Origin: Desulforhabdus amnigena
GTDB taxonomy: Bacteria; Desulfobacterota; Syntrophobacteria; Syntrophobacterales; Syntrophobacteraceae
Assembly: GCF_027925305.1 (NCBI RefSeq)
Contig: NZ_BSDR01000001.1
Coordinates: forward strand, 771,001-835,000
Length of the DNA: 64,000 nt
Reading direction: 5' to 3'
Below are positions 1-64,000 of this stretch, piece by piece (positions within the stretch are counted from its first letter, which is position 1; the number at the start of each line of letters is the position of its first letter). A program made the position numbers and the translations under genes. The notes under the pieces were generated by a model that was not told the origin of the DNA, ran no database searches, and worked only from the letters and a program-made list of their open reading frames with translations.

Positions 1-319
1 CCGTATCGAATGGGGCGGTTCATTTAAAATGGTCCAAAGAGAGAAGGGATTGTCAAAGAAGCTTTGTTTGTTCAACCTACCATAATCCGATTTAAAAATT
101 CAGCTATATTTATCTGTATAATCACCATGATCACAGGCGCAATAGCAAGCAGAAGAACCTGCCGCCGTTCCTCGACTGATAACCGTTCGCTGCACAGGAC
201 ACAGAGAGTGCGGAGAATAAAGAAAATTCAAAAACTTGCGATATCTGCGTAATCTGCGGATATGCCCATATCGCGTGTTTTGTTGAGAAGGACAGGGCGG
301 AGCGTTTGAACCTTCATGA
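1..319. other. Non-coding stretch before the condensin operon
   Basis: I see no convincing gene. The only short reading frame (about 64-252) has arginine/serine-rich content with no recognisable domain or ribosome site. The right half carries one copy of a dispersed intergenic repeat (192-260). The promoter for the downstream operon presumably lies here, but I cannot pick out convincing -35/-10 boxes. Confidence 0.5.
192..260 (+). repeat. Dispersed intergenic repeat, copy A
   Basis: The segment has the blocks acaggacacagagag, then an A-rich spacer, then atctgcgtaatctgcgga. The same ordered blocks occur inverted at 46380-46465 (cgcagattatgcagatt, spacer, ttctgcgtgttctccgtcctctg). Two intergenic copies in one window point to a scattered repeat family. 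Function is unknown, and spacer lengths differ between copies. Confidence 0.5.
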
Positions 320-1672
320 GTGGTAAGAGCCCAAAGGATACGGATGGCGGTCGAAACACCACAGGCAAATCAACACGGCATCGTACAAAAGTTGCACTTT
401 CTTATGGGACGTTTCCCAAAGGGAATGGATTTGAGCCGGGAAGATCTTGCATTGGCCGGCTGGCTCTATTTCTATGAATTGGAAACACGGTCTCAGGGGA
501 TCTCCGAATCGGACATCAGGTGGCTGATTCCAGAGGCGGGTAAGCACCTGAAGTTGAATATGGAATCTGCACAAATGCCTCAGGTGGTCCAGAGGTTGAT
601 GCGGTTCGGTGTCTTGAGACTCACCATTACAGACAGTAAAAGGAAGGGATACTGCCTGACGCGACTGGGCCGAAGCCTGGCGAAAAACTTGATCGAAGAA
701 ACGGATTATAGTTCTGAACAGTTGAATGTACTGTTGAATTCCGCCCTTCGTGAGGTGGATGCCATTCTGAAAGAAGGTGGAGGTACCCTCCTGCAATACC
801 TGCAGCATGTTTTTCTGGGGACCATACGGGAAAAAGTGGAATTCAAACTCCTGGCCATCGAAGAAGATTTGGCGGAACGCAAAAGGGACGTACGACGAGC
901 CTATTCAGGAAGGAATGAAACGGACTTTGAAAGTGCAATCAGGAATATACAATATTGTCGAACGGCTCTGACGGAGCTCGTGGATGCCGTGCAGGAGTCT
1001 TCGGCTTGTGTGCGTCTGGAAGGACTCTTGCACAGTTGTATGAATGAAGGACAGGCGCCTGAACTGAGTGATATCCTGGAGCAGTCTCTGCATTTCATTT
1101 ATATCCTTCGGAGCCGGGTGGATGTGATGTTGAAAGATGTCGTCCTTTTTATACACGACTGTGTCGCATTCCGCTCTCTTGCGTTTACGGTGGATTCCCG
1201 GGATCGCCTGCGGCGCATTCAGGAAAGGATAATCGCTCATGCCCTGGAGCATGAAATCCGTATGCCGCTCCTTGAACCTCCCCAGCTGCCTCGATTGGAT
1301 TTCAAGTGGAATCCTCAGGTTCGGGAAAGGCAAGTGGTTCTTGACGTTCAACGGTTAAAGACACTTGAAGCTTATTCCCCTCCTGAGCTGCCTCCCGTGG
1401 AGCCTGCCTGGAAAGAGCCCCTTCTGGAACTGGCCAGAAAAGAGTGGAAAACCTTGTCCCGGCATGGAAAGGTCGATTTTGGGGAATGGGTGCGAAGGCT
1501 TGGTGATAAGATACCGGAATCTTGTGAGAGCCCACCCCTTGCGGTCTGGTATCTCAGCCAGGATTGGCCGAAATGGATACCCAAAATCACGCTGGAGCAT
1601 CAAAAAGGTGTTTGGGTGCCGCTGGGTGAAGAGTGGATGATGGAGGCGTTTTTTATCGTTCCTGTCCCTTGA
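320..1672 (+). CDS. mukF: MukF-like kleisin subunit of a MukBEF-type condensin
   Basis: The 450-residue product matches the roughly 440-residue length of MukF and is the first gene of a kleisin-KITE-SMC operon. In this family MukF is the kleisin that bridges the SMC heads and recruits MukE. The N-terminal part (about residues 30-130) looks like a winged-helix domain. A helical middle part follows, with a segment near residues 255-300 (FIYILRSRVDVML) resembling the MukF helical region. The C-terminal part is a small domain after a proline-rich linker (ELPPVEP), as expected for a kleisin. A GTG start at 320 is used here, but an ATG at 344 is also possible. The assignment rests mainly on operon context and length, because kleisins diverge quickly. 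A Wadjet JetA or MksF subunit is the alternative. Confidence 0.7.
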   Translation: MVRAQRIRMAVETPQANQHGIVQKLHFLMGRFPKGMDLSREDLALAGWLYFYELETRSQGISESDIRWLIPEAGKHLKLNMESAQMPQVVQRLMRFGVLRLTITDSKRKGYCLTRLGRSLAKNLIEETDYSSEQLNVLLNSALREVDAILKEGGGTLLQYLQHVFLGTIREKVEFKLLAIEEDLAERKRDVRRAYSGRNETDFESAIRNIQYCRTALTELVDAVQESSACVRLEGLLHSCMNEGQAPELSDILEQSLHFIYILRSRVDVMLKDVVLFIHDCVAFRSLAFTVDSRDRLRRIQERIIAHALEHEIRMPLLEPPQLPRLDFKWNPQVRERQVVLDVQRLKTLEAYSPPELPPVEPAWKEPLLELARKEWKTLSRHGKVDFGEWVRRLGDKIPESCESPPLAVWYLSQDWPKWIPKITLEHQKGVWVPLGEEWMMEAFFIVPVP

Positions 1673-1760
1673 GGGTTCAAGGCGTGGGATGGATGAGTGG
1701 AGCGAAACCCAAAACAATGGAACTGATCATCTGACAATGTCGAATTAGGAGTGGTTCATT

Positions 1761-2486
1761 TTGGGAAGTTACGATCGAAAGGAGAACCCGCAGGAGGAAG
1801 ATGCTTTTCTGGTTCTATGGAAAAGGCCGGATTCCGCCCAAAAGGTCGTTCATTCATTGTTGGGAGGCAGGCATATCGATCCCTACCTGGCCGAGGAATT
1901 CCAATTCCTGGAAAACCATCCATCGGCGTGGGAAAAGTTTTTTCAATGGATGGGGTATAGATTGAGACGCAGTGAACTGGGTGGGAATCCTTTCTTTTAC
2001 CTGGATCCAGCTACTGACTTGGCCGGCCGGTCCCGATTGAGCAGGGGAGCGACATTTCTGGGACTCTATCTGGCGTGGCATTTTTTCATGGAGGGGCCGG
2101 GGGAATCCGGCTGGATTTCCGCAAACGACATCTTTCAAAGACTGATCAGCAGCTATAAATTTCATTTTTTGCGATCCATCTTCATCAGAAAGCCGGGAAA
2201 TCTCAGCCCATTGGAACTGAGCGAAGACCAGGCCGAGAAGCTGCGGGGGTATATTCGTAAGGAACTTCAGGAATTGGCAAAATACCGCTTTGTGGATCTC
2301 AGGCCAGGTTCCCGATCCGATTGGGAAGATCTTGTCGTGCAAAGGCTTCCCGCCCTTTACCGCTTCTGGGAGCTGGCTCTGCACGTGCGTGGAAACGGCG
2401 GCAGCGACCGGGACATCGATATCGATAGTGTGGTGGCTCAAGTTTGGGGCAACGTGGATTCGGAAACGGAGGAAGAGGATCTGTGA
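1761..2486 (+). CDS. mukE: MukE-like KITE subunit of the condensin
   Basis: The 241-residue protein is close to the usual MukE length (about 230) and sits between the kleisin and the SMC gene, the order mukF-mukE-mukB of enterobacteria. MukE proteins are tandem winged-helix (KITE) dimers that bind the kleisin and DNA. Supporting features are the opening helical region, a central 'GATFLGLYLAW' helix, and a C-terminal acidic tail (ETEEED). The start is a TTG at 1761 with an aggag ribosome site about ten bases upstream. The stop codon overlaps the GTG start of the next gene, which implies translational coupling. JetB/MksE is the alternative family name. Confidence 0.68.
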   Translation: MGSYDRKENPQEEDAFLVLWKRPDSAQKVVHSLLGGRHIDPYLAEEFQFLENHPSAWEKFFQWMGYRLRRSELGGNPFFYLDPATDLAGRSRLSRGATFLGLYLAWHFFMEGPGESGWISANDIFQRLISSYKFHFLRSIFIRKPGNLSPLELSEDQAEKLRGYIRKELQELAKYRFVDLRPGSRSDWEDLVVQRLPALYRFWELALHVRGNGGSDRDIDIDSVVAQVWGNVDSETEEEDL

Positions 2487-5400
2487 ATCTTCCCTTTTTC
2501 CGCCCCCAGGAGGTTCATGCAAAGGCACTGATACTGGTGGGGTACCGCCTCTATCCCTACACCCGCGTGGAACTGCATCCCAGGCTGACCCTTCTTTCGG
2601 GAGGCAATGGCGTGGGAAAGACCACTCTCCTCGATGCCCTGCAGACCGTGATCCTTGCCGACCAGAGATACTTGCACCTCAATGTGGCGTCGGGGCAAAA
2701 CGACCGGGATCTCGGCGGACAGCTTCAAAATAGAATCGGATGGGCATTGGTTCATATCGGAGGACATTCTAAAATTCAGGCCGTTGGAGTCCTCCTCGCC
2801 CGGCGTGCTGCCGCGGAATATGTCGATTTGAAACCCTTCGCCCTTCTCGGAATTCCGCCTGAGGAGAACCTCTTTCTGAATCGTGACAAGGGGGAGGTCG
2901 CTTCAGACCTCCGTGCTCTCAATCAGAGCATCAAACGCTTCTCTTCCGGGGCGAGAGTCAAAGAATTCGGCAGTATCAACGATTATCACCGCTTTCTATA
3001 TGAGGAAGGCCTTCTGCCCCTGGATCTTTCACGGGGAGGAAGGCGACAGTTTTCTCTCCTGTGGCGGCAGGCTACACAGCCTCATCTGGGTGAACTCAAC
3101 AATTTTCTGCAGCAGACCCTCTGCCACGAACCCGAAAAGAGGCTGACTTTTCAAGATGTGGAAAAACTCATGCATGAGCGTCTCCATACAGAGAGGCAGC
3201 TCAATCAACTCTGGCAACTCAAGGAATTGAGTGGAGAGTTGCAGGGGAAGGCGCGTGATCTCGATTATCATAGGCGGCGTTATCTCTCTGTTCAGCTTGG
3301 ATTGTCGAAACGCCGGGAGGAAAGTCTTTTAAAGGATATTGAAGAGGGGGAGAAGCGTTTTCAGCAGTTGGATGAACGCATTGCAGCCCTGAACCAGGAA
3401 CTGGACGGCGTCCGTGTGCGGTTGGATGCACTGGGAAAGGAACGCGACCGGTATCTTCGGGAACAGGGGGAGTGGAGCCGCAAGTATAAGCACTACCAGG
3501 AATACATGGAGAATCGTGAAATCAGGAAAGAGATTCAAAAAGAACTGGCGGCGGCCGCAGAGGGCATTCTCCCCCTCGAAGAAAAGATTCGAGAGGTTCG
3601 TGAAAAGGCTCAAAAGATTCGAGGAGAGATGCTGCTCCTTTCCAATGAACTGGCCCGGCTGAAAAGCGGGGAAGAGAATTTGGAGGGTCAGGTTCGGAAA
3701 TGGCTGGAATTCAAAAAAGACCTGGAGCGGGCGGGGATACTGCTGCAACGGGAAATTCGATCCCTCTCCGATCTCGAAAGCGCCTGGGTAGAAATCAACG
3801 AAGCACGGCGCAAGGTTCAGGAGGTCAAGCCGCTTCGGCAGCTCCTGGGGCAATGGCAATCCCGGGCCAGGGCGCACAATGTCGCCCGGGAACTCGCCGG
3901 CAAGATGATCGACCTGTGGCCCGATTTCTTCAATGGCCGAACGCCGGATCGGGCTTTGCTCGACAGGGCTCTGACGGAGCTTCGCAATTTGGAAAAGGAT
4001 GTAGCGGTGCAGCGGCAGGAGCTTTCGGCAAGCAAAGGACCGCTCAAAGCTCTCATCGATGAACTCTCGCGGGGCCGTATGCCCCTTCCTGCCTCTGCCG
4101 GCGAGCTGGTGGAAAAAGGGCTTGCCTGTCCCTTCACGCGGCATTTTGATCACTTGGGGCTGGATGAGGCGCGACACTGCCAGGAGACCATGGGGCCTCT
4201 TGCAAGAGCCATCGAACCGGTATCTCTCTTGCCGGCAGGTTCACCCCAGAAACAAAAGCCCATGGAGGAAAAACGGGCTGAAACCGAAGAGACGAAACCA
4301 TCCTTGGCCGGCCTGGCGTGTGGAAAGGAACCCTTCTGGTTGATTTTGTCTCCCGATGTGTGGAAAGAGTTTCGTGTTCTGGAGCGCACCGAACAAGGCA
4401 CTATTGCCGGGTTGGGAGGCATCGCCTGGTATACGCCTCATGGGCCTGTCTGGATCGGGGCGGAGGCCAGGCGGGAACAGATACAGCGAGCTCAGGAGAG
4501 TATCCTGGAAGTGGAGGGCAAGATCAAGCAGCTGGCCTTTCAGGAGGATCTGATTTCCAGGAGAAGACGGGCGATTCAGGATTTCCTTCCCAAGCTGGAT
4601 GCCCTGGCGGATGTTGAAGCTCCTCTCAGGGCTGAAGAGCTGAATCAGACCCTGGCTCAGCTCGAAAAAACGGCGCCCGGCGTAGAGAAGCTCTATCCCA
4701 TGCTCCAGCGGATATTCCAGCGCAGTGAGCTTTTCCATTTTGTTCATGCTTCCGAAGAGATGGAAAAACTCAAAAAACAGCTTCAGGAGATCCATGCTCG
4801 CTACAGGCAGATGGACGATGAAGTGAAGGGGTTCAACAACGAAGATGCAAAATGCACCAGGGAACTCGCTTCTTTGAAAGGCCGCCTTCAGGCATTGACC
4901 AGAGATTTGGACCGTGCACAGACCATCTGTTCCAGGCTGGAAGAGGAGGAACCCAGAGAGGTTCTCGAGGGATGCGTGGATTTTGGACGCGCTGAAGAAC
5001 TGGCCAAGCGAATCAAAGAACTGGATGAAGAACGGACAAAGGCGCAGAATGAACTGTTTTTGGGCGAGCGGAAAAACGGAGAACTGCGGAACCGCTACCG
5101 GACTCAAAGTGAAGCCCTGGTAAAAGCCAGGCGCGATCTCGATTATGCCCGAAAAGACCATCAAAGGGCTCTGGAATTGTGGACGAGGTATTATCCCGAA
5201 GAAGAAGCCGACTATATCTTCGGCGCCCGCCCCGATGAGCGGGAGAGGTACAAGGCGGTTTGGGACAACCTTGTCCAGGTTTTGAGGTCCCGGATAGCCG
5301 AAGTGAGTCGCAAGTATGAATTTCACCTTCCCCAGGAAGATCAACCGGATCGCCTGATTCCACAGCTTCTGCAGCTTCTCTTGCCTTCGGGAGTCGCCCT

Positions 5401-6145
5401 CGACCAGCTCGAAGCCCAGTATGGCCGCCTGCAGCATGAACTGCAGCAGATCGAATACAAAATCAAAAGCCGCGTGGAAGAGGTGCGGTCCAATGTGGAG
5501 ATGGAAATCCGGTATTTGAGAACTCAACTGGTCAAAGTGAACCGGATCCTGTCTTCGCTGCGATTTGGTCAGATCAAGAAGATTTCGCTCGAACTGGAGG
5601 AACTTCCCGCGTATCACGCTCTGCAAAAACTGGAAAGCCTTCTGCGGCTCATCAGCAGGGGAGAATCCATTACCCTGAAGGAATTTGTCGATAAGCTGCG
5701 TGCATTTATAAAGAAGGAATCCAACACAACCCTGACGGAAGAACAGATCGCCGATTACCGGTCGTATATTCGCATCCGCCGCATCGTTTTGGACGCCAAT
5801 GACCGCGCCAGGGAAAGCGGGCTCTCGAGCGGAGAGGCTCTCGGAGTCAACCTGGCTCTCTGCCTGGCGATCCTTTTCTTTATGGGGAGAGAGCAGGGCA
5901 ACCACAGTGAACGTGGTATGCTGCTGCTGGCTCTGGACGAGGCGGAACGGCTCGATGCCAGGGCACTGGAAACCATTCGGAGTCTACTGGATGAAGTGAG
6001 GTGCCAGCTCACCGTCGCCATGCCAAGGCCCGTGGATATCCCCGATTCCATCTGCCACCTTCTGACCCCCCTCTCAGAGGGGGTGACCCACGTGCACCTT
6101 TACCGCAAGGAGGATGGGGCAGGAGATACCCTCGCCGGCCCTTGA
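2483..6145 (+). CDS. mukB: MukB-like SMC ATPase
   Basis: This is an SMC-type chromosome-structuring ATPase of 1220 residues. The N-terminal head has Walker A GGNGVGKTT (about 40-48), followed by a MukB-style segment VDLKPFALLGIP. Two long coiled-coil arms flank a hinge-like globular region near residues 590-680. The C-terminal head has the signature LSSGEALG (about 1113) and Walker B LLLALDEAERLDAR (about 1149), which closely resembles the MukB head (LDEAARLDAR). The GTG start at 2483 overlaps the mukE stop and has a strong GGAGGAAGAGG site, so the longer frame opening at 2444 is not used. It is shorter than E. coli MukB (1486), mostly in the coils. No JetD nuclease or topoisomerase-like gene follows, so this looks like condensin rather than a complete Wadjet system. 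Confidence 0.85.
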   Translation: MNLPFFRPQEVHAKALILVGYRLYPYTRVELHPRLTLLSGGNGVGKTTLLDALQTVILADQRYLHLNVASGQNDRDLGGQLQNRIGWALVHIGGHSKIQAVGVLLARRAAAEYVDLKPFALLGIPPEENLFLNRDKGEVASDLRALNQSIKRFSSGARVKEFGSINDYHRFLYEEGLLPLDLSRGGRRQFSLLWRQATQPHLGELNNFLQQTLCHEPEKRLTFQDVEKLMHERLHTERQLNQLWQLKELSGELQGKARDLDYHRRRYLSVQLGLSKRREESLLKDIEEGEKRFQQLDERIAALNQELDGVRVRLDALGKERDRYLREQGEWSRKYKHYQEYMENREIRKEIQKELAAAAEGILPLEEKIREVREKAQKIRGEMLLLSNELARLKSGEENLEGQVRKWLEFKKDLERAGILLQREIRSLSDLESAWVEINEARRKVQEVKPLRQLLGQWQSRARAHNVARELAGKMIDLWPDFFNGRTPDRALLDRALTELRNLEKDVAVQRQELSASKGPLKALIDELSRGRMPLPASAGELVEKGLACPFTRHFDHLGLDEARHCQETMGPLARAIEPVSLLPAGSPQKQKPMEEKRAETEETKPSLAGLACGKEPFWLILSPDVWKEFRVLERTEQGTIAGLGGIAWYTPHGPVWIGAEARREQIQRAQESILEVEGKIKQLAFQEDLISRRRRAIQDFLPKLDALADVEAPLRAEELNQTLAQLEKTAPGVEKLYPMLQRIFQRSELFHFVHASEEMEKLKKQLQEIHARYRQMDDEVKGFNNEDAKCTRELASLKGRLQALTRDLDRAQTICSRLEEEEPREVLEGCVDFGRAEELAKRIKELDEERTKAQNELFLGERKNGELRNRYRTQSEALVKARRDLDYARKDHQRALELWTRYYPEEEADYIFGARPDERERYKAVWDNLVQVLRSRIAEVSRKYEFHLPQEDQPDRLIPQLLQLLLPSGVALDQLEAQYGRLQHELQQIEYKIKSRVEEVRSNVEMEIRYLRTQLVKVNRILSSLRFGQIKKISLELEELPAYHALQKLESLLRLISRGESITLKEFVDKLRAFIKKESNTTLTEEQIADYRSYIRIRRIVLDANDRARESGLSSGEALGVNLALCLAILFFMGREQGNHSERGMLLLALDEAERLDARALETIRSLLDEVRCQLTVAMPRPVDIPDSICHLLTPLSEGVTHVHLYRKEDGAGDTLAGP

Positions 6146-6194
6146 GCACAGTTTGCGTCAAATCACAGAACGTAAAAGCCCTCGGGATTAGTAT

Positions 6195-6674
6195 GGCGGG
6201 GAAAAACCATTGCCGGATGAATTCCTTTGCAGAGTAGGGGTATTTCTTCTCCAGCGCATTCGCCAGAAAGACCCCTATATAGCCTTTGTCGAGGTCGCGC
6301 TGGTGCAGATCCTTCAAGGACTCGAGGTGTATTTGAAGCTCGGGGAGGATCGTCTTCGGAAGGGGGACCGTTCGGTCCTTCCGGCCTTTCCCGTCATGAA
6401 CCGTCAGGACTTCCGCATCGAAATTGAAGCACTGCACCCGCGTCGAAGCCGACATCTCCTTCAATTTACCGAGAAAATGGGAAAGGCTGTCGGTCCGTGC
6501 ATTGTGGAAGTGATACTTTTCGCAGAAATCCAAATAATAGCGCAGCCACTTCAGGTAGGATGCAAGCGCATTGTTCGGAACCGCCCTGTTCCGCAGTCAT
6601 TCCACGAATTGTGCCCGCAAAGCCGAATGGATGTTGAGCATATCGAGCTCTCCAGTTTCAGGATATCCTTCCAT
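6195..6674 (-). pseudogene. Degraded integron-integrase-like tyrosine recombinase
   Basis: Read leftward from an ATG at 6674, the frame encodes a SAM-like core-binding domain (SYLKWLRYYLDFCEKYHF). An in-frame TGA at 6597-6599 interrupts it after QFVE. The catalytic part resumes as VLTVHDGKGRKDRTVPLP and a segment ALEKKYPYSAKEF..WFFPA, which resembles the extra patch typical of IntI-type integrases. Sequence between the core-binding and catalytic parts, expected to hold the first catalytic arginine, is missing. So is everything after FFPA (the HxxR box and the tyrosine). It has therefore suffered at least three lesions and cannot be active. It lies convergent to the condensin operon. No attC-like sites were seen nearby. 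Confidence 0.75.
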
Positions 6675-6913
6675 TTTTCATGATAGTCGGAAAGGACCAC
6701 CCATAATATCGGAAAATCCTTGCAAGGACTTTATCTATAAAATATAAAATAACATCAGGACGATAGGTGAACCGTTTGTCCACAGAGCTCCACAAATCAG
6801 CCTCGATTCTCCACGTTGAGAATCTACGACTTGTTCTACGTCCCGGAGATATACAGAAACTATACAATCACTTGTTATATGGCAATCACACGGTCAGAAT
6901 ATGGAGAATGAGT

Positions 6914-7114
6914 ATGATTAAGATTAATCCTCTCGACCAAGAAAGGAGCGAATTCAAGGATAATGATTTAGTGTGCTATTGTTTCCAATATACGAGAAAA
7001 CAAATAGAAGAAGACTACTTAGAAAATGGACGTTCGATGATTCTCGAAAAAATTGCACACGAAAAGAAAATTGGTGGATGTGATTGCGCTCACAAGAATC
7101 CGAGACGTCGCTGA
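6914..7114 (+). CDS. Bfd-like [2Fe-2S]-binding small protein
   Basis: The product of about 66 residues has the four-cysteine pattern of BFD-like [2Fe-2S] domains. A CYC pair follows a short acidic N-terminus, and a GGCDC pair lies about 35 residues later, with a helix between (RKQIEEDYLENG). Such domains act as redox or iron-release partners of bacterioferritin, or as parts of nitrite reductases and CopZ-like chaperones. The longer frame from 6767 is unlikely. I prefer the ATG at 6914, which has a GGAG site seven bases upstream. It stands alone between a dead integrase and an IS, so its partner cannot be inferred. Confidence 0.6.
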   Translation: MIKINPLDQERSEFKDNDLVCYCFQYTRKQIEEDYLENGRSMILEKIAHEKKIGGCDCAHKNPRRR

Positions 7115-7190
7115 TGTTTAGCTGATGTCCGCCAGGTGGTGGATAACATAGCAACAAATACCATATAACCTACAAGGATAGAGGGGAGCA

Positions 7191-7225
7191 ATAGAGGGGT
7201 GGGGAAAAGCATCCCACCCCTCTAT
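7191..7225. terminator. Perfect 13-bp hairpin beside the transposase
   Basis: The arms atagaggggtggg (7191-7203) and cccacccctctat (7213-7225) enclose a nine-base loop. It lies 15 bases past the stop of the minus-strand transposase, so it may terminate that gene or belong to the end of the element. There is no T-run on either side. Confidence 0.5.
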
Positions 7226-7240
7226 TAGACACCTTCTCGA

Positions 7241-8005
7241 TTAGACCATGGAACCCCATGGATTGAGTGTCACCCGGAGGTTATGGAGCGCACAGCATAT
7301 CTCCATGACGAGGTCTCTTGTTCCCTGTCTGAGAAGACGTGTCGTGTCCCTGACTATATGGCAGTGTTTGATGCTGTTCATCACATGCTCGATACGCACA
7401 CGCACTTTGGAGACCTCCCGGTTGGCTTCCTTTTGTTCCGGTGTGAGACTTCCACCAGGCGGTTTCTTATGGGGCATGATGATCTCGACACCAGGCAGAT
7501 CAAAGCCCTGAAACCCGAGATCCTGCATGAGGTAACTCTCCTTCGGCAGGGGATAGCTGCTCGAGTCCGCAATGGTTTTGTCGTGGACGGAACCTGGATG
7601 CGTCAGGCTCAGAAAGAGGATGTACATGAACTCATTGATCAAGATGACGTTTTTCATGGTGTGGTGTTTCTTCTTCCCGCTGTAGTAGCTCCTCTGCTTC
7701 TCGGGATCCTTGGGCCGTTGGATCGGCCGCTCGGTTCCATCGTGGCAAAAAAGGGGGGATCGGTCTTGATTTCGAGCCTCTCCCGCAGATGCTCGACTTG
7801 GCGACTGGGTGCAAAGCCGAGGTTTCTCAGGGTATTTCCCAAAATGGGGAGCAGCACGTGGATCCACATGTTCGTTTTGCCAAGCGGCATTCCGAAGAGC
7901 TTTCCGTGTAGGGACTGTACCGGATTGTTCTTCAGGTACATGAGCATAAAGAGCAGCCTGTCCTCGGGAGTTGCCAGCGGACAGTTCTTGTAGGTTGAGT
8001 AGCTG
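7241..8005 (-). pseudogene. IS5-superfamily DDE transposase, 5'-truncated and frameshifted
   Basis: The C-terminal frame encodes HDGTERPIQRP, then KKHHTMKN, LTHPGSVHDKTIAD and a final DLVMEICCALHNLR. This is typical of DDE endonuclease-type transposases related to IS5. The upstream part (MLMYLKNNPVQSLHGKLFGM... DPPFFA) is in another frame. The two join by a -1 shift at a run that reads C6T6 on the minus strand (7747-7758). The N-terminus is lost exactly where the IS66 end begins (8006), so an IS66 insertion or rearrangement truncated it. The frameshift could be a mutation or a programmed slip. Confidence 0.7.
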
Positions 8006-8034
8006 GTAAGCGATCAGCGAACCCCATCTTTTTT
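8006..8034 (+). repeat. IS66-type terminal inverted repeat (left, tnpA end)
   Basis: The sequence starts gtaagcgatcagcgaacccc. Its inverse is found at 11021-11049, with 25 of the first 26 positions identical. This is the tnpA-side end of the left IS66 copy. It abuts the truncated transposase, and I see no 8-bp target duplication shared with the right end. Confidence 0.75.
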
Positions 8035-8087
8035 TAGGCTCTCGTTTATGGGAGAGTGACCTCCAAAGTTGAAGGAGGAGGTCAAAG

Positions 8088-8423
8088 ATGGAGAAGAAGC
8101 CACGGTTAGAAGAAAACGAGGAGAAGCGAAGGTTTTGGGAAGAGCACCTCAAGAGATGGGAAACGAGTGGGATGACCCAAAACGAGTACTGCCGGCAAAA
8201 CAGGCTCAAAGTGAACCGCTTCATTTACTGGAAGAAAAAGTGTCCGCAAAAGTCCACCGTCTCCCTGGTGGAGTGGTCGGGGACGAAGGAGGAGAAAAGC
8301 AGCGTCGTTGCTTCTGGGGGGCCGCTTTGCGTGGTGGTAGGGGGGCGCTATCGTATTGAGATCGGGCAAGGGTTCGATCCAGGACTGCTGGACGGCGTGG
8401 TCCGGGTTTTGAGAAGCCTATGA
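8088..8423 (+). CDS. tnpA: IS66-family TnpA accessory protein (left copy)
   Basis: The 111-residue protein has the TnpA pattern: a helix-turn-helix with EEHLKRWETSGMTQNEYCRQN, then KVNRFIYWKKK, and a C-terminal RYRIEIGQGFDPGLL segment. It is the first gene of the truncated left IS66 and has the same layout as the right copy at 10654-10968, from which it has diverged. Its stop overlaps the ATG of the tnpB fragment. IS66 TnpA and TnpB are needed for transposition, but their exact roles are unresolved. Confidence 0.8.
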   Translation: MEKKPRLEENEEKRRFWEEHLKRWETSGMTQNEYCRQNRLKVNRFIYWKKKCPQKSTVSLVEWSGTKEEKSSVVASGGPLCVVVGGRYRIEIGQGFDPGLLDGVVRVLRSL

Positions 8424-8561
8424 TCTGTATTCCTTCAAACACGCGGGTATTCCTGGCTCCTGGAAACACGGACATGCGCAAAGCCATCAACGGACTGTCG
8501 GTTCTGGTGGAAGGGACTTTGGAGCTCGACCCGTTTTCAGGGCATCTTTTCGTGTTTTGCA
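8420..8561 (+). pseudogene. tnpB: IS66 TnpB fragment
   Basis: The frame begins MICIPSNTRVFLAPGNTDMRK and continues through LDPFSGHLFVFC, the conserved TnpB start. It then leaves homology abruptly at about 8561. The intact copy continues with RSRSTVKILYWQ at this point. The break coincides with ataagcgtc, a likely IS66 end, so the second element has cut into this gene. The remaining two thirds of tnpB and all of tnpC of this copy are gone. Confidence 0.8.
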
Positions 8562-8667
8562 TAAGCGTCTTGGCAAGTACACCTTCCAAGCCGAAGGCTG
8601 CCACCGGCCATGGCAGGATGAATCCTTGAAGATGACGGACGAGCGCGTACTGGAAGGCAGGGGTAAC

Positions 8668-10131
8668 CTACTGGAGAGAGCGAGTCAACTGCTCCGGGGT
8701 GAGCATCTGAGGAAGCAAAGCCAGGTGATCTTCCTCACTGCGGGCAAAGGGAAGTCTCTCAAAGAGATAGCGCAGATACTGGTAAGGTTCCAGGCCGCAG
8801 GCTTTGGCTGTCTCAATCAGGCTGTAGAGGGTGGCGGCAGCCTTGGCTCCGTTGGGGTGCCCGTTGAACAGCCAGTTTTTTCGACCGACCACAAAGGGTC
8901 GGATGGCATTCTCCGCCATGTTGTTGTCTATGGGAATGCGGCCGTCCTCCAGATAGCGGATGAGTTTGTGCCAGTGGTTGAGGGCATAGCTCAGGGCTTT
9001 GCCCAGAAGCCCCTTGGGTGGGGTCTGCGGCAGGCGCCCCTTCATCCAGGCTTTAAACTCCTTGAGGATCGGCTCGGCTTCTTTTTTCCTGAGAGCACGG
9101 ATTTCGTCAGGAGTAAGCTTGCGCTCCCGCGCCACCTTTTCAATGGCGTAGAGCTTTCGGATGTATTCGAGGGCGACCTCGGCACTCCCGGTCTTCTTCG
9201 CCCCCTTTCCCCGGGCATCGATGACTTTGACGAAGTTTCTTCTCACATGCGCCATGCACCCGATGAGCACAATCCTGGACCCCGGCCTGTCGAACTGATC
9301 ATAGGCCGAGAAAGCATCGGTTTGCAGATACCCCTGGTACCCCTCGAGGATCTCCCTGGGAACATCCCCCGATCTTGTAGGGGCATAGTGGAAGAGGACA
9401 ACAGGTTTTTGCGGGTCTCCTCCCCTGAAGACCCACATGTAGGAATACGTGGTGTTGGCACGTCCCGGCTCAAAGAGGACCTGCACGGGAGTCTCGTCGC
9501 AATTGATGAGGACCCCCGATTTGAGCTCCCTCTGAAGCATCTCCATGATCAAGCGGCACCGATCGCCTGCCATCACCATCCAGGAGGCCATAGTGGATCG
9601 GGGGATCTCGATTCCGTAACGCTCAAGGATCTTTGAGAGCCGGTAGAGCGGGGTGCCGTCGGCGTATTTTGCGGTAGCCACATAAGCAAGGGTCCCTGCC
9701 GTGGCAATCCCCTTGGGGATCATCTCTGGAGGAGGCTCGGCGATTCTGACCGCTCCCCCTTCGCTTTCCACTCCCTCGCAGCCTTTGCACGCGTACTTGG
9801 GGCGAATGGTGCGAATGACTTGAACCCTGGCGGGGATGATGTCGAGCTTCTCCGATACTTCCTCGCCGATCCGCGAAAGTGTCGTTCCACAGGCACAGAT
9901 CTTCTCTTCCTCGGCAATATCGTGGATCACTTCCACGCGAGGCAGATGTTCGGGAAGAGGCTTTCTCCTGGGTTTTTGCCGGGTGTGGGCAGGGACTTCG
10001 ATCTCTTCGGTCACCGGCTTTTCTTCCGCACTCACTTCAGCTTCGTTGAAAAGATGGAGCTGGCGAGGGTCCTCCTCCACAGGGCGTTTTTCAGAACTGC
10101 GCCGGAAGAGCTCGTTTTGAAGGAGCCTCAA
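8668..10131 (-). CDS. tnpC: IS66-family transposase TnpC
   Basis: This is the DDE transposase of the IS66 element, at least 487 residues. It shows the zinc-finger-like segment EEEKICACGTTL and YACKGCEG, the core CDETPVQVLFEP with the first catalytic aspartate, and the C-terminal DGRIPIDNNMAENAIRPFVVGRKNW containing the catalytic glutamate region. Coding potential runs upstream of the nominal start to about 10260 (a coiled segment with LLKTIIRDQEAAFLDQKQ). The true N-terminus is therefore probably longer, giving the usual size of 520-530. The start codon there is unclear. Confidence 0.88.
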   Translation of the reverse strand: MRLLQNELFRRSSEKRPVEEDPRQLHLFNEAEVSAEEKPVTEEIEVPAHTRQKPRRKPLPEHLPRVEVIHDIAEEEKICACGTTLSRIGEEVSEKLDIIPARVQVIRTIRPKYACKGCEGVESEGGAVRIAEPPPEMIPKGIATAGTLAYVATAKYADGTPLYRLSKILERYGIEIPRSTMASWMVMAGDRCRLIMEMLQRELKSGVLINCDETPVQVLFEPGRANTTYSYMWVFRGGDPQKPVVLFHYAPTRSGDVPREILEGYQGYLQTDAFSAYDQFDRPGSRIVLIGCMAHVRRNFVKVIDARGKGAKKTGSAEVALEYIRKLYAIEKVARERKLTPDEIRALRKKEAEPILKEFKAWMKGRLPQTPPKGLLGKALSYALNHWHKLIRYLEDGRIPIDNNMAENAIRPFVVGRKNWLFNGHPNGAKAAATLYSLIETAKACGLEPYQYLRYLFERLPFARSEEDHLALLPQMLTPEQLTRSLQ

Positions 10132-10306
10132 CCGTTCCTCCAGGAATTCGATGCGGGATTCATACCGTTGCTTCTGGTCGAGAAACGCCGCTTCCTGATC
10201 TCGGATGATCGTTTTGAGCAGTTCAAAATTATTGGGTAAAAGGACCTCATTAAAAAGGCCTTCTTTAACAGTTCCTTTTGTAATGATTCCGGAGAATAAA
10301 CCGCTT

Positions 10307-10657
10307 TTAGAGAAGGGTGGAGTAGTGCAAATCCCGGTGGGGATGGAGGGCGGTGAAATCGAGCCCCTCGAGAAGGAAAGACAGGTCCCTCAGACCGATC
10401 TCCATCACCTGCTCTCTGGTTTCAGGCCAGCGGAACCGTTCCTTCTCCAACCTCTTTTGAAAAAGGCAGAACCCGTTCCTTTGCCAATAGAGGATCTTTA
10501 CGGTCGATCGACTTCTGCAGAAGACGAAAAGATGTCCTGAGAAAGGATCGAGCGAGAGCGTCCCTTCCACAAGAATCGAGAGTCCGTTGATCTCCTTGCG
10601 CATGTCGGTACTGCCCAAAGCAAGATAGACCCGGGTGTGCTGCGGCAGGGCGATCAT
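10307..10657 (-). CDS. tnpB: IS66-family TnpB
   Basis: The 116-residue protein has the conserved TnpB layout: TRVYLALGSTDMRKEINGL, then LDPFSGHLFVFC, KILYWQRNGFCLF and RFRWPET. This is the full-length reference for the fragment at 8420. Its start overlaps the tnpA stop by four bases. Confidence 0.88.
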   Translation of the reverse strand: MIALPQHTRVYLALGSTDMRKEINGLSILVEGTLSLDPFSGHLFVFCRSRSTVKILYWQRNGFCLFQKRLEKERFRWPETREQVMEIGLRDLSFLLEGLDFTALHPHRDLHYSTLL

Positions 10658-10968
10658 CGGTCGAGCACCTCGAGGAGGTCGCGCAGAGTGTCTGCATCAA
10701 AGCCCGCTTCGATCCGGATGGTGTACCGGGAGCCCACGGTGAGACTGAGGGGCTTAGGGAGAGAGCAAACCGGAGCTGCCAGGGGGACCTCCACAAGGCA
10801 GAGCGAGTCTGTTCCTTTCGTGCGTTTGTGATAGCCGAAGGTCTTGACGCTCAGTCCATGCCTTCGACAGTATTCGGCCTGCGACAGACCACCTGCTTGC
10901 CATTGAGCCAGGTGGTGCTCCCAGAATTTCTGCCTTACTTCATTGTCAGTCGATTGGGTCTTCTTCAT
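10654..10968 (-). CDS. tnpA: IS66-family TnpA
   Basis: The 104-residue protein has FWEHHLAQWQAGGLSQAEYC, a helix-turn-helix typical of IS66 TnpA, and a C-terminal RYTIRIEAGFDADTL segment. It is the first gene of the intact element and has a ggaggc site ahead of the ATG. Confidence 0.85.
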   Translation of the reverse strand: MKKTQSTDNEVRQKFWEHHLAQWQAGGLSQAEYCRRHGLSVKTFGYHKRTKGTDSLCLVEVPLAAPVCSLPKPLSLTVGSRYTIRIEAGFDADTLRDLLEVLDR

Positions 10969-11020
10969 TGATCGCCTCCTTCATAAAGTGTGAGGCGATC
11001 TTGGCACACTATTGGTTTAC

Positions 11021-11049
11021 CCGAAAGATGGGGTTCCCTGATCGCTTAC
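11021..11049 (-). repeat. IS66-type terminal inverted repeat (right, tnpA end)
   Basis: Read on the minus strand it begins gtaagcgatcagggaacccc, almost identical to the left copy at 8006. It marks the outer end of the intact element. Confidence 0.75.
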
Positions 11050-11301
11050 AAATATATGAAAAAGAAATGCCTGAATTGTTGCTGTCGGTTGTCAAACAAG
11101 GGATAAACATGTACCGTGAGGCAGGTTTGATATAGCCCTGATATGAGTAGACGCTAATCGGGTAGCCGGGGGGTTTTCTCCCCCACAGCAATAACGATTG
11201 ATTTTTCTTCGCACAGTAAATCGGGATAAAATCAAAAAACGAGAGGGCTTCCTCTCAAGAGAGAAAATAATTTCTTCACGCTCAACTGGAGTTCCCGTTG
11301 G

Positions 11302-12714
11302 GTGAAGGAGGCCGCATTGAAAAACAATCTCATTTTTGATTTCCGAACCATGAATCCTACCACGGACAGCGCTGAGCAGGAGCAGGAAGCTCTGATCGGA
11401 ATTCTCATCAAGACGGTGGAGCATTTCTTCGGTGGTTTCCAGAAGATTTTTGGAGGCGCATCCGATCCGAGAGACCAGAGGAAGATCAACTACCCTCTTG
11501 CATCTCTTTGCTTTGCAGGAGTTCTCATGTTCTTGCTGAGACTCGGAGCCAGAAGACAGGTCACATACCAACTCCGAAAGAATGAGCCCTCCAGGGAAAA
11601 GTTCGAGATCCTTTTCGGTGTCGACTCCTTTCCCCATGGTGATACCCTTAATGATCTCTACCTCAGGCTCTCTCCGCAAGAGGCTCAAGAGGCCGTTACC
11701 GGGATGGCCGAAACCCTCATCAGAAAGAAGGTGCTCTCTCGCTGGAGACTTCGGGGCATCTACTATGTTGTGGCTGTCGATGGGACGGGGACCATTTCCT
11801 TCGACAAGAGACATTGCCCGTACTGTCTCACCCGGACTCACGGAACCAAGACGATCTACTACCACGAGGTGCTCGAGGCAAAGCTCGTGACCCCAAACGG
11901 ATTCGCCTTCTCCCTTATGACGGAATTCATCGAGAACCCCGGGGAGAATCCCGGCAAACAGGACTGTGAGCTCAAGGCTTTCTACCGGCTTGCACAAAGA
12001 CTCAAAGAAAGATTCCCCCGGCTTCCCCTGTGCATCAGCCTCGATAGCCTCTTTGCCGGCGGCCCCACCTTTGACCTGTGCAACCGATACGGCTGGAAGT
12101 TCTTGATCGTTCACAAGGATAACCTCCCCTCCGTTGAGCAACAGTTCGAGGCCCTCCAGAGATTCCATCCTGAGTGTCACCTCGAGTACCGGACAGGCAA
12201 AGAAGCCAGAATTCACCAGCAATACCGGTGGGTAAACAACATTCCCTATATCGATACTGAAAACAGAGAGCACTCCCTTTGCGTTCTCCGGTGCCTTGAG
12301 ACCAAACCGGATAAGACAGGGCAGATCAGGACCACTCGATTCCAGTGGGTTACCAATTTCAAAATCAGTCAGGCAAGCGCCATCGAAATAGCCAACGATG
12401 GAGGAAGGAGCAGATGGATCATTGAAAACGAGGGCTTCAATGTCCAAAAAAACGGGGGATTTGAACTGGAACATGTTTACAGCAACAATGATGTCGCCTG
12501 CAAGATCTTCTACCTTCTCTTGCAGATCGCCTGCACTCTTTTTCAGCTCATCCAAAGAGGCAGTCTCTTTCGGAGAGCTTTCCCCACGGGAGTGGGATCG
12601 GCCAAAAACATCGCGTTCAGACTTCTCGAAGCTTGGCGCAACCTCAGGCTCGCTCGGGACTTCCTCGATAGAGTCCGGGCACAGCCATTCCAAATACGAT
12701 TTGACACTTCCTGA
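11302..12714 (+). CDS. DDE transposase of the IS4 superfamily (ISNCY-like)
   Basis: The product of up to 470 residues has a catalytic triad layout: VVAVDGTGTIS (first Asp), then CISLDSLFAGG (second Asp), and RWIIENEGFNVQKNG (Glu in an IS4-like YREK-equivalent position). The real start may be the ATG at 11350 (MNPTTDSAEQ). The frame looks intact. I could not delimit terminal repeats. A GC-rich hairpin lies upstream at about 11163-11183. A 560-residue antisense frame over this gene is a shadow. Confidence 0.75.
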   Translation: MKEAALKNNLIFDFRTMNPTTDSAEQEQEALIGILIKTVEHFFGGFQKIFGGASDPRDQRKINYPLASLCFAGVLMFLLRLGARRQVTYQLRKNEPSREKFEILFGVDSFPHGDTLNDLYLRLSPQEAQEAVTGMAETLIRKKVLSRWRLRGIYYVVAVDGTGTISFDKRHCPYCLTRTHGTKTIYYHEVLEAKLVTPNGFAFSLMTEFIENPGENPGKQDCELKAFYRLAQRLKERFPRLPLCISLDSLFAGGPTFDLCNRYGWKFLIVHKDNLPSVEQQFEALQRFHPECHLEYRTGKEARIHQQYRWVNNIPYIDTENREHSLCVLRCLETKPDKTGQIRTTRFQWVTNFKISQASAIEIANDGGRSRWIIENEGFNVQKNGGFELEHVYSNNDVACKIFYLLLQIACTLFQLIQRGSLFRRAFPTGVGSAKNIAFRLLEAWRNLRLARDFLDRVRAQPFQIRFDTS

Positions 12715-12899
12715 AGGATGTCCATGTTCCAGGCTCTGATCCCCCATACATCTATAAATCTTTATAAACAGCACCAGAATGAGTGCACATGGGATAGCTG
12801 TATCTTCAACCTGGGATCAACTGCATTGAACGCCATGGGAGCACTTTTGAGCTGTGGTTAGATCTACTGGATCTTCACTGCTGTCTCCCCCAGCCCTCA

Positions 12900-14552
12900 G
12901 TCGAGTAGCCCAGGGGAATCTCACCCCCAGGCTCTCACAGATCCGTACGTGAACCTCTCGATTCATACGGCTCTTCATGTCCACCCACCGCAGTAGGTTT
13001 TGCGTTACTCACGGATTCCTCCCGTTTCCGGTTGATCCGTTTAAAACTTTGGACATGTTACCCCCTTCGCTCCACCCCCATTACAGGGGCTTCCTCACTA
13101 CCACGGACTGTTCCGCCCCTATACTCCGCATCGGTACTCTCATCCTTGTGGGGCCTCCACTTGGATTTCTCCCTTCACATCGGAGTCGTAGGTTCCCACG
13201 TTCCGCACAGAAGCCTGCACCACGTTCGCACCGCCTTCATGCCGGCCACCACCTGGACAGTAAGCAGGTCTTCTCCAGGCTCATCCCGGGTTAACGACTC
13301 CCCCCCCGGTTTTGATGGCGTCCCTACGCTTTCGACACTTTATCAGCGATTCACTTGTGTTCGTCTCCATGGCGCTCACCTGATGCAGTCAAGCTGCACC
13401 TTTTCCTTAACGCTCACCACCATGGCTTTTGACCACAGCAGCTTAAGGTGGTTTGAAGCCTCCACCTGTATGGCGGCTCCGAGGGGCCTGCCCTCATCTT
13501 CCGTGCAGCATGGCTGCAGTTTTAAGAGCTACATTTCCAGTTCCTTTCTGCGCCTTCGTGGCGCACAGTCGTCGGCGTAACGGGCGAAGTGATGACCTCG
13601 ACGTTCCAGCTCCTTGTCCAGGTCGTCCAGGACGGCGTTGGACAGCAGGGGTGAAAGAGGTCCCCCTTGGGGGACCCCGATTCGGGTATCCTGAAGCTGA
13701 CCATCAACCAAAACCCCGGCGCGAAGGTATCGTCCGATGAGGCGCAGGACTCGCTTGTCGCGGACCTTTCGGGCCACGCGGTGCATCAAAACATCGTGGT
13801 CTACAGTATCGAAGAACTTGGACAGGTCCAGATCTACGGCAATGCGGTAGCCTTTTCGGATGATTTCCCGAACCTGGTACACCGCATCATGGGCAGACCT
13901 CCCGGGGCGAAAGCCGAAGCTCGCATCCGAAAAACACGGATCAAAGATCGGCGTCAGCATCTGGGCTCTGGCTTGTTGGATCAATCGGTCCAGGACCGTG
14001 GGGATGCCGAGCGGGCGGGTCCCGCCCGTCGCTTTTGGAATCTCCACCCTGCGGACCGGTGAGGGTTGGTAGGTACCTGCAAATAGCGAGTCACGGATTT
14101 CTTCCCAGTGGTCATGGGCGTAATCGGGAAAGGCCTTGATGGACATGCCGTCCATTTCGGCCGCTCCTTTATTCGCCTTGACCCGTTTCCAGGCTTGCTG
14201 CATGTTTTCTCGGGATAGAATCCGCTCCAGTAGGTCATCATCCGGATGGGCCAGGTGCATGCCAGGTAGGTCTCACCGGATAAGGACGTGAACTGTGACG
14301 ACACAACCGCGGCATTTACCGTATCCCCTGAATCCGGGGTTCCGTCATGTCGTGCCGACTTGCCCAGGGACTCGGCCTTGTATGCTGTTTCTGTTCGTCG
14401 GCTCACCGCTTTGCGCTCCGGCTTCCTCCGGACGGTCCCTCACGGTTCCGCCCTTGCCTTCGGCTAGTACTTGTGCCAGTGTGAAACACACTTGCAGGAT
14501 TCACGTACAGGGACTTGCACCCCATGAGTTCACGCCCATGCCAGGCGTACAC
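12900..14552 (-). mobile_element. Degenerate, probably chimeric group II intron
   Basis: On the minus strand a group II 5' end reads gtgtacgcctggcatggg (from 14552). Domain I landmarks follow (ggggtgcaagtcc, ctagccgaaggcaaggg, ggaagccggag), then a reverse-transcriptase start. Near the 3' end, 12938-12973 forms a domain-V-like hairpin (gagccgtat ... acgtacggatc), and 12900-12937 a domain-VI-like end finishing ctactcgac. Between the RT break (about 13565) and domain V, the roughly 590 bases look like domain I-III sequence of another intron (gtggtagtgaggaagcccc) and not like the maturase C-terminus. It therefore appears to be a recombinant of two introns and is presumably dead. Confidence 0.65.
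13565..14260 (-). pseudogene. ltrA: Group II intron reverse transcriptase/maturase, C-terminally truncated
   Basis: About 230 residues of RT domain are present: KVKANKGAAEMDGMS-like opening, IPKATGGTRPLGIPTVLDR, FGFRPGRSAHDAV, DLDLSKFFDTVDHD, GVPQGGPLSPLLSN and the catalytic YADD. Homology stops just after YADD. The rest of the RT, the maturase domain X and any endonuclease domain (roughly 200 residues) are missing. Confidence 0.85.
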
Positions 14553-14649
14553 AAAGACTCAAGCGGACCCGGCGGCCACATGCCATCTGATAATCCGAGC
14601 TGCAATTCGTTGCTCAGTGCCGTTTCAGCCGGGCCACTCAGCCCCCGGC

Positions 14650-14775
14650 GTGTGTGCCGGGCATGGCACAGAGCTTGTGAGGTGCAAGTCCTCCTGGAGC
14701 CGGAGGAGAGAACTCTCCCCCAGATCGAGTCGCCGGGGAGAGGTTGCGAGGCCTTGCCCTATCCCGATTAGACGC
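14650..14775 (+). mobile_element. Group II intron 5' fragment in opposite orientation
   Basis: The segment starts gtgtgtgccgggcatggcac and continues gaggtgcaagtcc, the same 5' landmark pattern as the minus-strand intron. It then runs out within about 125 bases. It is a leftover of a separate intron insertion. Confidence 0.5.
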
Positions 14776-14825
14776 GCAGATTCTCCATTCCATCAGTCGT
14801 AAACCAATAGAAGGAGGATGCAAAA

Positions 14826-15248
14826 ATGGATCAGACTTTTTGGTTGTGTGTTCTCGTAAGCTTTGTAGGTCTCACAGTGGTGGCCGGAATTGTCTTCTTT
14901 GGCTTGAGCATCTTTACGCTTAACGTCAAGAAGTATTGGATCGACAATCCATTCTTCATCCGACTGCTTGAACTCTGGGATCGTGACGGTGTGCGCCCGC
15001 AGGTTCGACATTTCATGGAGGCATATGTTGACTATCTTGAGCGTCGAAACGAGTTCTGGACTACGTATGGACAAGTGCTAGTCGCTGTTCTGATCATCAT
15101 CGTTCTCACTATTCTTCTGCTTACAAAGACCATTACCGCAGAAGCGGGACTTCCGATTTTATCCGCGATATCCGGCTTCGCGATCGCAAAGGGCGTTACA
15201 GGTACGAGGCCCAGCGCCAGTGGCCCCGATGTTGAAAAAAACGGCTGA
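14826..15248 (+). CDS. Small membrane protein of unknown function
   Basis: I do not recognise a family for this 140-residue protein. It has an N-terminal membrane segment (about 5-28, WLCVLVSFVGLTVVAGIVFFG), a charged amphipathic middle (about 30-80), a second membrane segment (about 85-103) and a short, possibly membrane-associated glycine-rich tail. A strong AAGGAGG site lies six to eight bases before the ATG, which argues that it is a real gene. It is isolated among mobile elements, so cargo of one of them is possible. Confidence 0.55.
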   Translation: MDQTFWLCVLVSFVGLTVVAGIVFFGLSIFTLNVKKYWIDNPFFIRLLELWDRDGVRPQVRHFMEAYVDYLERRNEFWTTYGQVLVAVLIIIVLTILLLTKTITAEAGLPILSAISGFAIAKGVTGTRPSASGPDVEKNG

Positions 15249-15510
15249 TTCCGTTTCGCCTTGAGTCGTGAAATGCGTAAGAGGAGATACGCTGTCAAGC
15301 GAGTCTACAAGGATGATCATCTAATTGGCCTGATAATGGTTCGCGTCGCCTGCGGCGTCTCGAACTCTGCCTCAAGCGAACCCGGCGATCCGTGGTGCTA
15401 TCACAATCAGCGGTTTTGCCCGAAATTCAGTATCATTTCGGCCAGGCCGCTTACGCTTAAGTTGTGCCCGTGTACCCGAGAGTCAGCGGGAAACAGAAAA
15501 AGCCGAGTTA
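15249..15510. other. Intergenic stretch with no gene seen
   Basis: Short overlapping frames here carry no recognisable motif and no ribosome site. I see nothing beyond ordinary intergenic sequence before the HigB remnant. Confidence 0.4.
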
Positions 15511-15525
15511 ATCCCATATTGGGAT
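15511..15525. promoter_or_regulatory. Palindromic operator-like site upstream of HigB remnant
   Basis: The sequence atcccatattgggat has six-base arms with a three-base spacer and ends 17 bases before the toxin ATG. Toxin-antitoxin operons of this type are autoregulated by the antitoxin at such palindromes. Here the operator outlived its operon. Confidence 0.5.
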
Positions 15526-15542
15526 CATGGTATTTTTGATTT

Positions 15543-15665
15543 ATGAGGATTATATCGCGGAAAAGACTTAAGGAGTTTTGAGAGAGACACCCCGATGCGG
15601 AGCAACCGCTCCAGGCATGGTATGCCGACATGAAGACATCCAGGGCGCGAAGCGCGCCTCGGAAC
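15543..15665 (+). pseudogene. higB: HigB-family toxin remnant
   Basis: Translation from the ATG gives MRIISRKRLKEF, a stop (TGA, 15579-15581), then ERHPDAEQPLQAWYADMK. This is the start of a HigB-type RelE-fold mRNA interferase in which the usual Trp after the Phe (FW) has become a stop. The frame decays after TSRARSA. About 60 residues of toxin and the whole HigA antitoxin are missing. Confidence 0.7.
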
Positions 15666-15807
15666 AAGGTACTTCACCTAACAGTTCGTCCGTAAAGCCT
15701 GCAGCTTGCCGTCCGCTCCGCAGGTGAGCGCCGCAATCAGATGATCAAAAGCCAATGGAAGTAGCTCATTAAAATCTCTTGCCAATCCCCATGAAAGAGG
15801 ATAAAGT

Positions 15808-15827
15808 ATGCGCATCGTGAATGCGCA
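15808..15827. promoter_or_regulatory. Repeated atgcgca motif, candidate CcdA operator
   Basis: Two copies of atgcgca (15808-15814 and 15821-15827) sit just before the ribosome site of ccdA, 13 bases apart from start to start. CcdA-CcdB complexes repress their own promoter, so this is a plausible operator. The claim is based on position alone. Confidence 0.35.
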
Positions 15828-15839
15828 AAGGAGATCGTC

Positions 15840-16088
15840 ATGCAAGAGAGTCTCTATAATGCCCAAGCCCCAAAAAAGTCTACAAATCTTAGTATTAACA
15901 GCGACCTCCTTCGGAAGGCGAAAGATCATCGCATCAACCTTTCCAAGGCTTTAGAACAACGTCTTATCGAAATTCTATTGGAGGAAAAACGCCGGGAATG
16001 GCGGGAAGAGAATCGAGAGGCCATTGAAGCCTACAATCGCCGCATCGAAGCAGGTGGAGTGTTCAGTGATGGTTTGAGGAGGTTTTGA
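15840..16088 (+). CDS. ccdA: CcdA-type antitoxin
   Basis: The 82-residue protein has a ribbon-helix-helix N-terminus (STNLSINSDLLRKAKDHRINLSKALEQRL). Its C-terminal tail (REWREENREAIEAYNRRIEAGGVFSDGLRRF) matches the toxin-binding end of CcdA. It neutralises CcdB and represses the operon. An AAAGGAGA site precedes the ATG. The stop overlaps the ccdB start (TGATG), giving coupled translation as in known ccd operons. Confidence 0.88.
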   Translation: MQESLYNAQAPKKSTNLSINSDLLRKAKDHRINLSKALEQRLIEILLEEKRREWREENREAIEAYNRRIEAGGVFSDGLRRF

Positions 16089-16402
16089 TGGCACAGTTTG
16101 ATGTCTTTGAAAATCCCAATGAAGAAACCAATCAAGCAATTCCTTATCTACTCGACGTCCAGGCCGACTTGCTCGATGGCCTTTCAACACGTGTAGTTGT
16201 CCCGCTCATAGCCTCCTCAGCTATGGGCAAACCCATAAAGCATCTCAATCCTCAATTCACAATAAGAGATACCCCAGTGTTTATGTCCACAGCGGAATTG
16301 GCCGGTATCCACATTCGATTTATGGGAGAGAAGGTCAGCTCGCTAAAAGACCAGCGTCATGACATCATTGCTGCACTTGATTTCTTATTCACCGGTTTCT
16401 GA
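16088..16402 (+). CDS. ccdB: CcdB-type gyrase-poison toxin
   Basis: The 104-residue protein begins MAQFDVFENPN and has the CcdB core (LLDVQADLLDGLSTRVVVPL) and C-terminus HDIIAALDFLFTGF, like the chromosomal CcdB of Vibrio that ends in a similar TGI. CcdB traps DNA gyrase in its cleavage complex. The frame is complete, so the pair is probably functional. Just after the stop lies a 54-base leftover of an IS5-family element, so the locus is hemmed in by mobile DNA. Confidence 0.88.
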   Translation: MAQFDVFENPNEETNQAIPYLLDVQADLLDGLSTRVVVPLIASSAMGKPIKHLNPQFTIRDTPVFMSTAELAGIHIRFMGEKVSSLKDQRHDIIAALDFLFTGF

Positions 16403-16404
16403 TG

Positions 16405-16458
16405 TGCCTCGGCTTCGTCGCTTCTCTCATCTGGCTGAGATGAAATGTCAACAAAACC
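16405..16458 (+). mobile_element. Orphan end of an IS5-family element
   Basis: The bases encode the end of a transposase (LGFVASLIWLR, stop), followed by gaaatgtcaacaaaacc and a TA dinucleotide. This matches the 3' end and terminal repeat of the complete IS5-family element at 17274-18082, in inverted orientation and slightly diverged. Only this end survives. Confidence 0.7.
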
Positions 16459-16494
16459 TAGGTGTAGCTTGGCGGAAATCCTCCTGCCCCCCTC

Positions 16495-16675
16495 TCACGC
16501 ACTCAGAGCCTTTCCTTTGCATGTCCATTTGAATGGTTTGGCCATCGTGCGATTGAAGTAGTCGATAAATGCGGGCAGCTTTTCTTTCAGGTCGTTGGTG
16601 CTGAGAAAGCTTGCACGCTTTAGCAGCTTTCTGACCAGGATGCTGAACCAGATCTCGACTCGTGCTGTGCAATGG
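16495..16675 (-). pseudogene. IS630-family transposase C-terminal fragment
   Basis: About 60 residues remain (RVEIWFSILVRKLLKRASF, then PAFIDYFNRTMAKPFKWT), which is the standard C-terminus of IS630 transposases. Everything upstream, including the DDE core apart from the last helix, is missing. Confidence 0.75.
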
Positions 16676-17273
16676 CTAATGGGGCGATCCGAGAGGGCTG
16701 GATCTCCCGCAGGCAACGGCAAACAGATGGGTCAGTTGTTCCGCGCCCCCGGGCAGTCCGGCGATGGCTCCATCTGATTTTTGGGATTCGCGTATTGATG
16801 AAGAATCCGACCTGCATGGCGAAACCGCTGCGGCTACCAGAACCTCCATTGGCCGGTCGAAAGCACATAGATGCCAAGACAAAGATTAGTGACTCCATGA
16901 GAGAGAATGCATTGAGAGATGCTTTTGGTGCCGTAGAGCAGGAGATTATAGGCAAGCCCTCCGAGGATTCCGGCAATGATCAGGTGGTGTTCCAGGCCAA
17001 AGAGAATCGAACTTATGACAAACGACGGCCAGGAAAAGAAACCGATGGGGATCGTGTCAAACTGCTTGTCGGTGATATAGCGAATGAGAAAGGATCTCCA
17101 GAAGAGCTCTTCCATAATGGGCACAATCACGACAGCTCCGAGCAGCCTGACGGCGATGCTCAAGGCTCTTGCCATATCCCCCTTCAGGAGGGTCGGGTCA
17201 AAACCCTTTCCTTCTGCCCCAAAAGAGTAGTCCACGTTGATCCACATGACGAATACGAGAACCCCCGTTGCTA

Positions 17274-18082
17274 GGTTCTGTTGACATTTCACCTCAACCA
17301 GATGAGAGCTGCGACAAAGCCAAGAAAGCCCAAGAAGCTTCTGTCGAGCTTGTCGAATCTGGAGAAGATGCGTCTGAAATGTTTGATCTTGCTCATAAAG
17401 CACTCGATCAGATGTCGTTCGTGGTAGCGGCATTGGTCGTATTCACGGGGCTCTTTGCGATTGGACCGGGGTGGAATCACAGCAGTAGCTCCAGATTGGG
17501 TGATCGCCTGGACGAAGGCATCCGAATCATAGCCCTTGTCTCCCAGTGCATGAGCGAAGGTGAAACCCTCGATAAGAGCCGGTCCCTGTTCGATGTCACT
17601 CTTCTGACCGGGAGTGAGAATGAACCTCAGGGGATTTCCCAAGCCATCTACCGCTACGTGGATCTTGGTGGAAAAACCTCCTCGGCTGCGCCCGAGAGCC
17701 TGTGTCTCTTGTCCACCGGATCTTTTGAGGGCTCCGGCAGCACAGGGATGGGCACGAACAATGGTGCTGTCAAACATGAAGTTCTCCATATCGGGATCAT
17801 CTATGAAGTGCTCGTGCATTCTGGAGAAGATACCCTTGTTACACCAGCGGGCGAATCGTTTATAGACACTGTTCCAGTTACCGAATTTCTCCGGGAGCAG
17901 TCTCCACTGAGCACCACTTCGTGTAATCCAAAGGAGTGCCTCAATGAAAAGACGGCAATCACCTTCTTCTCCTACGTAAACATCCACACAGGAGCGAAGG
18001 AATTGGAGGATCTTCAACCATGTTTCATCTTGTAGTAGTGCTGTTGACATCTGTTAATTAGAACCCAAATGTCAACAGAACC
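17274..18082 (-). mobile_element. Complete IS5-family insertion sequence (809 bp)
   Basis: The ends read ggttctgttgacatttcacc on the left and, inverted on the right, ggttctgttgacatttgggt, flanked by a TA direct repeat (17272-17273 and 18083-18084). It holds one transposase gene. A short TA target duplication is known from the IS427-type branch of IS5. The interrupted gene is otherwise intact, so insertion looks recent. Confidence 0.88.
17289..18050 (-). CDS. IS5-family transposase
   Basis: The 253-residue transposase shows [21 protein letters not shown] in the N-terminal domain. It has the catalytic residues in [22 protein letters not shown] and [18 protein letters not shown] (Y-R-E-K-like signature). 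The frame is complete and fills the IS from repeat to repeat. Confidence 0.9.
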
Positions 18083-18488
18083 TAAGCTGGTCAAGGAATG
18101 GGAGAGCTTCGTCAGGTCCCTCCATTTTATTTCATAGTAGAGAGCCCGAAAGAAGAGCAAAGCCGCACCGACGGTCAGCGCCTTCATGGGATACACGAAA
18201 AAGGTAAGGTGTTCATGGAAGGGAAGGGCCCAATGCCTTTCCATGAATCGGGCCAGTTCCTCGAGCCCGACGAAGGCCATGAAAAGTGCGAAGGGAAAGA
18301 TCCTCGGAAAAGTAAGGCTTTTGAACCATTCTATTCTCATGTCCGGTTCGGGCTGTTTCACGGCCTTCATTTCCTCCACTGATTGAGAATGCCAACCCGT
18401 ATACTCTTGCGCCATCGCCTGGATCCATATCGGCAGGATTGCATGAAAACTGAAGCTCTGTGTATTCTTTTATCGGGTTATGTCTTCC

Positions 18489-21128
18489 TCAGGCGGTTTG
18501 CCGGGATGCGTTCGCTCCATTGGAAGAATCGGCGTCGAAATGGTAATCGCCTCTCAGGAATGCCGCAGCAATGGCGTTGACACTCGATTCGCTGTGCATG
18601 AGCATATCCATCTGCCGGGTGAAGATGAGAAGACGACCGATCATGTCCAATTTTTCCTCGATCACCGGGAGTTCGTATTTTTGGAAACGGGCGTCCACAC
18701 GGTCGCCCATGACTTCCACGGAAAAATCCAGTTCTTGCAGAATAATGGCAATGGAACGGACACGCCGGCTGCGTCTCACGTCGTCCGCCGCGCCTCCCTT
18801 GAAGGAAAAGGTGATGTAGTTCTTGTTCACCGTTTTGCCGCAGTACGAATCGAGAATACTATAATGATAACCCACACGGGAACTGAAATTGAGGTACTTG
18901 TCCGAAACAATGGCATAGCTCCGGTCTCCAAACCGGTCGGCGCTGTGCGGGTTGGAAAGCATCTGTTCGCTCATGACGGAAAAGAATCCCTTCAACTGAA
19001 CGGGACGCGGTTTTTGGTGCTGTAGTTCCTCGTTCAACATTCCCTTCAGGAGAGCTTTGAAGGGGGTCGAGACAACCTTCTCCACCTCCACTTTTCTGGC
19101 TTTTTCACCCGGGTTTTCCAGTCCTCCCCCCAGATCGATCACGTACAAGTCCAGAGGAAGCCTGGCAGCGAGTTTCAATGCACAGCCTTCTCCATCAGAG
19201 ACGTAGTCGCTGATGGTAAACATCTCCGTATAAGAAAATTCGTGCACCAAACGCATGATGTCGTGCAGGGATCTGCAGTATTGGGGAGTAAAAGTAGGAG
19301 CCTTGGGGTCATAGAGATGAAGGGATACAATGGAATCCGCCACTTTTTTCAGTGTCTCGTAGACGGGCGTATCCTTCATATGGGATTCACGTACGGGTTG
19401 AAGACTCAAGAGTTCAGGAACTTTCCCTTCATAGACTCTACCTGAATAGGCATCCACGGTTATTTCCGTGCCGTTGGCAATGGTTGCTGTGGCGTGCTTT
19501 ACATTCATGAGGGTCGGAATCCCGAATTCTCGGGCAAGGGATGCCATATGGCCGCTCACACTGCCGGAATCCGTCACAATGGCCTGCGCCTTGTTCATGA
19601 CAACGACAAACTTGGGTGAAGAATGCCTGGCCACAAGGATCGCTCCTTCGGGGAAATTGGTGAGGTCTTCTTCCTTGTGAATATGGAAGGCATTTCCACA
19701 ACCCACACCCGGATAGGCGGCTTCGCCACCTTCCAGGAGAACTTTATAGCCGGAAAGCTGTGTATCCATTTCAGCAAGGTTTTGCCGTTCGGGAATTTCG
19801 AGGTGCAGGGGACGTGTCTGCAGGACCATCAAGTTATTGTCGCGGTCGAGAGCCCATTCCATATCCTGTGGACAGCCGTAGTGCTGCTCCAGCCTTATGG
19901 CGTAATCGGCAAGAGAGCGAATCTGTTCGGGAGAAAGACAGAGGGTGTCCCGCCGGTCCGCTTCCACAGGAACTTCCATGAGCCCCCCGTCGGGATTGCT
20001 GACCAGCTGCACCGGCTTAGTGGAAACTTCAGTCTGGAGGATGGTCCGATGGGCATCTTTTGCCACTTTGTAGGAATCGGGAGTGATCACGCCGTCGACG
20101 GCATAAGGGCCTAAACCCCAGACAGCACTGATGAGAACGTTGTCATCGAGTATCTTGTAGGGATGACGTGAATAAGCGACACCGCTTGCCACCGATTCCA
20201 CCATCTGGATGCAGGCCACACTCATGGCAATGTCTTCATCGCGAATGCCTTTGCTGACGCGATAGGATATGGCGCGGGGAGTGTACAGACTGGCGATAAT
20301 GAAACTGTAGGTCTGAACAAGCCGGTCGCGGGGAACATTGAGCATGGAAAGATACTGACCGGCATAGGAAAGTTCGCTGTCTTCCCCTATGGCGCTGCTC
20401 CGCATGGAAACCGATGTCGAGAAATCACCGCTTCCCTTGGCTTTGATTCTTTTCATCATATGATCATAAGCGTAGAGAATGGCTTTGCCCAATTCATGAG
20501 GGACGGGAGAAGAGATGATAAGTCTTTGGATGTTTTCGCTGATTTGATTGATGCTTTCGGGATTGTCGGGGTCGAGCTCGATTTTTATGCGGTTGATTTC
20601 ATCCACCAGATCGTTGGCCGCCAGAAAATAGTTGTAAGCCTGAGTCGTGATGGCAAACCCTTCGGGAATCGGCAGCTTGACCAGATTCAACACTTCCCCG
20701 AGATTGGCGTTCTTGCCTCCGACCCAGTCAACCATTTCCTTGGTCACGCGGGAATAGGGCAGGATCCATTCCGTCATGGGGCTTTCTTTTCTCTTGCCGA
20801 GGTCATCCTTTATCTTTTGGTTGATCTCTTCGAGAATGGTAAAGAGCGCAGGATACTTATGCCCCGAGAGGGAATCCAGGCTCTTAACCATGCGCAGCGT
20901 ATGAAAGACTGCGCGTGCCGACTGGGACCTCAGGTAGGACATTCCGAAGAGTTGCTGCCCCAAGAGTTTTTGTTCCATATCCGTGATGATCTTGGAAAGC
21001 TCCGCATTGGAATCCAGCAACTCTTTGAACCGTTCGTACTTGCTTTTGAAAACTTCCGAGAGTACATCTTTGGACGGTTTGGGTTTTGAAGATCTGAACC
21101 AGTTGAGAATATTAAGTTTCTCCAGCAT
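18489..21128 (-). CDS. PEP-synthase-like phosphotransferase with unusual ends (copy 1)
   Basis: This is an 879-residue protein of the PEP/pyruvate-binding class. A unique helical N-terminus (1-120) precedes the ATP-grasp nucleotide domain, with WVGGKNANLGEV (about 137) and SVSMRSSAIGEDSELSYAGQ. The swivelling phosphohistidine domain follows, with the likely catalytic histidine at 527 in VSGHMASLAREFGIP. The last 300 or so residues do not look like the PEP synthase TIM barrel. They contain SLHDIMRLVHEFSYTEMF and YHYSILDSY. Whether PEP is made or phosphate goes elsewhere is unknown. A paralogue of the same layout lies at 37317. It sits beside a kinase/NtrC pair transcribed in the opposite direction. 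Confidence 0.75.
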   Translation of the reverse strand: MLEKLNILNWFRSSKPKPSKDVLSEVFKSKYERFKELLDSNAELSKIITDMEQKLLGQQLFGMSYLRSQSARAVFHTLRMVKSLDSLSGHKYPALFTILEEINQKIKDDLGKRKESPMTEWILPYSRVTKEMVDWVGGKNANLGEVLNLVKLPIPEGFAITTQAYNYFLAANDLVDEINRIKIELDPDNPESINQISENIQRLIISSPVPHELGKAILYAYDHMMKRIKAKGSGDFSTSVSMRSSAIGEDSELSYAGQYLSMLNVPRDRLVQTYSFIIASLYTPRAISYRVSKGIRDEDIAMSVACIQMVESVASGVAYSRHPYKILDDNVLISAVWGLGPYAVDGVITPDSYKVAKDAHRTILQTEVSTKPVQLVSNPDGGLMEVPVEADRRDTLCLSPEQIRSLADYAIRLEQHYGCPQDMEWALDRDNNLMVLQTRPLHLEIPERQNLAEMDTQLSGYKVLLEGGEAAYPGVGCGNAFHIHKEEDLTNFPEGAILVARHSSPKFVVVMNKAQAIVTDSGSVSGHMASLAREFGIPTLMNVKHATATIANGTEITVDAYSGRVYEGKVPELLSLQPVRESHMKDTPVYETLKKVADSIVSLHLYDPKAPTFTPQYCRSLHDIMRLVHEFSYTEMFTISDYVSDGEGCALKLAARLPLDLYVIDLGGGLENPGEKARKVEVEKVVSTPFKALLKGMLNEELQHQKPRPVQLKGFFSVMSEQMLSNPHSADRFGDRSYAIVSDKYLNFSSRVGYHYSILDSYCGKTVNKNYITFSFKGGAADDVRRSRRVRSIAIILQELDFSVEVMGDRVDARFQKYELPVIEEKLDMIGRLLIFTRQMDMLMHSESSVNAIAAAFLRGDYHFDADSSNGANASRQTA

Positions 21129-21487
21129 CTTTGATGCACTCCCTATGATCGTTTAAAAAAGTCCCTTCCGTACGGCCGACTCACCGGAATAAACAGTGAA
21201 AATGCCGATCCTCGTTTTGTTTGTCCTCGAAATTTTTATCCTATCCGCATCGATGCTTTTCTTCAATATATACTTGCCCTCATGCCGAATAATCGGTAAT
21301 GGATTGAGTGCGTTATGGGGTGTGGACCTTCGAGCGGCCTTCGTCGAAGAATTCTTAAGGTGCATCCGGATGGCATTTTTCAGACAGGTTCCCGGCAAGT
21401 TTGGACCTTCTCCGGGGGATCACTTGTATGTTATTTAAATAATTACAATCGTATATATTATATACAGGCACAATCGGGAAATCCACG
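21129..21487. other. Divergent promoter region
   Basis: This gap of 359 bases separates the PEP-synthase-like gene (leftward) from the histidine kinase (rightward), so both promoters must lie here. I found no clear sigma-54 element. The stretch nearest the kinase is AT-rich (aataattacaatcgtatatattatatac) and could hold a sigma-70 -10 box. Short frames across it carry no motif. Confidence 0.4.
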
Positions 21488-22972
21488 ATGTTCAGACAGA
21501 TCGCTTTGCGAACCAAAATATTTCTCATCCTTGCGGCACTGGTGTTGATCACCGTGACGGGCAGTGGCCTGACCATGTCCATGATCTATCGTATCGGTTC
21601 GACGCTCACCTCTGTCCTCGATACCAATGTTGTCGCGCTCAATGTGGCGCAGGGATTGGAAACTTCTCTCGTTATGCAAAAGGGCTTTCTGACTTACTTC
21701 TTTCTGGATGGCGATGCGGCGTGGCTCAAACAGCTCGATCAGTACCAGGAAGCCTTTGAGGATTGGCTCCGAAAAGCCAGAACTACGGCCTACACACTCG
21801 AACAGCGTCAGATCCTCAATGAGATTGAATCCAAATATATCCGTTATAGTTACGGCCGTGACCAGGTGCTGACACTGTATAAGAGCGGAGATAGAGAAGA
21901 GGGATTCAAACAGCACAGGCAGATACGAAACGAGTTTTTCGCCATACGTGATTTGTGCGAAAAGTACAAGTCGGAGCATGAAAAGAGTATCCGTGCGGCT
22001 CGCAAGGAAATTCGCTCCGAGTTCCGCTTCGTCAACATCATGGCCATAACGGCCATGCCCGGCGCAATTCTATTGGGTGCGCTCCTGCTCTATATCCTTT
22101 TCAATCAGGTACTGGAACCCATACGGCAACTGGCATATGCCGGGGAAAAGGACGGCAAGAGCGGGCGGATTGTCGACGAAGTCAAGGCCTTGAGCCGCCG
22201 GGTCACCAGTCTCATGGAGGATGTCGATCAGACTCAATCAGAATTACAGCAAAGCCGGGAGCACCTTCTACAAACGGAAAAGCTGGCCATGGTGGGAAAG
22301 CTTGCTGCCGGTGTAGCGCATACCATCCGCAATCCACTCACTTCCGTCAAGATGCGTCTCTTCTCCATGGAAAGATCGTTGGAACTTTCTCCCACTCAAA
22401 AAGAAGATTTTGAAGTCATTTCTGATGAAATCCGCCATATAGATACCATTGTAAGAAATTTTCTGGAATTCTCCCGGCCTCCCAAACTGAAGATTCAGAG
22501 CGTAAGCCCTTCCGATGTGGTGGATATGGCCATTCAACTCTTGCGCCACCGCCTGGAATCGTACGGCGTAGAAGTGGAACTCTACCGTCAGCGGAGGCTG
22601 CCCGAAATCGAAGGCGATGCCGAACAATTGAAGGAAGTTTTGGTCAACCTTATCGTCAATGCCTGTGAAGCCATGACGGATGGGGGCAAGATAATGATCC
22701 GGGAAGAGGAAGGGGTAGCGGACCCTCTGGGGCGTGTAGCCGTAATCCGTTTGAGCGACAATGGGCCGGGAATTCCTGTATCTCTCCAGGACAAAGTTTT
22801 TCAGCCTTTTTTCAGCACTAAGGAAGAAGGCACGGGACTGGGCTTGAGCATCGCCGCACGGATCATAGAAGATCACAAGGGGTGGTTGAATGTTCGCTCA
22901 AAGGAAGGGAAGGGCACGACTTTTACCATCACCCTTCCCTGTAAGGAGGATGGCATTTGGCTTCGATCCTGA
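21488..22972 (+). CDS. Membrane sensor histidine kinase
   Basis: The 494-residue kinase has a membrane segment near residues 10-30, a helical sensor region, a second membrane segment near 180-205 (ITAMPGAILLGALLLYILF) and a HAMP-like linker. The phosphoacceptor His is at about 278 in AGVAHTIRNPL. The ATPase domain shows NACEAM (N box), DNGPGIP (G1) and TGLGLSIAARII (G2). Its stop lies inside the start of the NtrC-type regulator, a classic kinase/regulator pair. The ligand is unknown. Confidence 0.88.
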   Translation: MFRQIALRTKIFLILAALVLITVTGSGLTMSMIYRIGSTLTSVLDTNVVALNVAQGLETSLVMQKGFLTYFFLDGDAAWLKQLDQYQEAFEDWLRKARTTAYTLEQRQILNEIESKYIRYSYGRDQVLTLYKSGDREEGFKQHRQIRNEFFAIRDLCEKYKSEHEKSIRAARKEIRSEFRFVNIMAITAMPGAILLGALLLYILFNQVLEPIRQLAYAGEKDGKSGRIVDEVKALSRRVTSLMEDVDQTQSELQQSREHLLQTEKLAMVGKLAAGVAHTIRNPLTSVKMRLFSMERSLELSPTQKEDFEVISDEIRHIDTIVRNFLEFSRPPKLKIQSVSPSDVVDMAIQLLRHRLESYGVEVELYRQRRLPEIEGDAEQLKEVLVNLIVNACEAMTDGGKIMIREEEGVADPLGRVAVIRLSDNGPGIPVSLQDKVFQPFFSTKEEGTGLGLSIAARIIEDHKGWLNVRSKEGKGTTFTITLPCKEDGIWLRS

Positions 22973-24396
22973 TTGTCGACGACGATGCGCATCTGCGGCA
23001 GAGCTTTGAAAAGCTTTTGAGCCAGGAAGGACATACCGTAAGAACCGCAGCCAGTGGTGAGGCGGCCCTTGCCTTGGTGGGGTCGCAGCAGTTTGATCTT
23101 GTCATTATGGATGTACGCATGCCCGGGATGAATGGTCTGGATACTTTTCAGACCATGCGCAAGATCGAACCCAAGCTTCCGGTGATCATCATGACGGCGT
23201 TCGGCACAACGGAGACCGCCATCGAAGCCACCAAAATGGGTGCATTTGACTATGTTCTTAAACCCTTCGAAATTCCCGAAGTTCTGCTTGTGATCGAGCA
23301 AGCCCTGGAAGCGGGGCGTTTCATGCGCTCCAGAGTGGAACTGGATGTCGTTCCAGAATCGGCATCCCTTGAAGCCATTATCGGCCGAAGCAAGGCCATG
23401 CAGGAGGTCTACAAGGCAATCGGCCGGGTTGCTCCGACAGATGCTACCGTCCTCATCCGAGGGGAGTCGGGGACCGGCAAGGAATTGGTGGCCCGTGCCA
23501 TCTATCAGCACAGTCTTCGAGCGGATAAACCTTTTCTGGTGATCAACTGTGTGGCCATTCCTGAAACGCTCCTGGAAAGCGAACTCTTCGGATATGAAAA
23601 AGGCGCTTTCACGGGAGCGGTAAACCGCCGCGTGGGAAGAATCGAACAGGCCAACGGCGGCACTGTCTTTCTGGATGAAATTGGAGATATGCCTTTCGGC
23701 ATTCAGGCAAAGATCCTGCGCCTGCTGCAGGAAAAGAGCATCGAAAGGCTGGGAGGGCGGGAACCTATTCCCGTGGATGTGCGCATCATAGGGGCTACCA
23801 ACCGGGATCTTGAGGCCTCCCTTGCAGAGGGCCGTTTTCGTGAAGACCTCTATTATCGTCTCAAAGTGGTAACCCTCTGGCTTCCCCCCTTGCGCGAACG
23901 ATCGGGAGACATTTCCCTCCTTTCGGATTTCTTCCTGGCGCGTTTCGCTCAGGAAATGGGGATCAGCAATCCGGGAATAACGGAAAAGGCAAAGGCGCTG
24001 CTCGATGGACATACATGGCCTGGAAACGTCCGCGAACTGGCCAACACACTGCAAAAGGCCCTCATATTCAGCCGTGGCTGTCCCATTGGTCCCGAGGATG
24101 TCGTTCAGGCGATCGGTTCCGATTCACCGACGAAAAACGGCAGGGAAGATGTGACGGAAGAAACCATAAGACAATGGATCCGCAAATCGCTTGCTACGGC
24201 TGATGCGGAGAACATGTTTGAATATTTCATGGATACATTTGCCGGTCTGCTCATTTCTGAAGCCCTCAAGCTAGCAGGGGGCAACCGAAGCCGAACGGCC
24301 AAGATTCTGGGGCTTTCCCGCCCGACGCTTCTTTCGAAAATAGAAAAATACCGGCTGAAACTGGAAACGTCGGTTTTGAGCGATTCAACGGAGTGA
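22957..24396 (+). CDS. NtrC-family sigma-54 response regulator
   Basis: The 479-residue activator has a receiver ([13 protein letters not shown], phosphoacceptor in [14 protein letters not shown]), then the AAA+ domain with GESGTGKE (Walker A), GAFTGA (sigma-54 contact) and [12 protein letters not shown] (Walker B). It ends in a Fis-type helix-turn-helix ([19 protein letters not shown]). Between AAA+ and Fis is a longer than usual linker. The start is a TTG at 22957 with AAGGAGG ahead of it, overlapping the kinase by 16 bases. The sigma-54 promoter at 30242 is a candidate target, but that link is inference. Confidence 0.92.
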
Positions 24397-24473
24397 TACG
24401 AAGAAGGTGTGGCTGAGAGAAAATATATGCATTCTTATGGCTTAAGAAACCAAGATCTGTGAGGGAACAGAGG

Positions 24474-24947
24474 ATGATCGCAAAAGCTCGTGATATTATG
24501 GTTACTCGTTTTCATACACTTCGTCCTGAAATGACCATCGTGCAAGCCATTCGGTACTTTAAAACAGCCGGTGAGGAAGAGGGAAGCAAAGTCTTTGGAA
24601 TGATGGTTACCAACGAAAAGGGAGAACTGATCGGGATGCTTTCCATGTATGACATTCTCCTTTTCATACGGCCCAGTAAAAGCCGCAACTGGCAGGGGAT
24701 GGATGACCTGGAAATCGACGATCTCCTGGAAGAAACCTGTGCCAATGCCAAAACCACTCTGGTGAGCGACATCATGACGTCCGATGTGATCACCGTATCT
24801 GTGGACACCCACGTGATCAAAATCCTGGATACGATGATCCGCAGGTATATCCGTCGGTTGCCCGTCATGGACGGCAAAAGGATCGTGGGTATGCTTTATC
24901 TTTCCAATGTTTTCGAATACCTGTGCAATAAAATTGTTTCCAGGTAG
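24474..24947 (+). CDS. CBS-domain protein
   Basis: The 157-residue protein is two CBS motifs: ARDIMVTRFHTLRPEMTIVQA and GELIGMLSMYDIL for the first, and VSDIMTSDVITVSVDTHV and RRLPVMDGKRIVGMLYLSNV for the second. Bateman modules bind adenine nucleotides and report energy state. It follows the kinase/NtrC pair on the same strand and may be the last gene of that operon. I prefer the ATG at 24474 over an upstream GTG at 24459. Confidence 0.85.
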   Translation: MIAKARDIMVTRFHTLRPEMTIVQAIRYFKTAGEEEGSKVFGMMVTNEKGELIGMLSMYDILLFIRPSKSRNWQGMDDLEIDDLLEETCANAKTTLVSDIMTSDVITVSVDTHVIKILDTMIRRYIRRLPVMDGKRIVGMLYLSNVFEYLCNKIVSR

Positions 24948-24997
24948 GTTGTGCGGCCTTGAAATCCATTGAAGACGGGTTTTTTTTCGCAGATTGA

Positions 24998-26402
24998 ATG
25001 ATGGACGTTTCCCAATTTCTGGCAGAGTGTCTGCTCCTTGACCTCGAAACCCGTGGCGACAAAATCGACCGCATCGGCGCCATACGAGGCGATGCGGTTT
25101 TTGAACGAAAAGGGCGCTTCGATCTGCGGCGGGCACTTCGCGAACTGGATGTATTTTCAGCCGGTGTGCCCTATCTCCTGGGGCATAACCTGCTTGATCA
25201 CGACGTCCCTACCTTGCACCGCGTCGGCGGACAGTTGCAGCTCCTGAAAAAACCCGTTGTCGATACGCTCTTTCTCTCTCCATTGGCTTTTCCTGAAAAT
25301 CCATATCACCGCCTCGTAAAGGACTATAAACTGGTCAAAGAAGCCCTCAACGACCCGGTTGCAGATGCACGGCTGGCAGCTTCCCTGTTCCGGGATGAAT
25401 GGGAACGGTTTACATTCCTTCAAAATCAAGGGCACTGGGAAGTACTTTCCCTTTACAGAACCTGTTTTGATGGGACCGGTTTCGGCGGTGAAATCAGCCA
25501 GGGAGGATTCGTCTCGCTTTTCAAAGCCCTGGGTGTCTCCGCGGCACTGGAAAAAGATGTACCGGACCTTCTCATCAGGATTGTCGGTGACCGGGTGTGC
25601 CGGGCAGCTCTGGCTGATGTTTTGGGGGAATGTTTCCGTCACATGCAGGAACGAACAGCCCTGGCCTATGCGGTGGCCTGGCTGGAACGTGCCGGTTTTC
25701 TGGAACGCAATCACAACGAGACCCGTGTCTTTCAGGGAAAAGTGCAGGTGCTCCAGGTGGACGATGGACATCATCAGGCCATGGCTTTCGTGTCTGAACT
25801 GCAGCGCCTTCGGCAGCTCAAACTCCAAGGGACAGGAAGAAGAGCGCCGGGTTTTCTATGTGGCCATGACGCGTGCCAAAGAGACTCTTTGCCTCATTCG
25901 TCGGGAAAAATCGAAAAATCCCCACCTGAAATTGCTGCAGGGCGATTTTATGCTGCAAAGGCCTGGATCTTTCCTGCCCGATGCTCCCCGCACCGCCATG
26001 GAGCATAGCTATGAACTGCTCGGCATGCAGGACCTTTTCCTGGATTATGCCGGGCGCAGACCCCGGACGGATTTTATCCACAAAAGCCTTGCGGCGCTCA
26101 AACCGGGCAGCCGGCTCAAAGCCCGCCGGCGCGGAGACAGGGTGGAACTGTTGGACGAGCAGGAGTGCACCGTGGCCGTCCTCTCTCGGACGGCTTCCCG
26201 AGACTGGATTCCCCGCATCCCCCGGATCAAAGCCGTGCGGGTGGTGGCCATGGTGCAAAGGGAAAGTCGGGATTCGGGCGAAGAGTTTCAGCAACACTGT
26301 CGATGTGCCCGGTGGGAAATCCCCTGGGTGGAAGTGCTCGTTGATGCCGCCGGCTCTACTTCTTCGTCAAAGGCTCCCACCGATCCTTCAGTCTGTCCAT
26401 AA
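24998..26402 (+). pseudogene. Collapsed exonuclease-RecQ/UvrD-like helicase fusion
   Basis: The N-terminus is a DEDD-type exonuclease (LLLDLETRGDKIDRIGAI, LLGHNLLDHDVPTL, NDPVADARLA), as in large proteins that fuse this nuclease to RecQ-like helicase domains. The helicase core is absent: no Walker A or DEAH box remains. The text jumps to ALAYAVAWLERAGFLERN. A frameshift near 25815-25830 then leads into QEEERRVFYVAMTRAKETL, the conserved end of UvrD-type helicases, and a C-terminal tail. I infer that roughly 1000 residues were deleted, perhaps between short repeats such as YAVAWLERAG. The remains converge on the FBP aldolase/phosphatase gene. Confidence 0.7.
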
Positions 26403-27462
26403 CTTGCGGTAAAGTCGTGTATTCCATCTCGTCCATGGGTAGCCGATGTGGCTCAAATGGACCATGACTGCGCATATGATTGGCCAGGGTATTGGACAAT
26501 CGGCGGGCCTCGTCGAAGCCCGGGTCGTCAAACATGTCACGGGGACCGATCAGACGGCCTCCAGCCAGTTGGAAGCCCAGGGCGATCACGCGTGGGGGGC
26601 CGTCAAAGCGACTCGGGGTGGCATGACGTAACGGCACGGGCATCAAGGGACCGTGGTGAGATCCGCGCATCCACCCCTCGACCACATGGGGCATGGTGAA
26701 GGGTTCCAAAACTTCCCCCACGGCTGGGAACTTGCCCTGAGACCGAACCACACACACGGGGTCGTCCTTGCCCACATACTTGCCGGCAATAAGCGCCAGG
26801 CGCTCGGTTGACGAGACGGCTGCGATTTCACCGTCTCTCGCATACACCGCCTTGACCAGGTATCGCCCTGTAGCACCAATAAAAACGAGGAGGTCATAGA
26901 GTTCTTGCGGCGTATCAAAGAAAATGCGCTTTGCCCCCTTGACGTCATGGACCTCATACCGGAATCCGTCGTGCATGGTTGGAGCGATGACGAGTCCGGC
27001 CGTGTTGAAGGGGTCGGCAAAAATTTTGTAGAGGGGCAAATTCCAGGCCCCGGCTGAAGTCTTGTCGGCCATAAATATGATGATCGGTTCAGAGGTCCGT
27101 TCAACGAACTCCATTTCGGCCAAACCGGGCCCCATCCCTCTCACGTTGCCGGAAAAAGCATCGGCGAGAAGGTCCTGTCCGGCGCCATAAAGTTTCAGCT
27201 TCCTGGCCACATCGGTACAGGCCTTAAAAGTATCCCATGCCAGCTGGTGGATCTCTTGATTATCCGGTTTCTTGTGATGGGTCATGATGAGCTGCAGGTC
27301 GTCACCGCAGGAAGTGACATGGAAATCTACGATGAGCCCCCGGCCTTGTGCGCTCTCCAGACGGCGGTTTGCTTCCTCGATCAAATCGCCGTGCATGGCG
27401 GAATGCCCCACAAAGCCTCCCACATCAGCCTTGATGACACTGAGAGTAATCTTCTCTTCCAT
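26356..27462 (-). CDS. fbp: Bifunctional fructose-1,6-bisphosphate aldolase/phosphatase (class V)
   Basis: This 368-residue enzyme condenses triose phosphates to FBP and dephosphorylates it to F6P, a one-way gluconeogenic step common in archaea and deep-branching bacteria. Visible motifs are the N-terminal SVIKADVGGFVGH, the metal-binding SCGDDLQLIMTHH, MADKTSAGAWNLPLYKIFADP and ATGRYLVKAVY, the region of the Schiff-base lysine and catalytic tyrosine. The length fits the family (360-390). The ATG at 27462 has an AAGGGAG site. It stands alone on the minus strand, downstream of the cytochrome pair and separated from it by a hairpin. Confidence 0.93.
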   Translation of the reverse strand: MEEKITLSVIKADVGGFVGHSAMHGDLIEEANRRLESAQGRGLIVDFHVTSCGDDLQLIMTHHKKPDNQEIHQLAWDTFKACTDVARKLKLYGAGQDLLADAFSGNVRGMGPGLAEMEFVERTSEPIIIFMADKTSAGAWNLPLYKIFADPFNTAGLVIAPTMHDGFRYEVHDVKGAKRIFFDTPQELYDLLVFIGATGRYLVKAVYARDGEIAAVSSTERLALIAGKYVGKDDPVCVVRSQGKFPAVGEVLEPFTMPHVVEGWMRGSHHGPLMPVPLRHATPSRFDGPPRVIALGFQLAGGRLIGPRDMFDDPGFDEARRLSNTLANHMRSHGPFEPHRLPMDEMEYTTLPQVMDRLKDRWEPLTKK

Positions 27463-27579
27463 CTTATACTCCCTTTGGTTTTAGGGATGCTTGTCACAGC
27501 AATGAAAAACTTTCAAAAAACAGATCGTCCAGAATTGTTGTTCTCCCCACATTTTATCCTGCTGTCCATTCCCCCTGTG

Positions 27580-27624
27580 CTGAGGTATCGAAGCATGAAC
27601 GGACATGGCCCTTCGATACCTCAG
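27580..27624. repeat. Dispersed hairpin repeat, possible terminator of the cytochrome operon
   Basis: The 14-base arms ctgaggtatcgaag (27580-27593) and cttcgatacctcag (27611-27624) are perfect inverses around a 17-base loop. The flanks (gaacgg on the right, ccgttca inverted on the left) recall the common 'cttcg...ctcag...gaacgg' intergenic element seen in many bacterial genomes. It lies just past the stop of the minus-strand octaheme gene and could end that transcript. Confidence 0.6.
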
Positions 27625-27674
27625 GGTGAACGGTTTGTTTTGTTAAAAAACTTTTGATCGGGTGTTTAGCACTA

Positions 27675-29111
27675 CTAGCTCTTTTTACCGAATACCTCCT
27701 GGGGCTTTGTGGTGTCTCCGCCAGCGCCGGGAAAGTTGGGATACTTATAGGCCGGCTTGTTGGTTTCGAGAAGTTGATTGGCCCCTTCCATGAATTCCAC
27801 AAACCGCTTTTTACATTCATAGAAACCGTGCCACCAAGCATAATCCGGGGCCATCATCGCTACTCCCATGCGCGCCCTGCGCCCTTCATGGTGCCATAGT
27901 TCATAAAATTCCCACTCCAGTTTTTCGTCAAAAAACGGTTTCGGTGCCAGCAGGTTCTTGGCATAGAGATCATCCAACATCTGCTTGGCGGGTTTGTAGT
28001 AGACATCGTTGTAGTTCGCCACGGCGGCATCCAAATGAGCATAATGATTCTTGGTCCAGGTGTCGCTGTGGCACTGGTTGCAGATCGCCTGCATTTTCTT
28101 GCGTTCCACTTCCCAGTTGGTATTGGCCGGGAAGGCCTGGAAATCCTGCGGATGCACGGTAAGGGGAGCTTGAGTTTCCCAGGAAAGTCGCTCTGTTACA
28201 TCATGGGTACCGATCACCGGGCCGGCTCCGGACATATGGCACGAGGCGCAGGTCGGGCCGCGATAGTCAACCCCTGGTGTCCAAAGGCCCGGCGCCACAT
28301 TCCAGTTGTATTGATCGCCAAAGGCGGCATATATGTCGCCGTGTTTCGATTCGGTGTAAATTTCAATCTGCGGGTGGTCTGGACCCAGATGACATTGTCC
28401 GCAAGCTTCGGGTTTGCGTGCGTCCATCACGGCAAAGCGATGCCGGGTATGGCAACTGGTGCAGCTGCCCAAGCTACCGTCCAGGTTCACTCGTCCCACA
28501 CCCACGTTGGGCCATGTGTTCGGTTCCAGCTCACCCTGGGCATTCATTTTGAGCACCGTGCCATGACATTTGTAGCAGCCGGAGGTCCTCTCGATATCGT
28601 TGTTCAGCCCCTGATTGAGCCATGGATCGATGGTCCAAATGATCTGGATGGTGTTGGCGTGCTTACTGCGGCTGTATTGTTTGGTTTCATCCGGATGACA
28701 GCGGGAACAGTCCTTGGGCGTGACTACACCGGTTACCGGCACGCGATATTGCGCAGTGCCCCACTTGTTGTCGGAGAGTTCATATTGCTTGTAATGTTGT
28801 TTGCTGACATCGGGATCGAATTCCTCGGCCTTGTGACAATCGAGGCAGGTGATGTTGGCCGAGGCGTGGCGGCTCATAGCCCAATCGGTAAAGATACCGG
28901 GCGACGTTATCTTATGGCATTCGATGCAGGCCTGCGCCTGTGGACTCATGCCCCGCTCCAGGCGAAATTCTTTGGCCATTGCGAAGTTGCTCTCGACTTT
29001 CGCCGGCGACTCAGCTTTCTTGACTTCCTGAGCTGAGACAAAAAGATTCATACAAATGACCAAAGCAAGCACCCCAATCGCCATAAGACTTCCCCCAAGC
29101 ACTCTTCTCAT
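27675..29111 (-). CDS. haoA: Octaheme c-type cytochrome, hydroxylamine oxidoreductase-like
   Basis: A signal peptide (1-27) leads into a 478-residue periplasmic protein with eight CxxCH motifs: CIECH, CLDCH, CSRCH, CYKCH, CTSCH, CGQCH, CASCH and CNQCH. Length, heme count and the TSGCYKCHG context of the fourth heme fit the HAO-like octaheme family. With a NapC-type partner such proteins usually work reductively (nitrite or hydroxylamine to ammonia). I cannot tell from sequence alone whether the cross-linking tyrosine of oxidative HAO is present. The gene follows the tetraheme gene by 61 bases and forms an operon with it. Confidence 0.85.
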   Translation of the reverse strand: MRRVLGGSLMAIGVLALVICMNLFVSAQEVKKAESPAKVESNFAMAKEFRLERGMSPQAQACIECHKITSPGIFTDWAMSRHASANITCLDCHKAEEFDPDVSKQHYKQYELSDNKWGTAQYRVPVTGVVTPKDCSRCHPDETKQYSRSKHANTIQIIWTIDPWLNQGLNNDIERTSGCYKCHGTVLKMNAQGELEPNTWPNVGVGRVNLDGSLGSCTSCHTRHRFAVMDARKPEACGQCHLGPDHPQIEIYTESKHGDIYAAFGDQYNWNVAPGLWTPGVDYRGPTCASCHMSGAGPVIGTHDVTERLSWETQAPLTVHPQDFQAFPANTNWEVERKKMQAICNQCHSDTWTKNHYAHLDAAVANYNDVYYKPAKQMLDDLYAKNLLAPKPFFDEKLEWEFYELWHHEGRRARMGVAMMAPDYAWWHGFYECKKRFVEFMEGANQLLETNKPAYKYPNFPGAGGDTTKPQEVFGKKS

Positions 29112-29172
29112 TGCCAGCCTCCTTCACTTTTATTCACTTCAGATCAAGACCTTAGCTTGGATTTTGATCAAG

Positions 29173-29715
29173 TCACTGTAAATACGTGTAAAATGGCCGC
29201 TTCACATGCACCAGGTTGCGATGGCAATCGGTACATTTTTTCTCATAGCCGGGCAAAGGATATAGAACTGTGCGATGAGCCAGCATGGCGCCCCTTTTTC
29301 CCGGTATATACAAAATATTGCGGTGACACTTCTGGCACTGGTCATTCTTGATGTCCCGGTAGGCTTTCTCACGATTTACGGTGCGGTTGTATTGGTTCTG
29401 GTCTTCGGTAAAATGAGCAAAGACATCCTTAACCCCGTGCCAGGTTTTGGCGAAGAAAAAATCATAAGTATTGTGAGGAGCCGGAAGGTGGCAGTCCATA
29501 CAATCGGCCACCACCCCATGAGAGTTGTTGGTGTGAGTGGAAACTTTCCAATCGTTGTAAGCCGGTTGTATTTCATGACAGCTGGCACAGAAATACGGTG
29601 TGGATGTTCTCACCATGGTGTAATAGGTCATGCTGAACAAGGGAAAAGCCAAAATAAGGCCGACAATCATCCAAAGCATTGGCTTGAAGATTTGTTTCAC
29701 AGTCAGCTCCTTCAA
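29173..29715 (-). CDS. haoC: NapC/NirT/NrfH-family tetraheme quinol dehydrogenase
   Basis: The 180-residue protein has one N-terminal membrane anchor (about 13-33) and four heme sites, CASCH, CMDCH, CQKCH and CTDCH. It would take electrons from menaquinol and pass them to the octaheme enzyme in the periplasm. It is the first gene of the pair. The arrangement matches haoC-haoA modules of epsilonproteobacteria, and a nrfH-like role is equivalent. Confidence 0.87.
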   Translation of the reverse strand: MKELTVKQIFKPMLWMIVGLILAFPLFSMTYYTMVRTSTPYFCASCHEIQPAYNDWKVSTHTNNSHGVVADCMDCHLPAPHNTYDFFFAKTWHGVKDVFAHFTEDQNQYNRTVNREKAYRDIKNDQCQKCHRNILYIPGKRGAMLAHRTVLYPLPGYEKKCTDCHRNLVHVKRPFYTYLQ

Positions 29716-30160
29716 ACACGATGGCGATTTCCGCCAGTCAAAGGTGACATCTCAGCCCAGGTAGACTCTTGTTTGCTCTTATTGCTTATCGGATTTTGAA
29801 TTAGATGAGATGGGTTTTTTTCACGTTTCGATCAGACGATGCTCGATCATAAGTGGCGTAATGGGCATCATAGCCATACGCCTCTCCCTTCCTTGACACT
29901 GAAACAGTCATCCTACAAGACCCGCGTCTCAGAACGAATTGGAGGTTCGACTATACAAAAAACGTGTGAATGAATCATTACATGGAAATGATGCGCATGT
30001 CAATTTAGACTCATCCATGCCAGCAATTCTCATTTTGAAAAACCTACACCCCCCTGCCCCCCCTCAAGGGGGGAATTCCCGGGGTAAAGTCCCCCTTACC
30101 TCGGTAAAGTCTCCCTTCCCTTTTACACTCTGTAAAAAAGTCTGACATGCTTTCATTGCA
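29716..30160. other. Intergenic region with REP-like and tandem repeats
   Basis: The gap is divergent between the cytochrome pair and the TauE operon. It contains a C-rich/G-rich hairpin near 30057-30073 (cccccctcaagggggg) and a 20-base unit starting ggtaaagt repeated at 30083 and 30103. No gene is evident. The promoter for the leftward cytochrome genes should be near 29750-29900, but I found no clear boxes. Confidence 0.45.
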
Positions 30161-30181
30161 AATCTCTTTACGTAAAAGATT
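30161..30181. promoter_or_regulatory. Palindrome upstream of a sigma-54 promoter (candidate enhancer)
   Basis: The 21 bases aatctctttacgtaaaagatt form a near-perfect palindrome centred on tacgta. It lies about 65-80 bases upstream of the -24 element, a usual distance for an NtrC-family activator site, in an AT-rich stretch. A second half-site was not seen. Confidence 0.4.
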
Positions 30182-30241
30182 ATAAATTAAAATATAATAG
30201 TATATTCAAATAATTAAGCATTTTTGAAACGTTGGTGCTTT

Positions 30242-30259
30242 TTGGCACAACCGTTGCCT
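30242..30259 (+). promoter_or_regulatory. Sigma-54 promoter for the TauE operon
   Basis: The sequence ttggcacaaccgttgcct matches the -24/-12 consensus TGGCAC-N5-TTGC exactly, with GG and GC separated by ten bases. Transcription would start near 30270, leaving a 5' leader of about 155 bases before the tauE ATG. Activation would need an NtrC-type protein, and one is encoded at 22957. Confidence 0.8.
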
Positions 30260-30427
30260 AATCAAGGCACGTCTTGCTTAGGAGCAAACGCCGTGCAGTG
30301 CATTAAGGGGTATTCCAAGGAATGATGCCCAATGCCCGGCGGCGCATGCAGAAAGGTTGTGATTCTTAGTGAGGGTGAGGTTTTTGGATGGCGGTACAAA
30401 ATCATTATCTAAAAGGAGGCTTATTAA

Positions 30428-31684
30428 ATGAGTTGGCCAAGACAAGTTTTTGAGTTCCTGAAGGCTGCTTCGGTGGCGCATGCGAAGTGGGATATGGAAG
30501 TGTCCCTTTCTATTCTGCACAATAGAAAAAAGCTTCTTATCCTTCTCGCGATGGTGGCTCCAATTTTGGCAGTCACTTTCGTCGAAGCGGGTTCTTTCCT
30601 GGGAGGGAAAACGGCTTACGGTCCCGCTTTCTACTCGACCACTATCTTTCTGGTCTCCATGGCGGTGGGGCTGGCTGCCGGGTTGATCACGGGCTGCATC
30701 GGTGCAGGCGGCGGATTCATTATCACTCCGGCACTCATGGCTGCAGGCGTAAAAGGGATTCTGGCGGTCGGGACCGACCTTTTCCACATTTTTGCCAAAG
30801 CCATTATGGGAACCACGGTTCATAAAAAGCTCGGCAACGTCTCCACGAAGCTCGCCATAGCATTTCTCGTTGGGTCGGCTGGTGGAACCGTGATCGGTGG
30901 GGCCATCAACAAGGGACTCTACAATAAAGATCCCTTGCTGAGTGAAGCCTTCATCAGCATCGTTTATGCCATTCTGCTGGGATTTCTCGGTTTTTACGCT
31001 CTCATCGACTTCTTCAAATCCAGCAAGGGCGGAGCGGCTGCAGGCGGTGAGGCACACGGCGGTCCGGCTACCGGCACTCCTGCTTTGGCGACCAAGCTGC
31101 AAAAAATGCATCTTCCCCCCATGATCACCTTCGATGAGGACTTTGTCCCCGGCGGAAAACGCATTTCGGGTGTTATCATCGCCCTCGGCGGTGTTCTAGT
31201 GGGTATTCTGGCCGCCATCATGGGCGTTGGCGGCGGCTTCGTCACATTCCCCATGTTTGTCTATATCTTTGGCGTTTCCTCCATGACCACCGTGGGTACG
31301 GATATCCTTCAGATCATTTTCACGGCAGGGCTCGCCGCTATCGGGCAATACGCCATTTACGGTTACGTGTTTTATACTCTCGCCATCGGTATGCTTGTGG
31401 GCTCTTTGCTGGGTATCCAGATCGGGGCCCTCACCACCAAGGTGGTAAAAGGTATCCATATCCGCGGGTTTTATGCCGTTTCCATCATCGCCGGTTTCAT
31501 CAACCGTGCGGCCACCCTCCCCAAGAAGTTCAACGAGCTGGAGGTGACGAATATTGCCAAACCCGTGGTCAATAACATCGAGTTTTTTGGGAATATTATC
31601 TTCTGGGTGGTTGTGGCCATCTTTGGATTGTGGATTTTTAGCAAATTCTTCGCCAACATCGGGAAGTTGAGAGAGGAGGAATAA
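30428..31684 (+). CDS. TauE/SafE-family anion transporter
   Basis: The 418-residue membrane protein has about eight or nine hydrophobic segments and the glycine-rich TauE/SafE repeats. These are GLITGCIGAGGGFIITPALMA in the first half and LAAIMGVGGGFVTFPMFVY in the second. The family moves sulfite, sulfonates or related anions, and the substrate here is not known. A hydrophilic N-terminal extension of about 35 residues and a central soluble loop rich in Gly/Ala are present. AAAGGAGG precedes the ATG. It is first in a three-gene unit behind a sigma-54 promoter. Confidence 0.85.
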   Translation: MSWPRQVFEFLKAASVAHAKWDMEVSLSILHNRKKLLILLAMVAPILAVTFVEAGSFLGGKTAYGPAFYSTTIFLVSMAVGLAAGLITGCIGAGGGFIITPALMAAGVKGILAVGTDLFHIFAKAIMGTTVHKKLGNVSTKLAIAFLVGSAGGTVIGGAINKGLYNKDPLLSEAFISIVYAILLGFLGFYALIDFFKSSKGGAAAGGEAHGGPATGTPALATKLQKMHLPPMITFDEDFVPGGKRISGVIIALGGVLVGILAAIMGVGGGFVTFPMFVYIFGVSSMTTVGTDILQIIFTAGLAAIGQYAIYGYVFYTLAIGMLVGSLLGIQIGALTTKVVKGIHIRGFYAVSIIAGFINRAATLPKKFNELEVTNIAKPVVNNIEFFGNIIFWVVVAIFGLWIFSKFFANIGKLREEE

Positions 31685-31686
31685 AC

Positions 31687-32400
31687 ATGCTGGTAAGGCA
31701 CCAGAAAACCTTCAATATGGGTATAGTGCTCGCCATTTCTTTTGCGGGAATCTTATTGATCATTTTTGCGCCGTTTTTCGGGAATGGAAGAAACGGGCTG
31801 GAGTTTTCCGATGATCTCTTCAATAAGTTGTCCAAGGGTTCATCGTATTTTATTCCTAAGCTGTCGGCAAATGTGGCCAAATATGACGGCACTTCATTTA
31901 CTACGACGGTAAAACTCGACGATCCGAAAAATGTTGATAAAGTGTTGAAAATGTTCATCACGGCCGGGGCTCAGGTGGGCGCCGAAGGAACAATGCTGAC
32001 CATAAGCGGTGACTTTGGGAAACTTTTGAGCAAGGTCCTTGCGGATTGCGACGCCATGTACCACAACGATGGTCAGAAGGTTTCCAGTCTCTACGGGCAG
32101 GATGAAAAAGAGGTCATGGCCTTGTGGTGGAACGTTTTGAACAGAATGGACAAGGAATTCAAAAAACAGAAGAAAATCGACGAGTCCAACACCATTGGTG
32201 ATGTTCTGAGAAAGGGCATCGAACCGTCTTACAACTACTACGGCATTGAAGCTCAAAGTGTCGCCGATAAGGCTTTCACCATGGTTTTTCTGCTGATCTT
32301 TTACGTCGCATACACATTGTGGTGGGGATACGCCATCTTCTACATGTTTGACGGATTGGGACTCAGCATGAAGAAATCCAAGGTCAAAAAGGAAGTATAG
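31687..32400 (+). CDS. Unknown membrane protein, TauE operon partner
   Basis: I do not recognise a named family. The 237-residue protein has a membrane segment at each end (about 10-30 and 195-220) and a soluble middle of about 160 residues (SSYFIPKLSANVAKYDG, VDKVLKMFITAGAQV). The middle is therefore probably periplasmic, with both termini in the cytoplasm. It starts three bases after the tauE stop, so the two are surely co-translated and may form a complex. Confidence 0.75.
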   Translation: MLVRHQKTFNMGIVLAISFAGILLIIFAPFFGNGRNGLEFSDDLFNKLSKGSSYFIPKLSANVAKYDGTSFTTTVKLDDPKNVDKVLKMFITAGAQVGAEGTMLTISGDFGKLLSKVLADCDAMYHNDGQKVSSLYGQDEKEVMALWWNVLNRMDKEFKKQKKIDESNTIGDVLRKGIEPSYNYYGIEAQSVADKAFTMVFLLIFYVAYTLWWGYAIFYMFDGLGLSMKKSKVKKEV

Positions 32401-32409
32401 GAGGCGAGA

Positions 32410-32859
32410 ATGAAGGTTTTGGTACCTGTGGACGGCTCAGTCCATTCTCTGGAAGCTTTGAAGGTGGCATTAGATTTCGTGAAATTCAAAAACGCTGAAA
32501 TCTCGGTCATCAGTGTGGTGCCTTTCATCGGTGGTATGGAAGACCATGAAATCTCCCCGGCGCGCAGGGAGAGAGCCATGGAAAATATTGGAAAACTCGC
32601 AGATGATGCGGTGAAGAAGGCCTGTGACTTGCTCAGTGCAGAAAATGTCGTTTCGTCTTGTACCCGGACGGTTGTGACCTCGGTGTCGGTGCCCGATGCC
32701 ATTATCGAATTTGCGGAAACGGAGAAAATCGACCTTATCATCATGGGAAGCCGGGGACTCAGTTCTTCCACGCGATTCAAGATCGGCAGTGTGGCTTCCC
32801 AGGTGGTGAAATACTGTCCCTGTTCCATTTATCTGGTCAAGGGGCGGGTTGAAGGCTAG
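32410..32859 (+). CDS. Universal stress protein (UspA family)
   Basis: The 149-residue single-domain protein opens MKVLVPVDGSVHSLEAL and ends in the ATP-binding pattern IIMGSRGLSSSTRFKIGSVA (G-2x-G-9x-G-S). It is the third gene of the TauE unit, ten bases after the previous stop. UspA proteins respond to energy or redox stress, and this fits a stress-linked transport operon. Confidence 0.9.
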   Translation: MKVLVPVDGSVHSLEALKVALDFVKFKNAEISVISVVPFIGGMEDHEISPARRERAMENIGKLADDAVKKACDLLSAENVVSSCTRTVVTSVSVPDAIIEFAETEKIDLIIMGSRGLSSSTRFKIGSVASQVVKYCPCSIYLVKGRVEG

Positions 32860-32944
32860 TATCGTGGGAATGAGGGTGATTCTTTGGGTCGCTCTTGTCT
32901 CAAAGTTCTTTTGAAAAATATGACAGCCCGGTAGAAATGATCAA

Positions 32945-32976
32945 CCGTGAGGGCGATCGATCGGTCGCTCTCACGG
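32945..32976. terminator. 12-bp hairpin after the TauE operon
   Basis: The arms ccgtgagggcga (32945-32956) and tcgctctcacgg (32965-32976) pair with one mismatch around an eight-base loop. It lies 86 bases past the usp stop. No T-run follows, so termination is possible but not certain. The region from here to 33223 shows no convincing gene. Confidence 0.4.
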
Positions 32977-33223
32977 GAACTCCAACGGAGGAGATCGATG
33001 AACGTCTTTGGGCCGAACAGAGAACCTTCGCCCGTTTGGTATATACTTTCCGCATTCTTGATGAGAGAGTGTGCCACCTCTTATGTGGGAAAGGCATGAC
33101 TCCACCGATTCCCGCTGTTCAAGAAGATGATAAATATTCTATATTTTAACCTGATTTGACACCCCGTCACCTTGGAGCCGTCCTTGCCTGTTTCTGTTGC
33201 AGAATTTATCGAAGGTAAATAGG

Positions 33224-33661
33224 ATGAAAAACGAATTTCTCATATTGATCGCTGACCGGAATAGGCATGTACGGGATTTTCTACGGCGGGAGCTTATGGA
33301 GGACGGGTATCGTGTTCAGGTGGCTAAAGACGGGCGGGAAGTGCAGACCATCATCGATGGAGAAAATCCCCCGGATCTTCTCATTTTGGACCTGGAAGTA
33401 CCCTATGTGAGTGGATATGCCTTACTGGAAAAGCTCCAGAATCGTACTCCCCCTCTGCCGGTTGTGATCCATACTTTTCTTACGGAATACAACAGTCAAT
33501 TGAATGGCCGGAAAATAGCCACCTTCGTTGAAAAAAGCGGTAAGACGGACTGCCTCAAAGCTGCTGTAATGGATATGCTGAAAGTATTCTATCCAAATCG
33601 TTTTGCTGGGGATTCATCTCAAAATCAGCGCTTCATGCATTGTAAAAAGGATGAAAAGTAA
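33224..33661 (+). CDS. Single-domain response regulator, divergent
   Basis: The 145-residue receiver opens LILIADRNRHVRDFL, and its phosphoacceptor is in DLLILDLEVPYVSGY. The usual PGMDG turn is replaced by PYVSG, and the conserved lysine region reads FVEKSGKTD. This makes it the most divergent of the receivers in the cluster. There is no output domain. It lies 108 bases ahead of the Cache histidine kinase on the same strand. I chose the ATG at 33224 over a TTG at 33197. Confidence 0.75.
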   Translation: MKNEFLILIADRNRHVRDFLRRELMEDGYRVQVAKDGREVQTIIDGENPPDLLILDLEVPYVSGYALLEKLQNRTPPLPVVIHTFLTEYNSQLNGRKIATFVEKSGKTDCLKAAVMDMLKVFYPNRFAGDSSQNQRFMHCKKDEK

Positions 33662-33769
33662 AGAATCATTGTACGGGAGAATGTTTTTTTAATATAAATA
33701 GCGCATATTCATATTCACAGGCATAGTTGCCTCTCCTGCTGCAACTTACCGCTGGAGAAAGACAGGATT

Positions 33770-35578
33770 ATGGAAAACAGGCATTACTATAGAGTTTTGA
33801 CCAGAAATATGGTCCTGATCCTGATTCTGATATCTTTTACCCCTCTTGTGCTCATAAGCGGGATTATCGGATATCAGTTCGAAACTTCCTATCGTCAGAA
33901 GGTCCTCGACCACCTCATCGAGCTTGTTCAGAAACACCAGCAGAACATCGACAGCTTTCTCAACGAAAAATTATCCTACATTCAAGTGCTCGTAAATTCC
34001 TATTCCCTCGAAGAGTTGAGCAACGAATCGTTTCTCAAACATAAGCTCTCCATCCTTCAACAAGGTTACGGTGGAGTATTCGTTGATCTGGGCCTGGTCA
34101 ACGCAGAGGGGGTTCAGGTGGCTTATGCGGGAACCTTCAAGCTGGAAAAGGCAAACTATTCTCAGGCGGAATGGTTCAAAAGGGCCATGAAGAGCCATTA
34201 TTTCATCAGTGACGTGTTTCTCGGTCTTCGGCGACAGCCTCACTTCATCGTTGCTGTCAAGCAGCAATGGGGAGGTAAAGACTGGATCGTACGGGCGACC
34301 ATCGATTTTGAGGCGTTCAATTCACTGGTGGAAAGCATCCATATCGGAGAGACGGGATCGGCTTTCATTCTAAACCGGGAGGGGGAATTCCAGACAAAAC
34401 CGCGTTTCGAACCTGCACCCAGCAAAGAGTATTTCTTGAAGGTTTTTGCAAGGGAGAGCAGCGCCGGTCTGGGTGCCCCACCTTTGGATATACAGACGGG
34501 TGCGGATGTGTTGCCCATGTTCGACAGGCATTCATCCTCTGAAAGTGGAAAAATGATGGAAAAGACTATTCTGGAAGGGGAAGTGAAATACCAGAATAAA
34601 AACTATATCTATATTATGACTTCCTTGAAGGGCGGGGAGTGGCTGCTGATCTATCAACAGAACGCTTCCGATGCTTTTTCCGAATTGTATGCAGCCAGAA
34701 AAATTTTCATTTTGATTTTCGTAGTGGGGGGGCTCGGTATTGTTTTCATGACCTTTATTCTGTCCCGAAAGATGGTGCGGTATATCGAGAGGGCGGACAA
34801 GGAAAAGGAGATGATGAACGAACAGGTGATCGAGGCGGGAAAGCTGGCTTCGGTGGGAGAGTTGGCTGCGGGTATCGCTCATGAGATCAATAATCCCGTA
34901 GCGGTGATGGTGGAAGAGGCCGGCTGGATGGAAGATTTACTGGAAGAGGAAGAGTTCAGGGGCAGTGAAAACCTTGATGAATTTCAGCGGGCTTTGAAGC
35001 AGATAAAGACTCAGGGGGCCCGGTGCAAGGAAATCACACACAAGCTTCTCAGCTTTGCCCGCAAGACCGATCCAAACATCAGGGAAGTGCAATTGAATGA
35101 TCTCATCGAAGACATCATCGGCATCTCCGAACAGAAGGCCCGTTACAGCAATGTCAAAATCGAAAAGCATCTGGAAAAAGATCTGCCGCCCGTTTTTGCG
35201 TCTCCTTCCGAAATGCAGCAGGTCTTTTTAAATTTGATCAATAATGCCATCGATGCTATCGGAACGGGTGGGGGGAATATTTCCGTCACGAGCAGGGTCG
35301 CCGGGGATTACGTGATTGTAGATGTTGCGGATACGGGCAGTGGGATTCCTAAGGCCATGCTTGCCAGAATTTTTGATCCTTTTTTCACGACCAAGCCTGT
35401 GGGTAAAGGAACGGGCTTGGGCTTATCCATTTGTTATGGCATTGTGAAAAAAATGGGCGGCGAAATCAGTGTGAACAGTGCGGTGGGTCTGGGAACGACG
35501 TTTCATGTCCATGTCCCTATCCCCAAAGAGGGTGAAAGTGAATCAAGGCACCAACCAGAGTCTAAAACGGCGCGATAG
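33770..35578 (+). CDS. Cache-domain histidine kinase
   Basis: The 602-residue kinase has a membrane segment near 15-35, an extracellular double-Cache-like sensor (about 40-300, with [19 protein letters not shown] and [15 protein letters not shown]) and a second membrane segment near 305-330. The phosphoacceptor His is at about 371 in [15 protein letters not shown]. The ATPase domain shows [15 protein letters not shown] and [12 protein letters not shown]. Cache domains usually bind small organic acids or amines. Three receiver-only regulators follow it directly. Confidence 0.9.
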
Positions 35579-35618
35579 AAATAGAAGGGGAACTCGATTA
35601 TAATTAGGAGGGTTTTGA

Positions 35619-36053
35619 ATGAATAATACGGTAGTGCTGCTGGTGGATGACGAAGTTCCTTTTGTGGAAACCATGACCAAACGTTTGAGCAAAAGAAACC
35701 TTACAGTGCTCAATGCTTTCAGTGGACCTGAAGGTCTGGATGTTCTGGAGAAGCATAGCAACGTGGATGTGGTGATTCTCGATGTCAAAATGCCCGGTAT
35801 GGACGGCATCGAGACTCTGCGCGAAATCAAGAAGACGAATCCCCTGGTTGAGGTGGTGATGCTCACGGGGCATGCCACAGTGGAAACCGCCATTGAAGGC
35901 ATGAAGCTCGGCGCTTTCGATTACCTCATGAAACCCTGTGACATTGAACAGCTTCTGTCCAAGGTTCAGGAAGCCAAGACCAAGAAGCGTAAACACGAGG
36001 AAAAGATCATTCAAGCACGTATCAAGGAAATCGCTTTGAGACGGGGCGATTAG
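35619..36053 (+). CDS. Receiver-only response regulator 1 of 3
   Basis: The 144-residue single receiver has LLVDDEVPFVETM, the phosphoacceptor in VVILDVKMPGMDGIETL and the lysine in FDYLMKPCDIEQ. The 25 or so residues after the receiver are a charged helix without an output fold. It starts 40 bases after the kinase stop with an AGGAGGG site, so it is likely co-transcribed and the nearest phosphate acceptor. Confidence 0.9.
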   Translation: MNNTVVLLVDDEVPFVETMTKRLSKRNLTVLNAFSGPEGLDVLEKHSNVDVVILDVKMPGMDGIETLREIKKTNPLVEVVMLTGHATVETAIEGMKLGAFDYLMKPCDIEQLLSKVQEAKTKKRKHEEKIIQARIKEIALRRGD

Positions 36054-36063
36054 GATTAGAGCG

Positions 36064-36471
36064 ATGCCCGAGAGTGGTAAAGGCGCAAAAAGCCCGATTC
36101 GACTTCTTCTCGTGGACGACGAGAAAAGTTATGTGGATGTGCTGACGAAAAGGATGTCCAAACGAAATATATTGGTCACGGCTGCCCTCAGTGGATCCGA
36201 GGCCATACAGATCATGCGTAAAATGAGTTTTGACGTTGTCGTATTGGATCTTAAGATGGAGGATATGGACGGCATTGAAGTCTTGAAGATCTTCAAGATC
36301 ATGGATCCGGAAATGCCTGTGATTATGCTGACCGGACACGGTTCAGAGACTGCAGCCCGAGAAGGGATACAGTTCGGCGCTTTCGATTATCTCACAAAGC
36401 CGTGTGATTTATCGGAGCTTATTGCGAAAATCAATGAAGCCTGCCACAGAGGAGAGGAAGTCGTTGACTGA
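36064..36471 (+). CDS. Receiver-only response regulator 2 of 3
   Basis: The 135-residue receiver has LLLVDDEKSYVDVL, the phosphoacceptor in VVVLDLKMEDMDGIEVL (the usual PGM turn is EDM) and the lysine in FDYLTKPCDLSE. It begins ten bases after regulator 1 and overlaps the start of regulator 3. No output domain is present. Confidence 0.9.
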   Translation: MPESGKGAKSPIRLLLVDDEKSYVDVLTKRMSKRNILVTAALSGSEAIQIMRKMSFDVVVLDLKMEDMDGIEVLKIFKIMDPEMPVIMLTGHGSETAAREGIQFGAFDYLTKPCDLSELIAKINEACHRGEEVVD

Positions 36472-36886
36472 TTTTAATGTATTGCTCGTAGACGACGAGG
36501 CGGAATTTCTGGATACCCTTGTGAAGAGGCTGAAAAAACGGAATTTGAATGCCGTTGGGGTCCGGAGCGGTGAGGCTGCCCTTGAGATGCTGAAAGATTC
36601 GCCCATGGATGTGGTTGTGTTGGACGTCAAGATGCCCGGTATGGACGGCATTGAAACCTTAAGGCAGATAAAAAAAATCTGCCCTCTGGTGGAAGTGATC
36701 ATGCTCACGGGGCATGCCAACATGGAAGTGGCGATTCAGGGAATGGAATTAGGGGCTTTCGATTATTTGATGAAACCAATGGAAATAGATGAACTCTTAT
36801 ACAAACTCCAGGATGCTTATAAAAAGAAATTGATCCACGAAAAAAAGATCAACAACATGAAGGAAGGATTGGGCTCAAGACGTTAA
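36464..36886 (+). CDS. Receiver-only response regulator 3 of 3
   Basis: The receiver of about 140 residues has VLLVDDEAEFLDTL, VVVLDVKMPGMDGIETL and FDYLMKPMEIDE. I place the start at the TTG at 36464, preceded by GGAGAGGAAG and overlapping the regulator 2 stop by eight bases. Frames opening earlier at 36404 or 36434 overlap regulator 2 more and lack such a site. Regulators 1 and 3 are closest in sequence, suggesting tandem duplication. Confidence 0.85.
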   Translation: MTDFNVLLVDDEAEFLDTLVKRLKKRNLNAVGVRSGEAALEMLKDSPMDVVVLDVKMPGMDGIETLRQIKKICPLVEVIMLTGHANMEVAIQGMELGAFDYLMKPMEIDELLYKLQDAYKKKLIHEKKINNMKEGLGSRR

Positions 36887-37316
36887 ATGCACGCAGTCCT
36901 GCGGATAGGTGTGGGGTCTCCCACGTGAGGTGCTCCGTATGCTTTCCGATATCAACGCATGGTATTTCTTGGCAGAAGTAATCATCCCGCCCGTCGTGTT
37001 TTGAATTCCCCTTTTTGATGGGGGATTCAGAGGATGTGCTCCTGGCTTCACTTCTCCCTGTCCTCATCGAGGGGGGAATGAAATCTTTTGATAGGGTGAG
37101 AACTTTTGTCGTGCTGAACCAGATAGATACTTACCAAGATTTGTCTCCGTTACTTTTACTTTCTTAAAGGTTTCAGGTGCCGTCAACCGTCCAGGCTAAG
37201 GCAGAAGATTGTGCTGTTCTCCCCCTATGGCATAATGTATTCGATCCACGGGGGAGAAGTTTCTTTGCTCACCAGGTTTCCAGTCTTTACCCTTCGTCCG
37301 ATCCCGAGGGAAGAAC
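36887..37316. other. Intergenic region before PEP-synthase-like copy 2
   Basis: This region of 430 bases has no gene that I can support. It contains a REP-like inverted element, aattccccttttt...ggggatt (about 37004-37027), and a small hairpin gtggggtctcccac near 36910-36925 just after the last regulator, which may end that operon. No sigma-54 promoter was found. The promoter of copy 2 should lie within the last 150 bases. Confidence 0.45.
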
Positions 37317-39962
37317 ATGGCTAAGTTTATTGATTTCCTAAAAAAAATTTCAAAAGTTGGGCGTAAGGGAAAGATGTCGAGCGCGGAGGTCGAAGAACTT
37401 CGAGCTGCGTTCAAAGCCCGTTATCACAACTTCCAATTGCTCTTGAGCGCCAATAACAAGACGCTGGAGCTCATGTCCGAAATGGAGCAGGCCCTGAGGG
37501 GAAACCAGCCCTTCGGTATGTCTTTCATCAGGGCCAACTGTACGGCGATCTCCGTCAATGTTTTCCGCATCATTCAAAACCTGGATCAACTTGCACCGGG
37601 AAAATATCAAAATCTTTATGAACGGTTCAGAATCATTCAGGAGCAGATCAATAACGTTCTCTCTCAGAAAAGGGAAACCATAGGAGAAGACCTCGTACTG
37701 CCTTTTGCTTCGATCGACAAGCATATGGCGGATCAGGTGGGCAGGAAGATGGCCAATGTGGGGGAAGTGAAAAACCGGCTGCACCTGCGAGTTCCCAGCG
37801 GGTTTGTCATATCATCACTGGGATACAGGAAGTTTTACGAGCACAATGATCTGCAGGCAGAGATCGACCGCAGATTGCAGGCGTCCACAGTAGAACAACT
37901 GGATCAACTGTATGCGTTGAGTGCCGATATTCAGCAGCTCATCATTCGGTCCGAGGTCCCCGAAGAGCTTCAAACTGCTATCATGGATGCGTACAGGGAC
38001 TTGGAAAACGAGGCCGGTCCCGGATGCAAAGTTTCCATGAGGAGTAGTGCTTTGGGGGAGGATGCCGCTGGAACTTCTTTTGCCGGTCAATACCGGTCCC
38101 AATTGAATGTGAGTGCGGACAATCTCATTCAGGCCTATAAGGAAATCGTCGCCAGCAAATACAGCCTTCAGGCCATCAGCTATCGCCTGAACCGGGGGAT
38201 TCTGGACGAAGACATCGCCATGTGTGTGGGGTGTATGGTGATGATCAATGCTGTGGCCGGCGGAGTGATCTACTCGCGCAATCCATTGAATATACGGGAT
38301 GATTCTATTTTTATAAACTCAGTTTGGGGATTGCCCAAATCCGTGGTGGACGGCAGTGTCGCTTCGGATCTTTTCGTGGTATCAAGAGAGGAGCCGCTCA
38401 AAATTATCAGGCGCGACATCAAGGAAAAAGAATACAAGTTTGTCTGCTACCCGGAAGAGGGCGTCTGCCGTATGGATGTGACGGGGGAAAAACATACACT
38501 TCCGTCCCTCGATGATGATCAGGTAATGCAGCTTGCGGATATGGCTTTGAAACTGGAGGACTATTATGGTTCTCCCCAGGATATTGAATGGGCTATCGAT
38601 CAGAATGGTTCCATTTTTGTGCTGCAGTGCCGCCCATTGGTACAGTCGGGAGGCGAAGAGGAACGCTTTCAGAAAGCAGGAGAATCGGCGGCGGCAGAAG
38701 GAGAGGTGCTTTTGGAGGGTGGCGCAACGGCAAGCCCTGGTGTGGCATATGGGCCGGTCTTTGTGGTCAAGAAAAACAGCGATACGCTGCAATTTCCGAT
38801 GGGTGCGGTTTTGGTGACTCCGCAGGCATTGCCCAGGGTGGCGGCGCTTCTCAATCGGGCCGTGGCGGTTGTCACGGAACAGGGGAGTGTGGCCGGCCAT
38901 TTGGCGAATGTGGCCAGGGAGTTCGGTGTTCCGGCTCTTTTCGGGATGAAGGACGCGACGGAAGTACTCAAAAATGATGAATATGTAACGGTGGATGCGG
39001 ACGGGTTGAGAGTCTACAAAGGCCGGATCGAACCCCTTCTGGAAAAGGCCCCCCCGAAAAAGAATCTCATGGAAGGAAGTCAGGTCTACGATATTCTGAA
39101 AGATGTCATGCAATACATTACACCTCTGAACCTCCTCGACCCGGATTCGTTGGATTTCAGACCGAGAAATTGCCTGACCTTTCATGATATTACCCGTTTT
39201 TCTCACGAAAAATCCGTAAAGGAGATGTTCAACTTCGGCAGTGAACATCATTTTTCTGAACGGGCCAGCAAACAATTGTTTGTGGATGTGCCCATGCAAT
39301 GGTGGGTGATCAATTTGGACGACGGATTCAAAGAGGACATCGAGGGAAAGTTCGTCATGTTGGACAACATCGTGAGCATCCCCATGCTGGCCCTTTGGGA
39401 AGGGATCAACGCTGTTCCCTGGGCGGGGCCCCCGCCGGTGGATACCAAGGGATTCATGTCCGTGTTGTGGGAGGCTACGACCAATCCGGCCCTGGATCCT
39501 TCCATGGATTCGCCTTATATCAACCGGAACTATTTTATGATTTCCAGGAATTTCCTCAGCCTCAATTCCAGGTTCGGCTTTCATTTTTCTACTATAGAAG
39601 CATTGGTGGGAGAGCGGCCTCACGAAAATTACATCAGTTTTCAACTCAAAGGTGGAGCGGCAGACTTTCAGAGACGGTTGCGGCGCGCTCTCTTTGTGGG
39701 AAGCATTCTCGAGGAGTTCGGCTTCCGCGCCGAAGTGAAAGAAGACGGGGTGTTTGCGCGGCTCGAAGGATATGATGAAGAATATATGAAGGAAAAGTTG
39801 AAAATTCTTGGGTATATGATCATGCATACACGGCAGTTGGATATGGTTATGTCCAATGACGCCTCCTACTATCATCACAGGACGAAAATAATGAACGATC
39901 TCCACAATGTGGTCATCCCCGGTCCCTCGCAAAAGCGGGACGGTAGCGCAAACGCCCGTTAA
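37317..39962 (+). CDS. PEP-synthase-like phosphotransferase with unusual ends (copy 2)
   Basis: The 881-residue protein is a clear paralogue of the one at 18489: same length, same order of parts. The N-terminal helical domain (1-120) includes NQPFGMSFIRANC, where copy 1 has QQLFGMSYLRSQS. The ATP-grasp domain has QVGRKMANVGEV and KVSMRSSALGEDAAGTSFAGQ. The phosphohistidine domain has its likely catalytic His at 528 in VAGHLANVAREFGVP. The C-terminal 300 residues have CLTFHDITRFSHEKSVKEMF and FGFHFSTIEAL but no PEP synthase barrel. It precedes the acyl-CoA synthetase/GNAT and Usp genes, which suggests a role in energy or carbon stress. The acceptor is unknown. Confidence 0.78.
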   Translation: MAKFIDFLKKISKVGRKGKMSSAEVEELRAAFKARYHNFQLLLSANNKTLELMSEMEQALRGNQPFGMSFIRANCTAISVNVFRIIQNLDQLAPGKYQNLYERFRIIQEQINNVLSQKRETIGEDLVLPFASIDKHMADQVGRKMANVGEVKNRLHLRVPSGFVISSLGYRKFYEHNDLQAEIDRRLQASTVEQLDQLYALSADIQQLIIRSEVPEELQTAIMDAYRDLENEAGPGCKVSMRSSALGEDAAGTSFAGQYRSQLNVSADNLIQAYKEIVASKYSLQAISYRLNRGILDEDIAMCVGCMVMINAVAGGVIYSRNPLNIRDDSIFINSVWGLPKSVVDGSVASDLFVVSREEPLKIIRRDIKEKEYKFVCYPEEGVCRMDVTGEKHTLPSLDDDQVMQLADMALKLEDYYGSPQDIEWAIDQNGSIFVLQCRPLVQSGGEEERFQKAGESAAAEGEVLLEGGATASPGVAYGPVFVVKKNSDTLQFPMGAVLVTPQALPRVAALLNRAVAVVTEQGSVAGHLANVAREFGVPALFGMKDATEVLKNDEYVTVDADGLRVYKGRIEPLLEKAPPKKNLMEGSQVYDILKDVMQYITPLNLLDPDSLDFRPRNCLTFHDITRFSHEKSVKEMFNFGSEHHFSERASKQLFVDVPMQWWVINLDDGFKEDIEGKFVMLDNIVSIPMLALWEGINAVPWAGPPPVDTKGFMSVLWEATTNPALDPSMDSPYINRNYFMISRNFLSLNSRFGFHFSTIEALVGERPHENYISFQLKGGAADFQRRLRRALFVGSILEEFGFRAEVKEDGVFARLEGYDEEYMKEKLKILGYMIMHTRQLDMVMSNDASYYHHRTKIMNDLHNVVIPGPSQKRDGSANAR

Positions 39963-40077
39963 GCCGAAGCATACAGATCTTCAAATTTTTCCTCCTGTAC
40001 CCTTTCCCTTGTTTAGCAATCCTGTACTCACTTCGAATCAATTCCTGAACCCTTGGATGGACGGAAGGGAGACGACC

Positions 40078-42753
40078 ATGGGCATTCATAATCTCGACAA
40101 GATCTTTCATCCCGAGGCAGTTGCCGTTGTTGGAGCCAGCCCCAGAATCGGAACAGTTGGTTATGCCTTCGTGGACAATCTGCTGAAAGGAGGTTTCAAG
40201 GGGAAGATTTTTCCGGTCAATCCTCATCACGTGGAAATATTGGGACTGAAAGCGTATCCCTCCCTCGCGGACATTCATCAACCGGTGGATCTTGCCATCG
40301 TTAGCACTCCCATCCATACAGCTCCGGCCATTATTCAGGAGTGCGCCGACGTGAACATCATGGGGGCCATAATTGTCTCCGCGGGCGGCAAAGAAGCGGG
40401 GGCGGAGGGGCGGGAAATTGAATCCAGGATCAAGACCGTGGCCGACAAGGCAGGGATCCGCATTGTGGGACCCAATTGTCTGGGAGTGGTGAGCGCCGAA
40501 AGCAAACTCAATGCCACTTTCGCCAGCCATATGCCTCTGCCCGGCAAGCTCGCTTTCATTTCTCAAAGCGGGGCCATCTGCACCGCCATTCTGGATCTTT
40601 CCCTGAAAGAGAAGAACGGCTTCAGCTATTTCGTGAGCATCGGAAGCATGCTGGACGTGGATTTTGGGGACTTGGTCAATTACCTGGGCAATGACAACAA
40701 CGTGAGCAGTATCGTTTTGTATATAGAAAGCCTGACCCATTTTCGAAAATTCATGAGTGCGGCTCGAGCGGTTTCCAGGATCAAACCCATTGTGGTGCTC
40801 AAAGCGGGGAGATCTGCCGCCGGGGCACGTGCCGCCGCCTCTCACACGGGAGCGCTGGCCGGATCGGACGCCGTCTATGACGCTGCCTTTGTTCGTGCGG
40901 GGATCGTTCGCGTGAACAACATCGAGGAACTGTTCGACTGTGCCGAACTGATGGCCAAACAACCTCGCCCCCAAGGTTCCGGCATGGCCATCATCACCAA
41001 TGCCGGCGGGCCGGGAGTGATGGCTGCCGACGCTCTTGCCTCGTACGGCATGGAACCAGTGACCTTGTCGTCCGATACCATGCAAAAATTGAACAGCATC
41101 CTTCCTCCATATTGGAGCCGGGGAAATCCCATTGATATTCTTGGAGATGCTTCTCCCGACAGGTATCGTAAAGTGCTGGAAGTCTGTATTGCTTCTCCTG
41201 AAATTCGGACCCTCCTGATCATCATGACTCCACAGTCCATGAGTGACCCGACAGGAGTTGCGGAATCCCTGAGTGAACTTTTAAGAGGAAAAGGGCTTTC
41301 CGTCTTCACGGTATGGATGGGGGGACTGGATATGGAAAAAGGACGGAGCATCTTCAATGCAGCGGGTATCCCCACCTATGATACGCCGGAGCGGGCCATA
41401 AGAGCCTTTCAATACATGTGTGCCTACGCGCGGAATATGGAAATGCTGCAACAGATTCCCCAAAAACTTCCTGAAGAACCCGAGTTCGATCAGACATCAG
41501 CGCGGACCATCATTACTGAAGCTCTCGAGCAAGATCACCATCTCCTTACGGAGGTGGAATCCAAGGCGCTTCTGTCGGCTTACGGCATCCCGGTGAATCC
41601 GACGAAAGTTGCGATATCGGCTGAAGAAGCCGTGAGGATTGCGCGTGAAATGGGGTATCCTGTCGTGATGAAGATCCATTCCCGTGATATTACCCACAAG
41701 TCGGATGCCAAGGGAGTCCAGCTCAATCTCAAATACGATGAGGATATACGGGAGGCATATGCCGCCATCATGACCCATGCGGCGGAATATAACCCGCAGG
41801 CCGAGCTCCTCGGAGTGACTGTGCAAACCATGCTTCAGCGGCAGGACTATGAGTTGATCCTGGGGAGTAAGAAAGATGCGGATTTCGGGCCCGTCATTCT
41901 CTTTGGAATGGGCGGAATCATGACGGAAGTCCTCAAGGACCAGGCAATCGCCCTCCCTCCCTTGAATCGACTGCTGGCCCGAAGGCTCATGGAAAGCACA
42001 CGAGTCTACAACCTGCTCAAGGGATACAGAAATCGACCGCCTGCCAATCTGGATCTGCTCGATGAAATCCTTGTGCGGCTCTCTCAACTCGTGATCGATT
42101 TTCCGGAAATCACCGAACTCGATATCAATCCTCTCCTTATCACGGAAAACGGCGCCTGTGCGGTAGATGCCCGGGTTTGCGTGGAGCCCTCTTCGGTGCC
42201 GTCTCCCATGCATCTCGTTATCAGTCCCTATCCCAGTCAATATGAGACAAGTACTGTACTGAAAAATGGAGAAACCATCCTGATCCGTCCCATCAAGCCG
42301 GAAGATGCTCCACTGCTTATGGATCTTTTCAATAGTCTCTCTTCGAAAACCATCTATTTTCGGTTTTTCAGGCCCCTTAAATCCCTCGCCAGGGAAATGC
42401 TGGTCAGGTTCACTCAAATCGACTATGACCGGGACATCGTTTTTGTGGCCTTGCATCGCAGGGACGGTGATGAACGGATTCTCGGGGTAGTCCGTCTCAT
42501 GGGTGACCCGGATGTCACCAAAGCTGAATTTGCTGTTGTGGTGAGCGATTCCTGGCAGGGGAAGGGGGTAGGAGCTGCACTGCTCCAGCAAAGCATATCC
42601 GTGGCCAAGGAACATGGTCTGAAGTTTATCTGGGGTCACGTTCTGCCTGAAAACACAAACATGCTTGCACTCGGTCGTAAACTGGGCTTTATTGTGAAAA
42701 GAATTCCCGGAAGTTCCAACTATGAGCTCAGAATAGACCTATCTAAAACGTGA
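40078..42753 (+). CDS. NDP-forming acyl-CoA synthetase fused to GNAT acetyltransferase (Pat-like)
   Basis: The 891-residue protein has a CoA-binding domain (FHPEAVAVVGASPRIGTVGY), succinyl-CoA-synthetase-like domains, an ATP-grasp domain (about 490-700, YPVVMKIHSRDITHKSDAKGV) and a C-terminal GNAT (about 735-890, ADSWQGKGVGAALL-type acetyl-CoA loop, here VSDSWQGKGVGAALL). The layout is that of protein lysine acetyltransferase Pat. Unlike my recollection of Pat, the phosphohistidine residue of ADP-forming acetyl-CoA synthetases is kept (His256 in AASHTGALAG). It could therefore be both an ATP-making enzyme and an acetyltransferase. The ATG at 40078 has a GGAAGGGAG site. Confidence 0.88.
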   Translation: MGIHNLDKIFHPEAVAVVGASPRIGTVGYAFVDNLLKGGFKGKIFPVNPHHVEILGLKAYPSLADIHQPVDLAIVSTPIHTAPAIIQECADVNIMGAIIVSAGGKEAGAEGREIESRIKTVADKAGIRIVGPNCLGVVSAESKLNATFASHMPLPGKLAFISQSGAICTAILDLSLKEKNGFSYFVSIGSMLDVDFGDLVNYLGNDNNVSSIVLYIESLTHFRKFMSAARAVSRIKPIVVLKAGRSAAGARAAASHTGALAGSDAVYDAAFVRAGIVRVNNIEELFDCAELMAKQPRPQGSGMAIITNAGGPGVMAADALASYGMEPVTLSSDTMQKLNSILPPYWSRGNPIDILGDASPDRYRKVLEVCIASPEIRTLLIIMTPQSMSDPTGVAESLSELLRGKGLSVFTVWMGGLDMEKGRSIFNAAGIPTYDTPERAIRAFQYMCAYARNMEMLQQIPQKLPEEPEFDQTSARTIITEALEQDHHLLTEVESKALLSAYGIPVNPTKVAISAEEAVRIAREMGYPVVMKIHSRDITHKSDAKGVQLNLKYDEDIREAYAAIMTHAAEYNPQAELLGVTVQTMLQRQDYELILGSKKDADFGPVILFGMGGIMTEVLKDQAIALPPLNRLLARRLMESTRVYNLLKGYRNRPPANLDLLDEILVRLSQLVIDFPEITELDINPLLITENGACAVDARVCVEPSSVPSPMHLVISPYPSQYETSTVLKNGETILIRPIKPEDAPLLMDLFNSLSSKTIYFRFFRPLKSLAREMLVRFTQIDYDRDIVFVALHRRDGDERILGVVRLMGDPDVTKAEFAVVVSDSWQGKGVGAALLQQSISVAKEHGLKFIWGHVLPENTNMLALGRKLGFIVKRIPGSSNYELRIDLSKT

Positions 42754-42897
42754 GCAATGGAAAGATATGAGATGGAAAGGGTTGCTTGGTGATATCGTTT
42801 TATAAAAAATCACATTCAACCCCAGGATGATGGATGGGAATTGTCGTTGCAAGAGAGGGAAGAAAGCCGGCAGTGAATATCCTTTGTGGAGGATGCT

Positions 42898-43866
42898 ATG
42901 GCGAACTCAAAGCGAAAAAGAATATTGGTGGCAGTGGATGAATCACAACAGGCGTTGGATGCGGTTCGTTATGTGAGTCGAACGGTGTCACCCGAAGAGA
43001 CCGAGGTGGTTTTATTTCATGTGGTAACCAGGGTTCCTGAATCTTTTTGGGATACGGAAAAAGAACCTGGCTATCAGTACCGCATTATCAGCATCACCGA
43101 GTGGGAAAAACAGCAGGAGCAGTTGATCAAAGAGTTTATGGAGAATGCAAACAACATCCTTCTGGATGCGGGTTTTCCGCAAGAAGCGGTGGTTGTGAAC
43201 ATTCACGACAGACAGGCTGGCATTGCAAGGGATATTCTCACAGAATCCCTCAACAATTATAACGCCGTCGTTGTAGGGCGCAGAGGGGTAAGTGAGCTGA
43301 AGGATTTGGTTTTGGGCAGTATCGCCACCAAGCTCGTGGAAAAAATCGCTCATGTTCCCCTATGGGTAGTGGGTGGAAGACCCGGGTGCGACAAAATCCT
43401 TCTATGTATGGATAACTCTGAGGGTGCCATGCGAGCTGTGGATTATGTGGCGGAAATCATGGATGGTCGTCCGAATCTGGAGGTGACCCTTTTCCATGCC
43501 ATGCGGGGCTTAAATGTTTTCCAGGAGGTTTTTGGAAAATCCTTTGGATCGGAAAAAGAGAAAGAGTGGCGTGCCGAGATGGAGAGGGAACTGGAAGAGG
43601 CGGAAAAAGCTCTGAAATCTGTTTTTGAAGAAGCCGGCAACCGGCTGCAGAAGGCAGGCCTGGATGCTTCCAGAATCCGTCAAATGATCGTGAAAGGGGT
43701 AACCAGCCGTGCCGGAGCCATTTTGGAGGAAGCGAAACGTGGAGAAATCGGCACAATAGTTATTGGCAGAAGAGGACTATCCAAGGTAAAAGAATTCTTC
43801 ATGGGGCGCGTGAGCAATAAGGTAATACAGATGGCGCGGGAAAAAACTGTTTGGATTGTCAGTTGA
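42898..43866 (+). CDS. Tandem universal stress protein
   Basis: The 322-residue protein has two UspA domains. The first is KRILVAVDESQQALDAV to VVGRRGVSELKDLVLGSIA. The second is KILLCMDNSEGAMRAV to IVIGRRGLSKVKEFFMGRVSNKV. Both keep the glycine-rich ATP-binding loop. GGAGG precedes the ATG at 42898. It lies between the acyl-CoA synthetase fusion and the beta-helix gene and is probably co-regulated with them. Confidence 0.92.
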   Translation: MANSKRKRILVAVDESQQALDAVRYVSRTVSPEETEVVLFHVVTRVPESFWDTEKEPGYQYRIISITEWEKQQEQLIKEFMENANNILLDAGFPQEAVVVNIHDRQAGIARDILTESLNNYNAVVVGRRGVSELKDLVLGSIATKLVEKIAHVPLWVVGGRPGCDKILLCMDNSEGAMRAVDYVAEIMDGRPNLEVTLFHAMRGLNVFQEVFGKSFGSEKEKEWRAEMERELEEAEKALKSVFEEAGNRLQKAGLDASRIRQMIVKGVTSRAGAILEEAKRGEIGTIVIGRRGLSKVKEFFMGRVSNKVIQMAREKTVWIVS

Positions 43867-43921
43867 CCAGCAAATGTTCCGGGTGGGGAGAGATCTACTG
43901 GATTTTGGGAGGGGACGGCAT

Positions 43922-45346
43922 ATGAAGAAACTGGAAAGGCTTTTGAATCGAATTATAGACCGCGTGAATGTAAATTTGCGAGAACCCGCTTTCGATGTAG
44001 GGCCTTACGTTCGCGGGTTGATACCCTGGGAGAAATTTGTCCGGTTTTACGCGTTTTACGGCCTAACCCTTGAGCATCCCCTCCATTTCCATTTTCATCA
44101 TTCCAGTCTGGCCGGCAGTTATTTTCTGGGAAAGTGCATTGTCGACAATGCAGTTCTTTATAAAAGCGATATCCGTGGAGACGAACTTAAAAGCCGTGGA
44201 GATGTGTTTCGTTACCGGGGACTTGATATTCCACTCCACGATGACGAAGTGATTCGGATCAAGGACAGTTTCCTGGTAAAAAACCTGGTTCATAACAACT
44301 CTCATGATCCGGAGAGTCCCGAGGAATTTCTAATCCAGAATACGGTGGCTTTGCAGTATGCCAATATTCATGGGTCCCCTGTTGAAGGAAGCTTTTTGGG
44401 TCCCTTCGCCACTGTGGATCTTACTACGGTACATGACTGTGTTATTGGAAAATATGCTTACGTCCAAACGGGTGAGGTGACTCACCGTTATGTGGAAGAC
44501 GGGCAGATCTGGATTCATGCGGATAATGCTTTCAATTTCAACTTTCATTTTCATCCCGACGACCTGAACCGTTACGTCCATCTGGTGCCTGGGGAAGTTC
44601 CCACGGGCATATTCATGGATTTTCTGGAGGAACGTAAAAGGGATTTCATCAGTGCTTTTGAGTCGGTGGAGTTGAAACCCAACATTGTTGTACCCGAGGG
44701 AGCTTCGGTCAGCCGCTATGCCGTGATCAAGGGAAATACCTCCATCGGTGAAAATGTTCTGGTGGCTCAGAGGGCCTATCTGGAAAACGCCTGTTTAGGC
44801 AAGGGTTCGAATGCTCAGGAAAATTGCTACATCATCAATTCCCGCCTCGAAGGTTTCAATATCACGGCGCACGGAGGCAAGGTCATCCATGCCAGGTTGG
44901 GCAAAAAGGTGTTCGTGGGTTTCAATGCCTTTCTTCAGGGCAAACCCGATTGTTCCCTCTCCATAGGGGAAGGAAGCATCGTCATGCCCCACACCATCAT
45001 TGACCTGAAGGAGAGCCTGGATATTCCTCCAGGCCAACTCGTTTGGGGTTACATCACGAACAAGAAAGACTTGAGCCGTCACAGTATTTCCCTGGAAGAG
45101 TTGTCGCGTTCGGAAGGTGAGATAGTCATCGGAGCCATGATTTTTCAAGGAAACGGAGGTGATTTTGTGAACGCCTTCCAGAAGCGCATTGAACATATTC
45201 TTGAGGCAAACGGGGCCTACTATGCCAAGGCGACAGGTAACCGTGGGCATGCTCAGTATGTTCAAAGTATTTCTTTCAACATCATACAGCCTTATCTCGA
45301 GGGAGATCTGGGGGGGATGTACCCGACCATCGATATCTGTCCCTGA
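43922..45346 (+). CDS. Left-handed beta-helix protein of unknown function
   Basis: I do not recognise a characterised homologue. The 474-residue protein has two stretches of hexapeptide-like repeats. One is around residues 150-200 (NTVALQYANIHGSPVEGSFLGPFATV). The other is around 255-370 (IVVPEGASVSRYAVIKGNTSIGENVLV... GSIVMPHTIID), typical of acyltransferase or carbonic-anhydrase-like beta-helices. Histidine-rich segments (LHFHFHHSS, FNFNFHFHPDD) could bind metal. The ATG at 43922 has GGAGGGG upstream. A strong bidirectional terminator follows, so it ends the cluster. Confidence 0.7.
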   Translation: MKKLERLLNRIIDRVNVNLREPAFDVGPYVRGLIPWEKFVRFYAFYGLTLEHPLHFHFHHSSLAGSYFLGKCIVDNAVLYKSDIRGDELKSRGDVFRYRGLDIPLHDDEVIRIKDSFLVKNLVHNNSHDPESPEEFLIQNTVALQYANIHGSPVEGSFLGPFATVDLTTVHDCVIGKYAYVQTGEVTHRYVEDGQIWIHADNAFNFNFHFHPDDLNRYVHLVPGEVPTGIFMDFLEERKRDFISAFESVELKPNIVVPEGASVSRYAVIKGNTSIGENVLVAQRAYLENACLGKGSNAQENCYIINSRLEGFNITAHGGKVIHARLGKKVFVGFNAFLQGKPDCSLSIGEGSIVMPHTIIDLKESLDIPPGQLVWGYITNKKDLSRHSISLEELSRSEGEIVIGAMIFQGNGGDFVNAFQKRIEHILEANGAYYAKATGNRGHAQYVQSISFNIIQPYLEGDLGGMYPTIDICP

Positions 45347-45362
45347 TAGAACGAAAAAAAAT

Positions 45363-45398
45363 GGATAACCGTTCACCGCTGGGGGTGAACGGTTATCC
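45363..45398. terminator. Bidirectional terminator with a 15-bp perfect stem
   Basis: The arms ggataaccgttcacc and ggtgaacggttatcc enclose a six-base loop. An A-run lies to the left (T-run on the minus strand) and a loose T-rich stretch to the right. It sits exactly between the convergent beta-helix and endonuclease IV genes. Confidence 0.85.
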
Positions 45399-45408
45399 AA
45401 AATGCATT

Positions 45409-46260
45409 CTATTTTTGTATCAGGGATCGCAGTATCCTCAGGTTTTCCTTATCCTCCTTCATATTTTTTCCCTTGGGCGTTTCGAGAACCATCGGATGCC
45501 CTTTAAATCGGGGATCGTTCAAAAGCAGTCTGAAACCTTCCAGTCCCACTTCACCCTTGCCGATGTGTTCGTGCCGGTCCACATTGGATCCCAGTCCCTT
45601 TTTGCTGTCATTCAAATGGAAAAATTTCAGATGCTCAAGTCCGATGGTCTTATCAAAAAGAGAAAAGGTTTTCTGAAAAGATTCAGGAATTCGAATATCG
45701 TAACCAGCAGCAAAAGTATGGCAGGTATCATAACAGACTCCCAAATGAGCCTTGAACCGTGAAATGTGCAGGATGGTTGCAATTTCCTCAAAGGTAGAGC
45801 CCAAATTGGTTCCCTGTCCGGCAGTAGTTTCTATGAGTATCATGACGTCGGAGACATCCGAAAGGGCGATAGCCCGATCGAGGTTCCGGACGAATCGTTT
45901 GAGGCCTTCTTCCACTCCTTGTCCCACATGGGAACCCGGATGCATGATGAGATGCTGAATGCCGAGCAGGGAGGCTCGTTGCAGTTCGTCAACGAAGGCG
46001 TTTATCGACTTTTCAAGTTTTTCGGGTTCTGCAGATGCGAGATTGATAAGGTACGTGTCATGAGCGGCTATGGGCATAAATCCCGATTCCTTATGGCGAT
46101 CTCTAAAGAGTTCGACAGCTTCTGGCTCAATGGGGAGGGCGTGCCACTGTCTTTCATTTTTAGTGAATATCTGAAGCGCCTCTCCCCCTACTTCCTTGAT
46201 TCGGTCGAAAGCCAAGTGTAACCCGCCTGCGATGGACATATGAGCACCCAGCAGTGGCAT
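45409..46260 (-). CDS. nfo: Endonuclease IV (AP endonuclease)
   Basis: The 283-residue enzyme cuts DNA at abasic sites in base-excision repair. It begins MPLLGAHMSIAGGL and carries the zinc-ligand motifs HPGSHVGQG, LIETTAGQGTNLG, GVCYDTCHTFAAGYD and the HLNDSKKGLGSNVDRHEHIGKG region. The length matches E. coli Nfo (285). I use the ATG at 46260, which has an AGGAAGG site, and not the longer frame from 46326. Confidence 0.95.
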   Translation of the reverse strand: MPLLGAHMSIAGGLHLAFDRIKEVGGEALQIFTKNERQWHALPIEPEAVELFRDRHKESGFMPIAAHDTYLINLASAEPEKLEKSINAFVDELQRASLLGIQHLIMHPGSHVGQGVEEGLKRFVRNLDRAIALSDVSDVMILIETTAGQGTNLGSTFEEIATILHISRFKAHLGVCYDTCHTFAAGYDIRIPESFQKTFSLFDKTIGLEHLKFFHLNDSKKGLGSNVDRHEHIGKGEVGLEGFRLLLNDPRFKGHPMVLETPKGKNMKEDKENLRILRSLIQK

Positions 46261-46379
46261 GTAATTCCTTCCTCTTTGATAGATACAAAAATCTTGCACT
46301 CTTTTCGAAATCCGTTTTCTTGGCAAATACCAGTGGCTATGCTATAGGAATGCCTGACTGTTTACCCTCATTTGTGGAC

Positions 46380-46465
46380 CCGCAGATTATGCAGATTCTG
46401 CAAAAAAGAGAAAAGATCCGTTTGTTGAACTTTTTCCATTTTCTGCGTGTTCTCCGTCCTCTGTA
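46380..46465 (-). repeat. Dispersed intergenic repeat, copy B
   Basis: This is the inverted counterpart of the repeat at 192-260. It has the same flanking blocks (cgcagattatgcagatt at one end and tctccgtcctctg at the other) around an A/T-rich spacer longer than in copy A. It lies between nfo and the potassium uptake operon. Confidence 0.5.
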
Positions 46466-46507
46466 GTCAATGATTATATCCATCTATTTGGAGGGGACTT
46501 TATAAGT

Positions 46508-47878
46508 ATGCGCATTTCAAAGCATTTGTCGCCATCCATTTATCCCATCCTCGGTTTTCTATCCCTCATTTTGCTGGGAACTGTCGTGCTCGAAGCAATT
46601 CCTTTACGGCGCGGCAGCCATCTTCCCTTGATCGATTCCCTCTTCATGGTGACCTCGGCCGTATGTGTAACAGGCCTTTCCGTCATAGATATCGGAAAGG
46701 AATTCACCGTGTGGGGACAGGTCACCATCATGCTCCTCATTCAAATGGGGGGGCTCGGAATCATGACCTTTTCAACCGTGCTCCTTCTGGTGCTTGGCAG
46801 ATCCATTTCCTTTCGTTCGCGATTTGTCGTGCAGGATATTTTTACCCACAGCCCTCAAGCGGATCTATACGTTCTCCTGAGGAGGGTCATCCTGTTTACC
46901 TTCTCTTTTGAAGCTGCCGGTTCCTTTCTGCTGTTTTCCCGCTTTCATCAACAGTTTGACTCTCTTAAAGCATGGTACTATGCTGTTTTTCATTCCATCA
47001 GTGCATTCTGCAATGCGGGATTCAGCCTTTTTCCCGATTCCTTCATGGGCTACAGGGATGATGCTCTGGTGAATTTGACCATCATGGCATTGATCGTTTT
47101 CGGGGGGATAGGATTCATGGTCATGCACGAACTGGTCCGTGCCGCTGAGCAGGGAAAATCGAGACGGCAATACTGGATCCGACTTTCCCTTCACACCAAG
47201 ATGGTACTATGCATGACCGCCACTTTGCTGGTCGGAGGTACGATTTTCTTTCTGGTGAGCGAATGGTCGACCACTTTGAAGGAACTTCCATTTTCAACAA
47301 AACTCCTGGCCTCCTTCTTCCAGTCGGTCACGCCGCGCACCGCCGGCTTCAATACGTTGGACTATGCATCCATGATCAACATCACCTTGCTCGGCACGGT
47401 GATGTTGATGTTTATCGGTGCTTCTCCCGGTTCGACGGGAGGTGGAATCAAGACCAGCACCCTGGGGGTCTTGTTGGCTCTCAGTCGCGCTAGGCTGAAA
47501 GGGTCCGCGGATCATGTCCATGCATTCAAGCGATCCATTGTACCTACCACCGTCAACCGTGCCTTCGGTATATTTGTCATCTCTGTCGCCATCGTTCTCA
47601 TCGGTACGGCATGCATGCTGATTTCACAAGTAGGAAGCATACCGCATAAGGAGAGTTCCGGCCAATTCATGGAACTTTTTTTTGAAACGACTTCAGCGTT
47701 TGGAACTGTCGGATTGAGTCTGGGGATTACCCCTGGCCTGACGGGATGGAGTAAATTCATTTTGGTGCTCATGATGTTTACGGGACGTTTGGGGCCTCTC
47801 GTCATTGCCATGGCCATTCAGGCGGAGGAGAGCAAGGGGAGATTTTACTACGCGCAAGAACCCATCATGATCGGTTGA
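46508..47878 (+). CDS. ktrB: Potassium uptake channel subunit (KtrB/TrkH family)
   Basis: The 456-residue membrane protein has the four selectivity-filter turns of the superfamily: TSAVCVTGLSV, SISAFCNAGFSL, SVTPRTAGFNT and TTSAFGTVGLSLG. KtrB/TrkH forms the K+-conducting (often Na+-coupled) dimer gated by the RCK protein encoded next door. The length is nearer KtrB (about 450) than TrkH (about 480). Confidence 0.93.
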   Translation: MRISKHLSPSIYPILGFLSLILLGTVVLEAIPLRRGSHLPLIDSLFMVTSAVCVTGLSVIDIGKEFTVWGQVTIMLLIQMGGLGIMTFSTVLLLVLGRSISFRSRFVVQDIFTHSPQADLYVLLRRVILFTFSFEAAGSFLLFSRFHQQFDSLKAWYYAVFHSISAFCNAGFSLFPDSFMGYRDDALVNLTIMALIVFGGIGFMVMHELVRAAEQGKSRRQYWIRLSLHTKMVLCMTATLLVGGTIFFLVSEWSTTLKELPFSTKLLASFFQSVTPRTAGFNTLDYASMINITLLGTVMLMFIGASPGSTGGGIKTSTLGVLLALSRARLKGSADHVHAFKRSIVPTTVNRAFGIFVISVAIVLIGTACMLISQVGSIPHKESSGQFMELFFETTSAFGTVGLSLGITPGLTGWSKFILVLMMFTGRLGPLVIAMAIQAEESKGRFYYAQEPIMIG

Positions 47879-47887
47879 GGTTGTGAA

Positions 47888-48559
47888 ATGCGCCAGATCG
47901 CCATCATCGGACTCGGCAATTTTGGATATTACCTGGGGCGCGAGCTTTACAGCAAAGGATATGACGTCATAGGTCTCGATAGCCAACAGGAAGCGGTTCA
48001 AAAGGCCAAGAACGAAATCAGCGAAGCTGTTTTAGCGGATGGGACAGATAGGGATACACTGCTGGCCTTGGGCATTCCCCAGGTGGACCTGGCGGTAGTC
48101 ACCATCGGGACCAATATGCTCGCCAGCATCATGACGACCTTTCACCTGAAGGAAATGGGGGTCAAGCGTGTCTATGCCAAAGCCCTCAGCGAGGAGCACG
48201 GACAGGTGCTCATGCGCATGGGGGCCGACGAGATTCTGTTTCCGGAAAAGGATCTCGCCTGTTCTTTAGCACGCAGAATAGAAAACCCCAATCTCCTGGA
48301 ATACCTGCCTTCCATCCAGGACTATGGAATCTTCGAAGTGAGCAATCCGAAAGGGCTCATGGGAAAATCCCTGCGGGACCTCGATATGATCAATAGGTAC
48401 GGGATTCAGGTCATTGCCATCCGTGAGGGGGAGGACAAGCGCCTGGCTTTCATTCCGAAAGCGGACTATGTTATCAAAGCAAACGACGTGATGATTCTGC
48501 TGGGTTCCAACCAATCCATGGATGAATTTTTGGAGGAAATAGAATACGAACAAAAATGA
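47888..48559 (+). CDS. ktrA: Potassium uptake regulatory subunit (KtrA/TrkA)
   Basis: The 223-residue protein has an RCK_N domain with the Rossmann start IAIIGLGNFGYYLG and the acidic LDSQQ at strand 2, and an RCK_C domain (about 140-220). It binds nucleotide and gates KtrB. The single RCK unit, and not the doubled form of enteric TrkA, supports the Ktr name. It starts nine bases after ktrB. Confidence 0.93.
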   Translation: MRQIAIIGLGNFGYYLGRELYSKGYDVIGLDSQQEAVQKAKNEISEAVLADGTDRDTLLALGIPQVDLAVVTIGTNMLASIMTTFHLKEMGVKRVYAKALSEEHGQVLMRMGADEILFPEKDLACSLARRIENPNLLEYLPSIQDYGIFEVSNPKGLMGKSLRDLDMINRYGIQVIAIREGEDKRLAFIPKADYVIKANDVMILLGSNQSMDEFLEEIEYEQK

Positions 48560-48615
48560 TGAAATCGCATCAATTTTGAGCTTCTTTTCATATAGATAAA
48601 AAGGAGATACTTTTT

Positions 48616-49914
48616 ATGATTGAACGTTATACCCGCCCTGAGATGGGGCGAATTTGGACTATCGAAAACAAATATCGAAAGTGGCTGGATGTGGAAATTG
48701 CGGTTTGCGAAGCCCTTTCAGAGGCGGGAAACATTCCGGCTGACGATCTGAAAGACATTAAGGAAAAAGCGGCTTTTGATGTCAAGAGGATCGAGGAAAT
48801 CGAACAGGAAACTCATCACGACGTGATTGCATTTCTGACGAACGTGGCAGAACATGTAGGGCCGGCTTCCAGGCATATTCACGAGGGACTGACCTCCTCT
48901 GATGTCCTCGATACGTCCATGGCTTTGCTTTTGAAGGAAGCTGCGGATCTTCTCCTGGAAGATATGGACAGACTCTTGGCCGTTCTCAAAAGAAGGGCTT
49001 ATGAATGGAAAGATACCGTGATGATTGGGCGGTCTCATGGCATTCACGCCGAGCCCATCACTTTCGGACTCAAGTTTGCTCTCTGGTATTCTGAAATGGT
49101 GCGGAATCGTGAGCGCATGGAGCATGCCAGGGAATCGATTCGAGTGGGTAAAATTTCCGGAGCTGTGGGAACTTATGCCAATATTGATCCAGCCATCGAA
49201 AAGAAGGTCTGTCATGCATTGGGATTGAAACCTGCCCCCATCAGTACGCAAATCATACAGCGTGACCGTTATGCAGAATTTTTTTCCACCCTGGCGATCA
49301 TCGGTTGCTCCATTGAAAAGATAGCTGTTGAAATCCGTCACCTGCAGCGCACGGAAGTTCGTGAAGTTGAAGAATTCTTTGCTGCAGGTCAAAAGGGTTC
49401 TTCCGCCATGCCCCACAAACGCAATCCCATCGCTTCCGAAAACTTGGCCGGTCTTGCCCGCGTCCTTCGCGGAAACGCTCTGGCGGCCATGGAAAATGTG
49501 GCTCTCTGGCATGAACGGGATATCAGCCATTCGTCAGTTGAACGAATCATCGCCCCCGATTCCACAATTCTTTTGGACTATATGCTGGCACGGCTTACCA
49601 GAGTGCTCGATAAGCTGGTAGCGTACCCGGAAAACATGCAAAAAAACCTCGAACTGACCGGGTCGCTCTTCTTTTCTCAACAGGTGATGCTTGCCTTGAC
49701 CCGTAAAGGACTCACCCGTGAAGATGCGTACAAAATGGTACAAAGAAATGCCATGACCGTTTGGAAGGAAGGCGGCCAATTGAACGATCAATTGAAGAAG
49801 GATAGCGACGTCATGCGGTACCTTGGTTCCGAGGAAATCGACGGTATATTCGACCTTCGTTACCATTTGAAACATGTGGACACGATTTTTCAAAAGGTAT
49901 TTGAAGCGGAGTAG
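48616..49914 (+). CDS. purB: Adenylosuccinate lyase
   Basis: The 432-residue enzyme removes fumarate from SAICAR and adenylosuccinate in purine synthesis. The superfamily signature is present as [16 protein letters not shown], with the catalytic TSSDVLDT and [12 protein letters not shown] segments. The length is typical of the short (Bacillus/Thermotoga-type) PurB. AAGGAGA precedes the ATG. Confidence 0.96.
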
Positions 49915-50123
49915 GGGCGGCGCAGAAAAAGGATGTCCACTCATGGCTTATGGGGCGGGCACCATGGGGGGCTTCATTGACTGGAATGATTATTGCCATC
50001 CGATTTCGTTTGAGGGTTGATCGCTTACCTGGAAAAGTTTATGCTGTAAAATTCCGATGATGAAGCGAAACGGATGCAGTTGTGTCCGTCTGGAAGAAAA
50101 TCCCAACCTGTGAGCAATCCCAA

Positions 50124-52214
50124 ATGAGCAGTAAGTCCATCAGCAAGGTCTCTCGACTTCCCGAACTTCTCGCGCCAGCCGGCCATGTGGAAGCTTTTCA
50201 TGCCGCATTGGAAAGCGGTGCGGATGCCGTCTATCTTGGTCTGAAACAACTGAGTGCGAGAGCCTCTGCCACGAATTTTTCGCTGGAAGAACTTTCTACC
50301 CTTGTTCCCTATGCGCACAAACGGAACGTTTCTGTCTATGTAGCTTTGAACAGTGTCATGGCTGCACCGCAGTTTCCTGCCATAATGGATTCCATACAGT
50401 CCATGGCGGATATCCATGTGGATGCTCTGATCGTTCAGGATGCTGGAATTTTCTATCTGGTGCGCAAGTTCTTTCCGCATCTCAAGCTCCATGCAAGCAC
50501 GCTCATGGCCATTCACAACAGCGCTGGAGTTCACCAGTTGGAGAAGATGGGTGCGGAGCGGGTTGTCCTGGCCCGCGAACTGAGTTTGGATGAAATCCGC
50601 CAAATCAGTGTCTCAACCCGGGCCGAGCTGGAAATATTCGTCCATGGGGCTCTCTGTTATTCATACTCCGGGCTTTGTCTGGCGAGCAGCTATCGGGGAG
50701 GGCACGGGGGATTGCAGGGACGCTGTGTGCAACCCTGCCGTCTGCGTTTCAAGCAGGGACGCAAAGAGGGTTTCTTCCTCTCCTGCAATGACGTGTGTGC
50801 TCTCCCCCTCGTTCCGGAACTCAAGAAGTTGAGGATTGCATCCTTTAAAATAGAAGGGCGCATGAAAGGAGCCGACTATATCGGGCAAGTCGTCAAGGCC
50901 TATCGTCTTGTTCTGGATGCACCTCCCGAGCGGCAAAAGGACGCTTTGGCAGAAGCCCAGCAGTATCTTCTGCAATCTCCCTCAAGACGCCTGACGACTG
51001 GTTTTTTTGACAAGAATTTCAATGCAGAAATCCTCACGCCTCATCGTTCGGGTTCGAGCGGCCTTTGGGTGGGAACCGTAAAAACTGTTCAGGATAATAA
51101 AGCGGCTGTTCTGCTGCGCCACGACTTGGAACTAGGAGATCGAGTGCGTCCAGAATCCTCCGAGGGCAAGGAAAAGCGTGCTTTTTCCGTCAGGGAAATC
51201 TTTGCTCAGAACGGAAGCCCTTTAAAAAACGCCCGCTCTGGTGAACGTGTCCTTTTGCCCATGCAAAGCGATCTTTTGCCTGGCGAGCGCCTCTTTAAAG
51301 TGGGAAGCCGCTCTCAATCCATTCCTGGTCTATGGCAAAAGATTCGAAACGAAATACCGGAAAATGTGCCATTCCATAAGAAATTCAATGAACGTGAGCG
51401 CATATTTGAAGATTGGCCGGTGATGCAGTTCAATCCTCGAAGGGCTGAAGAGACGGTCATTCTCAAAATCGGTTCGGTGGGAAACCTTTCCGAAGCCTTT
51501 CAATCTCCTGCAGGTTGGGTGATGCTTACAGCCACTCGGGCCAACCTGGAAAAAATGGCCAGGCAGCGCCTCATTCCAGCGCAAAAACAGCGTTTCGTGT
51601 GGTCACTCCCTGTCCTCCTCAGCGAGAAAGACATAGAATATTATCGACCTGCGGTTCGTTGGTTTTGCGATAAAGGGTTTAGTTCCTGGGAAATCAATAA
51701 CTGGGCGCACCTGGATCTGTTCGAAGGCAGGAGAAATCTGAATCTTTTTGCGGGAAGCCGTTTCAACATCAGAAATCTAGCGGCTATGGCGGCATTGGGA
51801 GAGGCCGGCTGTCAATGGACGGAGCTTTCCATCGAAATCACACGTGAAGAACTTCAGCTCCTGAGTCACGGACCATTCAGCACTCTTCCCATCGTCACAT
51901 TGTATTCATGGCCCCCCCTATTCACTTCACGCTTGTCTCCCAAGCTCCAGGAAGACAAGCCGCTTCTCTCACCTCGCAAGGATATTTACAGCTTTCGAAA
52001 GAAAGGTCCGCATTCTTTCATCTACGCCGAAAAACCTATGAACTGGTTTGGGCAGATTCCCGTTCTCCAATCCTACGGATTTCGCTATTTCCTGATCGAT
52101 CTCAGTGAAGGCCCGCACAACCAGGCGAAAGAATTGGAAAGGCTGTTCAGCGGTTTCAAAAGATGCAGGGCCGATGAGCCTTTTTCCCTGTTCAATTTTG
52201 AGCGAAAACCCTGA
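50124..52214 (+). CDS. U32-family peptidase / tRNA-rRNA modification-type protein
   Basis: The 696-residue protein opens LPELLAPAGHVEAFHAALESGADAVYLG and carries the U32 signature EIFVHGALCYSYSGLCLASS, followed by GRCVQPCR and LSCNDVCAL, cysteines that may bind an Fe-S cluster. Large U32 proteins include YegQ, TrhP and RlhA, several of which act in RNA hydroxylation and not in proteolysis. The C-terminal half (about 380-696) is divergent. I use the ATG at 50124. No partner gene is adjacent. Confidence 0.85.
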   Translation: MSSKSISKVSRLPELLAPAGHVEAFHAALESGADAVYLGLKQLSARASATNFSLEELSTLVPYAHKRNVSVYVALNSVMAAPQFPAIMDSIQSMADIHVDALIVQDAGIFYLVRKFFPHLKLHASTLMAIHNSAGVHQLEKMGAERVVLARELSLDEIRQISVSTRAELEIFVHGALCYSYSGLCLASSYRGGHGGLQGRCVQPCRLRFKQGRKEGFFLSCNDVCALPLVPELKKLRIASFKIEGRMKGADYIGQVVKAYRLVLDAPPERQKDALAEAQQYLLQSPSRRLTTGFFDKNFNAEILTPHRSGSSGLWVGTVKTVQDNKAAVLLRHDLELGDRVRPESSEGKEKRAFSVREIFAQNGSPLKNARSGERVLLPMQSDLLPGERLFKVGSRSQSIPGLWQKIRNEIPENVPFHKKFNERERIFEDWPVMQFNPRRAEETVILKIGSVGNLSEAFQSPAGWVMLTATRANLEKMARQRLIPAQKQRFVWSLPVLLSEKDIEYYRPAVRWFCDKGFSSWEINNWAHLDLFEGRRNLNLFAGSRFNIRNLAAMAALGEAGCQWTELSIEITREELQLLSHGPFSTLPIVTLYSWPPLFTSRLSPKLQEDKPLLSPRKDIYSFRKKGPHSFIYAEKPMNWFGQIPVLQSYGFRYFLIDLSEGPHNQAKELERLFSGFKRCRADEPFSLFNFERKP

Positions 52215-52230
52215 GTGCTGATCTATAAGC

Positions 52231-52270
52231 CCTAAAAACAAAAACCCGGGGCAATTGAACAACCCGGGTT
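52231..52270 (-). terminator. Intrinsic terminator of the tyrosine-rich protein gene
   Basis: On the minus strand an eight-base GC-rich stem (aacccggg/cccgggtt, 52243-52250 with 52263-52270) is followed by tttttgttttt. It lies between two convergent genes and serves the leftward one. It may also slow transcription from the U32 gene, but without a U-run. Confidence 0.75.
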
Positions 52271-52404
52271 GCATAGAACTCTCAAGGTTTATCCGCTTCA
52301 AAAGCGGCGTGAAAATTCACCAAATTTCAACTCTTCAACTTCGTATTCTCGGTATAACGTTCCTTTTTCCATCGGGTTTTCCAGCTTGCGCATTCACTAC
52401 AACT

Positions 52405-52791
52405 CTAGAAGCTGAAAAAGAAGCTAAAACCTGGAAAGACGAAAGGATAGAATGGATATACAGGAGCGTAATAATCAACATATGATCTGTAGTAAGGACG
52501 GTAGTATGAACGGTAATAGGGTCGATAGTAGGGTCGATAGTAATAATATCCGTAGGAACGGGATCCAGGATATCGTCCATAATAATGACGTTTGTAGTTG
52601 CCATGATAATACCTGGAGCGGTCACCCCCGTAGTACCCATGAGAATGGGGTCTGCTGTAACTGGACTGGTAGGAACGGTTTGGGCTTCGATCCCTGTAAG
52701 AACCTCTTTCAGCGAGAGCAGTAGTAGAAGTCGCCACCAGCATCAAAATGGCGAAAACCGACAACACTTTTTTAATTTTGTTGGCCTTCAT
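52405..52791 (-). CDS. Tyrosine-rich secreted low-complexity protein
   Basis: The 128-residue protein has a clean signal peptide (MKANKIKKVLSVFAILML... cleavage near ALA-ERG). The mature part is almost wholly Tyr, Arg, Ser, His, Gly and Pro. It contains imperfect RPYYRPYYRSYY-type repeats (about 88-108) and ends in an aromatic/Pro tail, FPGFSFFFSF. I know no function. Tyr/Arg-rich secreted proteins may be structural or surface-associated. The ATG at 52791 has GAGGTG upstream, and a terminator follows the gene. A terminal Phe with hydrophobic alternation resembles outer-membrane sorting signals, but this is only suggestive. Confidence 0.65.
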   Translation of the reverse strand: MKANKIKKVLSVFAILMLVATSTTALAERGSYRDRSPNRSYQSSYSRPHSHGYYGGDRSRYYHGNYKRHYYGRYPGSRSYGYYYYRPYYRPYYRSYYRPYYRSYVDYYAPVYPFYPFVFPGFSFFFSF

Positions 52792-53044
52792 GGTTGTCAC
52801 CTCGCGCACAATCTGTTGATTCTAACTCGGTTATGCTGAATCTCGCCAGGGGGTCTTCTCTATCTATCTCCGTTTCAAACCGAAGAATTTCTCTTTCAAT
52901 ACAGATGAAAGAAGAACTCGTAAAACCCTCTCGTACATAACCTTTAATAATTTAATCATTCTCAAAAAAAATTAAAGAGGCTTCTTATCGGACTCCAACC
53001 CGTTCAAGAAGTTCAAGAGAGGATGATGATTTTGCCGCGATGTG

Positions 53045-53836
53045 TTAATGAATGAGGCGGCGATACATTGCCGCGACGGCAAGGGGGAAGCAGATCATGC
53101 TGAAGATGGCGAGATAGGCGACATCCCAGAGAAGATCCATTTTCACCATACCCAGGGAGAAATATCGAGTCAGCCGCACCAAATGAGTCAGGGGAAAAAT
53201 GATGGCCATCTTCTGTGCCCAATAAGGAAGGTTTTCCAGAGGGAAAAAAGTGCCGCTGAAAAGGAACATTGGAGTGATAAACAGGAAAATAGGAAGGTTG
53301 TAAGTGTCGATGCTGGGGACGATTCCTGTAAAAAGCATTCCGATGGAGCCAAACGCCAGTCCGCCCAAGAATGCGAGAGGAAGAATCAGGAGACCATATG
53401 GGAATTGGACCAGGCCAAAAAGGCTGACCACTCCGAACATGATGCCTGTGGCGATTACCGATTTGGTCGCTCCCCAGACGATTTCTCCGGTGATGACTTC
53501 CTCCATGGAAAGGGGGGTAGCCATCATGGCATCGAATGTCTTCTGATAATACATCCTCACGAAGGAGGCGTAAGTATTTTCAAAAAAAGCGTTGTACATG
53601 ATCGTGACCGCCAGCAAGGACGGAGCGATAAATCGGATATAGGACAGTGCATACCCCTCAAATGAAATCTTTTCTATAAAAGAGCTCAGACCAAATCCAA
53701 AGGCCAGTAGATAGAAAACAGGCTCGAAGAGGGGCGGAAGGAAATTGATCAGCCAGATCTTCCTGTAAACGATCAAGTTGCGATTCCAAACCCGCATGAA
53801 GCGGCGAGATATGTTGAATGGCATCGACACCTTCAT
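53045..53836 (-). CDS. ABC-2-type permease (NodJ-like)
   Basis: The 263-residue integral membrane protein has six predicted membrane segments. The motif FFENTYASFVRMYYQKTFDAMMATPLSMEEVITGEIVWGATK-like region (about 90-130) is typical of the NodJ/lipopolysaccharide-export ABC-2 permeases. It overlaps the upstream ATPase gene by four bases, so the two form one exporter. The substrate is unknown, and NodJ homologues outside rhizobia need not export Nod factors. Confidence 0.87.
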   Translation of the reverse strand: MKVSMPFNISRRFMRVWNRNLIVYRKIWLINFLPPLFEPVFYLLAFGFGLSSFIEKISFEGYALSYIRFIAPSLLAVTIMYNAFFENTYASFVRMYYQKTFDAMMATPLSMEEVITGEIVWGATKSVIATGIMFGVVSLFGLVQFPYGLLILPLAFLGGLAFGSIGMLFTGIVPSIDTYNLPIFLFITPMFLFSGTFFPLENLPYWAQKMAIIFPLTHLVRLTRYFSLGMVKMDLLWDVAYLAIFSMICFPLAVAAMYRRLIH

Positions 53837-54786
53837 TCACGAAGCTCCCTTCCCGTTAATCTCAAGAAAACGTCCTCCAAGGTTGCCATTCTCTGAATGC
53901 ACTTTTCCTTGCAGTATCGATTGCCGATTTTTTCAAAAATCCGATCATCCGGTTGACCATAAATGATCAAGCGATGCTCGAGATCATCGTGCATGAGATG
54001 TTGGGATTGTATGAAGGTGCGCAGTTCCTGAGAGGGTTCCGTGATTTCTACCACATCCCGTCCGGCATATTCTCGAATCAATTGAGAAGGTTTACCCTGA
54101 ACAAGGATTTTTCCGTGATCCATGATGATGAGGCGGTCGCAGAGGCGTGAAGCTTCATCCATGTTATGGGTGGTGAGTAGAATGGAAAGCCCCTTCGACC
54201 TGAGTTCCTCCAATCGTTCCCACACCTGGTGGCGGGATTGTGGATCCAGGGCTGTTGTAGGTTCATCGAGTATGAGGAGTTCCGGGTCGTTGATGAGTGC
54301 TCTGGCGAGAATAAGGCGACGCAGCATGCCTCCGGAAAGACTGGTGACCGTATCGTCTTTTCGGTGGTTGAGGGCCATGTATTCAAGGAGTTGCAGAGCC
54401 TTCTCTTTGGCGGTCTTCCTCGGTATATCAAAATAACGGGCGAAGACCTCCAGGTTCTGTAAAACGGTCAAATCCGGGTCCGGATTGTTTTCCTGCTGGC
54501 ATACTCCGATACTGAAGCGGATGGCTCGCCATTGAGTCCGCATGTTCAGTCCGAATATATGGAGACTTCCTCCAGTCAAGGGTGAAAAACCATAAATCAT
54601 GCGAACGGTGGATGTCTTCCCTGCGCCGTTGGGTCCAAGCAATCCAAGACATTCCCCATGCACGAGGTGAAAAGAAATGTCGTCCACCGCTACAAAATCA
54701 CCAAAACTTTTCCTGAGATTGCGGGCCTCGATAATGTATCTGGGCGATCCTCCCATAGAATCCTTGTCCTGACGGGTGCCATCCAT
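53833..54786 (-). CDS. ABC transporter ATPase (NodI/DrrA-like)
   Basis: The 317-residue ATPase has Walker A GPNGAGKTSTVRM, Q-loop GVCQQENN, signature LSGGMLRRL, Walker B LLILDEPTTALD and the H-loop TTHNMDEA. The C-terminal extension of about 80 residues is usual for NodI/CcmA-type subunits. It is first in the two-gene operon with the permease. Confidence 0.93.
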   Translation of the reverse strand: MDGTRQDKDSMGGSPRYIIEARNLRKSFGDFVAVDDISFHLVHGECLGLLGPNGAGKTSTVRMIYGFSPLTGGSLHIFGLNMRTQWRAIRFSIGVCQQENNPDPDLTVLQNLEVFARYFDIPRKTAKEKALQLLEYMALNHRKDDTVTSLSGGMLRRLILARALINDPELLILDEPTTALDPQSRHQVWERLEELRSKGLSILLTTHNMDEASRLCDRLIIMDHGKILVQGKPSQLIREYAGRDVVEITEPSQELRTFIQSQHLMHDDLEHRLIIYGQPDDRIFEKIGNRYCKEKCIQRMATLEDVFLRLTGRELRE

Positions 54787-55150
54787 TCATAGGCTGTCCG
54801 GCGCCCATACCAAAAAGTTTCCATTCGGTTTTTCAATATCCTGGAAACGAGGATGAGCGCCACCAAAGCCTTTTGCCAAGCAGGCATGGAAGTGATGTTT
54901 TAAAGATCCTTTTTCCAGATCGAAATTGATTGTGCGAACGGAAGTAATATATTGCCTGCAGTCGTAATCTGGCAAATCTATTTTTCAGGCTTTAATTCTG
55001 AGATGTTTGTAGAGGGAAAACGGCTTCATAGCTACAGTGGCGCTCTTTAACCAGAGAGGTTTTTATTCGGAAACGACTTCCTAAAAAAAACCCGGCTCAA
55101 GCCACCTCACTCCGCCTGACCCGGGTTCGAAGGCAAATTTATATATACAG
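54787..55150. other. Intergenic region holding a leftward terminator
   Basis: This gap upstream of the ABC operon contains the terminator of the small zinc protein (55083-55127) and presumably the ABC promoter. A 62-codon leftward frame (54975-54787) starts at a TTG without a ribosome site. I do not call it a gene. Confidence 0.45.
55083..55127 (-). terminator. Intrinsic terminator of the four-CxxC small gene
   Basis: On the minus strand aacccgg pairs with ccgggtt across a loop of about 30 bases and is followed by eight T residues. It lies 24 bases past the stop of the 50-codon gene. Confidence 0.75.
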
Positions 55151-55303
55151 TTATTTTTTGCTCTCCTCACAGGGAACACAATATCCCCTTTCGTCGATGC
55201 ATTCTTCACAATAAGACCGGTGGCACATGCGGCATTCAGCCACAGCCGATTCCCGGTCAAAATTCTCTCCGCAAGCCGAACAACTGAATTTTTCCTCTGC
55301 CAT
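55151..55303 (-). CDS. 50-residue protein with four CxxC zinc-knuckle pairs
   Basis: The frame runs from ATG (55303) to TAA (55151). The protein has CSAC (8-11), CRMCH (24-28), CEEC (32-35) and CVPC (42-45), eight cysteines in 50 residues. This suggests two zinc sites in a ribbon or treble-clef (B-box/RING-like) arrangement. A GAGGTG ribosome site lies six bases before the ATG, and a good terminator follows. I know no named family. It may be a regulatory or adaptor protein. Confidence 0.75.
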   Translation of the reverse strand: MAEEKFSCSACGENFDRESAVAECRMCHRSYCEECIDERGYCVPCEESKK

Positions 55304-55370
55304 TGTGTTTCACCTCGTTGGAGAACCCGGTGGAGTTCTACATTTTTACTGTATGGTATCTCTTGATACA

Positions 55371-55586
55371 TCATGAAAGCCCAAAGCCCATCGAACCCAG
55401 CTCTTTAATGGTTGTCTTGGCTTCCTCGACTGTTTTACCAAGCTTCCAAGGGCCCATGAAACATTCCAACTGCATTTTCCATCCTTCATCATCGTGAAAA
55501 ACATCGGCCTCAGTACAAGAGACCCCGCATCCCTCTTCCCCGATGACGTCCATTAATGTTTCCCTGATTTCCTGTACATCGCTCAT
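55371..55586 (-). CDS. Small acidic protein of unknown function
   Basis: The 71-residue product (MSDVQEIRETLMDVIGEEG..., then FHDDEGWKMQLECFMGPWKLG, ending LGSMGFGLS) has no motif that I recognise. Helix-strand-strand-helix prediction by eye suggests a compact domain. GGGAGG is six bases before the ATG at 55586. An ATG two codons earlier abuts that site and is less likely. It lies upstream of the four-CxxC gene on the same strand, so the two may be co-transcribed. Confidence 0.65.
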   Translation of the reverse strand: MSDVQEIRETLMDVIGEEGCGVSCTEADVFHDDEGWKMQLECFMGPWKLGKTVEEAKTTIKELGSMGFGLS

Positions 55587-55742
55587 TTTCATCCTCCCGT
55601 TGTCTTAAACTGGGGATGGTTAAATCAAATAAATAATTATAGTAACAACTTGAAGATTAATAACGAATAATTATTTGTCAATAAGCCGCTTTTTCAGCCT
55701 TGAGTCAACCCTACCCCTTTGGTATCGTCATGACATTCAATA

Positions 55743-58700
55743 TCATTTCACATCGATATTCAACTCCAGTTTGGCACTCGTTTCCTCCCGATCTTCCCTC
55801 TCTTCGGATTCCCTTGTGGTGATGCGGTTCGGTGAGATTCCCCCGATTTCGGTCAACTCCTCGACAATGCTCTTTGCCCTCGATTCGGCGAGCTGTTTCA
55901 ATTCAGAGGTTGGAATGTTTTGAATTTCCATCAGTTTTGCATAGAGTTCCATTGCAAGGCGTTCATCCTTTCGGGTCTTATCAGCTTCCTCCATTTTTCT
56001 AGAATGCTCATGCCTCGTCATGGAGTCCTCAATTTCTTGGAACTTGAGTTCTCCAAGTTTTTCAACGAACATTTTCTTGAGAGCGTGCTGAATCCTTGGG
56101 TCGGCATAATCCACCGGGCCCGGTTCTTCGTGTGACTCCAGTTTGACATTTAGGGAAGCAAGCAAAGCCTGATGCACGCTGAGAGATCTGAGCGCCTTCC
56201 CATCGTCGGTGCTGCTGTATCGCCCCTGGACGGTGAGCTTCAATTGGGGACGGTTCTTGAGCGCTTCTGAGAGGTTATGGAGTTTTTCCTTTTCCGGCGG
56301 CAGAAGACCATTCTTTCCCGGTTCAAACGCTATGGTCTGAAGTGTGTCGTTTTCTCCCCCGAAGATGCCGGCCAAGAAACGAAACGGTGATGTGACAATC
56401 TTATTGAAGAGATTGAGGATGCCTTTCCACAGCAGATGCCCGTAATTGAACTGGGGATCATTAAGGTCTCCTCTGATCGGAAGACCGATATTGATCCTCC
56501 CGTTGGAATCCTGAAGCAGGGCGACGGCAAAATCCAGTGGAAGATTAACCGCATCCGGGCTTTCCACTCTCTGACCGAGCACCAGTTGATCGACTATGAT
56601 TTTGTTATCTCCGAGAAGTTTGCTTTCTTTGATTTTGTAATTGAGGTCCAATGAAAGCTTCCCCGAATTGATCTTTCGACCGGCGAATTTACCCGAATAG
56701 GGAGTGAGCCGGGTCATCTCGACATTGCGAAAAATCATACGGATATCCGTGAACTGTTTGGGATCGAACAGATTGATCTTACCGTCGATCCTGGCCATTC
56801 CGTATTTGTCTACGTTTCCGTCGAGAAGAACTTGAGCTCGGGACTGCCTTGTAGAGGAAAGACCACTGATCACTCCGTTGAGTTGATGAATTTTGGATGC
56901 AAACTGAGGTTTCAGGCTCAAATCGGCAAAGTCCAGAATGCCGTTTACAATGCGAAGCGTATTCACACGCACTGCGAAGGATCTGTCCTTTTCTTTGCTG
57001 GAGACCATGGATTCACTGGATTTTGTTTCGTCGGAAGTCTTGGACTGCCTGAACATTCGGGTCACGTTCACGGTGCGATTCGGTTCGATTACGAGTTTTC
57101 CAAAGGGTTTCGAGAGTTTCAATTCTCCGATCTCGAGGGAGTCCGGGTTTATCATCAACCTGAGATCCGAGCTCTTGAGCTCTTCCCAACCGAAAAAGGG
57201 TGCCCCGGAATCGGATTCCATCAGCAGCAGGTTCTCCGACTGGATCTGACCTTGATACTTTAAATCCGGTTCGTTCTGAGATCCCTTGTAGTTCAGTGTC
57301 CCCTGTGTGGAGATGTTCCCGTTTTGGATTTTAAGTTTTACAAACGAATTCAAGTAGGGCTGGAAAGGAACCATGGCCAGCCCCAATACTTGGATACTGG
57401 TTTGAAAGGATGGAACCGCAGGATTGAAATTGCCCCGACATGCAAAATCTCCTCCCTGGCGCATCTTAAAGGTCAGCTCAAAATCCATGGTATCTTTGGG
57501 GGACACGTTGGTCAGTTTGAGAGACAATCCCTCCAAGTTCAGCTGTGCATGATGGGGTTGCACCGAATGATCCGAAAAGTTGATTGCAAAACGGGAAAGC
57601 GTGATGGCTTCAGATGCAAACCGCCACTGAGATTCCTCTTTGGCCGCCTTTTCGACATCACGCTCTGTGATCGCTTTCTCTTTGGAAGTCAGGAACCTTG
57701 TCCAATTGATGTTCCCCTCTTTGTCACGAAACACCTCCACACTTCCGCCCTCGATCCCTATTCGAAGTGCTGTAAAGGATTTGCGCGCTAGCTCGAACTC
57801 TCCGCCCTCCAAATGAACTTTTTCCATGCGTAATGAGGAATCCCGATCATCGAGGGATCCGCCTTGAACCTCTTTCAGGAATACCTTAAGGCCATGCAGG
57901 AAAACATTGGTTTCCTTGCCGCCGGTTTCAATCTCTGCGCCACATTGAACTTGCGTATCGGCTATCTGAGCATGTACCGATGGTTTACGGCTTTTATCTC
58001 GATACATCAGGCCAAGGTTTTGAATTTCAATGTCGTTGAAACGGAATCTCCACGGTCGGGGAGCTCCGGCGGGAGACAGCGAAGAGGATTTCCTGGCAGA
58101 GGCAGGCTTTTTCTTATCATTAGGACCAGGAAGGGACTTGATCAAATGCTGAAGATTTAGATTTCCTCCTGCATCGGTGAGTAAAGCCAGGGAACCGCTC
58201 TGAAAGGAAACTTTTCCGACATCGACTGTATGCGCGGAAAGGTCAAAACGTGTTCCACTTACCTGGACCTTCTTGAGCGCCATAAAGGGTTTTTCTGCAT
58301 CCATCAATTGAAAGGAAGCATTTGAAAGCTCAATCTGAAGATCGCTTATTTCAAGCCTTGAGGGCGTTTTGCTCCCATCCACGAGGTAACTGCCGATCAT
58401 GTCGATCTGTCCCCTAGGAGGGTGCATATTGAAGTGCTCTCTCATGAACGGCCACAAAGTAGCAGTCTCGATCTTTTCAAAATTTACTTTGCCCTTGGAC
58501 TTGAGAGGGGCCAGCGAGATATCGCCTTCCCCATGAACTGCTTCTCCACCGCTCAATACCGCATTCAGAGTGTAAGTACCGGTTGAACCGGAAAGGGTGG
58601 AGAGGCTGTTGCACTGCAAGTCGATGGAGCGCACCTCAAATGTTTCCGGTGAAACTCCCCGCGTGTCTGTAATGTTTAGCCGGGCATGTTTTATGGAAAG

Positions 58701-59195
58701 GTTTTCCAATAGGAGAGGGGGAAGGATAATTTGCTCAGAACTCTCGGCACCCTGTGTACCGGAAATCATTTTGTTCACATTGAGTGTGCCGTCAGGTTCG
58801 ATCATGACATTTATAGACGGTGTATCCATGGAAATTTCGTGGAAAACCCATGAACGATGAAGAATGCTCTTCCATTCTAAGTCGACAAAGAGGCGCCTCA
58901 TTTCCCCCAGCGGCTTTGCCTCCTGATCTTCAATCTTGACTCCAGTGGCTTCCAGAGTGAGATCAAAAGGATTCACGCGAATTTCAGAAAGGCTGGCTTG
59001 AAGATTGATCCGTTTTTTGGCAAGATCTGGTATACTGCGTTCCAGAACAAAGGGAACCAGGAAGAATCCAACCAGGGCATAAAAAAAGAGGAGCGCAAAG
59101 AAAACCAGAACAGACTTGCTGAGCAAAACACCCCTTGCGATAGAAATCACTCTTTGAGTGGTTTTCGACTGGATATGAATTTTTTTCAATAACAT
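55743..59195 (-). CDS. DUF748/AsmA-like envelope protein
   Basis: The 1150-residue protein has one N-terminal membrane anchor (about 28-52, VLVFFALLFFYALVGFFLVP). It then has repeated AsmA/DUF748 segments that start near VNPFDLTLEATGVKI and recur as 'WRF...ISLSRFAINFSDHS' and 'PEILGLAMVPFQPYL'-type blocks. A C-terminal part (about 960-1150) has an OmpA-like ring, LKLTVQGRYSSTDDGKALRSLSVHQALL. Such proteins span the periplasm and are linked to lipid transport to the outer membrane. It stands alone and is divergent from the outer-membrane protein gene on its right. Confidence 0.82.
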   Translation of the reverse strand: MLLKKIHIQSKTTQRVISIARGVLLSKSVLVFFALLFFYALVGFFLVPFVLERSIPDLAKKRINLQASLSEIRVNPFDLTLEATGVKIEDQEAKPLGEMRRLFVDLEWKSILHRSWVFHEISMDTPSINVMIEPDGTLNVNKMISGTQGAESSEQIILPPLLLENLSIKHARLNITDTRGVSPETFEVRSIDLQCNSLSTLSGSTGTYTLNAVLSGGEAVHGEGDISLAPLKSKGKVNFEKIETATLWPFMREHFNMHPPRGQIDMIGSYLVDGSKTPSRLEISDLQIELSNASFQLMDAEKPFMALKKVQVSGTRFDLSAHTVDVGKVSFQSGSLALLTDAGGNLNLQHLIKSLPGPNDKKKPASARKSSSLSPAGAPRPWRFRFNDIEIQNLGLMYRDKSRKPSVHAQIADTQVQCGAEIETGGKETNVFLHGLKVFLKEVQGGSLDDRDSSLRMEKVHLEGGEFELARKSFTALRIGIEGGSVEVFRDKEGNINWTRFLTSKEKAITERDVEKAAKEESQWRFASEAITLSRFAINFSDHSVQPHHAQLNLEGLSLKLTNVSPKDTMDFELTFKMRQGGDFACRGNFNPAVPSFQTSIQVLGLAMVPFQPYLNSFVKLKIQNGNISTQGTLNYKGSQNEPDLKYQGQIQSENLLLMESDSGAPFFGWEELKSSDLRLMINPDSLEIGELKLSKPFGKLVIEPNRTVNVTRMFRQSKTSDETKSSESMVSSKEKDRSFAVRVNTLRIVNGILDFADLSLKPQFASKIHQLNGVISGLSSTRQSRAQVLLDGNVDKYGMARIDGKINLFDPKQFTDIRMIFRNVEMTRLTPYSGKFAGRKINSGKLSLDLNYKIKESKLLGDNKIIVDQLVLGQRVESPDAVNLPLDFAVALLQDSNGRINIGLPIRGDLNDPQFNYGHLLWKGILNLFNKIVTSPFRFLAGIFGGENDTLQTIAFEPGKNGLLPPEKEKLHNLSEALKNRPQLKLTVQGRYSSTDDGKALRSLSVHQALLASLNVKLESHEEPGPVDYADPRIQHALKKMFVEKLGELKFQEIEDSMTRHEHSRKMEEADKTRKDERLAMELYAKLMEIQNIPTSELKQLAESRAKSIVEELTEIGGISPNRITTRESEEREDREETSAKLELNIDVK

Positions 59196-59479
59196 TTGAA
59201 ATCCCGCCTTATCCGTTCAAAATGAGATAATGATGAATCCCTGCGGCAAAGGGATGACTGACGCTGAGAGGAGTTCCCTAAATGAGATTCTGATGTCCAG
59301 ATCCTTTGATACTTGCTGAATTTTTAGAAAATCACGGCAAAGAAGAACATAGGGCGAATCAATCATTTTCTGGAGCCATTTGAAAAGAGATGGTAGATAT
59401 TCGTACCTGGTCGTTTCAGTCTGGAAAATATACGTTCAAGCCTTTTCATTTGCCAGTCTCATTTTTGGGAGAATTCTAT

Positions 59480-61148
59480 ATGTGCTCGGCTTCACCTCTA
59501 CAGTTTCCTTCCAGATGGCAGCTCGCTTCTCTGTTTGCGATCTGCGTGCTTATGATCGCGAACTTTTGCTTTTCCGGTGTGTCCTGGGGAGAGGAACAGA
59601 AGATGGTGGATGAACCGGGACTCACTGTGTTCTCATCGGAAACTGTGCCTTCACCGTTAAAGACGGACACATCGAAGACGAACAGCGGATTGGAATCTCT
59701 TTCTGGACGCTCCAGTTCTGTTTACAGCAATGTCCTTCCCCAACACAAGGAATACCTTCGAGCCAGTCTGGAATTGATGGCGTTTCTTGGGATTTCGGCA
59801 GGGTACTATTACGGAACTCTGGGAGATCCTAAATGGTATGAGTTTAAATCGGCCGGTGAAAGTCTTGAGGCTCGTTTCATCACGGGAGATGCCTACCTTC
59901 TTGACAACAATGCATGGGATACCAATGTCGGACACATAGCTGCCGGTACCGGCTACTATCTGTTGAGCCGGGGAAATGATCTGAGTCTCATTGAATCCAT
60001 GCTCCTGACCTTGGGGGCCTCGACCACATGGGAGATGTTTGGCGAACTTCAGGATGAGTTCAGCATCAACGACGCTATCATGACCCCTTTCGGCGGTTTT
60101 GCCATCGGTGAAGTTATGTACCAGTTCGGGGAATTTTTCCAGCACAGTTCTCATTCCATTCCCAATCAGGTCCTTGGGATTCTCTTCGGACCCTCTACAG
60201 CCATCCATCGTTGGCTGGATAACGACAGGCCCGCCCCTCCCGCCCATGTCGACAAGTTCGGTTTTACCACGGATGCCTGGCACCGGTTCCGGTTGTATGC
60301 CGGTGGGGGTGCGAGCTATTCGGGTGACACCCACAAATATTCTGCCGAATCTGAGATGGGTTTTGATTTTCAAGTGGTAACGGCGGAAAAATATGGCAAA
60401 CCGGGAGAAGCCTCCACATTCTACAAGGATGGGGTATTCAATGAAATGGCTTTGGATGCGGTTTTGAGTGGAAGTGATGTAGTCGATTTCCGGTTTTTTT
60501 CAAAGACTGCATTCCTGGGTTATTACCAGCAAAACATCCTTAAAGAAGATGCCTCACAGAACCTGGAAGGAAACAGTTTGTTTGTTGGCTTGGGCAGCGC
60601 ATTGGAATATTACAGTCACTTGTTTTCAGAGATGAGGGAAGAGGACAAACAGACCGTCTGTGACCTGATCGGTCCCTCCTTGGTTGCCGACTTCTACCAT
60701 CAGGGGGCTCCACCTGCGGGTGGGTGCGGACATCTATCCCACTTTTTCAATGGTGCAACCGGCGGCGAGGGAGTTTTATAATCAGAATCGTAACCTCGCC
60801 GGTGTAAAGAGCGTCTATCGAGCTGAGGACTATTACTATGCCCTTGGTATGGGAACTGTGGGGAGAATGGAAATGGAGTATGGACCATTTGGTCTGGAGG
60901 GACATATTCGATACCACTACTTCAATTCCATTGAAGGGCTCGACCGCTATCAAAGCATTGTAGTAAACGATATCCCATTGGAAGACGAACGTCTCTGGTT
61001 GCAGTTGACCTTCCTTTACGATCTCCCCATTGAGAATCTCAAGTTGGGATTGAATGCTGACAAGATTTATCGCTGGAGCGACATCGATGATCACTCTTAT
61101 GACATGAATGAAAGCAGGTTTTTTGCCAGGCTTGTCTTTGAGTTCTGA
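59480..61148 (+). pseudogene. DUF3943-like outer-membrane protein with a frameshift
   Basis: A signal peptide (from the ATG at 59480: WQLASLFAICVLMIANFCFSG...) leads into a protein with YYGTLGDPKWYEF, LGASTTWEMFGELQDEFSINDAIMTPFGG-like segments and a later beta-rich region. This resembles DUF3943 proteins. The frame breaks at a run of five G (60703-60707). One base fewer would give FYHQG followed by LHLRVGADIYPTFSM, which continues to the stop at 61148 and ends ...FFARLVFEF with a terminal Phe, as in outer-membrane barrels. It is either a true frameshift or a sequencing error in the G-run. Confidence 0.7.
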
Positions 61149-61240
61149 CTCCCTGCCATCAGGGGGGGGAGGGTGTCGTTGAGGAATGCTCTATTTGTGG
61201 AATCAGCTTCTATCAAACCCAACAGAAAAAGGAGAGAAAA

Positions 61241-61687
61241 ATGTTTAAGGAATTTAAAGAATTTGCCATGCGTGGGAATGTAGTTGACATGGCTGTGGGC
61301 ATTATCATGGGTGCCGCTTTTGGAACCATAGTCAAATCGATTGTTTCAGACATTATCATGCCTCCCATTGGTCTCCTTTTGGGAAATGTTGATTTTTCCA
61401 ACCTCTTTCTAGTCTTGAAAGAGGGAGCAACCCCCGGGCCTTACACTGCATTGGCTGACGCTCAAAAAGCTGGAGCCGTCACCATCAACTATGGCTTGTT
61501 TCTGAATACAGTCATCAGTTTTTTAATCGTCAGCTTTGCCGTATTTCTTCTCATCAGGAGCATCAACAGACTCCAAGCCCAAACGTCGGGTCCTCCACCC
61601 GAAGCCACGACAAAGGAATGTCCTTATTGTTTTTCCGTTATTCCCATCAAAGCAACCCGTTGCCCTCACTGTACATCGGAACTGTAA
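61241..61687 (+). CDS. mscL: Large-conductance mechanosensitive channel with C-terminal zinc ribbon
   Basis: The 148-residue protein opens [20 protein letters not shown], the canonical MscL start with TM1, and has TM2 near 85-107. It releases solutes during osmotic downshock. The C-terminus carries CPYC (about 127-130) and CPHC (about 142-145), a zinc-ribbon pair that E. coli MscL lacks. AAAGGAGAG precedes the ATG. Confidence 0.93.
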
Positions 61688-61764
61688 AGTGCGTGGCGGT
61701 GAGAGGCAGATTCTCATTCCATTTTTCCCAAACCTCCTCAAGCTTTCTGAAAACCTTCAGAATT

Positions 61765-61803
61765 GAATGCTCTCTTGCAGATATAATCTGCAAGAGAGCA
61801 TTC
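61765..61803. terminator. 18-bp perfect inverted repeat after mscL
   Basis: The arms gaatgctctcttgcagat (61765-61782) and atctgcaagagagcattc (61786-61803) enclose only three bases (ata). It is 78 bases after the mscL stop and about 78 bases before the next gene. There is no T-run on either side. It could be a terminator, an operator or a cruciform-forming element. Confidence 0.55.
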
Positions 61804-61881
61804 GAAATGGAACCCATTCCACTTTGCTTGAACGAATGTGCCGCCATCGATCCATGACAAGAAACAATATTAAAATATTTT

Positions 61882-62817
61882 ATGCTAGCAAAAACCATTC
61901 AAAACACCTTACGAAAAATTTACTCAAGGTTTGGATCGGAGATACGCCAGATGTTGATCTATCTCCTTCTCGCCCTTATAAGCATTTATGTCGCTATGGG
62001 AGCCATCCTTTACGCTTTCCAGTCTTCGTTTGTCTATTTTCCCGACCGTCAGATCGTATCCAATCCACATAATATTGATCTTCCATATGATGCCGTTACT
62101 TTTTCTGCTCAGGATGGGGTAGAGCTTTTCGGGTGGTTTGTGCCTGCGTTGAGAGAGCGGGCGGTCATTCTTTTTTGCCATGGGAATGCGGGAAACATTT
62201 CTGATCGCTTGCAATACATCAAAATGTTCAATGCGTTGGATTTCAGCGTTTTCGCTTTCGATTACCGTGGTTATGGTCGGAGCCATGGAGAACCGAGTGA
62301 GCAGGGAACCTATCTAGATGCTCAGGCCGCATGGGATTATTTGACTCAAAAGAGAGGGGTTTCCCCCGGGGATATCGTTATATTCGGAGAATCCCTGGGG
62401 GGAGCGATCGGGGCGTGGCTGGCCCAGAATAAAGATCCTGCAGCGCTGATTATCCAAGCGGCATTCATCTCCATTCCTGCGATGGCATCCCATTTGTACC
62501 CGATGTTTCCTGCGAGGTTTTTGACACGCTATAGTTACAGCACTATCGATTATCTTCGTCAGGTCAAGGTTCCTGTATTGATCGCTCACAGTTGTGACGA
62601 CGACATTATTCCTTTCGATCAGGGGATGAAGTTATATGAAGCAGCCAAGGAACCGAAACAGTTTCTTGAGATGAGAGGTGACCATAATACAGGCTATGTG
62701 TCTTCCGGTAAGACCTATGCCGATGGCATCAACGAATTTCTCTCCAAGTACATTCGAAGGCAAATCACTCAAAGAAAACAGTTGGGGACTCTCGAAAAAT
62801 CGATCAAGATGAATTAG
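61882..62817 (+). CDS. Membrane-anchored alpha/beta hydrolase (Bem46/YfhR-like)
   Basis: The 311-residue protein has an N-terminal membrane segment (about 24-48) and an alpha/beta hydrolase fold. It shows the oxyanion FCHGNAGN, nucleophile elbow VIFGESLGGA, acid HSCDDDIIPF and catalytic histidine in RGDHNTGYV. The family includes serine aminopeptidase-like and BEM46-type hydrolases of unknown substrate. Confidence 0.88.
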   Translation: MLAKTIQNTLRKIYSRFGSEIRQMLIYLLLALISIYVAMGAILYAFQSSFVYFPDRQIVSNPHNIDLPYDAVTFSAQDGVELFGWFVPALRERAVILFCHGNAGNISDRLQYIKMFNALDFSVFAFDYRGYGRSHGEPSEQGTYLDAQAAWDYLTQKRGVSPGDIVIFGESLGGAIGAWLAQNKDPAALIIQAAFISIPAMASHLYPMFPARFLTRYSYSTIDYLRQVKVPVLIAHSCDDDIIPFDQGMKLYEAAKEPKQFLEMRGDHNTGYVSSGKTYADGINEFLSKYIRRQITQRKQLGTLEKSIKMN

Positions 62818-62960
62818 TTTAATTTTCTCTGCGAAAATTGCGGCGATTATTCCTCTCCATGCGCTCCAGGATTCTATGCCATTGGGAAGATATATTTCGG
62901 ATGATTTTCGAACTTTTTGTTCCACGCATTGTGGCGTGGCAGAATTCAAAGAGAGGAGAA

Positions 62961-63479
62961 ATGATGCGATCCCTAGAAAATTACGGAATGGATAAGTCTC
63001 TCCTGCTTTTGGTTCTTGCAGTTTTTTTGGGGTTGGCTGGATGCCGGAGTCTCTCCCTCAGTGGGGTTGGAAAGATGGTTTCTGAAGAAAACCGTATCCC
63101 CCTCGTTGAGGCTGGCACGGAATACGGCTCTTGGCAAACTAGGGATTTGACTCTTGATTATCGGTATTCACGTGATCAAAGCACACTTGGCATTTCCGGT
63201 GCAATAAGTTTTGCCGGCCAGTTGAAGAACAACTTCAGTTTTCTGGAATACTTCTATCTTTCAGTGATCTTTCTGGATTCGCAAGGCAGGGTCCTCGAAA
63301 TGCGAGGACTTACGAGCACCAATTACGGTTATATCGACTATCCGATAACATTCAATACGACACTAACTGTTCCCTACACAACCCAATCCATTGCATTCAG
63401 TTACAGGGGGCAGGCGCGCTCAGCGGGTTCTCATGACACGGGTTCTTCCACATATTTCTGGGAATATCCGATTCACTGA
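62961..63479 (+). CDS. Predicted lipoprotein of unknown function
   Basis: The 172-residue protein opens with a hydrophobic signal (LLLLVLAVFLGLAGC) that ends in a lipobox, so Cys is probably lipidated. The mature part is beta-rich (TRDLTLDYRYSRDQSTLG, FYLSVIFLDSQGRVLEMRG) with no named domain. I use the ATG at 62961 with a GAGAGGAGA site and not the upstream 62838. It follows the hydrolase on the same strand. Confidence 0.75.
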   Translation: MMRSLENYGMDKSLLLLVLAVFLGLAGCRSLSLSGVGKMVSEENRIPLVEAGTEYGSWQTRDLTLDYRYSRDQSTLGISGAISFAGQLKNNFSFLEYFYLSVIFLDSQGRVLEMRGLTSTNYGYIDYPITFNTTLTVPYTTQSIAFSYRGQARSAGSHDTGSSTYFWEYPIH

Positions 63480-63506
63480 TCTATTCGTATGTATTTCGCC
63501 ATCATA

Positions 63507-64000
63507 TCAAACAAAACCGAATAGACGTAAGCCGTCTTTCAAGAACGACAATCCGAATCCCAAGAGCGCTATTCCAAGGCATCTTTGCACATTGACGTAG
63601 ATCCTGCTGTTCAGAAAATTTCGTGATTTTTCAACGAGGGCCGCAATCAGGACTTTCGATCCGATAATGCATATATAAAACCCTGCCAGGAATAGTGCAG
63701 ATGAAAAGATACTGGATTCAGATGCCTTCAGAATGGTAGGAGACCCAACAGCAAACCAAAAAATATAAGGACTTGGATTCAGCAGGTTCGTAAAAATTCC
63801 CTTTTTCAGCGATTGCGGTTTAACCTTCTGAATATGAAGGGAAATTGCTTGTGTGGTCACACTCTCATAGGCGAGGAAAAAGAGGAAAAGTGCGCCGGAT
63901 AGGGAAATAACTCCCAGTATCGGTTTCATGTTGGACAAACGTGACAGGATGAAAGCGGTCAACAAAATGATGGGGAGATCCGTGATAAGGGGTGCCACGG
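63507..64000 (-). CDS. LysE-family exporter, cut by the window edge
   Basis: The visible 163 or so residues have the LysE hydrophobic pattern (APLITDLPIILLTAFIL, LFLFFLAYESV) and the conserved KKGIFTNLLNPSPYIFW, where NLLNP is diagnostic. The last segment (GIALLGFGLSFLKDGLRL) closes the family fold. The N-terminal part lies beyond 64000. Such proteins export amino acids or related metabolites. Confidence 0.85.
   Translation of the reverse strand, partial: VAPLITDLPIILLTAFILSRLSNMKPILGVISLSGALFLFFLAYESVTTQAISLHIQKVKPQSLKKGIFTNLLNPSPYIFWFAVGSPTILKASESSIFSSALFLAGFYICIIGSKVLIAALVEKSRNFLNSRIYVNVQRCLGIALLGFGLSFLKDGLRLFGFV

Follow-up and report, generated by a model that had tools for sequence, protein, structure and literature searches.

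A conserved signalling cluster with a PEP-synthase-like protein and a TauE-family permease in Desulforhabdus amnigena

Described systems of similar plan

Sulfate respiration begins with the uptake of sulfate or thiosulfate, a step whose control is, to our knowledge, poorly understood. The closest described counterpart of the locus analysed here is the nitrate cluster of Desulfovibrio (DVU0251–DVU0245 / Dde_0597–Dde_0605), in which nitrate resistance is common to mutants of the permease, the receiver, and the PEP-synthase-like (PEPS-like) protein (PMC4001038). In D. vulgaris, insertions in DVU0251 (permease), DVU0250 (hypothetical protein), DVU0247 (receiver), and DVU0246 (PEPS-like) left growth unaffected by 100 mM nitrate, and the mutant of the next gene, the phosphatase DVU0245, remained nitrate-sensitive (PMC4001038). 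The sensitivity of the latter mutant indicates that the PEPS-like effect is not simply polarity on DVU0245. For DVU0250 and DVU0248, the pooled data conflict with those from single mutants, and opposite behaviour in the pool was seen for the D. alaskensis homologues of DVU0245 and DVU0250; a leaky thiosulfate transporter was suggested by the authors (PMC4001038). A second system, DVU0132–DVU0133 of D. vulgaris, is presented in the accessible part of PMC4641369 as a TSUP operon of two genes that depends on sigma54 and is bound by two enhancer-binding proteins, and that part mentions no link to a PEPS-like gene. By description, it resembles the TauE-hyp317 pair of the present locus in having a TSUP permease, a sigma54 promoter (here a motif only), and NtrC-type activators.

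The locus lies in a 64-kb window (the whole stretch of DNA analysed) and shares with the nitrate cluster a TauE-family permease, a histidine kinase, a stand-alone receiver, and a PPDK_N/PEP-utilizer protein. In a relative of D. vulgaris (locus L137), a cluster with the gene content of the nitrate cluster reads DUF169, TauE, hypothetical protein, phosphonate-type binding protein, kinase, 119-aa receiver, PEPS-like protein, and DSP phosphatase; such relatives came from 288 family genomes searched, among which Hildenborough itself was not recognised (best cytochrome c3 identity 89%), and were taken to be close kin from the 85–89% identity of their cytochrome c3 to that of Hildenborough. The nitrate cluster differs from the present locus in its unrelated second membrane protein and in the lack of a GNAT or Usp from its published gene list (PMC4001038). 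DUF169, PtxB-like/phosphonate-type binding protein, and DSP phosphatase genes, which the nitrate cluster has in addition, were all absent from the scanned window genes of 18489–46326. The nitrate-cluster PEPS-like protein is only 29.5% identical to ours, its TauE aligns over only 104 residues, and its hypothetical protein gave no match to hyp317 in sequence comparison; orthology was therefore rejected, and we regard the cluster as a paralogue. It was the only cluster with TauE, receiver, and PPDK-like genes in the literature searched, a scope that left subscription papers largely outside. The initial annotation called the present locus undescribed, a word that needs care since a paralogous cluster of the same plan already has a published phenotype (PMC4001038). 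If lone receivers have the PEPS-like family as their output and a TSUP permease is gated by it, this would explain why the Desulfovibrio permease, receiver, and PEP-synthase-lookalike mutants share nitrate resistance, would provide a function for the several "PEP synthase"-like paralogues per sulfate reducer, and would make the gating question testable in laboratory strains.

Extent and conservation of the cluster

Nine consecutive plus-strand genes with the domains that had been claimed are indeed present at 33224–45346 (sequence and domain scan; Table 1). Their order is a receiver; a dCache-HisKA-HATPase kinase; three more receivers without output domains; a protein with PPDK_N and a phospho-His swivel domain; an ADP-forming CoA-ligase with GNAT; a double Usp; and a beta-helix protein. 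The likely starts of RR3 and of the last three genes differ from those of the ORF finder and were revised from the upstream letters and from where homologue matches begin. Gaps of 364 bp and 430 bp precede RR0 and the PEPS-like gene, respectively, and the latter may divide transcripts. The strong terminator that was thought to close the cluster did not hold up as a plus-strand module end: the hairpin at 45362–45399 carries its T tail on the minus strand, which suits the converging gene at 45409–46326, and AAAATGCATTC comes after the stem on the plus strand, so the hairpin need not end an operon of these genes.

Table 1. Positions of the genes and the promoter motif in the window
Feature	Position	Strand	Basis
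PEPS2, second PEPS-like paralogue, 879 aa, 38% identical to the first	18489..21128	-	sequence comparison
Histidine kinase with 4HB_MCP, HisKA, and HATPase domains, probably paired with the sigma54 activator	21488..22972	+	domain scan
NtrC-type response regulator (receiver, sigma54 AAA+, HTH_8)	22957..24396	+	domain scan
Perfect sigma54 -24/-12 motif TGGCACaaccgTTGC, 170 bp before TauE start	30243..30257	+	motif scan
TauE/SafE (TSUP) family permease, 418 aa	30428..31684	+	domain scan
hyp317 (P0011), two membrane stretches around a soluble domain	31687..32400	+	
Usp1, single-domain universal stress protein	32410..32859	+	
RR0, receiver with atypical acidic pocket	33224..33661	+	
dCache sensor histidine kinase	33770..35578	+	
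RR1, stand-alone receiver	35619..36053	+	
RR2, stand-alone receiver	36064..36471	+	
RR3, stand-alone receiver, likely TTG start, 8-nt overlap with RR2	36464..36886	+	
PEPS-like protein P0001	37317..39962	+	
ADP-forming acyl-CoA synthetase fused to GNAT, likely ATG start	40078..42753	+	
Usp2, double universal stress protein, likely ATG start	42898..43866	+	
Left-handed beta-helix hexapeptide protein, relative of 3c8v, likely ATG start	43922..45346	+	

In 30 relatives, the genes within reach of the PEPS-like gene were a receiver (30), TauE (24), hyp317 (24), Usp2 (22), the kinase (16), CoA-ligase/GNAT (12), and the beta-helix gene (3); absences in these counts are overstated because the pieces of only 17 of the 30 reach at least 6.5 kb upstream and at least 5 kb downstream. 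Two of the 32 orthologue loci, on contigs shorter than 5 kb, were excluded. When flank-control counts were restricted to pieces long enough on the side concerned, TauE and hyp317 were each found in 19 of 21 and the cytochrome and FBPase controls in none. In a wider named set, TauE and hyp317 were present in 11/18, against 0/18 for the same two controls. In the window itself, more than 10 kb separates the PEPS-like gene from FBPase, cytochrome, and PurB, and TrkH and TrkA fall mostly beyond the ends of the relatives' fetched pieces. Rather than being scattered in relatives, part of the set stays together down to about 50% identity. The nine genes and this partial conservation are real, and the proposed interval is wrong: it omitted TauE, hyp317, and Usp1 directly upstream, and the constancy of TauE and hyp317 exceeds that of the CoA-ligase/GNAT or beta-helix genes, placing TauE-hyp317 (30428–32400) in the core and the rare beta-helix gene at the periphery.

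A search with hyp317 alone, in which loci were not chosen for PEPS, gave the same pairing. Forty regions were fetched for 75 matches, and one was dropped for having no ORF labelled hyp317. TauE directly preceded hyp317 in all 39 loci. A PEPS-family gene, full or shortened, lay within 10 kb on the same strand in 27 and was absent from that range in 12; an RR0-RR3-type receiver was found in 22, the kinase in 20, and GNAT in one. A stand-alone receiver was located within four called genes, on either strand, of 97 of 126 distinct PEPS-like genes, a set that is not random because its loci were fetched for PEPS or hyp317. Gene calls in these surveys were greedy ORF calls with BLAST labels, and spurious ORFs in GC-rich loci make the adjacency counts low.

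Across 297 genomes, 72 carry hyp317 and 69 of these also have the PEPS C-domain (Fisher 1e-35; 1.5e-10 among dsrA carriers only, neither figure taking account of shared ancestry), and the C-domain occurred together with dsrA in 102 of 107. Drafts labelled Thermoleophilia (two) and Myxococcales (one) that contain a PEPS-like gene also carry dsrA. The genomes with hyp317 (four) or PEPS (five) but without dsrA, all among G420, G436, G503, G454, and G385, have listed completeness of 62–80% and were counted as misses. Among the 143 dsrA carriers, 75 have no hyp317 and 41 no PEPS C-domain, showing that neither is needed for sulfur respiration. A stretch rich in signalling might merely have gathered unrelated two-component genes, and many receivers do occur also in the 35 kb before the window. 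Such neighbours without shared function are highly improbable in view of the co-occurrence across genomes, which goes beyond adjacency, the zero counts of the upstream controls, and the recurrence of a similar composition in paralogous clusters. These sequence comparisons place the genes in a genuine signalling cluster that is conserved among sulfur-respiring bacteria.

The PEP-synthase-like protein and proposed control of the permease

P0001 consists of N-terminal helices (residues ~1–120), an ATP-grasp domain (139–449), a swivel phospho-His domain (494–562, with His528), and a C-terminal domain (~585–866). PPDK_N matches it with E 2.4e-95, and both sequence and model match its ATP-grasp and swivel domains to PEP synthase, rifampin phosphotransferase, and pyruvate phosphate dikinase (PPDK). 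His528 aligns with the swivel-domain catalytic His of PEP synthase-type enzymes and, like R242, E424, Q437, and R439, which we take by PPDK to be the ATP-site residues, is kept in at least 95% of 85 PEPS-like homologues; this alignment was drawn from 120 ORFs after near-duplicates and truncated and long fused forms had been dropped, so that degenerate variants are under-represented. In contrast to these three enzymes, P0001 has the helical domain at its N-terminus and a C-terminal one for which Pfam gave no match (residues 583–881, E up to 1). It gave no match to the PEP/pyruvate barrel, and its initial description as a barrel-less PEP-synthase-like protein was confirmed. A true PEP synthase was ruled out by this absence and by the TIGR01418 score of 347.6 against a cut-off of 739.75; the score for rifampin phosphotransferase (NF041857) was 201.2 against 999. 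The model of the C-terminal domain has a pLDDT of 87, and fold searches produced no clear match to a solved structure, with a best Foldseek E of 0.039, weak hits to DR_1245, SycN-YscB, ExsC, and Arp2/3 subunits at probabilities of 0.08–0.35, and a best VIA Z of 5.9 (rmsd 3.2 over 80 residues).

By analogy with PEP synthase, whose substrate is pyruvate, and rifampin phosphotransferase, whose substrate is rifampin, P0001 could be a metabolic ATP-dependent phosphotransferase acting on a small molecule imported by TauE, with the receivers only tuning it. The likeness of the ATP-grasp and swivel domains to those enzymes is consistent with such a role, and the strongly conserved set H623, D624, R627, H630, and E631 in the C-terminal domain looks catalytic. 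However, in five natural homologues only the N-terminal helices and the C-domain are present, and another keeps a diverged ATP-grasp domain without the swivel domain, forms that suit a binding or regulatory role. Lone receivers are frequently nearby, six PEPS-like paralogues are encoded in this genome, and no catabolic enzyme recurs among the labelled ORFs of the neighbourhoods (unlabelled ORFs excluded). We consider a metabolic enzyme rather unlikely.

The acidic pocket of RR0 is atypical, with ADRN at the positions where RR1–RR3 have DDE. The idea that signalling ends in protein-protein control survives in part: receivers acting via the PEPS-like protein rather than DNA would fit the phenotype of the paralogous cluster (PMC4001038), but the accompanying exclusion of transcription does not hold for the module. 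TauE is preceded by the only perfect sigma54 site of the window, the genome encodes sigma54, and the same window contains an NtrC-type kinase/regulator pair. Sixteen of 81 TauE upstream stretches contain a sigma54 motif with at most one mismatch (randomised mean 1.85, largest 7; first-order resampling, 20 rounds; the RR0 and kinase sets may share sites), compared with none of 81 upstream stretches of PEPS genes. Of 80 distinct loci, 20 have a homologue of the NtrC-type regulator (at least 55% identity) no more than 12 kb from TauE, and in five it is among the two gene calls preceding TauE. The module thus looks transcriptionally switched as well, from a putative sigma54 promoter before the permease.

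The permease matches PF01925 above the cut-off, with several predicted membrane spans; the accessible part of PMC5840216 states that function prediction for TSUP proteins is not feasible. We tentatively favour, as quite possible, a sigma54-controlled oxyanion uptake module linked to sulfur respiration, in which the receivers and the PEPS-like phosphotransferase set permease activity. TauE and its two-span partner hyp317 would form the transport part, with the NtrC-type pair as the probable transcriptional switch of the permease operon. The dCache kinase would phosphorylate the stand-alone receivers, which would act on the PEPS-like protein; the latter would transfer phosphate from ATP onto His528, and its C-terminal domain may use this phosphate to regulate the activity of either the permease complex or a protein coupled to it. 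The sequences themselves show the gene set, its conservation, the promoter motif, the retention of catalytic residues, and the co-occurrence with dsrA; from them we infer the oxyanion substrate, the contact between receivers and PEPS-like protein, the phosphate acceptor, and the sign of control. In a bolder form of the uptake proposal, which we regard as unlikely, the PEPS-like proteins would constitute a new kind of two-component output that occurs almost exclusively alongside dissimilatory sulfite reductase: ATP-grasp/swivel-His phosphotransferases that are controlled by a stand-alone receiver and gate oxyanion uptake by TauE-hyp317. Their loading with phosphate (ATP to AMP and phosphate) would also read the adenylate state disturbed by sulfate activation, the signal would be phosphate or conformational and pass through a C-domain of possibly new fold, and the natural variants reduced to N- and C-domains would act as constitutive or competing regulators.

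Genes downstream of the PEP-synthase-like gene

The CoA-ligase/GNAT protein combines an N-terminal NDP-forming CoA-synthetase with a C-terminal GNAT and matches the solved 9it0 and 9isq over its full length, the same architecture as in type I protein acetyltransferases (PatZ / SePat). According to the accessible part of PMC8556138, the synthetase of the type I enzymes is dead for want of the catalytic His, and the known substrates of mycobacterial Pat include a Usp. This substrate, together with the related kind of GNAT followed by a double Usp here, is in line with the energy-stress module originally proposed, in which phosphate transfer and acylation are the pathway ends, Usp proteins the clients, and the permease incidental. 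The frequency of Usp2 near PEPS points the same way: besides the count among the 30 relatives, Usp2 is present in 14 of the 18 pieces that extend far enough downstream, and the flanking AP-endonuclease-like gene in 3 of 18. In the wider named set, however, GNAT (1/15) and Usp2 (3/15) fall to the level of the flanking controls (0 to 2 of 15) while TauE and hyp317 persist, GNAT is nearly absent from the hyp317 loci, and the paralogous cluster that bears the phenotype has the permease without a listed GNAT or Usp. An energy-stress module is accordingly very unlikely. Within the uptake module, the CoA-ligase/GNAT and Usp2 would be a lineage accessory pair that probably acylates Usp or reports the acyl-CoA and adenylate state.

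The phospho-His motif SHTGALAGSD is present in the Desulforhabdus synthetase and in 14 of 15 other distinct homologues aligned, whereas 9it0 and 9isq are without it in the alignment. A ligase/GNAT-labelled ORF (L085, 732 aa, 35% identity) has neither the His motif nor the other two motifs. The sequence thus suggests that the synthetase part may be alive, unlike that of the described type I Pat enzymes. The beta-helix gene was rejected as a core gene, its three occurrences among the 30 relatives being in the sister species and two others. Its product had been called unknown, but the fold is known, a hexapeptide left-handed helix, and the protein matches the solved 3c8v, "Putative acetyltransferase", over nearly its full length (E 2.2e-183).

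Conservation and limits of the gene set

The sequence lies within a single 4.54-Mb contig, and Pfam searches confirmed the nine genes with the domains given in the initial annotation. None of the four receivers (RR0–RR3) has an output domain. RR1–RR3 have the usual DDE pocket and RR0 does not; residues 23–496 of the beta-helix protein match the solved structure 3c8v. The plus-strand terminator thought to close the set was not borne out, as the T tract of the hairpin found 3' of the last gene lies on the opposite strand.

Neighbourhoods were fetched for 30 of the 32 orthologous genes of the PEP-synthase-like (PEPS-like) protein in relatives, and same-strand genes within 10 kb were counted (thresholds: double Usp, Usp2, at least 35% identity; kinase, at least 40% to the dCache kinase). 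A receiver was present in all 30, the TSUP permease (TauE) and hyp317 in 24 each, Usp2 in 22, the kinase in 16, the CoA-ligase/GNAT fusion in 12, the single Usp (Usp1) in 10, and the beta-helix gene in three. A recount limited to pieces long enough on the side concerned gave TauE 19, hyp317 19, kinase 12, and Usp1 8 upstream (n = 21; cytochrome and FBPase controls, both 0), and Usp2 14 and GNAT 10 downstream (n = 18; AP-endonuclease-like control, 3). Among named loci with a PEPS of at least 45% identity, the upstream counts (n = 18) were TauE 11, hyp317 11, and kinase 4 (cytochrome and FBPase, both 0), and the downstream counts (n = 15) were Usp2 3, beta-helix 2, and GNAT 1, with controls of 2 (AP-endonuclease-like), 1 (TrkH), 1 (PurB), and 0 (TrkA). 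These counts led us to conclude that TauE-hyp317-PEPS with receivers is the wide core, whereas the GNAT-Usp pair is chiefly a feature of the present lineage. One frequent order is RR0-kinase-RR1-RR2-RR3-TauE-hyp317-PEPS-kinase-ligase/GNAT-Usp2, shared as far as PEPS by a Pseudodesulfovibrio locus (L032); here, TauE-hyp317-Usp1 is instead placed before RR0. By the refuting condition set in the initial annotation, scattering of the genes in relatives, the module is therefore not refuted. The module is conserved and real, and its purpose is plausible and testable, but its bounds are other than the nine genes first drawn.

A multihaem cytochrome gene adjoins a fructose-bisphosphatase gene between the NtrC-type pair and TauE; none stands at that place in 21 relatives. 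Before the window, clustered receivers and larger response regulators possibly form one long signalling region.

Locations of the features discussed
Feature	Location	Strand	Remarks
PEPS2	18489–21128	-	second PEPS paralogue
NtrC-type regulator	22957–24396
Multihaem cytochrome	27675–29111		weak MtrC/MtrF-like match
Sigma54 motif	30243–30257		TGGCACaaccgTTGC
TauE	30428–31684	+	TSUP permease
hyp317 (P0011)	31687–32400	+	starts 2 nt past the TauE end
Usp1	32410–32859	+	single Usp
Nine-gene set	33224–45346	+	as first drawn
PEPS-like (P0001)	37317–39962	+	881 aa; Pfam: ATP-grasp 139–449, swivel 494–562
Receiver cluster	G000:C1:736832–764181		own genome, 7–34 kb before the window; holds eight lone receivers and three or more larger response regulators
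Paralogous cluster	G000:C1:2128500–2148400		L111, own genome
PEPS-phosphatase fusion	L113:7013–10792		DSP-type
Swivel-less PEPS-like protein	L193:10302–12707

The PEPS-like family

What makes the module interesting is the PEPS-like family, which in this phylum is nearly confined to dsrA carriers. Among named relatives, the PEPS-like protein is closest to that of Desulforhabdus sp. TSK (81% identity), and the source is accordingly probably a Desulforhabdus (Syntrophobacteraceae). The N-terminus of the PEPS-like protein is helical in the predicted model, and residues 583–881 had no match in the Pfam search. The C-domain model is of good quality (pLDDT 87) but had no confident match among solved folds, which is no proof of a new fold. 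R242, E424, Q437, R439, and His528 are kept in at least 95% of the 85 homologues of full length, and the same holds for H623, D624, R627, H630, E631, H756, G779, G780, and R790 of the C-domain. The protein can thus very likely be loaded with phosphate.

Five homologues (L185, L186, L187, L214, and L224; 366–408 aa) consist of the N-terminal helices and C-domain alone, immediately following hyp317 in L214 and L224; one more keeps a diverged ATP-grasp without the swivel domain. Such a removable catalytic core would suit a regulator. In L113, L114, and L118, a protein of 1252–1259 aa combines the PEPS-like part with a DSP-type phosphatase domain and a cysteine-rich tail, and is encoded behind a kinase and a receiver, whereas the Desulfovibrio counterpart is a separate pair, DVU0246-DVU0245. 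In L116, L117, L119, and L120, a C-terminal extension of ~200 residues has a LamG-like lectin look by eye.

The genome has six genes with the PEPS C-domain and 29 stand-alone receivers (open frame of at most 215 aa, over the cut-off); a stand-alone receiver lies within 5 kb of every PEPS gene except PEPS2 (5/6). Of 126 distinct PEPS-family genes across the fetched loci, 97 had a lone receiver, 70 a TauE, and 66 a kinase at most four called genes away. L111 is a further paralogous cluster, in which three consecutive PEPS-like genes are accompanied by a TauE-like permease of 310 aa and a lone receiver.

Proposed sigma54 control and the Desulfovibrio nitrate cluster

The initial annotation excluded transcription as the end point of signalling. 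The motif before TauE is the sole perfect sigma54 motif within the 64 kb, where matches with two mismatches are at chance level (54 observed, 58 expected). Among 81 distinct TauE upstream stretches, six had a perfect motif (mean 0.05 in 20 randomisations) and 16 had at most one mismatch (mean 1.85, largest 7). The corresponding counts were 6/24 before RR0 (randomised mean 0.55), 9/36 before the kinase (0.65), and 0/81 before PEPS (1.05). The genome has a sigma54 gene, and a homologue (at least 55% identity) of the NtrC-type regulator lies within 12 kb of TauE in 20/80 loci, and within the two gene calls preceding it in 5/80. The exclusion of transcription therefore holds for the nine listed genes but fails for the module.

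Kazakov et al. (2015; PMC4641369) report nine operons under sigma54 that encode transporters (TSUP or PSE) of unknown substrate, and two activators at the TSUP operon DVU0132-0133. For D. desulfuricans 27774, PMC5701242 reports that the number-neighbours Ddes_1643-1644, encoding a sigma54-interacting protein and a 'pyruvate phosphate dikinase', both decrease under nitric oxide; in L136, L138, and L141, a PEPS2-like gene likewise adjoins a sigma54-type regulator gene.

The module has been partly described already, via a paralogue: the D. vulgaris nitrate cluster. In the work of Korte et al. (2014; PMC4001038), insertions in DVU0251 (TauE-like), DVU0250, DVU0247 (receiver), and DVU0246 (PPDK-like) each gave growth in 100 mM nitrate equal to that without nitrate, and a leaky thiosulfate transporter was suggested; pool and single-mutant results conflict for DVU0250. 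DVU0245 (phosphatase) mutants remained nitrate-sensitive, although pooled fitness was positive for the homologue in D. alaskensis. DVU0246 follows the permease gene in the series, and mutants of the gene after it are not resistant; from these reported phenotypes, permease-linked nitrate sensitivity seems to require the PEPS-like protein itself. A cluster of the same content was read in a D. vulgaris relative; in L140 (G147:C2), also from such a relative, a TauE-like permease adjoins two further PEPS-like genes. The nitrate-cluster PEPS is a paralogue with 29.5% identity to the one here, and its mechanism therefore serves as an analogy and is not transferred.

Partner proteins and co-occurrence with dsrA

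hyp317, with no Pfam match, has two membrane stretches (homologues: two in 54/63, one in 9/63). Searched alone, it was present in 72 of the phylum's 297 genomes covered; TauE immediately preceded it in 39/39 loci examined, and a same-strand PEPS-family gene lay within 10 kb in 27/39. It is probably a permease subunit. The PEPS-like protein in L193, immediately after TauE-hyp317, lacks the swivel His domain and is likely a pseudo-enzyme.

The ligase/GNAT protein aligns over its full length with 9it0 and 9isq, chains of solved structure named 'Protein acetyltransferase', which we take to be E. coli PatZ. The synthetase His motif is absent from these chains but present here and in 14 of 15 other distinct aligned homologues. 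A review describes type I enzymes as synthetase-dead, and a Usp as a substrate of mycobacterial Pat (PMC8556138); because Usp2 adjoins the ligase/GNAT gene, it is by analogy a natural candidate client.

Of the same 297 genomes, 107 had a match to the profile of the PEPS C-domain (A1) and 143 had dsrA, counted over the cut-off. Of the C-domain carriers, 102 have dsrA; of the 72 hyp317 carriers, 68 have dsrA and 69 the C-domain, an association that persists within dsrA carriers alone. Sulfur respiration does not depend on the family, because the PEPS C-domain is missing from 41 dsrA carriers. Six PEPS carriers, four labelled as other phyla and two of sulfate-reducer groups, were tested for dsrA. 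None was found in the Phycisphaerales draft; the other five (two Thermoleophilia drafts and one Myxococcales draft, for which mis-binning is possible, and both sulfate-reducer-group genomes) have the gene.
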